A stretch of DNA of 26,845 nucleotides from positions 1-26,845 of the IMG/VR virus record IMGVR_UViG_3300032088_002388. One strand, 5' to 3'. A model generated the notes under the pieces. The model was not told the origin of the DNA. It was given only the letters and a program-made list of their open reading frames with translations, and searched no databases. A program made the translations under genes and the position numbers. Source of the stretch: a virus. Each line of letters begins with the position of its first letter. Within the stretch, counting starts at the first letter, position 1. This document shows positions 1-26,845 of this stretch, piece after piece.

Positions 1-1
1 A

Positions 2-142
2 TTTATGTCAGTAAAGGACGCAGAAAAGAAATTTCCTTACATGATAAAATACATGAAGAATTCTGAGTTTTTAAAAATAAACAAACAAAAGCTAACTGAT
101 AAAAATTTAATGACGGTTGCTATGACAATGGAAAACGATTAA
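2..142 (+). CDS. C-terminal part of a phage protein, cut by window edge (unknown)
   Basis: The reading frame is open from base 2 to the TAA at 140-142 and is followed at once by the next gene (ATG at 144). A possible internal start is the ATG at 5, which would give a 45-residue basic peptide, but no upstream sequence is available to judge a ribosome binding site. The visible residues are lysine-rich and probably helical, with no recognisable motif. It may be the tail of a longer protein or a complete small one; function unknown. Confidence 0.5.
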   Translation, partial: FMSVKDAEKKFPYMIKYMKNSEFLKINKQKLTDKNLMTVAMTMEND

Positions 143-143
143 T

Positions 144-380
144 ATGAAAACTTTTAAGGAGCAATCTAATCTTGACGAAGCACCATTAGTAATGAACGAT
201 ATGGAAATGGCTGATGCTCTTTATACTAAAATCAAAGACGATATGTTTAAGTTTAAAAGGTCAAAAAAACATGAGAAAATATGGCCATATCTTCAAACAT
301 TAGCAAAAATGGCTGGTTATGGAATTACTAAAAAGGGTCAATCTGGTGATAAAACATTCAGATATGATTTAAAAAAATAA
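144..380 (+). CDS. Small protein with T4-like capsid-targeting N-terminus
   Basis: 78 residues, function not recognised. The N-terminus MKTFKEQSNLDEA resembles the tag of T4 internal head proteins (MKTYQEFIAEA). It contains L10-D11-E12 before A13, which fits the (L/I)-x-E cut site of the T4 prohead protease gp21. The rest is charged and predicted helical, ending in a basic tail. The gene overlaps the next start by one base (TAATG) and sits in a run of small virion-type genes. Seen: the motif. Known: T4 IPII/IPIII carry such a tag and are packaged and cleaved. Inferred: this may be a head-packaged protein. Confidence 0.7.
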   Translation: MKTFKEQSNLDEAPLVMNDMEMADALYTKIKDDMFKFKRSKKHEKIWPYLQTLAKMAGYGITKKGQSGDKTFRYDLKK

Positions 381-715
381 TGGAAAATTTTTACGAATAT
401 TACAAAAAATGTTGTGACGAATGCAACGAAGAAGTAGTAGTTGAACAATCAGAGTATCAAGGAAGAAAGGTTAAACTTAATGATCCTATGAGATCAGACG
501 ACGGAAAAGCCAAATTTCATGTATACGTTAAAAATGAAAAAGGTAATGTAATAAAATTAAGATTTGGTGATCCTAATATGGATATAAAACGAGATGATCC
601 TGCAAGAAGACGATCTTTCAGAGCAAGATTTAATTGTGATAATCCTGGACCTAAGTGGAAAGCGAGATATTGGTCTTGTTATCAATGGCGAGCAAACGCG
701 AAGGTGGAAAACTGA
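380..715 (+). CDS. Conserved tailed-phage protein, unknown function
   Basis: 111 residues. The second half carries a dense conserved-looking block: a GDPNM motif, then RDDPARRRSFRARF, a Cys, PGPKWKARYW and a final SCYQW. I recognise this type of block (GDP-M-IKRD, RR-SFRARH, C--PGPKWKARYWSC-W) from other large tailed-phage genomes, where it is left without a function. The N-terminus has two Cys pairs (KKCCDEC). The aromatic, Arg-rich block could bind nucleic acid or form a compact metal-stabilised fold; that is inference. Translationally coupled on both sides (TAATG upstream, TGATG downstream). Confidence 0.75.
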   Translation: MENFYEYYKKCCDECNEEVVVEQSEYQGRKVKLNDPMRSDDGKAKFHVYVKNEKGNVIKLRFGDPNMDIKRDDPARRRSFRARFNCDNPGPKWKARYWSCYQWRANAKVEN

Positions 716-1053
716 TGGTAAATAAAACAACCCGTGGAATGACACAAGACGACATTGCACAAGTAAAGAGAGATCATATGAATCAGTCTGATAGATTGGA
801 TAGAATCGAAGAAAAAATTGATCGAATGTCCGAGGCGATAATATCGTTAGCTCGAGCAGAAGAGAAAATAACTACGTTAACATCTTTTAGTAAACAACAA
901 AATGAAATGATCATTGAGCTTACAAGAAGAATGGAAAAATTAGAAGGTACAGTCACACAAAACGCTGTTGTAGTGAATGTTATTAACAAAGTATTTTGGA
1001 TTATAATGGTTGCATCTGCAACTGCTATAACTGGAATGCTAGTAATGCAATAA
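715..1053 (+). CDS. Coiled-coil protein with C-terminal membrane anchor (XhlA-like layout)
   Basis: 112 residues. I place the start at ATG 715 (TGATG overlap with the previous stop; AAGGTGG at 701-707 is a good ribosome binding site) rather than at the longer upstream frame. Residues about 20-85 are heptad-like and charged (coiled coil), followed by one hydrophobic segment at about 92-110 (VFWIIMVASATAITGMLVM). This layout resembles haemolysin XhlA-type proteins, which accompany holins, but the similarity is only architectural. It could equally be a membrane-tethered structural or lysis-timing protein. Confidence 0.7.
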   Translation: MVNKTTRGMTQDDIAQVKRDHMNQSDRLDRIEEKIDRMSEAIISLARAEEKITTLTSFSKQQNEMIIELTRRMEKLEGTVTQNAVVVNVINKVFWIIMVASATAITGMLVMQ

Positions 1054-1067
1054 ACAGGGAGAAAACT

Positions 1068-2030
1068 ATGAAATTGCAAGATAAAGAAACTCTAAACGTT
1101 GCAGCGGCAGTCAAAGACGTATTAGAAGGTAAAAAGCCTGCGGTAAAGGAAGAGCCAAAATATCCTCATAAGATGTATCATCCTGAAACCGGCGAAGAAG
1201 AAACTGCCAACAACGAAGAAGAGCATAAAGCTTTATCTGCTAAAGGTTATACCCATGAGAAGAAAGAATCTCCTGAAGAGCCTAAAGCTAAAGGTGAAAA
1301 AGACTTTAAAGATAAGCATGTTGTTAAGAAATCAGGTATGAATACTGATGGTTCTAATGTTAAAGAAGAGGCCGAAGAAGTTGAAGAAGGCCTTAGTGCT
1401 TCTGATATGAAAAAAGCAATGAAAATCATTAATGATCCTAAAACTAAAGGCGGTAATTATACGCAAGCTATGAAGGATCTAGAGAAATGGAAGAAAGGAT
1501 CAACAAAAGATCCTAAAGTTGCTGCTGCTTTAAAAGCTGCTCATGAATCTAAAGAAGAGGTTGAAGAAGTTAAAGAAGAAACTAAAGAAGAAGTTTCTGA
1601 TAAGCAAAAGAAGTATCAAGCTTTCTTTCAAAAAGCATTAAAGAAATTTGGTGTTAAATCTCCAGCAGAATTAGACGGAGAGAAAAAGAAAGAATTCTTT
1701 GACTACGTAGATAAGAACTACGAAGCTGATAACGAAGAAGATGCAGAAGAAGAAGTAGTAGAAACAACGATTACTATTTCTCCTACTGAAATCAATAAGC
1801 TTACTTCAATGAGCGAAAAAAAAGTCACACTTGACATTGATTGGATAGGTGATCCTAAATTCACAAAAGATACTGAGAAAAAGTTTAAACTTAAATTTAA
1901 AGTTAATTCTCGTCAAGGTACTGCTGATGTCACCGGTGATAATAAGCAAATATTAAAAATGCTTACAGATCCTGATGTTTATGGATGGGACAAATCTGAT
2001 GCATTAGATGTATGGCCGGAGCTTAAGTAA
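1068..2030 (+). CDS. Large acidic/lysine-rich multi-domain phage protein, probable head/virion protein
   Basis: 320 residues from ATG 1068, chosen because GGGAG lies just upstream (1058-1062); the longer frame to 996 runs back into the previous gene. Composition is extreme: long Glu/Lys runs such as KEEVEEVKEETKEEV. Recognisable blocks in order: an N-terminal helix (about 1-25); a YHPETGEEE...EEEHKALSAKGY module (about 35-65); a helical module; a FFQKALKKFGVKSPAEL...KKKEFFDYVDKNY module (about 185-220) that I recognise from T4-like cyanophage proteins; and a C-terminal beta-rich part ending in a YGWDKSDALD motif. The last part resembles the small protein at 2276. Disordered charged proteins of this kind are common as scaffold or packaged proteins; role inferred. 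Confidence 0.75.
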   Translation: MKLQDKETLNVAAAVKDVLEGKKPAVKEEPKYPHKMYHPETGEEETANNEEEHKALSAKGYTHEKKESPEEPKAKGEKDFKDKHVVKKSGMNTDGSNVKEEAEEVEEGLSASDMKKAMKIINDPKTKGGNYTQAMKDLEKWKKGSTKDPKVAAALKAAHESKEEVEEVKEETKEEVSDKQKKYQAFFQKALKKFGVKSPAELDGEKKKEFFDYVDKNYEADNEEDAEEEVVETTITISPTEINKLTSMSEKKVTLDIDWIGDPKFTKDTEKKFKLKFKVNSRQGTADVTGDNKQILKMLTDPDVYGWDKSDALDVWPELK

Positions 2031-2266
2031 TGAAATCCTTTAATGAAATTCGGCCACTAAACGAAGATCAATTTGATAAATCAAAAGGCGCTTTCATAGG
2101 TAACATTGAAAAGTCAGTTAAACAGATCGAACTTTGGATTAAACAAATTGAAAAAATGGATAAACAAGGTGAAAATGCTGGTCAAATGAAAAAAGATGTA
2201 TCAGTATTAAAAAAGGATTTGGAAAAATTTAAAATGCGATTGTCAATGTTGGCAGTGCTACTTTAG
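2030..2266 (+). CDS. Small coiled-coil protein with T4-like capsid-targeting N-terminus
   Basis: 78 residues. It begins MKSFNEIRPLNEDQ: the T4 internal-protein-like tag with L10-N11-E12, matching the gp21-type (L/I)-x-E cleavage rule. The remainder (about 20-75) is one amphipathic, Lys/Glu-rich helix with heptad spacing. The start overlaps the previous stop (TAATG), with GGAG at 2018-2021. No enzyme motif. Likely a small head-associated protein; alternative: any small helical phage protein. Confidence 0.7.
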   Translation: MKSFNEIRPLNEDQFDKSKGAFIGNIEKSVKQIELWIKQIEKMDKQGENAGQMKKDVSVLKKDLEKFKMRLSMLAVLL

Positions 2267-2275
2267 GGGAACAAA

Positions 2276-2527
2276 ATGAAAAATTATAAAGATATTAGAG
2301 AAGCATCTCTAGCTATCGCAACAGATTTGGATGAATATCCAGTCACAAAACAAGCTAAAAAGTTTAAGCTTAAAGCTAAAGAAGAACCTGGTAAAGGTGA
2401 TAATATGTATGGTCCTGATAAAGTTACTCTTACGGGTAGCGAAAGAGATATTATTAAGTATGCTGATGAATATCTTGGTTGGGACGGTAGTAGCTTTAGA
2501 GAGCTCAAAAAGGAGCTAGGATTATAG
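2276..2527 (+). CDS. Small phage protein with T4-like capsid-targeting N-terminus and a YLGWD motif
   Basis: 83 residues, good ribosome binding site (AGGGGAA upstream of ATG 2276). The N-terminus MKNYKDIREASLA contains I7-R8-E9 before A10, again the T4 prohead-protease-type site. The body has KKFKLKAK, VTLTGSERDI and YLGWDGSS, which lines up loosely with the C-terminal domain of the 1068 protein (KKFKLKFK, ADVTGDNKQI, YGWDKSD). This suggests a duplicated small domain. Function unknown. Confidence 0.7.
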   Translation: MKNYKDIREASLAIATDLDEYPVTKQAKKFKLKAKEEPGKGDNMYGPDKVTLTGSERDIIKYADEYLGWDGSSFRELKKELGL

Positions 2528-2537
2528 TTTTATCTTA

Positions 2538-2545
2538 TATAAGTA
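2538..2545 (+). promoter_or_regulatory. Possible weak T4-type late promoter (TATAAGTA)
   Basis: TATAAGTA differs at one position from the T4 late octamer and lies in the only gap of this region, 32 bases before the ATG at 2578. In a low-GC genome a one-mismatch match is weak evidence. Confidence 0.35.
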
Positions 2546-2577
2546 GTACTGTATACTAATTAATATATAGGAACATT

Positions 2578-2946
2578 ATGAAGATATTTGATAAATTGAC
2601 GGCCAGGAATTTCGAATTATTTGCGGCTCAACATTATAATAATCCCGAAGCTACTGATGTAGAAGAGTTTAAAGAAGATCTAAGTCGTTTTAAATATTTA
2701 AAGAGACTTTTAAAACGATACGAAATGGCAGGAGATCTTCAAGAGCGACTGATACTTAATCATCTCATTGTTATATACAATGTATTTGGTATAGAAGCTG
2801 CTGATAGAATGATTTGGTTTAAAATAAATGAAGAACATTATTCGTATATTAAACCATTTTTAATCTTCTTAAATTATTTAAAGGAAGATGATAAAGTAGA
2901 AATCGGCATTAACGCTGAGATAGTAGAGAAACTAAGAAAGATATGA
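2578..2946 (+). CDS. Conserved T4-like phage protein, unknown function
   Basis: 122 residues, all helical in appearance. Conserved-looking blocks are MKIFDKLT near the N-terminus, DVEEFKEDLSRFKYLKRLLKRYE (positions about 27-49) and LQERLILNHLIVIYNVFGIEAADRM (about 55-79). I recognise this type of protein as a strongly conserved hypothetical in T4-like cyanophages and relatives; no catalytic motif is visible. It follows a short intergenic gap with a possible late promoter and overlaps the next gene by 4 bases (ATGA). Confidence 0.75.
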   Translation: MKIFDKLTARNFELFAAQHYNNPEATDVEEFKEDLSRFKYLKRLLKRYEMAGDLQERLILNHLIVIYNVFGIEAADRMIWFKINEEHYSYIKPFLIFLNYLKEDDKVEIGINAEIVEKLRKI

Positions 2947-3548
2947 GAACAGAATATATCGTAAATGAAGGAGTTTTAAGCAGAGCAGCCGATACTGTTT
3001 ATGCTTTTCGTTTCGTACGTTTGTTAGTTACAAAATGGGAAAAGACTCAAGCTTATAAATTAGGCATTCTAGATAATAGCGGAAAAGTTTTAAAAAAACC
3101 TGAAACAACCGCAGAAAAAGCATCATATACTTATTTTCATAGATTAGTTTTTAATATCAAAAGATTGGTACAAAAAATACCATTCGGAAAATCGGCATTA
3201 GCTTCTTGGGCCACGGCGTTATTTCTTTTAAAAGAACATGCAAAATTAACTGATAAAGAGCTTGAAGAAGCTATGGATAGTGTAGTTGATTTTGATTTTG
3301 ATAACCTAAAAGAAAACACAGATTCATGGATTCAATCACAAGGTAGATTAAGTCCAGGTGCATATACATTAATTAATGATATTATGCATCCAAAAACTGC
3401 TGAATTTATTGGAACAGCAGGAACACAAGTTGTAGCAGAAGAGTTTATTGAACCTTCTGGATTTGTATTTGCAACACCTATATACGAGGTTACACATACA
3501 TTAACAAAGCAAAAATTATATATATCTATTGGAGACATAAAAAGATGA
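2943..3548 (+). CDS. Conserved T4-like phage protein, probable virion/structural, unknown function
   Basis: 201 residues, start in an ATGA overlap with the previous gene. The N-terminal two thirds (about 10-125) are helical with conserved-looking blocks (VYAFRFVRLLVTKWEKTQAY, YFHRLVFNIKRLVQK, SWATALFLLKEH). The last third (about 140-201) is beta-rich. I recognise the style from T4-like marine phages, where it is an unassigned conserved protein. A possible prohead tag at the start (YIVNEG) does not meet the L/I-x-E rule. No enzyme motif. Confidence 0.7.
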   Translation: MRTEYIVNEGVLSRAADTVYAFRFVRLLVTKWEKTQAYKLGILDNSGKVLKKPETTAEKASYTYFHRLVFNIKRLVQKIPFGKSALASWATALFLLKEHAKLTDKELEEAMDSVVDFDFDNLKENTDSWIQSQGRLSPGAYTLINDIMHPKTAEFIGTAGTQVVAEEFIEPSGFVFATPIYEVTHTLTKQKLYISIGDIKR

Positions 3549-3790
3549 AAATAGAAACGTTTAAAAAATGGGAATTAGCAGCCCACTGTCAAGAGGATGC
3601 TGCTGCCAATTCAGTAGCCTCTGGCGGAGTTTCTATGCCAGCAGATGCAATGGGTAAAAAAGCCCAAAAGAAAAGATTAAAGCCACAATACGACGGTAGA
3701 ACTCGAGCGGGAAGAAAGTTTGTTGAAAGAATGAACTTAAGAAAAGCTGCAAGAGAAGCAAAGAAAGCTGCTGCAGCTCAGAAAGAGTAA
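3545..3790 (+). CDS. Small basic conserved phage protein
   Basis: 81 residues, strongly basic. The block NSVASGGVSMPADAMGKK and then YDGRTRAGRKFVERM resembles a motif (V-GGGV-M, DGRT--GRKF) that recurs in T4-like marine phages. The C-terminus is an Ala/Lys/Arg helix that could bind nucleic acid. It overlaps the preceding gene by 4 bases (ATGA) and the following start by 1 base. Function unknown. Confidence 0.7.
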   Translation: MKIETFKKWELAAHCQEDAAANSVASGGVSMPADAMGKKAQKKRLKPQYDGRTRAGRKFVERMNLRKAAREAKKAAAAQKE

Positions 3791-4056
3791 TGCAATTCTT
3801 TCGTAATGTTAAAGATCTAATCGTTAAATTTTGGCGATGGATATTAAGTTGGTTCGAAAACCACCAATATCTTTATGTATCTCATAATCAATATAATTCT
3901 GAAGGTGAGATCATAGACGTACTTGAAAAGAAATTTGAAGTACGTAAATTTTATAAGCAAACTCAAAAGCATATGAAATTTAAAACAATGGAAGGCCATG
4001 TTGTTGAACTTAAAACTGCAACACCCATGGATTATATGACGGAGACTATAGACTAA
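3790..4056 (+). CDS. Small conserved phage protein with aromatic amphipathic N-terminus
   Basis: 88 residues. Residues 1-22 (FFRNVKDLIVKFWRWILSWF) form an aromatic amphipathic or membrane-binding helix; the remainder looks like a small beta domain (KKFEVRKFYKQTQKHMKFKTMEGHVVELK in part). It sits directly before the spanin-like pair and is coupled to both neighbours by TAATG overlaps, so a role at the membrane during lysis is possible but only inferred. Confidence 0.65.
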   Translation: MQFFRNVKDLIVKFWRWILSWFENHQYLYVSHNQYNSEGEIIDVLEKKFEVRKFYKQTQKHMKFKTMEGHVVELKTATPMDYMTETID

Positions 4057-4439
4057 TGCAACAAATATTGATAGGAATTATATTAGTTTTAGGTTTAGGC
4101 GGTTATTGGTTATACAACGAAAACCAAACACTAGCTGCAAATAACCTAGCGCTAGAAGGTGCAGTTGAAGAGCAGAAAGCTGCATTCAATGCAATGAAAG
4201 AATCTTTCGAGAAACAAGGGCAAGCCTTGCAGAATATGTCTCGAAAAAATGCAGAAATAGAAGCAGAAAAAGCCGAGTATTTGGCCATATTTGCTAGACA
4301 TAATTTAGATATGTTGGCCATTAAAAAACCTGGTCTTATTCAAAACAGGTTTAATAATGCTAGTCAACTAGTGATGGAGGGATTAGAGGATGACACTGAG
4401 AAACTTTACAGTATTGACACTCCTAATAGCGATAACTAG
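4056..4439 (+). CDS. Probable inner-membrane spanin (Rz-like)
   Basis: 127 residues. A single N-terminal membrane segment (about 4-19, ILIGIILVLGLGGYWLY) is followed by a long charged coiled coil (about 25-85) that would lie in the periplasm. This is the classic i-spanin layout: spanins join inner and outer membranes and drive outer-membrane disruption at the last step of lysis of Gram-negative hosts. The next gene, a lipoprotein, starts inside this one in another frame (overlap 4390-4439), a typical Rz/Rz1 arrangement. Assigned from architecture and context, not sequence similarity. Confidence 0.7.
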   Translation: MQQILIGIILVLGLGGYWLYNENQTLAANNLALEGAVEEQKAAFNAMKESFEKQGQALQNMSRKNAEIEAEKAEYLAIFARHNLDMLAIKKPGLIQNRFNNASQLVMEGLEDDTEKLYSIDTPNSDN

Positions 4440-4935
4440 TGGTTGTTCGCTAATACCAAGTAAAAAGGTTGAGATCATATCAAAGCCTATTGAAATAGAA
4501 ATAATGCAACCCGCTCTACCTAGAGCAGTTGACTTAACAGCACCAAAATGGTACGTAGTATCAGAAGCTAAAATAGCAAATCCATGTGTAGCTACAATTT
4601 CCTTTGAGCCTAAGAAGTTTGACGAAAAGGGTGTAGAGAAACTAAAAAGACCTAAAACATGTGCAAAAGAAGATACAGAAAATCCTGATTGGCCAGATGG
4701 ATATACGTATTTAGATAGATTTCTAGATGAAATGAAAGAACAAAATAACGGAGAGATTGTTTTCGTTGCTACTACGATTGGTGATTATAAAGTAATGGCA
4801 GAAGATATGCAAGAACTTAAAAGGTATATCAAACAATTAGGCGAAGTAGTAATATACTATCGTGACGTAACAATGACTGACGGCCAAAAAGGCGCAGCAG
4901 TTGGAATTAAGGTGAATAAAAATGAAAACAACTAG
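4390..4935 (+). CDS. Probable outer-membrane lipoprotein spanin (Rz1-like)
   Basis: 181 residues with a lipoprotein signal: basic N-terminus, hydrophobic stretch VLTLLIAITSGC, and lipobox Cys19. After the Cys come Pro-rich segments and a small alpha/beta C-terminal domain (EIVFVATTIGDYKVMAEDM, then ELKRYIKQLGEVVIYY). Similar lipoproteins follow the i-spanin in T4-like marine phages. At 181 residues it is long for an Rz1 protein, so the C-terminal domain may do more than bridge membranes. Starts 50 bases inside the i-spanin gene with GAGG just upstream; overlaps the lipase gene by 14 bases. Confidence 0.7.
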   Translation: MTLRNFTVLTLLIAITSGCSLIPSKKVEIISKPIEIEIMQPALPRAVDLTAPKWYVVSEAKIANPCVATISFEPKKFDEKGVEKLKRPKTCAKEDTENPDWPDGYTYLDRFLDEMKEQNNGEIVFVATTIGDYKVMAEDMQELKRYIKQLGEVVIYYRDVTMTDGQKGAAVGIKVNKNENN

Positions 4936-5680
4936 AATGAAAGATGACAGATCTCAAATGGAGAGGGCTTTAATTGCAGCTAAATTGTCAGCAATTGCAT
5001 ATAAAAACGAAAAACCTGCAATAACTGCAGCTAAAAAGTTAGGTTTTGCTTGGGTACAATTAATCTCCAAAGGTGGAGCAGAAGTATTAATAGCTAAAGA
5101 TCGTAATGATCTTTGGTTTGCATTTAGAGGTACTGAACCTTCAAAATTAAATGATGTTATGGCCGATCTTAAACTTGCAAAGCAAGCAGCTGTAGCAGGT
5201 GGAAAAGTTCATTCTGGATTCCAAGAAGAAGTGAATGATTTATGGATGGACATTTTAAAAGAATTAGAACACAATGCACAATTAAAAGTTAAAAAAGATG
5301 TGTATATGACAGGTCATTCTTTAGGAGCTGCAATGGCAACAATCGCCGCAACTCGATACGAACCTGTAGAATTATTTACTTTTGGATCTCCAAGAGTAGG
5401 TGGACCTAAATTCATTAGGAATATTAATTGTCCACACCTTAGATTTATGAACAACAACGATATCGTCTGTAGAATCCCACCTGCATGGTTAGGATTTAGA
5501 CACCATGGGGAAATGATCTATTTTAATAAAGATGGTAATCAACAAGCTAAACCCACATGGGGCGATTTATTTTATGGTATACTAAACTCATGGAAAAGAT
5601 TTAAATTCTTTGATGGTATAGTAGATCATGGAATGCCAAATTATGTTAAAGCAATTACTAAAGCTTCGAAAGAGCAGTAA
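4922..5680 (+). CDS. Class 3 (alpha/beta hydrolase) lipase-like protein
   Basis: 252 residues. The lipase class 3 signature is complete: FRGTE at about 68-72 (oxyanion region), nucleophile elbow TGHSLG with Ser133, Asp180 in NNNDIVCRIPP, and His236 in VDHGMPNY, in the order and spacing of the family. No signal peptide, so it would act in the cytoplasm or reach membranes after holin opening. Start chosen at ATG 4922 with AAGGTG at 4909-4914. Its place right behind the spanin-like pair suggests it hydrolyses host phospholipids during lysis; a role in lipid metabolism is the alternative. Substrate cannot be read from the sequence. Confidence 0.85.
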   Translation: MKTTRMKDDRSQMERALIAAKLSAIAYKNEKPAITAAKKLGFAWVQLISKGGAEVLIAKDRNDLWFAFRGTEPSKLNDVMADLKLAKQAAVAGGKVHSGFQEEVNDLWMDILKELEHNAQLKVKKDVYMTGHSLGAAMATIAATRYEPVELFTFGSPRVGGPKFIRNINCPHLRFMNNNDIVCRIPPAWLGFRHHGEMIYFNKDGNQQAKPTWGDLFYGILNSWKRFKFFDGIVDHGMPNYVKAITKASKEQ

Positions 5681-5997
5681 TGTATTGGTTAACTATATTA
5701 GCGCTTAAATCTATACTTTCCTCAGTGATTGGTAGTACCTTTTATGTTTGGTTCCAAGATACTAAAATCGGTATTTGGTTTCAAAAAAAGGTTGATCAAT
5801 TCATGGAACATTTTGCTGAAAAATATGATATTGAAGTAGCTAAAAAGGATTCTAAATTTAGAAGCCTATATCCTTTACAAGCCGACAGATTAGACAAAGT
5901 AGAAAAATTGGCTCATCCAAAATGTGGATTAGAGGCCTTTGATGGATACGATGAACTAATAAAAAGGATAGATAAATTAGAAAAGAAAATAAAATAA
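5680..5997 (+). CDS. Small conserved phage protein with N-terminal hydrophobic segment
   Basis: 105 residues. Residues about 3-25 are hydrophobic (LTILALKSILSSVIGSTFYVWF) and may insert in the membrane; the rest is charged, with a conserved-looking YPLQADRLDKVEKLAHPKCG region and a terminal short coiled coil. A similar protein (WF--T-IG-WF-KKVDQ, then YP and HP motifs) is common in T4-like marine phages without a function. It ends the run before the nrd promoter. Confidence 0.65.
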   Translation: MYWLTILALKSILSSVIGSTFYVWFQDTKIGIWFQKKVDQFMEHFAEKYDIEVAKKDSKFRSLYPLQADRLDKVEKLAHPKCGLEAFDGYDELIKRIDKLEKKIK

Positions 5998-6029
5998 GCA
6001 TGTACATTTATCCACAATTGTGGTATAAT
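5996..6029 (+). promoter_or_regulatory. Early/middle promoter 1 (AAGCATGTACA box, extended -10), drives nrdA operon
   Basis: AAGCATGTACA ends in the -35-like TGTACA (6001-6006); 17 bases later comes TGTGG-TATAAT (TATAAT at 6024-6029), an extended -10. The same two-part sequence occurs at 10860, 12744 and 26386. Expected transcript start about 6036, 22 bases before the nrdA ATG. Confidence 0.85.
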
Positions 6030-6057
6030 GGACCTTATATAATGATTGGAATAAATA

Positions 6058-8361
6058 ATGCAAATAAATGTCACGAAACGAGATGGCAGTTTACAAGAAT
6101 TTGATCTCGACAAAATACATAAAGTTTTAGAATGGGCCACTGATGGATTGACAGGCGTTTCTATATCCGAAATAGAATTAAAATCTAATATACAATTATA
6201 TGATAAAATTCCAGCTTATGATATGCATGAGCTACTTATTAAATCTGCATCAGAATTAATATCAGAACATACCCCAAATTATCAGTTTGTAGCAGCAAGA
6301 TTAATCAACTATAAAATTCGAAAGGAAGTTTATGGAGGATATGATCCATGTTGCTTACAAGATCTTATTAATATTAATATCGAAAATAAAGTATATGATG
6401 AACAAGTATTACTAAGATACACAAAAGAAGAACTAAAAGTTGCCAATGGATATATAAAACATGACAGAGATTTTACCTTTACTTATGCAGGAATGGAACA
6501 ATTCAGAGGTAAATATTTAGTTCAAGATCGATCTACAGGTGAAGTATACGAAACACCACAAATGCTATATATGATGATAGCATTAACATTATTTGAAAAT
6601 ACTCCCAATACATCAGAAAATGGTATTAATTGGGACAGAATGAAATGGGTAAAAGAATTTTATGACGCAATCTCACAATTTTACATATCATTACCGACTC
6701 CAATTATGGCTGGTGTCAGGACCCCAACTCGACAGTTCAGTAGTTGTGTTCTTATTGAATCCGGCGACAGTCTCGATTCTATTAACGCTACTTCAACTTC
6801 TATTGTCAAATATATAAGCAAAAAAGCAGGTATTGGCATTGGAGCTGGAGGAATCAGAGGAATAGGAGCTCGAATAGGAGACGGTTCAGTAGTACATACT
6901 GGATTAATTCCATTCTTAAAATATTTCCAAGCTGCAGTAAAATCATGCTCACAAGGCGGAGTAAGAGGTGGAGCTGCAACAGTGTATCTACCATTATGGC
7001 ATTATGAATTTGAAGATCTTGTTGTATTAAAAAACAATAAAGGTGTTGATGAAACTCGTGTAAGACATATGGATTATGCATTTCAATTTAATAAATTGAT
7101 GTATGAACGTTTACTCGAAGGTGGTAACATTACTTTCTTTGATCCAAATGATGTTCCAGGTTTATACGATGCATTCTTTAATGATCAAAGAGAATTTAAA
7201 AAGCTCTATGAAAAATATGAAAGAGCATATTCGATAAGAAAGAAAACATTACCAGCACTTGAAGTATTTCAAGCTTTTATTACTGAAAGAAAAGATACCG
7301 GTAGAATTTATGCAATGAATGTTGATCATGCAAATGATCATGGAGCATTTATTGAATCTGAAGCACCAATTAAAATGTCAAATTTATGTTGTGAAATTGA
7401 TTTACCAACAACTCCATTAGAATCACATGATGATCCAAACGGAGAAATATCATTGTGTACATTAAGTGCTATTAACTGGGGATTAATTAATGATCCAAAA
7501 GATTTTGAGAAATATTGTACTCTTGCAGTAAGAGCATTAGATAACTTATTACAATATCAAGATTATCCTGTAAAAGCTGCATATCATGGAACTATGAATC
7601 GTAGACCTTTAGGTGTAGGAATTATTAATCTTGCATATTTCCTTGCGAAAAGAGGTCTTAAGTATGATGAATCTGCATTTGAAACTGTAGACGAGTATGC
7701 AGAAGCATGGTCGTATTATCTAATTAAAGCATCTGCAGATTTGGCTAAAGAAAAAGCTCCATGTAGTAAAAATAAAGAGACAAAATATGCCCGCGGGATT
7801 CTTCCAATTGATACATATAAGAGTGCAGTAGATAATTTAGTGGAGTCAAAAGAGCGTATGCCATGGGACGATTTAAGAGATCAACTCAAAGAAACTGGTA
7901 TTCGAAACTCAACTCTAATGGCATTAATGCCTGCGGAAACATCTGCACAAATTAGTAATAGTACAAATGGTATTGAACCTCCACGAGCTTTAGTATCATA
8001 CAAACAATCAAAGGACGGAGTTATGGCTCAAGTCGTTCCAGGCATTGTTCAACTGAAAAATAAATATGATCTTCTTTGGGACCAAAAATCACCAGAAGGT
8101 TACTTAAAAATATGTGCTATTTTACAGAAGTATATTGACCAAGGAATTAGTGTTAATACTTCGTACAATCCCGAACATTATGAAGAAAATAAATTGCCAA
8201 TGTCAGTTATGATTGGTGATTTGTTAACTGCTTATAAGTTCGGACTTAAACAACTATATTACTTTAACACATATGATGGTGCTGGAGAACATATAGAAGA
8301 ACTTCCAGAATTGGAACAAACCCTTAACGACGATGAAGATTGCGAGAGTTGTATTATATGA
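6058..8361 (+). CDS. nrdA: Ribonucleotide reductase class Ia, alpha (large) subunit
   Basis: 767 residues, full length. NrdA reduces ribonucleoside diphosphates to deoxynucleotides, here to supply phage DNA synthesis. Seen: ATP-cone-like N-terminus (KRDGSLQEFDLDKI, residues 7-20); active-site Cys230 (QFSSC), the NLCCE motif with Asn442, thiyl-radical Cys444 and Glu446; Cys467 (GEISLC), forming the redox pair with Cys230; the MPAETSAQISNSTNG loop; and the C-terminal shuttle CESC (Cys762/765). These match E. coli Cys225, Cys439, Glu441 and Cys462 in order. Transcribed from the conserved promoter at 5996. Overlaps nrdB by 4 bases. Confidence 0.97.
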   Translation: MQINVTKRDGSLQEFDLDKIHKVLEWATDGLTGVSISEIELKSNIQLYDKIPAYDMHELLIKSASELISEHTPNYQFVAARLINYKIRKEVYGGYDPCCLQDLININIENKVYDEQVLLRYTKEELKVANGYIKHDRDFTFTYAGMEQFRGKYLVQDRSTGEVYETPQMLYMMIALTLFENTPNTSENGINWDRMKWVKEFYDAISQFYISLPTPIMAGVRTPTRQFSSCVLIESGDSLDSINATSTSIVKYISKKAGIGIGAGGIRGIGARIGDGSVVHTGLIPFLKYFQAAVKSCSQGGVRGGAATVYLPLWHYEFEDLVVLKNNKGVDETRVRHMDYAFQFNKLMYERLLEGGNITFFDPNDVPGLYDAFFNDQREFKKLYEKYERAYSIRKKTLPALEVFQAFITERKDTGRIYAMNVDHANDHGAFIESEAPIKMSNLCCEIDLPTTPLESHDDPNGEISLCTLSAINWGLINDPKDFEKYCTLAVRALDNLLQYQDYPVKAAYHGTMNRRPLGVGIINLAYFLAKRGLKYDESAFETVDEYAEAWSYYLIKASADLAKEKAPCSKNKETKYARGILPIDTYKSAVDNLVESKERMPWDDLRDQLKETGIRNSTLMALMPAETSAQISNSTNGIEPPRALVSYKQSKDGVMAQVVPGIVQLKNKYDLLWDQKSPEGYLKICAILQKYIDQGISVNTSYNPEHYEENKLPMSVMIGDLLTAYKFGLKQLYYFNTYDGAGEHIEELPELEQTLNDDEDCESCII

Positions 8362-9428
8362 TACTAAAAAAGAATAAAAAATCACATTTAACCAAAAACA
8401 TGTTTTTGGATGAAGAAGTAGATATTCAAAGATTCGATATTTTGAAATACCCACAGTTAGATAAAATTACAGAAAAACAATTAGGATTCTTTTGGAGACC
8501 AGAAGAAGTAGATATCTCTAAAGATAAAAAAGACTTTGAGAGCTTAAGTCCTCATGAACAACATATTTTTACAAGTAATCTTAAAAGGCAAATATTATTG
8601 GACTCGGTTCAAGGAAGAGCACCGAATTTGGCATTTTTACCAATTGCTTCTTTACCAGAAGTAGAGAATTGGATTGAGACATGGTCATTCTTTGAAACTA
8701 TCCACTCTCGATCTTATACACATATTATTCGTAATGTTTATCCAGATCCTTCTGTTGTGTTTGACGGTATGTTAGACATTAAAGAAATATTAGATTGCGG
8801 AAAAGATATAGCACAATATTATGATGATTTGATGGATGCAAATGCTGGTCCTACAAATGTACATGATCATAAGAAAGCATTATGGATGGCAATGTTAAGC
8901 GCTAATGCATTAGAAGGTGTACGTTTTTATGTTTCGTTTGCATGCAGTTGGGCTTTTGCTGAACTTAAAAAAATGGAAGGTAATGCAAAGATTATTAAGT
9001 TTATTGCAAGAGATGAAAATACTCACCTTGCAGGAACAACTACGATTCTTAAAAAAATGCAACAAGAAGATAAAGATTTCGTTAAGATTGCAAAAGAAAT
9101 GGAAAATGAATCTGTTAAATTATATGTAGATGTTATCGAACAAGAAAAACAATGGGCAAAATATCTATTTCAAGATGGATCAATGATAGGTTTAAACGAA
9201 AAACTATTAGGTGATTATGTTGAATGGATAGGTTGTAAACGTATGAGAGCACTAGGAATGCAATGTCCTTATAGTGTTAGTCAACAAAATCCATTGCCTT
9301 GGACAGAAAAATGGATCGGTGGTGGAAATGTACAAGTTGCTCCTCAAGAGACAGAAATTACATCATACATTACCGGCGGAGTTAAACAAGACGTTGATAC
9401 AGACACTTTATCTAAATTTGAATTGTGA
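8358..9428 (+). CDS. nrdB: Ribonucleotide reductase class Ia, beta (small) subunit
   Basis: 356 residues from ATG 8358, which overlaps the nrdA stop (ATGA); a frame extending to 8340 is less likely. NrdB holds the di-iron centre and tyrosyl radical for NrdA. Iron ligands and radical Tyr are present: Asp82 (LLDSVQ), Glu113 and His116 (FFETIHSRSY), Tyr120, Glu186 (ANALEG), Glu220 and His223 (ARDENTH). The presence of Tyr120 argues for a classic class Ia radical rather than a radical-free variant. Co-transcribed with nrdA and the glutaredoxin that would recycle it. Confidence 0.97.
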   Translation: MILKKNKKSHLTKNMFLDEEVDIQRFDILKYPQLDKITEKQLGFFWRPEEVDISKDKKDFESLSPHEQHIFTSNLKRQILLDSVQGRAPNLAFLPIASLPEVENWIETWSFFETIHSRSYTHIIRNVYPDPSVVFDGMLDIKEILDCGKDIAQYYDDLMDANAGPTNVHDHKKALWMAMLSANALEGVRFYVSFACSWAFAELKKMEGNAKIIKFIARDENTHLAGTTTILKKMQQEDKDFVKIAKEMENESVKLYVDVIEQEKQWAKYLFQDGSMIGLNEKLLGDYVEWIGCKRMRALGMQCPYSVSQQNPLPWTEKWIGGGNVQVAPQETEITSYITGGVKQDVDTDTLSKFEL

Positions 9429-9544
9429 TAGAGGAAATAACTAAAGTACATCCTATGAGGCAAGTCTTTTGGGCTTCCGTAATTCAAGTTTGTGTTTTAG
9501 CTTTTATGGGATTATCAATGTACTTAATAGGATTATTCACATGA
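9425..9544 (+). CDS. Small single-pass membrane protein (39 aa)
   Basis: An open frame between nrdB and the glutaredoxin gene starts at GTG 9425 (GTGA overlap with the nrdB stop) and ends in an ATGA overlap with the ATG at 9541. A shorter version would start at ATG 9455. The C-terminal two thirds are hydrophobic (one membrane segment, ASVIQVCVLAFMGLSMYLIG). The snug coupling at both ends supports translation; the function is unknown. Confidence 0.5.
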   Translation: MIEEITKVHPMRQVFWASVIQVCVLAFMGLSMYLIGLFT

Positions 9545-9771
9545 ATATAGAAATTTATAGTAAAGATCATTGTCCGTTTTGTGATAAAGCAGTACACAAA
9601 GCTCAAGCTATGATGCAAGAAAATACCAAAATTAAAACTGCAGTATATAAACTAAACGAAGATTTTTCAAGAGAAGAGTTATTTGAAAAATTCCCAACCG
9701 CAAGAACTTTTCCTCAGATATCAATAGATGGAGAAGGTATTGGAGGATGGGTAGAATTTGAAAAAATCTAA
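9541..9771 (+). CDS. Glutaredoxin
   Basis: 76 residues from ATG 9541; the longer upstream frame covers the preceding small ORF and is not used. The redox motif CPFC (Cys11-Cys14) follows a short beta strand, with the cis-Pro motif TFPQI (Pro58) and a GGWVEF glutathione-side loop, all typical of glutaredoxins. Right after nrdAB, it most likely reduces the NrdA C-terminal CESC pair, the role of T4 NrdC. Overlaps its neighbours by 4 and 1 bases. Confidence 0.92.
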   Translation: MNIEIYSKDHCPFCDKAVHKAQAMMQENTKIKTAVYKLNEDFSREELFEKFPTARTFPQISIDGEGIGGWVEFEKI

Positions 9772-9944
9772 TGTCCATTAAAATAATAGAGTGTGATTAT
9801 TGTTATAATCAAAGTACGATAGAATATAAATCTGATGAAGATGAACCATTAACGCCAACATATTGTCCATTTTGTGGACAAAGAGATATTGACTTTGATG
9901 AAATAAATGATGATATAGATTACTATAGGGATGATGACGATTGA
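9771..9944 (+). CDS. Small zinc-ribbon protein (57 aa)
   Basis: Starts at ATG 9771, overlapping the glutaredoxin stop by one base, and ends at TGA 9942-9944, overlapping the next gene. The peptide has two Cys knuckles, CDYC near residue 8 and CPFC near residue 38, spaced as in a zinc ribbon, followed by a very acidic tail (DDDIDYYRDDDD type). Small zinc ribbons of this type are common in marine myoviruses; role unknown, possibly protein-protein contact in transcription or replication. Confidence 0.75.
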   Translation: MSIKIIECDYCYNQSTIEYKSDEDEPLTPTYCPFCGQRDIDFDEINDDIDYYRDDDD

Positions 9945-10408
9945 GTTTGCAACAAATTGACAGATGTGGAGATTGTCATTCTTGTTGCAAATCATTTGGA
10001 TTCCTTGATGAAAATAAAATTGTAATAAAGAGTTTAGATATTCATTATGAATGGGGTAGATGTAATAAGCTTGCTGATAATAATCGATGTACCATATATG
10101 ATGATAGACCAAAAACATGTTCTAAATTTAAATGCTTGTATATAGAATCTGATTTACCTAAAAAGTATTTACCTAAAAATATAGGTTTTGTTACACAGCT
10201 TAAACGAGATAAAAATGGTCCTTTTTTAACTGTTGTTCCGCACGAATCTAAAAAAACAAATGTAGATCCTAGAGATTTTTGGAATAATAATTATAAAAAC
10301 ATTCTTGTAATGAAAGAAACCGCAGAGAAAATGTGGTCAATAGATATACCTTCTATTAAAATAGCATGTGCAAGAGATGAAATTACAATCAAAAAGGCAA
10401 TCAATTAA
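9941..10408 (+). CDS. YkgJ/UPF0153-type Cys-cluster protein
   Basis: 155 residues, start TTG 9941 in a TTGA overlap with the zinc-ribbon gene. The family signature is clear: N-terminal RCGDCHSCC (Cys9, 12, 15, 16), then RCNKL and CTIYDDRPKTCSKFKC. This arrangement defines YkgJ-like proteins, thought to bind zinc or an iron-sulfur cluster; their biochemical role is not settled. The phage copy keeps all the Cys positions. It closes the nrd operon, just before a late promoter. Confidence 0.85.
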   Translation: MSLQQIDRCGDCHSCCKSFGFLDENKIVIKSLDIHYEWGRCNKLADNNRCTIYDDRPKTCSKFKCLYIESDLPKKYLPKNIGFVTQLKRDKNGPFLTVVPHESKKTNVDPRDFWNNNYKNILVMKETAEKMWSIDIPSIKIACARDEITIKKAIN

Positions 10409-10412
10409 CTCA

Positions 10413-10420
10413 TATAAATA
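10413..10420 (+). promoter_or_regulatory. T4-type late promoter (TATAAATA), 5 bases from AUG
   Basis: A perfect TATAAATA octamer followed by exactly five bases and then the ATG at 10426. With T4 late spacing (octamer about -13 to -6), transcription should start on the A of the ATG, giving a leaderless mRNA for the SegE-like gene. Confidence 0.75.
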
Positions 10421-10425
10421 AATAT

Positions 10426-10860
10426 ATGAGCGAATGGTATTATAAAGGTAAATTATGGGAAAGGCCGCAAGACGACTTATTCAATCCAGAAGAAATGTAT
10501 GGTTTTGTATACATGATAACAAACCTACAGAATCAAAGGAAATACATTGGAAAGAAGTTCTTTTGGAAATCCAAAACACTTCCCATCACAAAAACACGAA
10601 AACGAAGAAAGAAACTTAAAGTAGAATCTGACTGGAGAGATTATTATGGGTCTAGTAGACACCTTACGGAAGACGTGGAAAAAATGGGTATTGAGAATTT
10701 CTATCGCGAAATTTTGGTATTCTGTAAGACTAAGGGCGAGTGTGCATACATGGAAACAAAACTTCAATTCGAACACGACGTATTATTATCAGATGATTAT
10801 TATAATGGTATTGTCAATTGTCGTATTGGGTCTAATTCTGTTAAGCATTTAATTAAATAA
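10426..10860 (+). CDS. SegE-like GIY-YIG family protein
   Basis: 144 residues. The GIY-YIG elements are visible as YGFVYMITN (about 25-33) and KYIGKKFFW (about 39-47); a basic linker follows, then SDWRDYYGSS and the helix YMETKLQFEHDVL with a candidate metal-binding Glu. I recognise this as the SegE-like subfamily of T4-type phages, related to homing endonucleases. Strand-cutting activity is not assured, since many such proteins are stand-alone and conserved in position. It sits behind a TATAAATA octamer with no room for a leader. Confidence 0.8.
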   Translation: MSEWYYKGKLWERPQDDLFNPEEMYGFVYMITNLQNQRKYIGKKFFWKSKTLPITKTRKRRKKLKVESDWRDYYGSSRHLTEDVEKMGIENFYREILVFCKTKGECAYMETKLQFEHDVLLSDDYYNGIVNCRIGSNSVKHLIK

Positions 10861-10893
10861 AGCATGTACAAACATTAGAAAGTATGGTATAAT
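10860..10893 (+). promoter_or_regulatory. Early/middle promoter 2, AUG 8 bases after -10
   Basis: AAGCATGTACA (TGTACA 10865-10870), 17-base spacer, TATGG-TATAAT (10888-10893). The ATG at 10901 starts 8 bases after the -10 ends, so the transcript should begin about one base before the AUG. This is a near-copy of the promoters at 5996, 12744 and 26386. Confidence 0.85.
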
Positions 10894-10900
10894 ATACCAA

Positions 10901-11299
10901 ATGCAGAAAAAAAGTAACATAATTCAATTCCCAGATCGTATGTCTGAAAATATGACAGAACGAGTATTGGAACGAAAAAATCTACAAGAAGACTCAATTG
11001 AGTTAGCTAGATTTGCAATGCATATTATACAAGAAACAATCGAACAACAAGATTGGAGTCCTTTATCAGATAACATGGATATACAAAATCCTGATAGTGA
11101 TACTTATAAAGACTTATATGTTATACTAAATATGTTAGTTGCAACGTTTATGAGATCTGCAGAGATTGATCATGTATTACAAGATGATTTGGCAACGGTG
11201 TATGGTAAATTAAAAGTACTCGAATATGCTGATCAAAAAAATATAGATCTTTCTGACATATTTAACGAACCTGAGGATGATCCAAATGATTTTGCTTGA
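10901..11299 (+). CDS. Unknown helical phage protein upstream of RNase H
   Basis: 132 residues. It starts NIIQFPDR and continues as helices with an acidic C-terminus (EPEDDPNDFA). The second half contains YKDLYVILNMLVATFMRS, which looks like a packed helical core. I do not recognise an enzyme motif. The ATG at 10901 has no Shine-Dalgarno sequence and lies next to the expected transcript start; an internal ATG at 10940 has no good site either. It overlaps the RNase H gene, suggesting a replication-related role. Confidence 0.7.
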   Translation: MQKKSNIIQFPDRMSENMTERVLERKNLQEDSIELARFAMHIIQETIEQQDWSPLSDNMDIQNPDSDTYKDLYVILNMLVATFMRSAEIDHVLQDDLATVYGKLKVLEYADQKNIDLSDIFNEPEDDPNDFA

Positions 11300-12140
11300 T
11301 TATAGCCAAATAGCACTAAGTAATATAATAGTGCAAAAAGTAGATAGCGAAGAGCTAATACGACATATGATACTAAACAGTATTCGTATGTATAATAAAA
11401 AATATCGTGATGAATATGGCCAAATGGTTATATGCACAGATGGTTTTAATACGTGGAGAAAAGAATATTTCCCACAATATAAAGCTGCACGAAAGAAAAA
11501 CAGAACAGAATCCAACTTAGATTGGAATGAAATATTTAGAGTATTAAATCAAATCAGAGAAGATTTAGCAAATCATTTTCCATATAAAGTAGTACATATG
11601 GAAGGTTGTGAAGCAGATGATGTTATAGGTGCACTTACAATAGACTCACAAGAGTTTGGTAAAAATGAACCAATCATGATTATATCTTCTGATAAAGATT
11701 TTATACAATTACAAAGATATTCGAACGTAAAACAGTTTTCTCCAATACAAAAGAAAGCGGTTTCCGATCCAAACCCACGCAAATATCTCTTTGAACATAT
11801 ATTAAAAGGAGATAAAGGTGATGGTATACCTAATATATTATCTGGTGATAATACCTTTGTGGACGAAATTAGGCAATCTCCTATGACAGCAAAGAAGATT
11901 GAACATTTTGCACACAATGCCGATAAATTAGACGAAGTAATGACCACAGAAGAATTTAGAAACTTTCAAAGAAATAAAACTTTGATAGATTTGCACGATA
12001 TTCCTTCAGATAGGTTTCAAAGTATTATAGATAATTATAACAACCAAAAACCAGCAATGCGTATGAAGGTTTTAAATTATTTAGTTAAAAACAGATGTAA
12101 TAATTTGATTGAATCAGTGGAGGAATTTTACAATGGCTAA
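11286..12140 (+). CDS. rnh: T4-type RNase H (FEN-1 family 5' nuclease)
   Basis: 284 residues from ATG 11286, preferred over ATG 11277 because GAGG at 11273-11276 then has a 9-base spacing and the protein begins MILLDYSQIALSN as in the family. The enzyme removes RNA primers and flaps from lagging strands. Acidic metal ligands are visible: Asp5, Asp52 (CTDG), Glu106/Glu109/Asp111/Asp112 (MEGCEADD), Asp136 and Asp138 (SSDKD), and Asp176/Asp179 (GDKGDGIPN helix-hairpin-helix). Arg/Lys residues around WRKEYFPQYKAARKK form the DNA-binding arch. Overlaps both neighbours. Confidence 0.93.
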   Translation: MILLDYSQIALSNIIVQKVDSEELIRHMILNSIRMYNKKYRDEYGQMVICTDGFNTWRKEYFPQYKAARKKNRTESNLDWNEIFRVLNQIREDLANHFPYKVVHMEGCEADDVIGALTIDSQEFGKNEPIMIISSDKDFIQLQRYSNVKQFSPIQKKAVSDPNPRKYLFEHILKGDKGDGIPNILSGDNTFVDEIRQSPMTAKKIEHFAHNADKLDEVMTTEEFRNFQRNKTLIDLHDIPSDRFQSIIDNYNNQKPAMRMKVLNYLVKNRCNNLIESVEEFYNG

Positions 12141-12615
12141 AAAGAAAATGATCTCAGAAATTCTTGAGGGAGCAGCTAAGCTCGATTCTCAAGAAGCTAG
12201 AAGAGAATATCTAAAAGACAACTATTCGGTTGCACTAATCACAATTTTAAAGGGCGGATTTGATGATTCTGTACAGTGGAATTTACCTAAAGGTGAACCA
12301 CCATACAAGCAAGATGACGCTCCAAAAGGATTTGAACCAAACAATTTGTATAAATTACAACCTAGGTTTGGCAAATATTTCATGAAAGGCGGAAGAGGCG
12401 ATAAGCTTACTTCTGTCAAACGTGAAAGTATGTTCATTGAAGTATTAGAATCTCTTCATAAAAATGAAGCGGAACTAGTATTGGCAATGAAAGATAAGAA
12501 ACTTACTGGAAGATATAAAGGAGTAACGCTTAAGTTAGTACAAGATACATTTCCAGATCTTATCAAAACGGTTACAGCACCTGAAGTGAAAGAACAGGCA
12601 GCTGTAGAAAAATAA
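12133..12615 (+). CDS. Conserved T4-like phage protein (DUF6433-like), unknown function
   Basis: 160 residues from ATG 12133, with GAGGA upstream; an in-frame extension to 12109 lies inside RNase H and is not used. Conserved-looking blocks are SVALITILKGGFDDSV (about 30-45), WNLPKGEPPYK (about 49-59) and YKGVTLKLVQDTFPDLI near the C-terminus. I recognise this pattern from a phage-specific family of unknown function that I believe is DUF6433; the number is from memory. It lies beside replication genes and is followed by a terminator. Confidence 0.8.
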   Translation: MAKKKMISEILEGAAKLDSQEARREYLKDNYSVALITILKGGFDDSVQWNLPKGEPPYKQDDAPKGFEPNNLYKLQPRFGKYFMKGGRGDKLTSVKRESMFIEVLESLHKNEAELVLAMKDKKLTGRYKGVTLKLVQDTFPDLIKTVTAPEVKEQAAVEK

Positions 12616-12617
12616 AA

Positions 12618-12744
12618 TATCTCTAAGGAGGTGATCACCAATAATATATGATTTGTTTTTTAACTTATTTTATAGAAGGAGGATTACTAACAAAAAACTT
12701 TGGTTGTCCCAGATCTGCAGATCTGGGATAATCTTTTAGAGATA
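12618..12744 (+). ncRNA. Structured intergenic element: extended Shine-Dalgarno sequence, closing stem, terminator
   Basis: No clear gene lies between 12616 and 12784. TATCTCTAA at 12618-12626 is the exact reverse complement of TTAGAGATA at 12736-12744, so the whole 127 bases could be closed by a 9-bp stem. Inside are TAAGGAGGTGATC (12624-12636), a 13-base complement to the usual 16S rRNA 3' end; a second GAAGGAGGA (12675-12683); the palindrome GGTGATCACC (12630-12639); and the terminator hairpin. A possible 27-codon ORF (12648-12731) follows the first site at 11 bases but runs through the terminator. It may be a 3' UTR element, a small RNA, or the leader of a mini-gene. Confidence 0.45.
12702..12737 (+). 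terminator. Rho-independent terminator with 22-base palindrome
   Basis: TCCCAGATCTG at 12707-12717 is followed directly by its reverse complement (12718-12728). The stem extends outward by five more pairs, including two G-U pairs (GGTTG 12702-12706 with TAATC 12729-12733). A TTTT run follows at 12734-12737. This fits termination of the RNase H operon before promoter 3. Confidence 0.75.
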
Positions 12745-12777
12745 AGCATGTACTTTATTATGAAAGTGTGGTATAAT
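12744..12777 (+). promoter_or_regulatory. Early/middle promoter 3, AUG 8 bases after -10
   Basis: AAGCATGTACT (TGTACT 12749-12754), 17-base spacer, GTGTGG-TATAAT (12772-12777). The ATG at 12785 lies the same 8 bases downstream as in promoter 2, predicting an essentially leaderless transcript. Confidence 0.85.
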
Positions 12778-12784
12778 AGGCCCT

Positions 12785-13336
12785 ATGAATATATTTATTT
12801 TAGATAATGATCCCGTGATAGCAGCCCAAATGCAATGTGATAAACATGTTGTCAAAATGGTAGTCGAATCAGCACAAATGCTTTCAACTGTGCATCGTAT
12901 GGTTGATGGCACAATGGAACGTAGACCTTCAAAGTCTGGTTCTATGTTACAATACTTTTACTTAGAAGATGAAAGAGAAGATTTGCTATACAAAGCATGT
13001 CATTTCAACCATCCTTCTACAGTATGGACACGAGAATCTATGCATAATTACAGGTGGCATTACGTACATTTTGCTGCTCTATGCGACGAATATACGTATA
13101 GATATGGTAAAGTGCATAGCACAGATAGTAAGCTTAGAAAAGCTTTATCGAAATTGCCTCACAATATACCTGTTAAAAAAATGACTCCATTCAAATTAGC
13201 AATGGCTTCATTTCCACAATGTATAACTGAAGATGCAGTAGAATCATATAGAAATTTTTATATGACAAAACAAGAACGATTTAAAATGGCGTGGACAAAA
13301 CGCCCACAACCGGAGTGGTTTAATGCCTCGATATGA
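12785..13336 (+). CDS. Conserved large-phage protein, unknown function
   Basis: 183 residues. The N-terminus MNIFILDNDPVIAAQMQCDK followed by HVVKMVVESAQML is a pattern I recognise from many large tailed phages; the protein continues with YKACHFNHPSTVWTRES and a conserved-looking NIPVKKMTPFKLAM region. The early His, Cys and Asp residues (DNDP, CDKH) could bind metal, but no enzyme class is clear. Because MNIF is the usual family start, the ATG at 12785 is secure, although no Shine-Dalgarno sequence precedes it. Overlaps the next gene by 14 bases. Confidence 0.82.
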   Translation: MNIFILDNDPVIAAQMQCDKHVVKMVVESAQMLSTVHRMVDGTMERRPSKSGSMLQYFYLEDEREDLLYKACHFNHPSTVWTRESMHNYRWHYVHFAALCDEYTYRYGKVHSTDSKLRKALSKLPHNIPVKKMTPFKLAMASFPQCITEDAVESYRNFYMTKQERFKMAWTKRPQPEWFNASI

Positions 13337-13568
13337 TTTTAAAGATTTAGAAACAGGTGAAGTAACTGAGTATACTATGAGTTACAAAGATCTTGATAAA
13401 TTTAAAGAAGAAAATCCTAATTTGCAACAACAAATAGGAGTTCCAAATCACATTACTGGTACTGAAGGTGCAACTCTCAGACAAGCTGGAAGTGGATGGA
13501 AAGAAGTCCAAGATAGAATTAAGAGTGGTTTACCTCCACGATTAAAAGGAAATATAAAAACAAAATGA
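13323..13568 (+). CDS. Small conserved phage protein (FmdB-like N-terminus without zinc Cys)
   Basis: 81 residues. MPRYDFKDLETGEV followed by MSYKDLDKFKEENP resembles the layout of FmdB-type proteins of phages, but the zinc-binding cysteines of that family are absent. The C-terminus is Gly/Lys-rich (SGWKEVQDRIKSGLPPR). GGAG at 13311-13314 serves as ribosome binding site. Function unknown. Confidence 0.7.
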   Translation: MPRYDFKDLETGEVTEYTMSYKDLDKFKEENPNLQQQIGVPNHITGTEGATLRQAGSGWKEVQDRIKSGLPPRLKGNIKTK

Positions 13569-14227
13569 TTGAATTAGCACTAAATACCGAAGATTATGGT
13601 TTAAAACAAGTTAACCACGAATCAGGTAGATGGTATGAAGATCCAGAAACTAATCGTTATTATAGTATTACAAACGTATTATCTATATTAAGCGAAGAAA
13701 GTATTCAGAAATGGAGAGCTCGAGTTGGAGAAGAAGAAGCTAATAGAATATCACGTCAAGCTTCAGGCAAAGGTACAGAAGTTCATGATATGATTGAAGC
13801 TTTTGTTTTAGGAGAAATTAAAGAAACAAAGAATCTTTTAGCATTACAAAATTTTAAAGAAATTAAACCTATTATTGAAGATAAATTATCAAAGGTTTAT
13901 GCAACAGAAAAACGAATGTTTTCATCACATTTAGGAGTAGCTGGTACAGTAGATTGTGTTGGTGAATGGGAAGGTAAAACTTCTATTATAGATTGGAAAA
14001 CATCTAAAAAGTTTAAGAAAAAAGAATGGATTCACTCTTACTTTATGCAAGCAGCAGCATATGCTATTATGTGGGAAGAAAGAACTGGACAACCAATTAC
14101 GCAATTAGTTATTTGTATTGCGGGTGATACAGGACCTCAGGTGTTTATTGAACATCGTGATAATTGGACACGCGGGTTAATCAAAGTGATTAACGAATTT
14201 AAACGAAGAAAATTATTTGGGAGATAA
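13565..14227 (+). CDS. PD-(D/E)XK exonuclease (RecB/Cas4/MGME1-like)
   Basis: 220 residues. The RecB-family nuclease core is complete: GTEVHDMIE with His74; a Glu near 115; GTVDCVG with Asp130; IIDWKTSKK giving Asp143-x-Lys145; and the QxxxY motif MQAAAYA (Gln162, Tyr166). Proteins of this size in T4-like marine phages are annotated as exonucleases of the MGME1/Cas4 type and probably process DNA ends in recombination or replication. There are no iron-sulfur Cys as in Cas4. Overlaps the previous gene by 4 bases (ATGA). Confidence 0.88.
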   Translation: MIELALNTEDYGLKQVNHESGRWYEDPETNRYYSITNVLSILSEESIQKWRARVGEEEANRISRQASGKGTEVHDMIEAFVLGEIKETKNLLALQNFKEIKPIIEDKLSKVYATEKRMFSSHLGVAGTVDCVGEWEGKTSIIDWKTSKKFKKKEWIHSYFMQAAAYAIMWEERTGQPITQLVICIAGDTGPQVFIEHRDNWTRGLIKVINEFKRRKLFGR

Positions 14228-14228
14228 A

Positions 14229-14447
14229 ATGAGAAATATATTAATTGATGCACTAAAAGCACATTACAAAGGTATTATTAAAACTTCTCAAGCAAATGTA
14301 GAAATCTATTTACAAAACTCAGTAGGAGTTGGAGAACATCCAAATGTTATTGAAACTATTGATCTAGAGATTACTAAAATTGCTGAAGCAGAAGATAAAT
14401 TACATACGCTTGAGAGTTATTTCGTTCTAAAAGATTTACGTATATAA
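14229..14447 (+). CDS. Small conserved phage protein, unknown function
   Basis: 72 residues from ATG 14229, chosen over an in-frame upstream codon at 14217 because GGGAG (14219-14223) precedes it. The pattern LIDALKAHYKGIIKTSQANVE in part, then GVGEHPNVIETI and a C-terminal helix, is one I recognise as a widely conserved small protein of T4-like phages. Helical, no motif, role unknown. A late promoter overlaps its last codons. Confidence 0.75.
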   Translation: MRNILIDALKAHYKGIIKTSQANVEIYLQNSVGVGEHPNVIETIDLEITKIAEAEDKLHTLESYFVLKDLRI

Positions 14448-14450
14448 ATA
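14443..14450 (+). promoter_or_regulatory. T4-type late promoter (TATAAATA), 5 bases from AUG
   Basis: A perfect octamer, then GATCT, then the ATG at 14456. Predicts transcription starting at the A of the AUG of the HAD-family gene. Confidence 0.75.
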
Positions 14451-14455
14451 GATCT

Positions 14456-15067
14456 ATGAAAAGAGAACTCATAGAATATATCATCGAGGCAGCCGCTGGA
14501 AAGGGGCTTACTATTTTTGATATTGATGAAACTCTCTTTCATACTAAAGCAAAAATAGGTGTATTACGTAACGGTAAGATAATTAAACAGTTAAATAACG
14601 TACAATTTAATACATATAAATTGCAAAAAGGCGAAACATTTGACTTTGGTCAATTTAAGTCTGCTGAGATTTTTTATAAGACATCTACACCAATTGGTAA
14701 GATGATTGCAAAAGCAAAAATCATTATAAAAAATGCAACGAAGAAAGGTTCCAAAGTAATCGTTGTTACCGCAAGAGGAGATATGGATGACAGAGATCTA
14801 TTCATAAAAACTTTTGAAGCACAAGGAATCGACATGAGCAATGTTTATGTCGAAAGGGCAGGAAATATCGGATTAGATAGTTCTGCAAAAAACAAAGAAG
14901 TGGTATTTAGAAAATATCTAGATACTGGATTATATACAAGAATAAGATTATTCGATGATGCCATGGAAAATCTATTAGCTTTAACATCACTTAAGGATGA
15001 ATATCCACATATAACATTTGAAGCATATAGAGTAAACAAAAGTGGCAGCATTTCAACGGTGAAGTGA
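14456..15067 (+). CDS. HAD-superfamily phosphatase-like protein with prohead-type N-terminal tag
   Basis: 203 residues. HAD motif I is FDIDETLFHT (Asp22, Asp24), motif II VVTARGD (Thr105), and motif III/IV near Lys146 and LFDDA (Asp167, Asp168). This is a full catalytic set for a phosphatase acting by an Asp-phosphate intermediate; the substrate is unknown. The first residues, MKRELIEYIIEAAAGKG, resemble the T4 internal-protein tag and contain I9-I10-E11 before A12, a gp21-type cut site. It has a late promoter and no leader. A packaged phosphatase, perhaps delivered with the DNA, is a testable inference. Confidence 0.82.
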   Translation: MKRELIEYIIEAAAGKGLTIFDIDETLFHTKAKIGVLRNGKIIKQLNNVQFNTYKLQKGETFDFGQFKSAEIFYKTSTPIGKMIAKAKIIIKNATKKGSKVIVVTARGDMDDRDLFIKTFEAQGIDMSNVYVERAGNIGLDSSAKNKEVVFRKYLDTGLYTRIRLFDDAMENLLALTSLKDEYPHITFEAYRVNKSGSISTVK

Positions 15068-15068
15068 T

Positions 15069-15284
15069 ATGCCCCCTATAAAATTTAAACCATCAGTTAC
15101 ACAAAGATTAAGAGGAGAAGCGAAAGCTACAACTACTAATTATTATATAAAGAATATTTCACAAAATGAATTATTCGATGCTCTCAATGCAAACAATACT
15201 ACTCCAAAAAGAAAGCAAAAGATACGGAATGAACTTGTGAGGAGAGGAGTTAATATTGTTTATGTCACAAAAGAAGAAGCCTAA
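15069..15284 (+). CDS. Small basic conserved phage protein
   Basis: 71 residues, basic. MPPIKFKPS at the start, then YYIKNISQNELFDAL and PKRKQKIRNELVRRGV, a combination I recognise from T4-like marine phages. Probably a small helical nucleic-acid-associated protein, but no function is known. It overlaps the next mini-gene by 23 bases in another frame. Confidence 0.72.
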   Translation: MPPIKFKPSVTQRLRGEAKATTTNYYIKNISQNELFDALNANNTTPKRKQKIRNELVRRGVNIVYVTKEEA

Positions 15285-15384
15285 AGAATACGCTTGGATG
15301 CTAAAACCCATTTCTGATAGATCTAAAGAGATCCGTGAGAAAGGCAGAATTATTGATGCTCGAAGAGCAGGAGTTAAATTATGA
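15262..15384 (+). CDS. Small basic protein (40 aa), unknown
   Basis: Open frame from ATG 15262 to the TGA at 15382-15384, preceded by GGAGAGGAG (15241-15249) and coupled to the SET-domain gene by an ATGA overlap. The peptide is strongly basic (MSQKKKPKEYAWML, then a KEIREKGRIIDARRAG-type helix). It fills a gap that would otherwise hold nothing, in a genome without gaps, which supports it. Function unknown. Confidence 0.6.
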   Translation: MSQKKKPKEYAWMLKPISDRSKEIREKGRIIDARRAGVKL

Positions 15385-15701
15385 ATTTCGAAGGTACTTA
15401 TACGCCTTTAAGGCATGATCTTACAATACAACCAGCAAGTCATGGTTTAGGATTAGTTGCAACCGAAACTATTCCTGCAGGAACTTTTTTAGGTATATCT
15501 CACGTATGGGAAATACAACGATCTGAATGGATAAGAACACCATTAGGAGGTTTTGTAAATCACTCAGAAACACCAAATGCATGGATCTATTGGAATCAAG
15601 ATCATGATCTTGGATGGCAAAGAGAAATGTTCGCTATTAGAAATATCAAAGCTGAGGAAGAAGTCGTAGTTTATTATCAACTACCAGAATATGATGACTG
15701 A
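15381..15701 (+). CDS. SET-domain-like protein (putative protein lysine methyltransferase)
   Basis: 106 residues. It carries the SET fold signature in short form: GLGLVATETIPAGTFLG (about 22-38), then GGFVNHSETPNAW with the NHS motif at 60-62, and REMFAIRNIKAEEEVVVYY ending with the conserved Tyr region. SET proteins transfer methyl groups from S-adenosylmethionine to lysines; the substrate here cannot be read. The domain lacks pre- and post-SET regions, as in other compact bacterial and phage SET proteins. Host or virion protein modification is possible. Confidence 0.8.
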   Translation: MNFEGTYTPLRHDLTIQPASHGLGLVATETIPAGTFLGISHVWEIQRSEWIRTPLGGFVNHSETPNAWIYWNQDHDLGWQREMFAIRNIKAEEEVVVYYQLPEYDD

Positions 15702-15975
15702 TCAATGGCATGGAGGAAAAGGTTCTAAACGAAGAAAATCTGATGAAAACAAATATGCAGATAATTGGGATAGAATATTTGGAAAGAAAAAACGTGGGGC
15801 TGTAGCTCAGTTGGGAGAGCGCGTCCCTTGCACGGATGAGGTCGCAGGTTCGACCCCTGTCAGCTCCACCACCGAAGAAGATTGGGATATGTTACCCGAT
15901 GTAGAAGATCTAGAAAAAATTGTAGATCGAGAACTTAAAAAACTAGAGGAATGGGAAAATGAAAATAAGACATGA
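15691..15975 (+). CDS. Conserved phage protein whose ORF runs through a tRNA gene
   Basis: 94 residues as an ORF. The first 35 (HGGKGSKRRKSDENKY, then DNWDRIFGKKK) are a pattern I recognise as a small conserved phage protein that normally ends soon after IFG. Codons for about residues 36-60 are the tRNA-Ala gene at 15796-15871, giving the well-known false tRNA peptide. The frame then stays open for about 34 acidic residues (DMLPDVEDLEKIVDREL type) to TGA 15973-15975. Either the tRNA was inserted in frame, or two small genes (15691 onward, and one starting at an ATG near 15887) are joined by chance. The GroES gene overlaps the 3' end. Confidence 0.55.
   Translation: MMTDQWHGGKGSKRRKSDENKYADNWDRIFGKKKRGAVAQLGERVPCTDEVAGSTPVSSTTEEDWDMLPDVEDLEKIVDRELKKLEEWENENKT
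15796..15871 (+). tRNA. tRNA-Ala (anticodon TGC)
   Basis: A 76-base cloverleaf: acceptor stem GGGGCTG pairs with CAGCTCC (one G-U), discriminator A and encoded CCA at 15868-15871; D arm TAGCTCAGTTGGGAGAGC; anticodon arm CGTCC-CTTGCAC-GGATG, with anticodon TGC reading GCA/GCN alanine codons; T arm GCAGG-TTCGACC-CCTGT. The GC content is far above that of its surroundings, as for any tRNA. It lies inside an open reading frame on the same strand. The encoded CCA suggests a functional, self-sufficient gene. Confidence 0.96.
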
Positions 15976-16225
15976 TTATGTATTAGTAGCGGAAGCACAA
16001 AAAGAAGAGAAAACAGCAGGTGGAATTATTCTATCCGCTGATGCTCAAATAGATAAAGCAGCAAAACCTGGAGTTGTATTAGCATACGGTCCACATGTTG
16101 AAGGACTATTTACAGGAGATAGAGTATATGTGCAATGGTCAGAATCTATGCCTATCAACGTAGATGGAAAAGCAGCTGTTTTAATTAAAGATGAATTCGT
16201 AAAAGCATATATAAGATCCGAATAG
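15959..16225 (+). CDS. groES: GroES-like co-chaperonin
   Basis: 88 residues. MKIRHDYVLVAEAQKEEKTAGG matches the GroES strand and mobile-loop start; GGIILSADA is the mobile loop region that touches GroEL; KPGVVLAYGP and GDRVYVQWSE follow as the family beta strands. Phage co-chaperonins such as T4 gp31 replace host GroES to fold the major capsid protein. No GroEL is present, so it would work with host GroEL. Starts 17 bases inside the preceding ORF, with GAGGA upstream. Confidence 0.88.
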   Translation: MKIRHDYVLVAEAQKEEKTAGGIILSADAQIDKAAKPGVVLAYGPHVEGLFTGDRVYVQWSESMPINVDGKAAVLIKDEFVKAYIRSE

Positions 16226-16226
16226 G

Positions 16227-16234
16227 TATAAATA
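16227..16234 (+). promoter_or_regulatory. T4-type late promoter (TATAAATA), 5 bases from AUG
   Basis: A perfect octamer, then GAACC, then the ATG at 16240. The same spacing as at 10413, 14443 and 19565; predicts a leaderless transcript for the RimK-like gene. Confidence 0.75.
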
Positions 16235-16239
16235 GAACC

Positions 16240-17658
16240 ATGTACGATTATAACTATATCACAGAAGCCAAAGAAAAGAACATGAAAATGTCTGTAATTA
16301 TATTGGCTAATTCACTGGACGATGGAACAGCAGCAAAAGTTATGGCTGATGTATGTTCGTTTAATGATATAGAATGCAATTTAATTGATATTGATAAAGC
16401 ATATTTAGGTGATGCCGATATTGAACTGAGAAAAGTTGATATTCGTAATATCGATGGAGAAGGTAAAAAGGTTACATGTAATATAGATTCAACAATCGTA
16501 TTTACAAGAGGTGGAGCAATTGCGACTCAGGTAGGACAAGCTTTAGTATCTACATTACAAACCGCGGGATTCTTTATGGTTAATGATCTTGAATCCATGA
16601 TGTTATGTGATAATAAAATGGCAACTACAATTGCTATGAATAGATCAAATGTTAAAACACCGCGCACAGTTATATTGAACAACGATGAAAGTATCGAATT
16701 TGCTCATAAACAAATTGGTAGTAAATTTCCTGTAATTGTTAAAACTTTGACCGGAACGCAAGGTGTAGGTGTAACAAAAGTTGATTCGATGAGTTCTTTA
16801 AGGTCTGTATGTCAATCTTTATGGAAGTTTGATGCACAGCTGTTGATGCAAGAATTCTTAGAAATGGAATATGATATCAGAACTCTTGTAGTTGATGGTA
16901 AAATATTAGGTGCAGCAAAAAGAATCACGGCTAAAGGTTCTGAATTTAGATCAAATGTTCATCAAGGCGCAGATACGGTTCCTTATATATTAAAGGAAAG
17001 GGAAATTGAAATAATTCTTGCAGCTTCACGAGTAAGTGGAGGATATTATGTTGGTGTAGATCATTGTATAGTTGATGGAGAGATTTATATTTTAGAGGTA
17101 AATGGATCTCCTGGTGTAAAGTCACATTATAACGCATATGATTTAGATACACAAAAATCTGTAGGTAAAAAATCAGACAATAAATTATTTGATATATTTT
17201 TAAAATATTTGTTAGAAGAAAATAATAGAACTAAATTCTTTAGACTTGAAGCAGGTTTTATTGAAACAATTATCCTTGAAGGTATGGAAGATGATCCAAT
17301 ACGAGCTAAACTTGATACCGGCAATGGAACAAATGCATCAATGTTAATGGTTGATGATCTTAAGGTAAAAGATAAAAAAGTATTTTGGAAAAAGAATGGT
17401 AAGAAATTTGAATCTGATCTTATTGGTTTATCTAAAGCAAGACATATGGAAACGGTCGATGAAAGACCAGTTATTGAACATACAATAACATTTAATAATA
17501 GATCCTATCTAATACATTTAGGATTATCGCTTAAAAATACAGCATCAGAGATGTTGTGTAATAGAGATTTAATAACACTTTTTGGTGTATCTGTAAATCC
17601 ATCTAAACGATTTGCTTTAACACCATACACGGCAAGAAATGACAACTACGACGTTTAA
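16240..17658 (+). CDS. RimK-like ATP-grasp ligase fused to an aspartic-protease-like (RimB-type) domain, with prohead-type tag
   Basis: 472 residues. About 15-325 is a RimK-like ATP-grasp ligase: KTLTGTQGVGV (ATP-binding loop, 168-178), QEFLEMEYDIR, and EVNGSPGVK (286-294) with metal-binding residues. RimK adds glutamates to ribosomal protein S6. About 335-465 is a second domain starting LEAGFIETIILEG with KLDTGNGTNAS (Asp359-Thr-Gly), the hallmark of the RimB/ATP-dependent protease family usually encoded next to rimK. The N-terminus MYDYNYITEAKEKN contains I7-T8-E9 before A10, like the T4 capsid-targeting tag. A late promoter lies five bases upstream. Inference: a virion-associated protein-modifying enzyme; the target is unknown. 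Confidence 0.88.
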   Translation: MYDYNYITEAKEKNMKMSVIILANSLDDGTAAKVMADVCSFNDIECNLIDIDKAYLGDADIELRKVDIRNIDGEGKKVTCNIDSTIVFTRGGAIATQVGQALVSTLQTAGFFMVNDLESMMLCDNKMATTIAMNRSNVKTPRTVILNNDESIEFAHKQIGSKFPVIVKTLTGTQGVGVTKVDSMSSLRSVCQSLWKFDAQLLMQEFLEMEYDIRTLVVDGKILGAAKRITAKGSEFRSNVHQGADTVPYILKEREIEIILAASRVSGGYYVGVDHCIVDGEIYILEVNGSPGVKSHYNAYDLDTQKSVGKKSDNKLFDIFLKYLLEENNRTKFFRLEAGFIETIILEGMEDDPIRAKLDTGNGTNASMLMVDDLKVKDKKVFWKKNGKKFESDLIGLSKARHMETVDERPVIEHTITFNNRSYLIHLGLSLKNTASEMLCNRDLITLFGVSVNPSKRFALTPYTARNDNYDV

Positions 17659-17797
17659 AATTAAAATGCCACCGAGGCATGAAATCAAAGTGAGAAAGGT
17701 AACACCATCTCATACTGTTACTCGCGTGGAAAAAGATAAAACTAAAACTTTGCCGAGAAAAGCTAAGTATAAAGATATAAATACATACGAGGTATAA
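17639..17797 (+). CDS. Small basic protein (52 aa)
   Basis: Open frame from ATG 17639 (20-base overlap with the RimK gene) to TAA 17795-17797. The peptide begins TTTTFKIKMPPRHEIKVRK and is rich in Lys, Arg and Thr, ending with KDINTYEV. It accounts for a stretch with no other gene, and the MPPRHE-type start resembles small phage proteins, so I think it is translated. No function can be given. A late promoter lies within its last codons. Confidence 0.6.
   Translation: MTTTTFKIKMPPRHEIKVRKVTPSHTVTRVEKDKTKTLPRKAKYKDINTYEV
17776..17783 (+). promoter_or_regulatory. T4-type late promoter (TATAAATA)
   Basis: A perfect octamer 15 bases upstream of the ATG at 17799, inside the end of the preceding small gene. 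Expected start about 17789, leaving a short leader that contains GAGG. Confidence 0.7.
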
Positions 17798-17798
17798 A

Positions 17799-18068
17799 AT
17801 GGCAGATTTAGACAATTTAGATTTTGACTTTGGTTTTACAGCAGTTGATGAACATGAACTCGAAGCTGTACAAACCGTAAGTAAAACCGCTGACACTGCA
17901 GCATCAGAATTAGCTGCAGCTGAAGCAAAACTAGGTAAGTTATATAATGCAATATTACCATTGCTCAGTAACTTGAAGAAAAATCCTGAAAAGGAATACA
18001 TACTTTGGCCAAATAGGACAGAGAAAATTGAACAATTTGAAGATGTTATTGCTAACATCATAAAATGA
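17799..18068 (+). CDS. Small conserved T4-like phage protein, probably late/structural
   Basis: 89 residues. An acidic N-terminus DLDNLDFDFGFTAVDEHEL leads to an Ala-rich helix and then LYNAILPLLSNLKKNPEKEY and LWPNRTEKIEQF. I recognise this pattern (DFDFGFT-VDE, then LY--ILPLL, WPNR) from T4-like marine phages, where it is conserved but unassigned. A late promoter and its position beside the endolysin suggest a structural or assembly role. Confidence 0.72.
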   Translation: MADLDNLDFDFGFTAVDEHELEAVQTVSKTADTAASELAAAEAKLGKLYNAILPLLSNLKKNPEKEYILWPNRTEKIEQFEDVIANIIK

Positions 18069-18079
18069 GGATACCACAA

Positions 18080-18520
18080 ATGGATATTAATAAATTAAGA
18101 GAGCAACTAAAAATAGACGAAGGACAGGTCAATGAAATTTATAACGATCATCTTGGCTATGCTACTTTTGGTATCGGTCATTTGGTTATTGATGGTGATC
18201 AAGAAAAGGGTCAACCATTGGGCACACCAGTTACCGAACAACGCGTTTATGAAGTTTTTGAGAAGGATGTACAAACGGTAATTGCCGATTGTAAAAAATT
18301 GCATGAAGGTTGGGATGGATATCCCGAGGAAGCAAAACAGATCATTGCAAATATGATGTTTAACATGGGTTATACTCGACTTTCTAAATTTAAAAAACAC
18401 AATACAGCGCTTCAGTGCGGTGATTGGAAAACAGCAGCTGTCGAAGGAAGAGATTCAAGATGGCATAAACAAGTCACAAATAGAGCAGAAAGGCTCATGG
18501 TGAGACTTGAAAATATATAA
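18080..18520 (+). CDS. T4-type lysozyme (endolysin, glycoside hydrolase 24)
   Basis: 146 residues from ATG 18080, chosen for the GAGG at 18067-18070; an ATG at 18065 in an ATGA overlap is the alternative. Residues KIDEG...YNDHLGYATFGIGH line up with T4 lysozyme: catalytic Glu14, Asp23 and Thr29 correspond to T4 Glu11, Asp20 and Thr26. Later conserved blocks are MMFNMGYTRLSKF, SRWHKQVTNRAERL and a short C-terminus. It hydrolyses peptidoglycan after a holin opens the membrane; no signal peptide. It sits about 12 kb from the spanin-like genes, so the lysis set is split. Confidence 0.93.
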   Translation: MDINKLREQLKIDEGQVNEIYNDHLGYATFGIGHLVIDGDQEKGQPLGTPVTEQRVYEVFEKDVQTVIADCKKLHEGWDGYPEEAKQIIANMMFNMGYTRLSKFKKHNTALQCGDWKTAAVEGRDSRWHKQVTNRAERLMVRLENI

Positions 18521-18523
18521 ATA
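18516..18523 (+). promoter_or_regulatory. T4-type late promoter (TATAAATA)
   Basis: A perfect octamer overlapping the end of the lysozyme gene, 21 bases before the ATG at 18545, with AAGAGG serving as ribosome binding site. Here a normal leader is expected, unlike the 5-base cases. Confidence 0.75.
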
Positions 18524-18544
18524 GTTATTTAAGAGGAAAACAAA

Positions 18545-18796
18545 ATGGCAGTATTAAGACTATTAGGATCAGAAGCAGGTTTAGCTTCAGCATCTAATGT
18601 TGGGTTTGCTAAATTAGTAAGGGTTTTAAACAATAAAACTTCAGTGCAAGTTATTACACAAAAAGCTGCAGGTGGTACTACACTAGCAACTGTGACATTA
18701 GCCGCAGGAGAATCAGTTTTAATCGCTAAAGCTCCATCTGATACACTTACCGGAGTAGCTACTTCTTTAGCTGTTTCAGTAGCATTCGCTAACTAA
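18545..18796 (+). CDS. Small beta-rich late phage protein, probable virion component
   Basis: 83 residues, no Cys, nearly neutral, rich in Val, Ala and Thr, predicted as all-beta. MAVLRLLGSEAGLASASNV, then LVRVLNNKTS, VTLAAGESVLIAKAPSDTL and a closing AVSVAFAN strand follow a pattern I recognise in a small protein common to T4-like marine phages. Strong late promoter and ribosome binding site suggest an abundant virion protein, for instance a decoration protein; that is inference. Confidence 0.72.
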   Translation: MAVLRLLGSEAGLASASNVGFAKLVRVLNNKTSVQVITQKAAGGTTLATVTLAAGESVLIAKAPSDTLTGVATSLAVSVAFAN

Positions 18797-18805
18797 AAAT
18801 GAATC

Positions 18806-19243
18806 ATGGCCTATTCGCAGAAGGTAATAGACAGATTTAATAATGTATTAAATTCTCCAGAGAAATTCTCTGTAGGCCGATTCGATCCAAAAGAATCCAA
18901 TGTAGCAACCGGAATGACAGGCGCACCCGCGTGTGGTGATGTCATGAAGCTACAACTGAAATTGAATGACAACGAAGAAATCGTTGATGTTAAATTTAAA
19001 ACTTATGGATGCGGATCCGCTATCGCATCTTCTTCATTATTCGTTGATATGCTAATGGGTAAAACCATAGAAGAGGCAAAACTTGTTAAAGACAAAGATA
19101 TTGCCGAAATATTAGAACTTCCGGCTATCAAACTTCATTGTTCTGTATTAGCTGAAGATTCGATTCGTCAGGCAATAAGAAATTGGGAAGATAAAAAAGC
19201 CCATAGACAGCACAATGGAGAACCTAATGATCGAGTTGACTAA
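18806..19243 (+). CDS. iscU: IscU/NifU-like Fe-S cluster scaffold
   Basis: 145 residues. All three cluster-binding cysteines are present: Cys43 in APACGD (with Asp45), Cys69 in YGCGSAIASSS, and Cys112 in KLHCSVLAED (with His111). This fits a working IscU scaffold, which receives sulfur and iron and passes [2Fe-2S] clusters on. The LPPVK-type chaperone-binding motif is replaced by LPAIK (about 105-109), close to the usual form. It is followed by an A-type carrier gene overlapping by 17 bases, so the phage carries two parts of one pathway and would rely on host IscS and chaperones. Confidence 0.93.
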   Translation: MAYSQKVIDRFNNVLNSPEKFSVGRFDPKESNVATGMTGAPACGDVMKLQLKLNDNEEIVDVKFKTYGCGSAIASSSLFVDMLMGKTIEEAKLVKDKDIAEILELPAIKLHCSVLAEDSIRQAIRNWEDKKAHRQHNGEPNDRVD

Positions 19244-19544
19244 TGAAGCAATTCAACAATTACTCAAACAAACCCAAAATGAGGGGAATGATACTGTCAG
19301 AATTGGTTATTATCCTGGCGGTTGCAACGGTTTTAAATATGTTATCGCTTTTGCTGATACAGTCACTGGCGATGATCATATCATAGACTACGGAAAGTTT
19401 CTTATAGTAGTAGAAACTGGCCAACTTCACAATTTTACTGGATTAACCTTAGATTACATTACTGAGGGACTCAATTCAGAATTCAAATTCATAAATCCTA
19501 ATGCAACTGCGTCCTGTGGTTGTGGAGAATCAGTAGCCTTTTAG
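19227..19544 (+). CDS. A-type Fe-S carrier (IscA/ErpA/HesB-like)
   Basis: 105 residues from ATG 19227, chosen for the GGAGA at 19218-19222 over ATG 19215. The three conserved cysteines are present: Cys33 in PGGCNGFKY and Cys97/Cys99 in ASCGCGES, with the usual spacing. A-type carriers bring clusters to target enzymes. Next to iscU it probably supplies host or phage Fe-S proteins late in infection; possible clients cannot be read from this window, although the YkgJ-like protein is a candidate metal protein. Confidence 0.92.
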   Translation: MIELTNEAIQQLLKQTQNEGNDTVRIGYYPGGCNGFKYVIAFADTVTGDDHIIDYGKFLIVVETGQLHNFTGLTLDYITEGLNSEFKFINPNATASCGCGESVAF

Positions 19545-19564
19545 TAATCTAGAATCGTGCATAG

Positions 19565-19572
19565 TATAAATA
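19565..19572 (+). promoter_or_regulatory. T4-type late promoter (TATAAATA), head of the curli-type operon, 5 bases from AUG
   Basis: A perfect octamer, then GTACT, then the ATG at 19578. No other promoter or terminator is evident before 26362, so this element probably drives the whole CsgF-CsgG-curlin-FecR-cyclase run late in infection. Confidence 0.78.
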
Positions 19573-19577
19573 GTACT

Positions 19578-19871
19578 ATGGAAATATTCGAACTTATAAT
19601 GGAGGTAGGTACTCCTATCGCCGGCTCATTAGTTATGGGCTATTTTATATTTTTGATATTAAAACAGATACTAGGAGGTCTCGTTGACTCAATTAGTACT
19701 CTTACTATGTTTACAAAAAGCTTAGAAACAAGAGTTACTACAATGAATAATGAGATTGTAAAAATAGACTTATTGGTAAGTAGTGCTTTAGAATTAACAC
19801 CGCCAGTAGACAGAGTAGCAAGAGCGTCAAACTTTGTTGAAGACGGTAAAATTGATGCTAGGAGGGATTAA
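19578..19871 (+). CDS. Small membrane protein A, paralogous to the next gene
   Basis: 97 residues from ATG 19578, five bases after the late octamer; the frame extends to 19557 but the promoter excludes that start. One membrane segment at about 10-33 (GTPIAGSLVMGYFIFLIL) and a coiled coil (about 40-70). The block G-P then MGYFI, then K-I matches the next protein, so the two are likely tandem paralogues. T4-like marine phages often carry such a protein; role unknown, holin-like or envelope-related. Confidence 0.75.
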   Translation: MEIFELIMEVGTPIAGSLVMGYFIFLILKQILGGLVDSISTLTMFTKSLETRVTTMNNEIVKIDLLVSSALELTPPVDRVARASNFVEDGKIDARRD

Positions 19872-20200
19872 TGGAAGTAAGCCAAGATCCTACAATTGTA
19901 GCGTTAATAAATGATTATGGGTTCCCAGTCGTTTTGGCTGTGGGTATGGGATATTTCATATATTATGTGTGGAAATTTATTTCAGATGAATTGGAACCTA
20001 AAATAGAAGAAATGCATTTTGCATTAATTCGATTAATTGATCAAATACGAATGCTTGATCAAGATATGATTAGATTACAACAAAAAGTAAATGTTGTACT
20101 TGAATACAGAGAGCGACAAAAATTCATCGAAGATCTCGAAGAAAAAGAAGCTCTTATGGAGAAAAAAAATGGAAGAAATAAAACCACTAATAAGTCGTAA
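19871..20200 (+). CDS. Small membrane protein B, paralogous to the preceding gene
   Basis: 109 residues, TAATG overlap with its paralogue. A membrane segment at about 17-38 (YGFPVVLAVGMGYFIYYVW) is followed by a coiled coil (ALIRLIDQIRMLDQDMIRLQ and on) and a charged tail. I recognise this as a widely conserved T4-like phage protein of unknown function. A membrane anchor plus cytoplasmic or periplasmic coiled coil suits assembly or lysis roles. The csgF-like gene starts 32 bases inside its end. Confidence 0.78.
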   Translation: MEVSQDPTIVALINDYGFPVVLAVGMGYFIYYVWKFISDELEPKIEEMHFALIRLIDQIRMLDQDMIRLQQKVNVVLEYRERQKFIEDLEEKEALMEKKNGRNKTTNKS

Positions 20201-20729
20201 TTCTAAAATAGCCATATGGGCTTTTATAGTTATTTTTTTACTTGGATCCGCTGAAGATATATATGGCGATGAATTAGTACATGAATTTAAAAATCCTTCG
20301 TTCAGCGGAGTAGGAACCTCATCTCATTATCTTACAATTGAGAATCAGGAATTTAGTAGAAGACAAGCAATAGCTGAAAAAATAGAGAGTGCATTACAAG
20401 CAGCACAAAGAGATGCAGAAAATACAACATTAGCAAAATTTATGCGTAATCTCGAATCGAGAATTTATGCTCAATTATCTAAACAGCTTGTAGAATCATT
20501 ATTTCAATCATGTACAGCTGAAGCAATAGCTGCAGGAACATGTACAGAAACAACATTTGGTAGTTTTGTCCTAGAAGGAAATACAATTACATATCAAAAA
20601 ACGATATGTGATGAAAGTCTATGGGCTTGTACTCAGGGTGAACAAGTTATTGTTATGACTATTGTTGCTGAAGATGGAACAGAAACACAAATAGTAATTC
20701 CAATTGGCGCTGGATCGACTGGTGGATAA
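20169..20729 (+). CDS. csgF: CsgF-like curli assembly protein
   Basis: 186 residues from ATG 20169 (GGAG upstream); the longer frame to 20091 overlaps the previous gene and is unlikely. A hydrophobic N-terminal segment (AIWAFIVIFLLGSAEDIYG) is a signal peptide or anchor. The mature N-terminus LVHEFKNPSFSG followed by SHYLTIEN matches CsgF, whose N-terminal F-NP-F-G segment inserts into the CsgG channel and forms a second constriction. The rest is a helix and a beta region with two Cys pairs (SCTAEAIAAGTC; CDESLWAC). It is longer than E. coli CsgF (138 aa). csgG follows directly. Confidence 0.85.
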   Translation: MEEIKPLISRNSKIAIWAFIVIFLLGSAEDIYGDELVHEFKNPSFSGVGTSSHYLTIENQEFSRRQAIAEKIESALQAAQRDAENTTLAKFMRNLESRIYAQLSKQLVESLFQSCTAEAIAAGTCTETTFGSFVLEGNTITYQKTICDESLWACTQGEQVIVMTIVAEDGTETQIVIPIGAGSTGG

Positions 20730-21684
20730 GAAGCTTATATTATTAATAGGAGTCCTTCTTATGCAAGGATGTGCTTCTATTGTCCCGCCAGGAGGATTAT
20801 CAGCAACAAATTGTAATCCTGCATTAAATTTAGCGTGTGTAGAATCACCAGAAGTTGTTGAGTTACCTACACATGAAGAATTAAGAAATTTACCACCAGC
20901 AGAAAAACAAATAGTCGTAGCAGTATACGGATTTCCTGATAAAACAGGACAAAGAAAACAAAAAGGAAATGCTGCAATGTTCAGTACAGCAGTATCACAA
21001 GGCGGTGATACAATGCTTATTGACGCATTAAAAAATGCAGGAAAAGGACAATGGTTTAGAGTAGTAGAACGCGTAGGAATAGATCATCTTACAAGAGAAC
21101 GTCAAATCGTTCGTACTACAAGAGAACAATATGGTGAAAAGGATGAAACTGGGTTAGCCCCGCTTCTTTTCGCAGGGATCATTCTTGAAGGAGGTATCAT
21201 TGGATTCGATACTAATATCGAGACTGGGGGAATGGGAGCTCGAACTCTTGGTATTGGTTATTCACAACAATACCGAAGAGACATAGTAACTGTTTCATTA
21301 AGAGCTGTCAGCACATTGACAGGTGAGATTTTACTAAATGTGCAAACGTCAAAAACCATTTTGTCGATCGCTGATGGCTATGACGTATTTAAATTCGTTG
21401 ATATGGACACTCAACTTGTAGAAATAGAAGATGGGATGACAGAAAACGAATCGGTGACACGGTCGCTTCGCTCAACAATTGAAGCAGCTGTGTTAGAAAT
21501 GATATACCAGGGGGAAGAATTAGATTTTTGGAAAATAAATTGGCCAATGAAACAAATCATTGAAAATAAAGTCGAACAGATTATAGACGAAGCTGAAATT
21601 ATATATACTAAGCCAATAGAAGATCCAGAAAACATTCCGGAAGAAGTTATTACCCCTGAAACAATAGAGGAAATAAGAGGATGA
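20722..21684 (+). CDS. csgG: CsgG-like outer-membrane curli secretion channel lipoprotein
   Basis: 320 residues from GTG 20722 (TTG 20704 is an alternative). Lipobox LMQGC puts the lipid on Cys17. The core matches E. coli CsgG closely: VAVYGFPDKTGQ, MFSTAVSQGGDTMLIDAL, WFRVVERVGIDHLTRERQIVR, GGIIGFDTNIETGGMGAR, STLTGEILLNVQTSKTILS. CsgG forms a nonameric outer-membrane pore that exports curlin subunits. By ungapped alignment from memory, the constriction Phe56 is kept (MFSTAV) while Tyr51 and Asn55 are Gly and Met. The acidic C-terminal tail (IEDPENIPEEV...) is an extension. Overlaps csgF by 8 bases and the curlin-like gene by 4. Confidence 0.95.
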   Translation: MDKKLILLIGVLLMQGCASIVPPGGLSATNCNPALNLACVESPEVVELPTHEELRNLPPAEKQIVVAVYGFPDKTGQRKQKGNAAMFSTAVSQGGDTMLIDALKNAGKGQWFRVVERVGIDHLTRERQIVRTTREQYGEKDETGLAPLLFAGIILEGGIIGFDTNIETGGMGARTLGIGYSQQYRRDIVTVSLRAVSTLTGEILLNVQTSKTILSIADGYDVFKFVDMDTQLVEIEDGMTENESVTRSLRSTIEAAVLEMIYQGEELDFWKINWPMKQIIENKVEQIIDEAEIIYTKPIEDPENIPEEVITPETIEEIRG

Positions 21685-22409
21685 ATATTTTTAAAAGATA
21701 TATCGCATTCGCTCTTTTATTATGCCCCGTAGTTGTGTTCGCTGGAGCCAATGATAACAAAATTCTTTTAGATCAATCTGGAGATACACTAAGGCTATAC
21801 GTAGACCAAATCGGTTATGGTAATAAGCTTTGTGGAACTATCTCAAGTGCAGATTGTGCTACTGATTGGGTTTTGACTGGTAACACTGTCACAATGGATA
21901 TAGATATGATAGGTAACTTGAACCAAATCTTTGGTCCAACACTATTTGATTCTACTGATGTTGACTTAAAGTTAACTGGAAATAGTAACATATGGGATTG
22001 GAACGTAGGTTATGGTGGAAGTGCTGATTCATCTGTAATGGATGTTGACATAACCGGTTCTTCAAATACTTTCGATATAGATTGGGGTTATACAGCTTCA
22101 GCTGAAAGATTGGATTTTGATTTAGATATAACCGGTGGATCAAACGTATGGAACATTGATATTAATGCTGATGATGTAACTTGGAATGTGGATGTTGTAG
22201 GAAGTTCAAATAACTTCTTAACAGCACAATCCGATGGTGCAGATAATTCATTAACAATGGAATACATAGGTTCAAATGGAGATATCGATATTATTCAATC
22301 ATCTGGTACATGCCCAACTGGCGTGAGTGGATGTTATGGAATAATAAACGCGGATTTTGACACAGAGAATGGCATTGTTGACATTAAACAAAAAGATACT
22401 GGCGACTAG
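21681..22409 (+). CDS. Curlin-like repeat protein 1, candidate secreted amyloid subunit
   Basis: 242 residues with a signal peptide (IAFALLLCPVVVFAG). The body is made of about seven units of the type hydrophobic-Asp alternation, G-x-x-N, then another strand: QIGYGNK, MIGNLNQ, LTGNSNI, ITGSSNT, ITGGSNV, VVGSSNN. This is the strand-loop-strand pattern of curlin (Q-G--N) with Asp and Trp in place of many Gln. Directly after csgG with an ATGA overlap, it is the natural substrate of the channel. Amyloid formation is inferred, not shown. Four Cys and an acidic composition are unusual for CsgA. Confidence 0.82.
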   Translation: MNIFKRYIAFALLLCPVVVFAGANDNKILLDQSGDTLRLYVDQIGYGNKLCGTISSADCATDWVLTGNTVTMDIDMIGNLNQIFGPTLFDSTDVDLKLTGNSNIWDWNVGYGGSADSSVMDVDITGSSNTFDIDWGYTASAERLDFDLDITGGSNVWNIDINADDVTWNVDVVGSSNNFLTAQSDGADNSLTMEYIGSNGDIDIIQSSGTCPTGVSGCYGIINADFDTENGIVDIKQKDTGD

Positions 22410-23514
22410 TCTATTACTGATTAGTTCAACAGCTTTTGCCAATGATGTTGGCAATATAACTGAACACAAGGGCAGTGGTGGAATTACTCGTGAAGGTGAG
22501 TCATTTGCCACTGATCTTGGTTTAGGCGTTATTGCAATGGATCATATTGAAACAGTTAATGGTCGATTAAAATTAGATTTTATTGATTCTTCTGTACTTA
22601 GATTAACTGAACATACGGAAGTTACATTATACGAATATTATTACAATTCTAAAACCAAAGATGGTGGAATTGGAATGAAAATGGTCAGTGGTACTGCAAG
22701 ATTTTCTACTGGCAGATTAGGTTTATTACCTAAAGAAAATATAGTAATTGATACTCCAACCGCCACAGTGGGCGTACGTGGGACGGATTTTACGACTTCA
22801 GTTGATGAATTGGGAAGAAGTTTAGTAATTCTCCTTCCGGAAACTGAATGTACTATAGATGGTGATTGTTCACCGTCAGGAGAAATTACGGTAACAAATG
22901 AGGGCGGTGTAGTAGTCCTTACAGAAGCATATCAAGCCACAATGGTGTCAAGTTATGATACAGCACCAGCACAACCAGTTACGCTTCAAAATATAAATTT
23001 AAATATGATTGACAATATGTTTATTGTTAATCCACCAAAAGAAATACAGGATCAACAAGAGGAAACTCAAGCTAATACTGCGGTCAATTCTAATGGCCTA
23101 CTTGATTTCACTGAGCTCGATACTGATTATCTGGCCGATGATTTTTTAGCAGAAGATGATTTAGAATTCAATGAACTCGATATGGATTTACTTGATGTCG
23201 ACTTTTTACAAGACATATTGGTTGCTTTAGAAGAAATAAATATTTTAAAAAATAAACAAATTTTATCATCTGCAGGTGGTTCCGGAAATATAGTTGGTAC
23301 TGCTTTAGGATTTGATAAAAATACACAATATAATACAATAATAGATCAAGGTGCTGGTCAAATTTGGTTTTATAGAGAAGTAAATGGAGTTATATCGGTA
23401 AGAATTCCGATAGATTCAAATACAACAGTGGAGAGTGAAAATGAAGGTAAGAAAAATCTTATCAGTGTTGGCGATGGTCAGTCTGTCGTTATCATCATAC
23501 GTCAAAGCGGATAA
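22369..23514 (+). CDS. FecR-domain periplasmic protein
   Basis: 381 residues from ATG 22369, preceded only by a weak AGAG; other start codons upstream are possible. Signal peptide ILATSLLLISSTAFA, then a typical FecR domain at about 30-140 (GESFATDLGLGVIAMDHIETV, VNGRLKLDFIDSSVLRL, then IVIDTPTATVGVRGTDF). FecR domains are periplasmic and signal envelope or ligand state. An acidic Leu/Asp repeat (about 245-285) and a C-terminal beta domain (GDGQSVVIIIRQSG) follow. The gene overlaps its neighbours by 41 and 74 bases in other frames. FecR proteins often accompany CHASE2-cyclase genes in bacteria, as here. Confidence 0.88.
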   Translation: MALLTLNKKILATSLLLISSTAFANDVGNITEHKGSGGITREGESFATDLGLGVIAMDHIETVNGRLKLDFIDSSVLRLTEHTEVTLYEYYYNSKTKDGGIGMKMVSGTARFSTGRLGLLPKENIVIDTPTATVGVRGTDFTTSVDELGRSLVILLPETECTIDGDCSPSGEITVTNEGGVVVLTEAYQATMVSSYDTAPAQPVTLQNINLNMIDNMFIVNPPKEIQDQQEETQANTAVNSNGLLDFTELDTDYLADDFLAEDDLEFNELDMDLLDVDFLQDILVALEEINILKNKQILSSAGGSGNIVGTALGFDKNTQYNTIIDQGAGQIWFYREVNGVISVRIPIDSNTTVESENEGKKNLISVGDGQSVVIIIRQSG

Positions 23515-24265
23515 TACAAACTCAGTTATCATAAGTCAAGTATCAGGTGTATCAACAGATAACTTGAATTTGAATATTGAACAGATAGGTTATAATAATA
23601 AAGTCAATCTTTCTATTGCTCACGATAATAACACACTACTCTTTAAACAAGAAGGTAATAATAACAAAATATCTTGGGTTGACTATTGGGGATCAGGATT
23701 AGCTTATGGTGGTGATTTAGACGGTTCTGGTAATAATTTACATTTTGAACAAAAGTGTACAAGAGGAGCCGGTAATTGTTCTCAATCAGTTATAGGATTT
23801 CATATTAATCATCCAAACAACGTAGTTCGTTGGGGTCAAGGTACAATATTGACAGATATAAATGATACAACTTTTTCAAACGATGGAGATGAAGGTGGTG
23901 GCCATAGATTAAATTTAGATATTCATGGAGAAGATAACAAACTAGTAGGTTATCAAAGAAATGGTAGTTTAAATAATTATAACGGACACACAGCTACAAT
24001 TTATTATTATTCAGATAACAATGAATTTTTTGTTAAACAAGAAACAGATGGTGCTAAGACACTTTCATTGATAACATACAATGACGGAAATACAGGTACA
24101 ATCACACAATCTGGTAATGGAGCTCATAATGCTACAGTAACTTTGACTGGTACAAATCCCACTACATTTAATTTAACTCAAACTAGTAATACAGCTCAAT
24201 CATATTCATTAACTCAAAATTGCCAAACATCAGGTGGATGTTCGGTTAGTGTTACACAAAACTAA
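23441..24265 (+). CDS. Curlin-like repeat protein 2, candidate secreted amyloid subunit
   Basis: 274 residues from ATG 23441 (GGAGAG upstream), with signal peptide ILSVLAMVSLSLSSYVKA. Curlin-type units are clear near the start (IEQIGYNNKVNLSI; FKQEGNNNKISW) and end (ITQSGNGAHNATVTLTG; LTQTSNTAQ; SLTQNC). The middle (about 85-200) is Gly/Asn/Asp-rich and less regular. It is closer to bacterial CsgA/CsgB than protein 1 because it keeps Gln. It starts 74 bases inside the FecR gene. The pair may act as major and minor (nucleator) subunits, by analogy with CsgA/CsgB; that is inference. Confidence 0.85.
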   Translation: MKVRKILSVLAMVSLSLSSYVKADNTNSVIISQVSGVSTDNLNLNIEQIGYNNKVNLSIAHDNNTLLFKQEGNNNKISWVDYWGSGLAYGGDLDGSGNNLHFEQKCTRGAGNCSQSVIGFHINHPNNVVRWGQGTILTDINDTTFSNDGDEGGGHRLNLDIHGEDNKLVGYQRNGSLNNYNGHTATIYYYSDNNEFFVKQETDGAKTLSLITYNDGNTGTITQSGNGAHNATVTLTGTNPTTFNLTQTSNTAQSYSLTQNCQTSGGCSVSVTQN

Positions 24266-24429
24266 TGTCAAATTGGATTTTTAATAAACTCGCCCCGTAT
24301 GCTATAAGATTTAGAGAATGGTCTAAAGGAAAAACGTGGGTTCAAATCCCATTATGGATTCTTATATTGTGGATGTTAGGTTTTGCAAATCCATATTGGT
24401 GTGTTTATCCAGTTTGTTGGATAAATTAA
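24265..24429 (+). CDS. Small membrane protein (54 aa)
   Basis: ATG 24265 overlaps the previous stop (TAATG); TAA at 24427-24429. One membrane segment (WVQIPLWILILWMLGFAN) with a Trp/Tyr/Cys-rich C-terminus (PYWCVYPVCWIN). Placed in the curli-type operon between the second curlin and the cyclase; probably an envelope accessory, function unknown. Confidence 0.6.
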   Translation: MSNWIFNKLAPYAIRFREWSKGKTWVQIPLWILILWMLGFANPYWCVYPVCWIN

Positions 24430-24506
24430 TGAGAAGAAGATTTTTATATTTTAAATATGGATTTCCACAATCGAAGAAAGGGTCTATTCTAGACATATAC
24501 GTATGA
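24429..24506 (+). CDS. Mini-ORF (25 aa) coupling to the cyclase gene
   Basis: ATG 24429 overlaps the previous TAA by one base, and its TGA overlaps the cyclase ATG (ATGA at 24503-24506). The peptide is basic (MRRRFLYFKYGFPQSKKG). Without it the cyclase start would have no nearby ribosome binding site, so this ORF may serve mainly for translational coupling. Confidence 0.45.
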   Translation: MRRRFLYFKYGFPQSKKGSILDIYV

Positions 24507-26362
24507 AATATTTAACAAGCATTTGGACAGTTATAGCTGTTATTGCATTTGGATTGTTTCTTAAAATATCCAATGTTCCTCAAATTGAACAAATCCAGCT
24601 TATGGGATTTGACGCAAAAATTCAATCACTACCCAAACAAAAAGACGAAGATGTAATTCTTTATGAAATTGGAGAAGGTACATTAGAAAAATGGGGTCAA
24701 TTTCCATTACCTCGTCAATACTATGCCCAAATGATATCTGACTTAATAAATGCAAATGCCGAAATTAAGGCTTTTACGATTATGTTCCCAGAGGCCGACA
24801 GGTTTGGAGGAGATCCAGCATTTGAATCGTGGATTAAAGACTCTGGAGTGGTTCTATCACAAAAAGCCGATCCTCGTGGAAGATCAGACGTAGCTCCATA
24901 TGTTGGAACTGCCATGAAAGGCGAAGGCGATCCTATGCAATTTCTTCAAGAATACGAAAAAATTCTAACAAATGTAGAAATAGTTGAAAGACATGCTTGG
25001 GGAGCAGGAATATCTAATGTAGCTCCAGAAGTTGATGGAATAGTACGTAAGTTTCCTTTAGTTGTACAAGTTAATGGTCAAAGATATCCATCATTATCGG
25101 TAGAAATTATTAGAGCTGAGAATCAGACAAAGGGTTATACAATTAATACTGATCCAGATCTTGGAATAGTAGATCTTTTTATACCACCAAAATTACATTC
25201 AAAAACAAATTCGGATGGAACAGCTTATATTAACTATTCAATAACGCACGATCGTTATGAAGCGGGAGTTGACACTCTTCCAGATCTTCGTGGGAAAACA
25301 GTTCTGATTGGTGTTTCGGCTCTTGGGATTGTGCCTGAGATTCTGACTCCGTTAGGGTTAAAGTTTCCCCATGAGATTCAAGCATCGGCTCTATCTTCGA
25401 TCCTTTCAGAGGATTCAATAATCCGTCCTTATTGGGCTGATTTGGCGGAAATAGGTCTAATTCTAATTGGGTCTCTGTTGATTCTTTCATGTGTTTATTT
25501 CTTTCCTGCGATAATCGGATTAGGCGCCTTTGGCGTTGTTGGTGCTGTAAGCTTCTATTTCTCCAGCTATTTTTGGACGAATTCACTATATCTCCTTGAT
25601 TGGACATTCGCTATAGTATTATATATAATAGTCTTCGCGCATGCAAGTTTTAATAACTTTTGGATCCAATTTAAATTAAGACAACAAATTAAAGGTCAGT
25701 TTGGTACATATCTTTCACCTGATATGGTGAATATGTTGATTAAAGATCCAAGTTTAATGAAGCTTGGGGGTGATAGAAAGGAAATGACATTTTTATTCAT
25801 GGATATATGTGGATTTACCCCAATATCGGAATATTATAAGAATAAAGATGATCCCGAAGGATTAGTAGAATTAGTCAATGAATTCCTCGATGCAATGACA
25901 AAAATCATTCTCAAAAATGGAGGAACAATTGACAAATATATGGGTGACTGCATAATGGCATTTTGGAATGCACCATTACCTTGTAAAAATCACGCTGAAA
26001 TGGCAGTTAAATCAGCAATGGAAATTGAAATAAAAGTAAATGAACTCAAAGAAATCTATAAAGAACGTGGTCTTCCTGATATCAATGTTGGGACTGGCAT
26101 TAACACCGGGGATTGTATTGTTGGTAACATGGGTAGTGAATCCAGATTTGACTATTCGGTTATTGGAGATGCAGTCAACCTTGCTGCTCGACTCGAGGCA
26201 ACTGCTGCCCGTCATGAATACATAGATTACAAAACTATCATCTCAAGCTTTACAATGAAACAACTCCCAGAAGGATATTTCTGTGAGAAGATTGGTGATA
26301 TCAAAGTAAAGGGTAAAGAAGAAACCATCTCTATATTCTCCCCTGGAATATACCGTAAGTAG
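24503..26362 (+). CDS. CHASE2-domain adenylate cyclase (class III)
   Basis: 619 residues. Layout: an N-terminal membrane segment (about 5-21), a periplasmic CHASE2 sensor (about 30-300), three membrane segments (about 316-381), and a cytoplasmic class III cyclase domain (about 425-605). Catalytic residues are in place: metal Asp434 (FMDICGFT) and Asp482 (DKYMGD), adenine-binding Lys478 and Asp556 (SVIGD), transition-state Asn559 and Arg563 (NLAARLE). Lys and Asp at the purine site favour ATP, so it should make cAMP. The sensor faces the compartment through which FecR and the curlin-like proteins pass. The part of the gene at about 25260-25560 is unusually GC-rich. Confidence 0.93.
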   Translation: MKYLTSIWTVIAVIAFGLFLKISNVPQIEQIQLMGFDAKIQSLPKQKDEDVILYEIGEGTLEKWGQFPLPRQYYAQMISDLINANAEIKAFTIMFPEADRFGGDPAFESWIKDSGVVLSQKADPRGRSDVAPYVGTAMKGEGDPMQFLQEYEKILTNVEIVERHAWGAGISNVAPEVDGIVRKFPLVVQVNGQRYPSLSVEIIRAENQTKGYTINTDPDLGIVDLFIPPKLHSKTNSDGTAYINYSITHDRYEAGVDTLPDLRGKTVLIGVSALGIVPEILTPLGLKFPHEIQASALSSILSEDSIIRPYWADLAEIGLILIGSLLILSCVYFFPAIIGLGAFGVVGAVSFYFSSYFWTNSLYLLDWTFAIVLYIIVFAHASFNNFWIQFKLRQQIKGQFGTYLSPDMVNMLIKDPSLMKLGGDRKEMTFLFMDICGFTPISEYYKNKDDPEGLVELVNEFLDAMTKIILKNGGTIDKYMGDCIMAFWNAPLPCKNHAEMAVKSAMEIEIKVNELKEIYKERGLPDINVGTGINTGDCIVGNMGSESRFDYSVIGDAVNLAARLEATAARHEYIDYKTIISSFTMKQLPEGYFCEKIGDIKVKGKEETISIFSPGIYRK

Positions 26363-26385
26363 TATATAACAAAATAATCTAAGAA

Positions 26386-26418
26386 AAGCATGTACATTCC
26401 TGGCCAGTGTGGTATAAT
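26386..26418 (+). promoter_or_regulatory. Early/middle promoter 4 (AAGCATGTACA box, extended -10)
   Basis: AAGCATGTACA (TGTACA 26391-26396), 16-base spacer, GTGTGG-TATAAT (26413-26418). Expected start about 26425, leaving a leader of about 28 bases with AAGG before the ATG at 26453. The 90 bases between the cyclase gene and 26453 hold only this element; no convincing terminator hairpin is seen. Confidence 0.82.
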
Positions 26419-26452
26419 AGCCCTATTAAATAATTGAATAAGGCATAATATT

Positions 26453-26542
26453 ATGAATGATGATAACTGGACCATGGAGCTAGACGGCGAAGTCGTTACC
26501 TTCCTAACACAGGAAGAGTATGACGCGGAGGTGGAAAAATGA
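26453..26542 (+). CDS. Mini-protein (29 aa), acidic
   Basis: ATG 26453 to TGA 26540-26542, directly downstream of promoter 4 with AAGG at 26440-26443, and coupled to the next gene by an ATGA overlap. The peptide is acidic (NDDNWTMELDGEVVTFLTQE). Short first genes of this type are common in phage early operons; function unknown. Confidence 0.6.
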   Translation: MNDDNWTMELDGEVVTFLTQEEYDAEVEK

Positions 26543-26781
26543 TTTTTAAGCATAAACGTTTAGTTAACGGAATAACAATTACCGATAGAGCTACAAAAGA
26601 AGTTCTAGAAATTGCTCTTAATTACAAAGAAATGCAACTCGCATTGGATAATTCTAAGACTGTGCTTGATTCATGGGCATTATTACTCGATATGCTTAAA
26701 GAAAGGCTAGGTCTAATTATAATGGATAATTATGATTTAGAGACAATTACTGTTGAAGGTAAAACGAGACCATTACATTGA
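26539..26781 (+). CDS. Small phage protein, unknown function
   Basis: 80 residues, ATGA overlap with the preceding mini-gene and GGAGG just upstream. Probably helical (EVLEIALNYKEMQLALDN, LDSWALLLDMLKERLG). No motif recognised. As part of an early/middle operon it may act on host functions or replication. Confidence 0.65.
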   Translation: MIFKHKRLVNGITITDRATKEVLEIALNYKEMQLALDNSKTVLDSWALLLDMLKERLGLIIMDNYDLETITVEGKTRPLH

Positions 26782-26845
26782 TCTTTAGTATAAAAGGTAG
26801 ACATAAGAACTCAGCTGCGGTTGAGGAATATGTACAAAATCTATG
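26778..26845 (+). CDS. Possible start of a further gene (TTG start), cut by window edge
   Basis: A TTG at 26778 overlaps the previous stop as TTGA, the same junction used at 9941, and opens a frame to the window end with a basic start (IFSIKGRHKNSAAVEEYVQN). Too short to identify; no good ribosome binding site is seen. Confidence 0.35.
   Translation, partial: MIFSIKGRHKNSAAVEEYVQNL

Follow-up and report, generated by a model that had tools for sequence, protein, structure and literature searches.

A family of phage proteins joining RimK-type and RimB-type domains behind a probable T4-like capsid-targeting tag

Introduction

RimK is an ATP-grasp ligase that adds glutamates to the C-terminus of ribosomal protein S6 (RpsF), and RimB is a retropepsin-like protease that acts on the resulting tails. 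In Pseudomonas, the rimABK genes encode separate proteins, forming a chromosomal regulator of RpsF tails under cyclic-di-GMP control (PMC7343187, PMC11957791). In P. fluorescens, RimB trims the poly-Glu tails made by RimK, leaving 4-5 Glu on RpsF (PMC7343187), and raises RimK ATPase activity about fourfold (PMC11957791). Furthermore, RimB can cut internal poly-Glu runs, and RimK makes free poly-Glu when RimB is present (PMC11957791). A bacterial RimBK hybrid was described by Little et al. in 2025 (PMC11957791), represented by Desulfotalea psychrophila DP2392 (Q6AKK4) and found mostly in Flavobacteriales and Rhodobacterales. In this hybrid RimB is N-terminal and RimK C-terminal, and no capsid tag was reported. 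The one hybrid tested had protease activity but showed no glutamylation of P. fluorescens RpsF. Related retropepsins are RloA (PDB 9G58/9G59), which is periplasmic and not fused, and the Legionella protein 2PMA.

Among phages, cyanophages carry RimK alone: in S-RIM8 and S-RIM12 (PHROG 2599) the protein is about 295 aa long, without protease domain and without tag, and in S-RIM8 the gene lies near gp17/gp18. A different line of work concerns the internal head proteins of phage T4 (IPI-IPIII), whose N-terminal capsid-targeting sequence (CTS) is what encapsidates them. The CTS allows the packaging of foreign proteins, and IPI* is injected at infection (PMC3012670). IPI is a small nuclease inhibitor, and none of the T4 internal proteins is a ligase/protease enzyme.

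Here, we analysed a stretch of 26,845 nucleotides of viral DNA (IMG/VR record IMGVR_UViG_3300032088_002388, positions 1 to 26,845; hereafter, the window), in which an initial annotation based on the sequence alone had proposed a RimK ligase fused to a RimB-type aspartic protease, preceded by a prohead-type tag and a late promoter, and had read it as a self-contained switch acting on S6 or on a virion protein.

Results

The window encodes a RimK-RimB fusion protein

The open reading frame proposed by the initial annotation is open over its whole length, and the three motifs of the two domains lie in one chain (Table 1); the observation is thus confirmed. The protein matches the Pfam RimK family PF08443 over residues 124-303 (E = 4.3e-31; 108 bits, cut-off 21) and TIGR00768 over residues 60-303 (E = 4.5e-39; 134.5 bits, just under the cut-off of 143.4). 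An AlphaFold2 model built on 48 IMG/VR sequences (mean pLDDT 81) had the RimK:RpsF complex 5zk6 as its first Foldseek match. Superposition with VIA-align gave Z 28.7 to P. syringae RimK (7qys) and 28.1 to 5zk6, with ArgX and LysX close behind. By sequence profile, however, RimK is far ahead of LysX/ArgX (1e-36 versus about 4e-15).

The C-terminal domain of the window protein falls below the Pfam threshold, but PF05618 (the RimB-type "Zn_protease" family) is hit by 38 of 48 aligned relatives, with a best E-value of 4e-9. A sequence profile of the domain matches 9g59 (E = 9e-8), 2pma (E = 2.4e-6) and 9g58. Coherently, when the domain was modelled alone (pLDDT 84), the first structural matches were 2pma, 9g58 and 9g59 (Z 12.7-14.1, the highest to 2pma), followed by retroviral proteases.

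Table 1. Positions of the fusion gene, its parts and its surroundings in the window (L127 is a related locus)
Feature	Position	Strand	Details
T4-type late promoter TATAAATA	16227..16234	+	Exactly 5 nt before the ATG
RimK-RimB fusion gene	16240..17658	+	472 aa, stop included
Capsid-targeting-like tag and predicted prohead-protease site MYDYNYITE^A	16240..16266	+	Residues 1-9; cleavage is inferred
RimK-type ligase (pre-ATP-grasp plus ATP-grasp)	16288..17244	+	Residues 17-335
ATP-binding loop GTQGVG	16753..16770	+	Residues 172-177; aligned with GTQGIG of E. coli RimK 5zct
Metal-binding motif EVNGSPG	17095..17115	+	Residues 286-292; E286, N288, G292 in 48/48 relatives
RimB/RloA-type retropepsin domain	17257..17619	+	About residues 340-460
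Catalytic motif DTGN, within KLDTGNGT (residues 357-364)	17314..17325	+	Residues 359-362; D, G and N in 48/48, T in 46/48 (S in 2)
GroES-like co-chaperonin (upstream neighbour)	15959..16225	+	PF00166, E = 5.8e-9
T4-type lysozyme (downstream neighbour)	18065..18520	+	PF00959, E = 3.6e-8
TATAAATA sites with ATG at exactly 5 nt	10413, 14443, 16227, 19565		Also in L127, L128 and related loci
Proteins with N-termini resembling the T4 internal-protein tag	380-2946, 14456-15067; L127 7038-12606		Including a cytidylyltransferase-like protein and a HAD phosphatase
Small SET-domain protein, possible protein methyltransferase	15381-15701		PF00856, E = 2e-10; about 540 bases upstream of the fusion gene
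NifU/IscU-like and IscA-like iron-sulphur assembly genes, side by side	18806-19544		
CsgG homologue next to two secreted-looking proteins	20704-24265		PF03783, E = 8e-49 (CsgG); the two proteins at 21681-22409 and 23435-24265
FecR-domain gene	22357-23514		
CHASE2-domain class III adenylate/guanylate cyclase	24503-26362		PF05226, E = 1e-31; PF00211, E = 8e-20; downstream of the FecR-domain gene

Catalytic residues and selection

Then, we evaluated whether the residues expected in the two active sites are conserved, since loss of key ATP-grasp residues had been set beforehand as a result that would contradict the proposal. The ligase residues K168, D212, R214, R237, N239, D274, E286 and N288 and the protease-domain residues D359, G361 and R442 are present in 48 of 48 relatives. 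Among these, K168, D274, E286 and N288, which correspond to nucleotide- and metal-binding residues, align with those of E. coli RimK. Comparing the window gene to that of its 85%-identical relative L088, nonsynonymous change is far below synonymous change in both domains (dN 0.085 vs dS 1.11 in the ligase, dN 0.093 vs dS 0.65 in the protease), indicating strong purifying selection. A chance match of the motifs was rejected on the basis of the profile matches, the conserved residues and this selection.

Two positions next to the protease active site differ from bacterial relatives in every member. RimB-type retropepsins commonly, although not strictly, have Ala or Ser after DTG and a second motif with Gly before Arg: 2pma and 9g59 have DTGA, and the second motif is LLGR in 2pma and LMGT in 9g59. 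In the phage family, DTGN and L-x-N-R are found in 48/48 sequences. We took this as a subfamily difference, because 9g59 varies here too. Nevertheless, protease activity is not assured, and the domain could be fully active, altered in specificity, or partly a ligase activator.

The family is large and apparently restricted to phages

One scan of viral contigs in IMG/VR gave at least 554 confirmed relatives. Conversely, a scan of about 85,000 bacterial and archaeal species, using two stringent family-specific peptide patterns that would miss distant bacterial hybrids, found no bacterial member and only one 7.5-kb contig in an archaeal MAG; this matches an IMG/VR contig (L078) in length and match position and looks like a misplaced phage contig. 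On this basis, and within the reach of these two stringent patterns, host gene capture or a prophage origin was rejected. A search of plasmids returned no record covering 80% of the query, and the RimK-RimB order was not seen there.

Among isolates, Pelagibacter phage Mosig (Mosig_00005) and Yersinia phages YerA41 (YerA41_066) and GN1 have both domains, while the Melnitz methylophages (Melnitz_230) have the ligase only. The Mosig, Melnitz and YerA41 homologues have about 30% identity and are annotated only as glutathione synthetase, hypothetical/RimK-like or structural protein. The order is RimK followed by RimB in the window and relatives, the reverse of the bacterial hybrid. Literature searches, limited to open-access papers, found no description of a phage RimK-RimB fusion.

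Most relatives carry an N-terminal tag similar to that of T4 internal proteins

In T4, IPII and IPIII begin with MKTYQEFIAEA, IPI begins with MKTFKEF with ITEA further on, and gp23 carries SFLTEA; the prohead protease gp21 cuts after the Glu. The fusion proteins begin with MEKFNSFITEK, MERFNEFLIEK, MEKFKSFITEA, MKVPKFNEFIAEA, MKAPKFREFISEQ, MQNFNEWQ...PITEK and similar sequences, the shared form with the T4 internal proteins being [FY]xx[FY][IL]xE followed by a prohead-protease site (YITE^A in the window, FIAE^A in T4). The cleavage motif is kept while the following linker varies. A strict pattern is matched by 30 of 62 distinct relatives, 7 of 631 other ORFs on the same contigs and 0 of 3100 internal segments (Fisher 1e-28). 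The relatives are not independent, but after thinning to 24 divergent members 13 still match. The N-terminus of the window protein (MYDYNYITEAKEK) keeps the cleavage part but has one residue less between the aromatics than the strict pattern requires, whereas L088 (MFDFTNYITEA) fits. The tag is also kept in Mosig (FKNYLEEA) and Melnitz (FSQFITEE).

A start at M15, which would remove the tag, was considered and rejected: the upstream start and the tag are kept in relatives, including ones that start with GTG or TTG (e.g., VENFKSFITEE). In addition, the tag codons show high synonymous divergence, although with only 14 codons this evidence is weak alone.

Coherently with a prohead-type system, in contigs of relatives the major capsid protein has GN[FY]ISEAA at the position where T4 gp23 is cut, and the gp21 protease (PF03420) is encoded on 6 of 11 longer contigs examined, all with E < 1e-42. 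On the contigs of the window's own lineage, which are all fragments, no gp23 match was obtained, in a search that had no positive control, and the 49-kb contig gave no gp21. The window and L127 also encode clusters of proteins with N-termini resembling the T4 internal-protein tag (MKTFKQNLHEA, MIKSFSQYVDEA, MKTFKEL, MKSFNEI, MKNYKDI, MKRELIEYIIEA), which are candidate further head-packaged proteins.

Gene context and late promoter

In 64 of 108 loci the gene lies at the junction of gp17 (large terminase) and gp18 (tail sheath), with both neighbours found in 54 of them. In 25 loci it lies between regA/clamp-loader genes and the DNA polymerase, a replication region, as in Mosig; in seven, belonging to the window's lineage, between a co-chaperonin/HAD gene and a lysozyme; 12 loci are unresolved. 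In the contig L066 the order gp17, RimK-RimB, gp18, gp19, gp20, gp21, gp22, gp23 can be read directly (gp21 identified by PF03420, gp23 by its match to annotated major capsid proteins, the others by order and resemblance to T4).

In the window, the number of TATAAATA motifs is no higher than chance (6 found, 5.4 expected). However, 15 of 30 such sites in this lineage have an ATG at exactly +5, compared to 18 of 168 in other relatives and none in the T4 stretches examined, and the spacing at the fusion gene is kept in the close relatives L007, L039, L041 and L042. If transcription starts where it does in T4, these late mRNAs would be leaderless.

As for the other genes listed in Table 1, the two secreted-looking proteins next to the CsgG homologue have curlin-like QxGxxN repeats by eye; Melnitz is reported to lack csgA and csgB (PMC9004378).

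Discussion

The initial annotation was right that a RimK ligase and a RimB-type aspartic protease lie in one phage chain with intact catalytic residues, and that the prohead-type tag (real at the family level) and the late promoter exist. Its interpretation is only partly supported. Fusion alone is not new, given the bacterial RimBK hybrid; the domain order, the DTGN motif and the phage setting are what differ from it. A self-contained switch is plausible, since RimB trims the tails made by RimK and stimulates it, but a switch on S6 is inferred, considering that the tested hybrid did not glutamylate P. fluorescens RpsF. The annotation also did not recognise that the tag implies packaging and probably injection, nor that most relatives sit inside the late structural gene block.

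Taken together, the best reading (probability of about 0.6) is that the gene encodes a bifunctional protein-modifying enzyme, made late, loaded into the prohead by the tag, trimmed of about nine residues by the gp21-type protease, carried in the mature head and injected with the DNA. In the new host, the RimK half would add glutamates to a target C-terminus, most likely that of S6/RpsF, and the RimB half would trim the chain and stimulate the ligase, setting short tails before any phage gene is expressed. Our analysis establishes the two folds (by profile and model), the intact catalytic residues, the selection on both domains, the conserved tag, the late promoter and the structural-gene context. 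Packaging, cleavage and injection are well supported but remain inferred, and we consider them likely; the poly-glutamate chemistry is inferred more weakly, and S6 as the target is only tentative.

Packaging is also coherent with published data on YerA41, for which a homologue with both domains (g112, "Ribosomal protein modification protein") was identified by LC-MS/MS in purified virions (PMC7354516). The correspondence of g112 to YerA41_066 is ours, based on its annotation as structural protein and on its neighbours. Moreover, that list of 63 proteins includes cytoplasmic enzymes such as dUTPase and polymerase, making carry-over possible, and the YerA41 N-terminus lacks the clear tag. The replication-region location in 25 loci and the imperfect tag of the window protein also weigh against this reading.

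Among the alternatives, the one that survives best, although unlikely, is that the ligase has another substrate or product (free poly-alpha-glutamate, a peptide or a coenzyme), with the retropepsin as its partner and without involvement of S6. This is compatible with packaging and with the production of free poly-Glu by RimK in presence of RimB, with the negative result on the D. psychrophila hybrid, and with the fold scores of ArgX and LysX, nearly as high as those of RimK; the sequence scores, however, clearly favour RimK. It is less likely that the protein is an ordinary auxiliary enzyme of the infected cell's cytoplasm and the N-terminal segment only a lineage-wide leader. The replication-region loci, the untagged cyanophage RimKs and the tag-like N-termini of several small proteins in this lineage could suggest this, but the tag is far rarer on other ORFs of the same contigs, its cleavage motif is kept while the linker varies, and a homologue was detected in YerA41 virions. 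Finally, the tag, the gp21 context, the gp17/gp18 neighbourhood, the cutting of internal poly-Glu runs by bacterial RimB and the runs of 6-9 Glu in some scaffold (gp22) proteins could point to an enzyme acting on head or scaffold proteins during assembly, but this is improbable: a poly-Glu scaffold as general substrate was rejected, as runs of 4 or more Glu occur in only 6 of 21 gp22 sequences (15 of 21 distinct loci on contigs carrying the gene have none), the ligase residues are strictly conserved, and ATP and glutamate should, by inference, be scarce in a packaged head.

A bolder and still tentative reading is that a widespread class of marine T4-like phages packages and injects a complete glutamate write-and-trim module that re-sets host ribosomes at the moment of infection, i.e., a virion-borne ribosome-modifying enzyme built as a single chain in a domain order not known from bacteria. 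The virion-borne use would be the real novelty. Our main reading predicts that in the cultured phages Mosig, Melnitz and YerA41 the enzyme should be in the virion, in the tagged phages with its tag removed, and host S6 or another protein should gain glutamates within minutes of infection. If the main reading is right, the family also gives a natural two-domain enzyme for making defined poly-glutamate tails. It would then link two fields that have not met, bacterial ribosome specialisation by S6 poly-glutamylation and the injection of phage head proteins, and give a concrete function to genes annotated as glutathione synthetase or hypothetical in uncultured marine phages.

Follow-up and report, generated by a model that had tools for sequence, protein, structure and literature searches.

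A curli-type operon with a FecR-domain protein and a CHASE2 adenylate cyclase on a T4-like marine phage

The window, a stretch of 26,845 nucleotides (positions 1 to 26,845 of IMG/VR record IMGVR_UViG_3300032088_002388), comes from a marine T4-like virus and carries an apparent curli (type VIII secretion) operon of the alphaproteobacterial type. The explanation we favor, with about even confidence, is that this operon is expressed late and exports adhesive curlin fibers, while a FecR protein reports the state of export through CHASE2 to an adenylate cyclase. Few large accessory operons are as widespread in ocean phages as curli modules, and all published accounts leave their use open. The operon is not new in kind; what is new is the count of its integrity, the corrections to FecR and to the small upstream genes T1 and T2, the cellular counterparts, and the near absence of a canonical cAMP receptor from the phages and SAR11-family genomes searched. 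With neither a kinase nor an iron anti-sigma factor in the module, the hypotheses worth testing shift.

The operon and its predicted late promoter

The operon consists of the following features.

19565–19572, + strand: predicted T4-type late-promoter octamer, TATAAATA; its first base lies 13 nt before the ATG that opens T1
19578–19871, + strand: T1, a 97-aa coiled-coil protein with one transmembrane (TM) segment (phrog_18771)
19871–20200, + strand: T2, a 109-aa paralogue of T1 whose relatives have a weak holin-family resemblance (phrog_4898)
20169–20729, + strand: CsgF-like extracellular chaperone with the N-terminal pore motif FKNPSFSG (Pfam CsgF, 6.4e-9)
20704–21684, + strand: CsgG-like pore, an outer-membrane lipoprotein with a TTG start and the lipobox MQGC (Pfam, 8.2e-49)
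21681–22409, + strand: curlin-like protein 1, Asp-rich, with a signal peptide and eight G-x-x-N turns
22369–23514, + strand: FecR-domain protein with a signal peptide, a PupR-like beta domain, an acid disordered linker, and a C-terminal beta domain ending in I-x-I-x-Q (Pfam FecR, 3.9e-11)
23441–24265, + strand: curlin-like protein 2, with a signal peptide; its relatives have Curlin_rpt and some have PA14 or GLEYA
24265–24429, + strand: 54-aa open reading frame (ORF) with one hydrophobic segment, present in 10 of the searched loci
24503–26362, + strand: inner-membrane CHASE2 class III adenylate cyclase, catalytic residues complete, with a IIIb-type Ser552

All named genes between 19578 and 26362 form one run on the + strand. 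The initial annotation did not mention a 73-nt gap upstream of the cyclase gene, the 54-aa ORF, or T1 and T2 (19578–20200), which are members of the module. In the window, the Pfam matches to CsgF, CsgG, and FecR (rounded, 6e-9, 8e-49, and 4e-11), CHASE2 (1e-31), and the cyclase (8e-20) all exceed the cutoff, and these family matches argue for the favored explanation.

A T4-type late promoter is an octamer about one helical turn upstream of the transcription start. The octamer at 19565, initially said to front the operon, is real and can be predicted to be such a promoter. The count alone shows no excess (6 octamers in the window versus 5.4 expected by chance); all six share the strand of the genes, and for four of them an ATG follows at exactly 13 nt. 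Across all viral loci, this exact distance is seen in 146/692 cases, versus 1/742 for a control octamer. In 92 of 153 relatives, the octamer core ATAAATA lies no more than 100 nt upstream of the module, which agrees with the late expression first proposed and counts toward the favored explanation.

How well does the module hold together? Of 78 related loci that are not truncated, 76 have all of its parts and the other two lack the small membrane genes only; the order T-T-F-G-c-R-c-A is kept in relatives. None of the loci anchored on FecR or the cyclase with more than 5.5 kb upstream lacks CsgG. The idea that these genes form one working unit thus gains support, and the module's integrity and order both weigh in favor of the explanation above.

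T1 and T2 are evidently of the type that was published as a histidine kinase (“HK,” Wittmers 2022), pelagiphage authors having given that name to the upstream gene(s) (PMC9599517). A histidine kinase would need a phospho-acceptor His and an ATPase domain. We reject this identity for T1 and T2: proteins of their type have a median length of 97 aa and one TM segment, 137 of 331 are His-free, and a Pfam search of them returned no kinase family. The holin family phrog_4898 is matched in 4 of 8 cases, at best at 1.8e-5 and only over some 20 N-terminal residues. For Melnitz, Buchholz 2022 proposed that CsgG or T1/T2 act as a gated pore or pinholin that depolarizes the cell and so times lysis (PMC9004378). 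The late promoter, the single TM segment of T1 and T2, and the weak holin resemblance would all suit this role, but a lysozyme, an Rz/Rz1-like spanin pair, and another holin-like gene stand elsewhere in the window, CsgG is an outer-membrane lipoprotein, and no use would remain for the conserved curlins, FecR, and cyclase. We consider lysis timing unlikely, and the lysis roles floated in the initial annotation gain no clear support. CsgG as a lysis pore was likewise judged unlikely because of the lysis genes elsewhere in the window.

The export pore and the curlin-like proteins

The N terminus of E. coli CsgF carries a pore motif of the FRNPNFGG type. The window's CsgF has a motif of the same type, which in the form F-x-N-P-x-F-x-G occurs in 155 of 192 relatives. 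The CsgG profile matches E. coli CsgG structures at 7e-72 and is homologous over the full length (CsgG/CsgF structures 3x2r, 6l7a, and 6si7); the lipobox is kept in 191 of 202 relatives, whereas the pore-constriction segment reads QKGNAAMF in the window and PYPASNF in E. coli. Judged by sequence, these are a curli-type outer-membrane pore lipoprotein and its CsgF partner, in line with the first reading of CsgG/CsgF as exporters of curlin. Unlike the E. coli system, the window has no CsgE, CsgC, or CsgD among the operon products in a Pfam search, as had been noticed before. Alphaproteobacterial curli are likewise without them (PMC3521004), and therefore they are not required for this subtype. 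The missing CsgE gate was weighed against the favored explanation.

Both curlin-like proteins were initially credited with G-x-x-N repeats, but these exceed what composition gives in protein 1 only: its eight compare with a mean of 2.3 in shuffles, of which 0/2,000 reach as many, while the 7 in protein 2 (4.4 in shuffles; 255/2,000) are within the expectation from composition. Against Pfam curlin, the two score 0.41 and 0.78, both under the cutoff, which weighs against the favored explanation; the curlin assignment is carried by relatives. Curlin_rpt is matched by 32 of 37 relatives of protein 1 (best, 7e-6) and by 24 of 48 second-position proteins (best, 8e-19), and it passes in Melnitz (26 bits) and in the second curlin of HTVC008M (33 bits). 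A beta-solenoid in protein 1 is not clearly supported: the predicted structure is all-beta (pLDDT, 84), but Foldseek found no significant match among solved structures in the PDB, solenoids included, a further point against. Among predicted viral proteins, it matched “Curlin associated” phage proteins (probability, 1.0 for the top three; TM score, 0.44 to 0.74), which belong to the same family and add little.

How might these parts work together? Host SecYEG would bring CsgG, CsgF, FecR, and both curlin-like proteins into the envelope, and CsgG/CsgF would provide the exit through the outer membrane. The curlin-like proteins would then form adhesive surface fibers, the second sometimes serving as a glycan-binding adhesin; PA14 in 3 of 48 second-position proteins and GLEYA in 1 of 48 speak for such a use. 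Glycan-binding domains on the surface products of some relatives would also suit fibers that mainly exclude other phages rather than aggregate cells, with the machinery otherwise the same. Such masking would fit the absence of clumping in Melnitz-infected cultures (PMC9004378), a point against the favored explanation, but late expression follows the period when most superinfection would matter, and we regard masking as possible though doubtful.

FecR, the cyclase, and cAMP

The FecR of the window begins with a signal peptide that leads directly into the FecR domain, with no membrane helix and no cytoplasmic anti-sigma part. It is thus predicted to be a soluble periplasmic protein, and the role of iron anti-sigma regulator is rejected. 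Pelagiphage authors had named FecR an iron regulator, and one option they raised is that phage-made CsgG admits large nutrients or siderophores into the cell, with FecR in that role (PMC9599517). The pore may indeed be open with no CsgE gate in the operon, but this FecR architecture, the constant retention of the curlins and CsgF, and the pairing of bacterial FecR with CHASE2 make uptake a very improbable purpose.

A Foldseek search with the FecR model found the cell-surface signaling domain of PupR (6ovk, 1e-4; also 4m0h), a point in favor of the preferred explanation. The periplasmic FecR fold is common to both, whereas the module's FecR has an acid linker and a C-terminal beta domain of its own with a curlin-type end. 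That strand motif closes 188 of 192 FecR proteins, versus a background of 4/2,117, and likewise argues for the explanation. The motif is short, which was weighed on the other side, and the C terminus does not score as curlin against the curlin profile; it was accordingly rejected as a full curlin repeat.

As the initial annotation stated, FecR and CHASE2 occur together in bacteria: among the alphaproteobacterial FecR matches listed, 18 of 90 lie near CHASE2 where about 1 is expected, and the gene pair is found in a Burkholderia biofilm operon (PMC5192318). There, a periplasmic FecR-LysM protein adjoins a CHASE2 histidine kinase, and the output is a kinase. In S. meliloti, an extracellular protein acts by way of an outer-membrane barrel on CHASE2 cyclases with NsrA (PMC13001267), the CHASE2 cyclase being the part shared with the module. 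No curli genes are reported for either system; all three observations favor the preferred explanation.

By that explanation, FecR would be a soluble sensor that contacts and gauges curlin still in the periplasm or on its way out of it; its last strand is of the curlin type. Through contact with CHASE2, it would set the activity of the inner-membrane cyclase, and fiber export would be reported as cAMP. A more specific and rather tentative version makes FecR a curlin mimic: its C-terminal strand would join or cap periplasmic curlin and CHASE2 would read the occupancy, a dedicated amyloid-export-to-cAMP pathway of a few alphaproteobacteria that phages would have taken over and that would now do something else without a cAMP receptor. 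The curlin-like end thus offers a concrete, testable proposal for how cells may sense amyloid export.

The full catalytic set once claimed for the cyclase is present: D434 and D482 (metal), K478 (adenine), S552, N559, and R563. D434, K478, and D482 are invariant in an alignment of 176 cyclases, 22 of which, of the Melnitz type, have Ser in place of the transition-state Asn. With its metal Asp pair, adenine Lys, and Asn plus Arg, the protein is predicted to be a class III adenylate cyclase. Who reads the cAMP? The canonical receptor (PF00027) was found in 0 of 18 module-bearing phages and only 4 of 79 SAR11-family genomes, leaving the product with no known reader in SAR11-type hosts. This counts against the favored explanation and against the earlier claim that envelope state is coupled to cAMP; a phage-encoded receptor was sought in the 18 phage records and rejected. 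The missing reader would suit a cyclase that acts autonomously, with conserved catalytic residues, draining ATP or disturbing host nucleotide signaling or defense while its curli linkage is inherited from a donor operon. We think this improbable, as the CHASE2 sensor part is conserved alongside the catalytic part and the cyclase is never outside the curli module in the searched loci. A SAR11 host was not accepted from tRNA, where similarity to SAR11-family genomes is only 80 to 82%.

Bacterial counterparts and known curli phages

The csgF-csgG-curlin-fecR-cyclase operon, without T genes, also stands between cellular flanks in three alphaproteobacterial metagenome-assembled genomes (MAGs), two of Caulobacteraceae (L243 and L244) and one of Hyphomonas sp. 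TMED17 (L245). Phage contigs in bacterial MAGs (L241, L242, L246, and probably L252) were left out of this count. The three operons have the phage order, although their curlins all precede FecR where the phage ones lie on either side, and their FecR and cyclase genes overlap; their genomes encode cNMP-binding proteins, unlike the 18 module-bearing phages searched. Their CsgG and cyclase cluster with those of phages to the exclusion of the other tested bacterial ones. Pelagiphage authors held FecR and the cyclase to be foreign to bacterial curli operons (PMC9599517), which the three MAGs contradict. Because these hold the same operon, FecR and the cyclase are not phage additions; they came with the bacterial curli operon or are common to it, which again favors our explanation. 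In CsgG and cyclase trees, the cellular operons nest among those of phages (96/94 in CsgG). An AU test nevertheless does not reject monophyly of the phages (P = 0.137), so cell-to-phage and phage-to-cell transfer cannot be told apart.

As the initial annotation suggested, SAR11 myophages carry curli genes (PMC7029224, PMC9004378, PMC9599517). In MW574966, no type VIII secretion system was found in the 45 of 60 kb covered. The gene set, FecR and cyclase included, was described in pelagiphages by Wittmers 2022 (PMC9599517), and the order CsgF, CsgG, curlin, FecR, curlin, adenylate cyclase is that of the pelagiphage module (Zaragoza-Solas 2020, PMC7029224; HTVC008M; Melnitz, PMC9004378). The window's CsgG is 47% identical to that of HTVC008M and 42% to that of Melnitz, and its cyclase is 40% and 31% identical, respectively.

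The operon in the window and in related phages

The run of genes that the initial annotation had placed at 19578-26362 is confirmed, with all genes on a single strand, and the claimed CsgF, CsgG, FecR and class III cyclase each lie above the Pfam cut-off (CsgF, 6e-9; CsgG, 8e-49; FecR, 4e-11; CHASE2, 1e-31; cyclase, 8e-20). The G-x-x-N repeats claimed for both curlin-like proteins stand for the first, whose eight turns were equaled by 0 of 2000 shuffles. Those of the second do not rise above the level of composition, and this protein is a curlin solely via its relatives.

Features at and around the operon (window coordinates)
19578-20200, same strand as the operon: T1 and T2, two small paralogous genes (phrog_18771) that overlap csgF and form part of the module
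18806-19544: NifU-like and IscA/HesB-like iron-sulfur assembly genes, directly upstream of the operon
4056-4439, 4390-4935, 18065-18520, 655-1053: lysis genes away from the module (overlapping Rz/Rz1-like spanins, a lysozyme, and a weakly holin-like coiled-coil protein)
4922-5680: class 3 lipase adjoining the spanins
16240-17658: RimK-type ATP-grasp ligase with an extra C-terminal domain

The published phages HTVC008M and Melnitz have the same operon. Zaragoza-Solas 2020 (PMC7029224) described csgF and csgG in phages and proposed "sibling capture," and Buchholz 2022 (PMC9004378), which observed no clumping, put forward a pore related to lysis. For pelagi-podo- and myophages, Wittmers 2022 (PMC9599517) gives CsgF, CsgG, CsgA/B, FecR, another CsgA/B, and adenylate cyclase, with a "histidine kinase" ahead of the module and expression in metatranscriptomes. 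As this kind of operon is already published, the window provides a further example of a known one. Three things are surprising: FecR has a curlin-type end, a cellular operon exists, and the cAMP reader is missing.

Does the module break up in related phages? We collected 237 viral loci from three contig scans anchored on CsgG, cyclase, and FecR, a set that is redundant and biased towards the window because each scan kept only its best 80, out of 421, 445, and 147 or more relatives, respectively. With profiles built in this analysis, the gene order is T-T-csgF-csgG-curlin-FecR-curlin-cyclase. All six gene kinds occur in 76 of the 78 loci with enough flank, and the other two lack T only; csgG separated from curlin, FecR, or cyclase, which the initial annotation had named as counting against a single system, was thus looked for and not seen. 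CsgG was present in every locus anchored on FecR or cyclase whose upstream sequence exceeded 5.5 kb. Module-bearing phage contigs (L241, L242, L246, and probably L252) were found within bacterial MAGs labeled Sphingobacteriales, Flavobacteriales, Pelagibacter, and Pirellulales.

A cellular counterpart

Of 80 bacterial loci that encode CsgG relatives, 3 also show the order csgF-csgG-curlin(s)-fecR-CHASE2 cyclase, without T. Two come from Caulobacteraceae MAGs; the third, in Hyphomonas sp. TMED17, is on a contig of 705 kb. Judged from sequence, the flanking genes are typically cellular, TonB-type receptors among them. These carriers contradict the published view that FecR and the cyclase lie outside bacterial curli operons. 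The cellular operon is rare; a FecR profile search of partly overlapping genome samples, 385 from the class, 299 from the order, and 299 from the family, gave no further full-length match. In the CsgG tree, the three carriers group with the phages, apart from other bacterial CsgG (100/99), and sit beside the window's group (96/94); phage monophyly was not rejected (p 0.137).

The pairing of FecR with CHASE2 in bacteria, also claimed initially, is upheld: in a list of 90 alphaproteobacterial FecR matches compiled by hand, 18 have a CHASE2 gene no more than 8 kb away, where gene numbers predict about 1. Precedents are FecR-LysM with a CHASE2 kinase (PMC5192318) and CHASE2 cyclases that sense extracellular protein via an outer-membrane barrel (PMC13001267).

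FecR and the small upstream proteins

FecR has a signal peptide and neither an anti-sigma domain nor a membrane helix. Its predicted model (pLDDT 80) has two beta domains, one at 32-197 and one C-terminal, with a disordered acid linker between them; Foldseek matched it to the cell-surface signaling domain of the anti-sigma regulator PupR (1e-4) and to other anti-sigma factors. The N-terminal part of this protein, which is encoded at window 22357-23514, resembles a cell-surface-anchoring domain from an antifreeze adhesin, 5ix9 (by Foldseek, rmsd 1.2 across 64 columns and E 0.03; by profile, E 0.015 at positions 22-95), a type of domain that is seated, from the periplasm, in an export pore. A short motif, [ILV]x[ILV]xQ plus 0 to 3 residues, ends 188 of 192 phage FecR proteins versus 4 of 2117 other ORFs, and the same strand motif lies no more than 9 residues from the end in 325 of 376 curlins. 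The motif suggests that FecR may meet curlin or the curlin exit. Profile comparison found no whole curlin repeat in the FecR C terminus. One related phage locus has a SoxY/SoxZ protein between FecR and the cyclase (alignment A13).

T1 and T2 adjoin csgF on its upstream side in the window, HTVC008M, and Melnitz, and from this position they are evidently the "histidine kinase" of Wittmers 2022. Histidine kinases they cannot be: the T family (331 members) has a median length of 97 aa and mostly one hydrophobic segment, 137 of the 331 have no histidine whatever, and no kinase family matched. A holin-like role is possible as a lead only: certain members show likeness to a holin family across some 20 residues (best, 1.8e-5). 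T genes are absent from the three cellular carriers and are therefore the phage's own addition.

cAMP, a probable adhesive use, and late expression

CHASE2 is predicted to be periplasmic and the catalytic domain cytoplasmic; the periplasm is thus common to CHASE2 and FecR. Catalytic residues are kept across 176 aligned cyclases except in 22 of the Melnitz type, where Ser replaces the transition-state Asn (residue 559 in window numbering, the site of the change in L003 and its relatives). The same number carry Asp in the second substrate position, where class IIIb cyclases have Ser or Thr. The Melnitz-type cyclase is of another catalytic-domain type, placed in the same slot of the operon.

What reads the cAMP? 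The canonical cNMP-binding domain occurs in 0 of 18 module-bearing phage records, complete HTVC008M and Melnitz included. In the family of the inferred "Ca. Pelagibacter" MAG (genome sizes 0.7-1.6 Mb), only 4 of 79 genomes have this domain and only 2 of 79 a class III cyclase; the three cellular carriers have 4 to 7 cNMP-binding matches each. Either the reader belongs to a novel kind, or cAMP is useful through its making, by ATP use or disturbance of other signaling, or the window phage's own host has the receptor.

Among 48 second-position proteins, 24 have Curlin_rpt, 3 have PA14, and 1 has GLEYA; in the second curlin of HTVC008M, Curlin_rpt and PA14 are both over cut-off. PA14 and GLEYA occur in carbohydrate-binding adhesins, and these domains together favor a role of the module's products in surface adhesion.

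The window's six copies of the late-promoter octamer TATAAATA are by count not above expectation. All six are on the coding strand, and four (10413, 14443, 16227, and 19565) lie exactly 13 nt ahead of an ATG. Across all viral loci, this spacing holds for 146 of 692 octamers versus 1 of 742 for a control, and the core ATAAATA lies within 100 nt before the module in 92 of 153. T4 late promoters have their TATA box about one turn ahead of the transcription start (PMC2988020), a spacing that would put the first codon close to, or right at, the 5' end of the mRNA. Late transcripts of these T4-like marine phages may be leaderless, with the start codon as their first bases. The likeliest working of the module, in which we place even confidence, would be late export of curlin-type adhesive fibers with FecR-CHASE2 feedback to cAMP. 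The window also carries a tRNA-Ala(UGC) gene (15796-15871), with only 80-82% identity to tRNA genes of SAR11-family genomes, wholly within an ORF (15691-15975) that reads through it in frame.

Follow-up and report, generated by a model that had tools for sequence, protein, structure and literature searches.

The window, the whole 26,845-nucleotide stretch of the virus record IMGVR_UViG_3300032088_002388 that was analysed, carries a curli (type VIII secretion) cassette of eight genes, which ends with a CHASE2 adenylate cyclase (Table 1). A preliminary description, made from the letters alone, had proposed a membrane cyclase with a CHASE2 sensor at this place. This was borne out by an intact reading frame with Pfam matches to both CHASE2 and Guanylate_cyc, while the curli genes around it (csgF, csgG and two curlin-like proteins) had been overlooked. 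Membership in this cassette is probably the key to the stimulus of the cyclase.

Table 1. Features of the curli cassette and of its cyclase gene in the window
Feature	Position	Strand	Basis
T4-type late promoter motif TATAAATA	19565..19572	+	ATG of first cassette gene exactly 13 nt past first base of motif
smA, small membrane protein	19578..19871	+	PHROG 18771; no Pfam or NCBIfam match
smB, smA paralogue	19871..20200	+	PHROG 18771; no Pfam or NCBIfam match, no kinase domain seen
CsgF-like	20091..20729	+	Pfam CsgF, E 9e-9
CsgG outer-membrane curli exporter	20704..21684	+	Pfam CsgG, E 8e-49
Curlin-like protein 1	21681..22409	+	Position equals HTVC008M gene annotated curlin/CsgB
FecR-domain exported protein, curlin-like C-terminal strand	22357..23514	+	Pfam FecR, E 4e-11
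Curlin-like protein 2	23435..24265	+	Position equals Melnitz curlin repeat protein
CHASE2 adenylate cyclase	24503..26362	+	ATG start, 619 aa, no internal stops
CHASE2 sensor domain (residues 18-328), predicted periplasmic	24554..25486	+	Pfam
Class III cyclase catalytic domain	25778..26329	+	Pfam, alignment and structural match

The two domains of the cyclase are matched well above the family cut-offs, with 110.9 bits against 26.3 for CHASE2 (residues 18-328, E 1e-31) and 71.6 bits against a curated 21.9 for Guanylate_cyc (residues 426-609, E 8e-20). PHROG 35576 spans residues 1-614 (E 2e-166), and the cyclase therefore belongs to a known phage protein family. The AlphaFold2 model has a mean pLDDT of 87, and its catalytic part lies on CyaB of P. 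aeruginosa (3r5g) with a TM of 0.90 on target and 36% identity. CyaC of S. platensis (1wc1) is also a good fit, and the guanylyl cyclase Cya2 ranks high in the same structure comparison. The likeness to CyaB and CyaC, in fold and in sequence, is one of catalytic domains only; their sensor parts differ from that of the window cyclase. The model places helices at residues 7-23, 312-333, 336-361 and 368-401, and hydropathy peaks are found at 4-22, 320-338 and 361-379, with an extra peak (267-285) within the folded domain. Three of the four helices coincide with hydropathy peaks. The succession of a first membrane helix, CHASE2, further helices and the catalytic domain is the arrangement of a CHASE2 receptor cyclase, and we infer a membrane-bound enzyme with four putative helices and a periplasmic CHASE2 domain.

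The cassette order of smA, smB, csgF, csgG, curlin-like 1, FecR, curlin-like 2 and cyclase is identical in the window, HTVC008M and Melnitz, and gene order is constant across the viral loci with enough DNA. The smA and smB genes occur together in 48 of the 49 viral csgF loci, and the remaining one (L063) is cut off by a contig end. For smA, the ATG at 19578 is a likelier start than the listed GTG at 19557; the CsgF-like frame probably begins at the ATG at 20169, ahead of a stretch that by eye resembles a signal peptide, and CsgG shows, again by eye, a lipobox-like LMQGC. Against the NCBIfam model, CsgG scores E 2e-48, under the cut-off of that model. Curlin-like protein 1 resembles the NCBIfam CsgA model weakly (E 0.002, well under the cut-off) and has no match in Pfam, and searches of Pfam, PHROG and NCBIfam gave no match for curlin-like protein 2. 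Of the components of a canonical curli operon, CsgD, CsgE and CsgC were absent among the eight cassette proteins searched, the other reading frames of the window having been searched in part. The FecR protein had been placed before the cyclase; it does lie upstream, with the gene of curlin-like protein 2 in between. Its model matches the anti-sigma signalling domains 4m0n and 6ovk, and a C-terminal curlin-type strand, [IVLF]x[IVLF]xQ, ends 61 of 62 FecR reading frames. The same end strand occurs in none of the 281 reading frames of four other cassette families, and a curlin-type C-terminal strand is present in 47 of 53 relatives of curlin-like protein 2.

Action of the cyclase late in infection had also been suggested. 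The motif in front of smA, which we take to be the T4 late motif, is found six times in the window against 5.4 expected, a chance number, and the evidence is therefore its spacing to the ATG. Followed by three to seven bases and an ATG, the motif recurs in 25 of 48 related cassettes, in the roughly 120 bases that surround the smA start. The form used as the late motif in the consulted part of PMC9004378 is TATAAAT. Late expression of the cassette is thus plausible, and to this extent the suggestion holds.

The gene was held to be unusual for a phage, which it is not within its group. The consulted part of PMC9599517 describes a pelagiphage type VIII secretion module (HTVC008M gp014-gp019; Melnitz genes 99-104) with the same genes in the same order and an adenylate cyclase named among them, and the window gene is a new member of this published family, with 40% identity to the HTVC008M cyclase and 31% to that of Melnitz. 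The CHASE2 sensor goes unnamed there (the text has no occurrence of 'CHASE'). The same source places a histidine kinase in front of csgF, always so in its podophages, whereas the window has at that place two membrane proteins of about 100 residues with no Pfam or NCBIfam match; smA and smB may be the genes that are called histidine kinase. Added here beyond what is in print are the residue invariance, the co-divergence of CHASE2 with the cassette, the curlin-like strand of FecR, the bacterial neighbourhoods and the SAR11 reader survey. Phrase searches of the open-licence PMC literature found no paper on a phage or viral adenylate cyclase, and none joining FecR domain, adenylate cyclase and RTX.

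The cyclase is a real and common phage gene. At least 599 viral-contig stretches encode a relative, so its occurrence is not a matter of chance. In the trees of both domains, the 77 viral copies group as a single clade to the exclusion of 80 bacterial relatives, with support of 1.0 for CHASE2 and 0.97 for the catalytic domain, confirming the view that this is a phage gene rather than a piece of a bacterial contig. Bacterial contamination is likewise excluded by the virus record, the phage-type genes and the viral PHROG. Among the viral full-length copies, D434, K478, D482, D556 and R563 are invariant (77/77) and N559 is kept in 76 of 77, the Melnitz cyclase having Ser in place of the catalytic Asn. 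The bacterial enzymes, among them alphaproteobacterial CHASE2 cyclases, end in a C-terminal tail of about 80 residues, in place of which 76 of 77 viral copies have fewer than 40. The Melnitz replacement and the shortened C-terminus could be read as signs of degenerate cargo with no current role. This is very improbable, and largely refuted by the selection data: dN/dS stays below 0.3 (0.02-0.25) in both domains among the 25 closest of 87 pairs, pointing to purifying selection, the active site is complete in 76 of 77 copies, and relatives number in the hundreds.

Class III cyclases use two metal-binding Asp residues, a Lys, and a transition-state Asn and Arg, and the ATP-specific enzymes of class IIIb pair the Lys with Thr or Ser at the adenine-specificity place. 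That place, seven residues before the catalytic Asn, we take to be S552, which aligns with the Thr of CyaB. Ser occupies it in all but one of the 77 viral copies, the Melnitz cyclase having Asp, and Ser or Thr is found there in 76 of 77 viral and all 80 bacterial copies. The active-site residues named at the outset are thus all present and conserved, with the correction that D556 belongs to the GD motif, as its conserved Asp, and that the adenine side is S552. The specificity pair K478/S552 is Lys/Ser and therefore of the class IIIb Lys/Thr kind. As far as residues can tell, the active site is intact and of ATP type, and we infer an active enzyme with cAMP as its probable product. A different product (cGMP or a pyrimidine cyclic nucleotide), or a purpose in ATP use or nucleotide export through the CsgG pore, is improbable in our estimate. 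It would fit with the absence of the usual cAMP readers from most SAR11-family genomes and from the phage records searched, and the specificity is read from the Lys/Ser pair alone; against it stand the invariant Lys478, a residue at 552 (Ser or Thr) of the kind that ATP-specific enzymes of class IIIb have, and the good fits to CyaB and CyaC, though Cya2 ranks high too.

The nearest bacterial relatives share 32-37% identity with the window cyclase (18 aligned), and all 80 have the D, K, D, N and R residues and the same domain order. Among the 69 with at least 2.5 kb of upstream sequence, 26 have a FecR gene no more than 600 nt before the cyclase. Directly upstream, 54 of the 80 have no FecR gene (six of these being without upstream DNA), and in nine of the 54 a long reading frame of more than 1,200 residues runs off the sequence end; the sole one scanned (L113) had no Pfam match. 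The neighbours are often FecR-bearing adhesins or type I secretion genes, and RTX/cadherin adhesins and HlyD/ABC exporters are among them. In four of the 80 (L126, L141, L150, L162), the gene immediately upstream encodes a fusion of a cNMP-binding domain with HlyD, and one or two small cNMP-binding proteins follow the cyclase. Phage profiles found no CsgG, CsgF or curlin in the bacterial neighbourhoods. These neighbourhoods suggest a wider pattern, in which FecR and a CHASE2 cyclase report the export of surface adhesins.

Similar pairings are found in described systems. In the consulted part of PMC5498481, the Sinorhizobium meliloti CyaD1/CyaD2/CyaK-Clr cascade has a receptor adenylate cyclase of the CHASE2 type, and the region also contains a FecR-domain gene. 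It differs in having its own Crp-type reader, Clr, and that part of the source mentions no curli genes; signal perception did not depend on smc02177, the FecR gene close to cyaD1. The Burkholderia BiofilmReg operon, in the consulted part of PMC5192318, pairs a FecR-domain exported protein with a CHASE2 sensor, as here, while its output is a histidine kinase and the FecR protein has LysM in most cases.

Within the phage gene, the two domains have different histories. Across 48 full cassettes, CHASE2 distances follow those of FecR (rho 0.72), CsgF (0.70), curlin-like 1 (0.69) and CsgG (0.63), but those of its own catalytic domain at 0.10 only. Between the two catalytic halves the correlation is 0.81, and the low value is therefore not noise. 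The fall is sharp and inside one gene, near residues 400-470. In single pairs, dS of the two gene parts is 0.03 versus 0.66 (L036/L039) and 0.28 versus 0.01 (L014/L015); L036 and L039 align at 96% across both flanks, the catalytic part being an island of difference. Evolution of the cyclase as one unit is ruled out by the distance correlations and the dS contrasts, and the sequences show that CHASE2 co-diverges with the cassette while the catalytic domain recombines separately. No simple rule emerged that would make the downstream flank the source of the exchanged domains.

Linkage can also produce co-divergence, as CHASE2 has the cassette on one side and the catalytic domain on the other. Frequent recombination at a hot spot inside the conserved catalytic region would mimic the pattern without protein contact. 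It is accordingly conceivable, though unlikely, that an active cyclase senses another envelope cue through CHASE2, such as lysis timing or superinfection, and that the curli genes are a shared transfer unit. The independent exchange of the catalytic domain agrees with this, and CHASE2 ligands are not known according to the consulted part of PMC5192318. The fixed gene order, the sharp intragenic fall and the bacterial FecR-adhesin neighbours favour a functional tie instead.

The explanation that we favour, somewhat above an even chance, is a late, curli-state-sensing class III (IIIb-like) receptor adenylate cyclase as the output arm of the phage curli cassette. Late in infection, the phage would make CsgG/CsgF pores and curlin-like fibre subunits, and the exported FecR protein, which has a curlin-like end strand, would monitor in the periplasm how subunit export or assembly stands. 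FecR would contact the CHASE2 domain, which would relay the signal via the membrane helices to the cytoplasmic catalytic domain, and this domain, as a dimer, would turn ATP into cAMP. Points against this explanation are the Ser for Asn in Melnitz, the dispensable FecR of Sinorhizobium, the 54 of 80 bacterial relatives with no FecR gene upstream, and, in the consulted part of PMC9004378, Melnitz being without fibre genes and showing no clumping. A cAMP signal is also odd where the usual reader is missing from most SAR11-family genomes and from the phage. The role of phage curli genes is debated in the parts of the literature consulted, as pore, lysis timer or sibling capture, and with the linked sensor and cyclase there is something to measure in this debate, namely the cAMP of infected cells.

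That the host has few regulators, leaving the cAMP target in question, had been foreseen, and a survey of 197 genomes of a SAR11 family sharpens the question: 185 had no match to PF00027 (cNMP-binding), although RecA was detected in 167. For the window itself, SAR11 is no more than a candidate host; of its relatives, HTVC008M infects SAR11 and Melnitz OM43. The tRNA-Ala of the window was of no use for calling a host, being at most 82% alike to SAR11-family tRNAs and 84-85% to two other phage records. Among the PF00027 places scanned in the 12 matching genomes, L165 and L166 are Crp/Fnr-type with a Crp-like HTH, L164 is a short cNMP protein and L167 an ABC exporter that carries a C39 and a cNMP domain. 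Of the 13 places listed, eight lie in frames of about 870 residues (one cut at 372); a reading of these as exporters was wrong, as the only one scanned (L174) is a cNMP-acyltransferase-GDSL lipase protein. Host readers of the cAMP, whether rare Crp/Fnr-type regulators, other cNMP proteins or proteins that PF00027 misses, are a rather doubtful answer. A scheme of this sort, cAMP-Crp-csgD of E. coli, is suggested in the consulted part of PMC9599517, and L165 and L166 are of the Crp/Fnr type; against it, nearly all of the genomes are without a match, and the same source gives CsgD as missing in the pelagiphages studied.

On the phage side, a PF00027 search at E 0.1 found nothing in eight records, of which two are complete genomes and six are IMG/VR contigs (101-139 kb), and a bacterial-derived cNMP profile found no match in the reading frames of 83 viral loci, which are stretches and not whole genomes. 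Phages might yet install a self-contained cAMP circuit in a SAR11-type host without a native one, the reader being a phage-encoded receptor of a type not recognised so far. We hold this only tentatively, with smA/smB, the pair that opens every complete cassette seen, as the first candidate. With most of its genomes lacking cAMP makers and the usual readers, the SAR11 family would be a nearly clean background for a cAMP test: in all 197 genomes, two cyclases exceed the family cut-off, both phage-type, and two of the bins hold contigs that carry CsgG together with a phage-type cyclase.

The sensor-type cyclase that the preliminary description proposed for this phage DNA is real and conserved. 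It is an intact open reading frame of 619 aa, in which the CHASE2 and Guanylate_cyc (PF00211) matches both lie well over their cut-offs, and a single PHROG covers residues 1-614. The structure prediction is good (mean pLDDT 87.4, pTM 0.64). Its catalytic part superposes on CyaB (rmsd 1.9, TM 0.90 on target) and also fits CyaC, while the model helices agree with a single membrane span N-terminal to CHASE2 and three C-terminal to it; hydropathy gives three peaks at these helices and one more within CHASE2. The active-site residues named earlier are in place: D434, K478, D482, D556 and R563 are invariant in all 77 full-length viral copies (83 viral loci have a copy, six short ones being left out), and N559 is kept in 76, with Ser in Melnitz only. 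The account of an ATP-specific site needed correction, as the adenine-specificity position, placed by alignment to the CyaB Thr, is S552 (kept in 76/77), and D556 is a neighbouring Asp, also conserved. The pairing of Lys with Ser is the signature of class IIIb adenylate cyclases. By this rule, the window protein would be class IIIb-like with cAMP as its predicted product, and it is probably active.

A phage CHASE2 cyclase had been considered unusual; within its phage group it is not, as PMC9599517 describes a T8SS module of pelagiphages that includes FecR, HK and an adenylate cyclase. The window cyclase thus belongs to a known kind and, with its cassette, is part of an already published module. 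The same text covers the alphaproteobacterial affinity and oceanic spread of the module, and PMC7029224 and PMC9004378 deal with curli genes in pelagimyophages and in Melnitz. In the accessible portions of these two papers the term cyclase is absent and CHASE occurs once in each, as an author name; in that of PMC9599517 it does not occur. PMC9004378 states that Melnitz is without fibre genes, whereas two curlin repeat proteins are listed in the GenBank entry for this phage. To that module we add the co-divergence of sensor and cassette, the strand at the FecR C-terminus, the contexts with cNMP or FecR-adhesin genes in bacteria, and how few readers the examined SAR11 family has; together these open the role of phage curli to testing.

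The genes 5' of the cyclase all lie on the + strand, most of them overlapping, in the order seen in HTVC008M and Melnitz. FecR does lie upstream, as described before, although a second curlin-like gene stands between it and the cyclase. The 83 viral loci compared comprise the window, two annotated phages and 80 loci found through the cyclase (best 80 of at least 599), a choice from which the frequency of cyclase-less cassettes cannot be read. csgF is present in 49 of the 83, and both smA and smB in 48 of these 49, the remaining locus (L063) being cut by its contig end. Of the 48 full cassettes searched, 16 yielded no second curlin-like gene. smA and smB encode paralogous membrane proteins of about 100 aa (PHROG 18771) that stand first in all complete cassettes observed; searches of Pfam and NCBIfam gave no domain for either. 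A NifU-like gene for Fe-S assembly directly precedes the cassette; it overlaps another gene (PHROG 17776), which is IscA-like by eye. The window also carries a phage RimK-type ATP-grasp protein with an additional C-terminal region, and a gene of esterase/lipase type (PHROG 21992).

Positions of the features discussed, by locus or genome
Feature	Locus	Position (strand)	Remark
CHASE2 cyclase	window	24503-26362 (+)	
Cassette upstream of cyclase	window	(+)	smA, smB, CsgF, CsgG, curlin-like, FecR, second curlin-like
smA and smB	window	19578-20200	
NifU-like gene	window	18806-19544	
RimK-type ATP-grasp protein	window	16240-17658	
Esterase/lipase-type gene	window	4922-5680	
Melnitz cyclase	L083 (Melnitz)	12001-14052	
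TATAAATA with ATG at 13 nt	window	10413, 14443, 16227, 19565	ahead of different genes
TATAAATA with ATG at 13 nt	L082 (HTVC008M)	6267, 7549, 18929(-)	ahead of different genes
TATAAATA with ATG at 13 nt	L083 (Melnitz)	19452(-)	ahead of different genes
cNMP-HlyD/CHASE2 cyclase locus	L126	2753-7768	bacterial
cNMP-HlyD/CHASE2 cyclase locus	L141	6256-11271	bacterial
cNMP-HlyD/CHASE2 cyclase locus	L150	6251-10805	bacterial
cNMP-HlyD/CHASE2 cyclase locus	L162	6264-10787	bacterial
cNMP-acyltransferase-GDSL lipase protein	L174 (G425)	1498-4089	SAR11 family
cNMP + C39-type ABC exporter	L167 (G308)	1-1830(-)	SAR11 family
Phage-type cyclase + CsgG contigs	L168, L169, L176, L177		G308 contig C1, G345 contig C11; SAR11-family bins

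Both cyclase domains have a dN/dS of 0.02-0.25 (25 closest of 87 usable pairs), and CHASE2 is much more variable than the catalytic domain across viral copies: once the four closest are excluded, CHASE2 shares 27-55% identity with that of the window and the catalytic domain 62-89%, the Melnitz catalytic domain falling below this range at 37%. Pairwise distances were correlated by rank over 48 full cassettes, including the window, HTVC008M and Melnitz, with the split FecR of L002 represented by its longer piece. CHASE2 follows FecR (0.72), CsgF (0.70), curlin 1 (0.69), CsgG (0.63), smA (0.60) and smB (0.58), and its correlation with its own catalytic domain is 0.10. Within the catalytic domain the two halves correlate at 0.81, and the domain as a whole with the other cassette proteins at 0.15-0.25; in a sliding window the correlation changes near residues 400-470. 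Given the catalytic domain, CHASE2 keeps a partial correlation of 0.57-0.72 with each partner (p 0.001, 999 permutations), and the catalytic domain given CHASE2 a weak residual tie of 0.11-0.24 (p 0.002-0.057), these p-values being only a rough guide because the loci are related. Mosaic cyclase genes are directly visible in single pairs: for L036/L039, dS is 0.03 (CHASE2) and 0.66 (catalytic domain), and for L014/L015 it is 0.28 and 0.01, respectively.

In the cyclase of Melnitz, a phage of an OM43 host, CHASE2 shares 57-59% identity with that of HTVC008M and of the viral locus L081. The catalytic domain reaches just 36-39% against the same two; the tree still places it, with a long branch, in the viral group. 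The protein ends in a bacterial-type C-terminal tail. Its divergent catalytic domain has Ser for the catalytic Asn and Asp at the specificity position.

The FecR model, of middling quality (pLDDT 74), resembles the anti-sigma signalling domains 4m0n and 6ovk (E 1e-4 to 6e-4) and, weakly, the cell-surface anchoring domain 5ix9 (E 0.03). A C-terminal [IVLF]x[IVLF]xQ strand is present in 61 of 62 FecR ORFs, the exception being the first piece of the split L002 FecR. The same end was found in 39/54 curlin 1 and 47/53 curlin 2 proteins, and in 0/281 proteins of four other families. We take this shared curlin-type strand as a sign that FecR may meet the fibre subunits.

The bacterial relatives, collected with search patterns from the catalytic domain, are the best 80 of at least 577 confirmed matches, mostly Alphaproteobacteria by title. 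They are 29-35% identical to the window protein in the best segment, and 32-37% in the 18 aligned. Profiles built from phage proteins found no phage-kind CsgG, CsgF, curlin or smA/smB in the 80 loci. FecR domains occur in 33/80, and a FecR gene lies at most 600 nt upstream of the cyclase in 26 of the 69 loci with at least 2.5 kb upstream. Three of four bacterial FecR proteins scanned carry RTX repeats, one of them also cadherin-like domains, and the fourth is FecR only; among these four, that of L139 is encoded on the opposite strand. In 11 further loci the upstream ORF extends beyond the examined DNA, exceeding 1,200 aa in nine; the one scanned of these nine (L113) gave no Pfam match. FecR or HlyD is within the locus in 52/80, and neither in 28. 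FecR also adjoins a CHASE2 output in Sinorhizobium, where the FecR gene is dispensable for perception, and in Burkholderia, according to the accessible text of PMC5498481 and PMC5192318, respectively.

A cNMP match of any kind occurs in 8/80 bacterial loci. In four of them (L126 and L141, close relatives of each other, L150 and L162), a cNMP-binding domain fused to HlyD lies directly upstream of the cyclase, so that by sequence a putative reader is built into the secretion apparatus. Downstream come one or two small cNMP-binding proteins, with PF00027 confirmed in 4/6. The genomes measure 1.3-2.0 Mb, and each of the four loci is predicted to hold all parts of a local cAMP circuit tied to type I secretion.

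A search for cNMP-binding proteins in the host had been proposed; it was carried out on the SAR11 family, a possible host group for the window. The family is represented by a sample of 197 genomes from a larger group (sizes, where given, 0.6-1.6 Mb), their kinship to G218 being tool-assigned. G218, from the class draw, has perfect matches at four SAR11 16S probe sites. PF00027 was found in 12/197 family genomes versus 212/289 drawn from the class, and in 0/8 phage records; all these counts are for readers of the PF00027 fold. RecA is present in 167 of the same 197, so that incompleteness costs about 15%. The usual readers are scarce in the SAR11 family examined. Five of the 13 PF00027 places listed were scanned, giving two Crp/Fnr-type regulators, one short cNMP protein, one cNMP ABC exporter and one cNMP-acyltransferase-GDSL protein; eight of the 13 are in frames resembling the last (about 870 aa; one of the eight scanned). 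Proteins such as those of L174 and L167 may read cyclic nucleotides in a minority of the family genomes.

PF00211 was found in three family genomes, in one below the cut-off. The two above it are phage-kind CHASE2 cyclases by Pfam and the phage profile (E 4e-147, 2e-196), with CsgG on the same contigs, and the CsgG search matches these two genomes alone of the 197. This is a sign of phage DNA in bins G308 and G345. The L168 cyclase and that of the window share 34% identity, and the genes that follow in L168 resemble window 4056-4935 by eye.

A further observation concerns late transcription. The six TATAAATA sites in the window are about as many as chance predicts, but at four, that of smA among them, an ATG begins exactly 13 nt downstream of the motif's first base. 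Across the 83 viral loci, which are related and so give counts that are not independent, 48/240 sites have this spacing, and other offsets from 8 to 59 have 0-22 each; the control motif TATAAATT, one base off, peaks at the same spacing (19/155). In the 25.8-kb HTVC008M stretch, 3/4 sites precede an annotated start by 13 nt, that of csgF included, and in the Melnitz stretch 1/6. By the position rule of T4-type late promoters, TATAAATA with this spacing is a putative promoter motif of that type. If so, transcripts would start at the ATG, giving leaderless late mRNAs in these phages.
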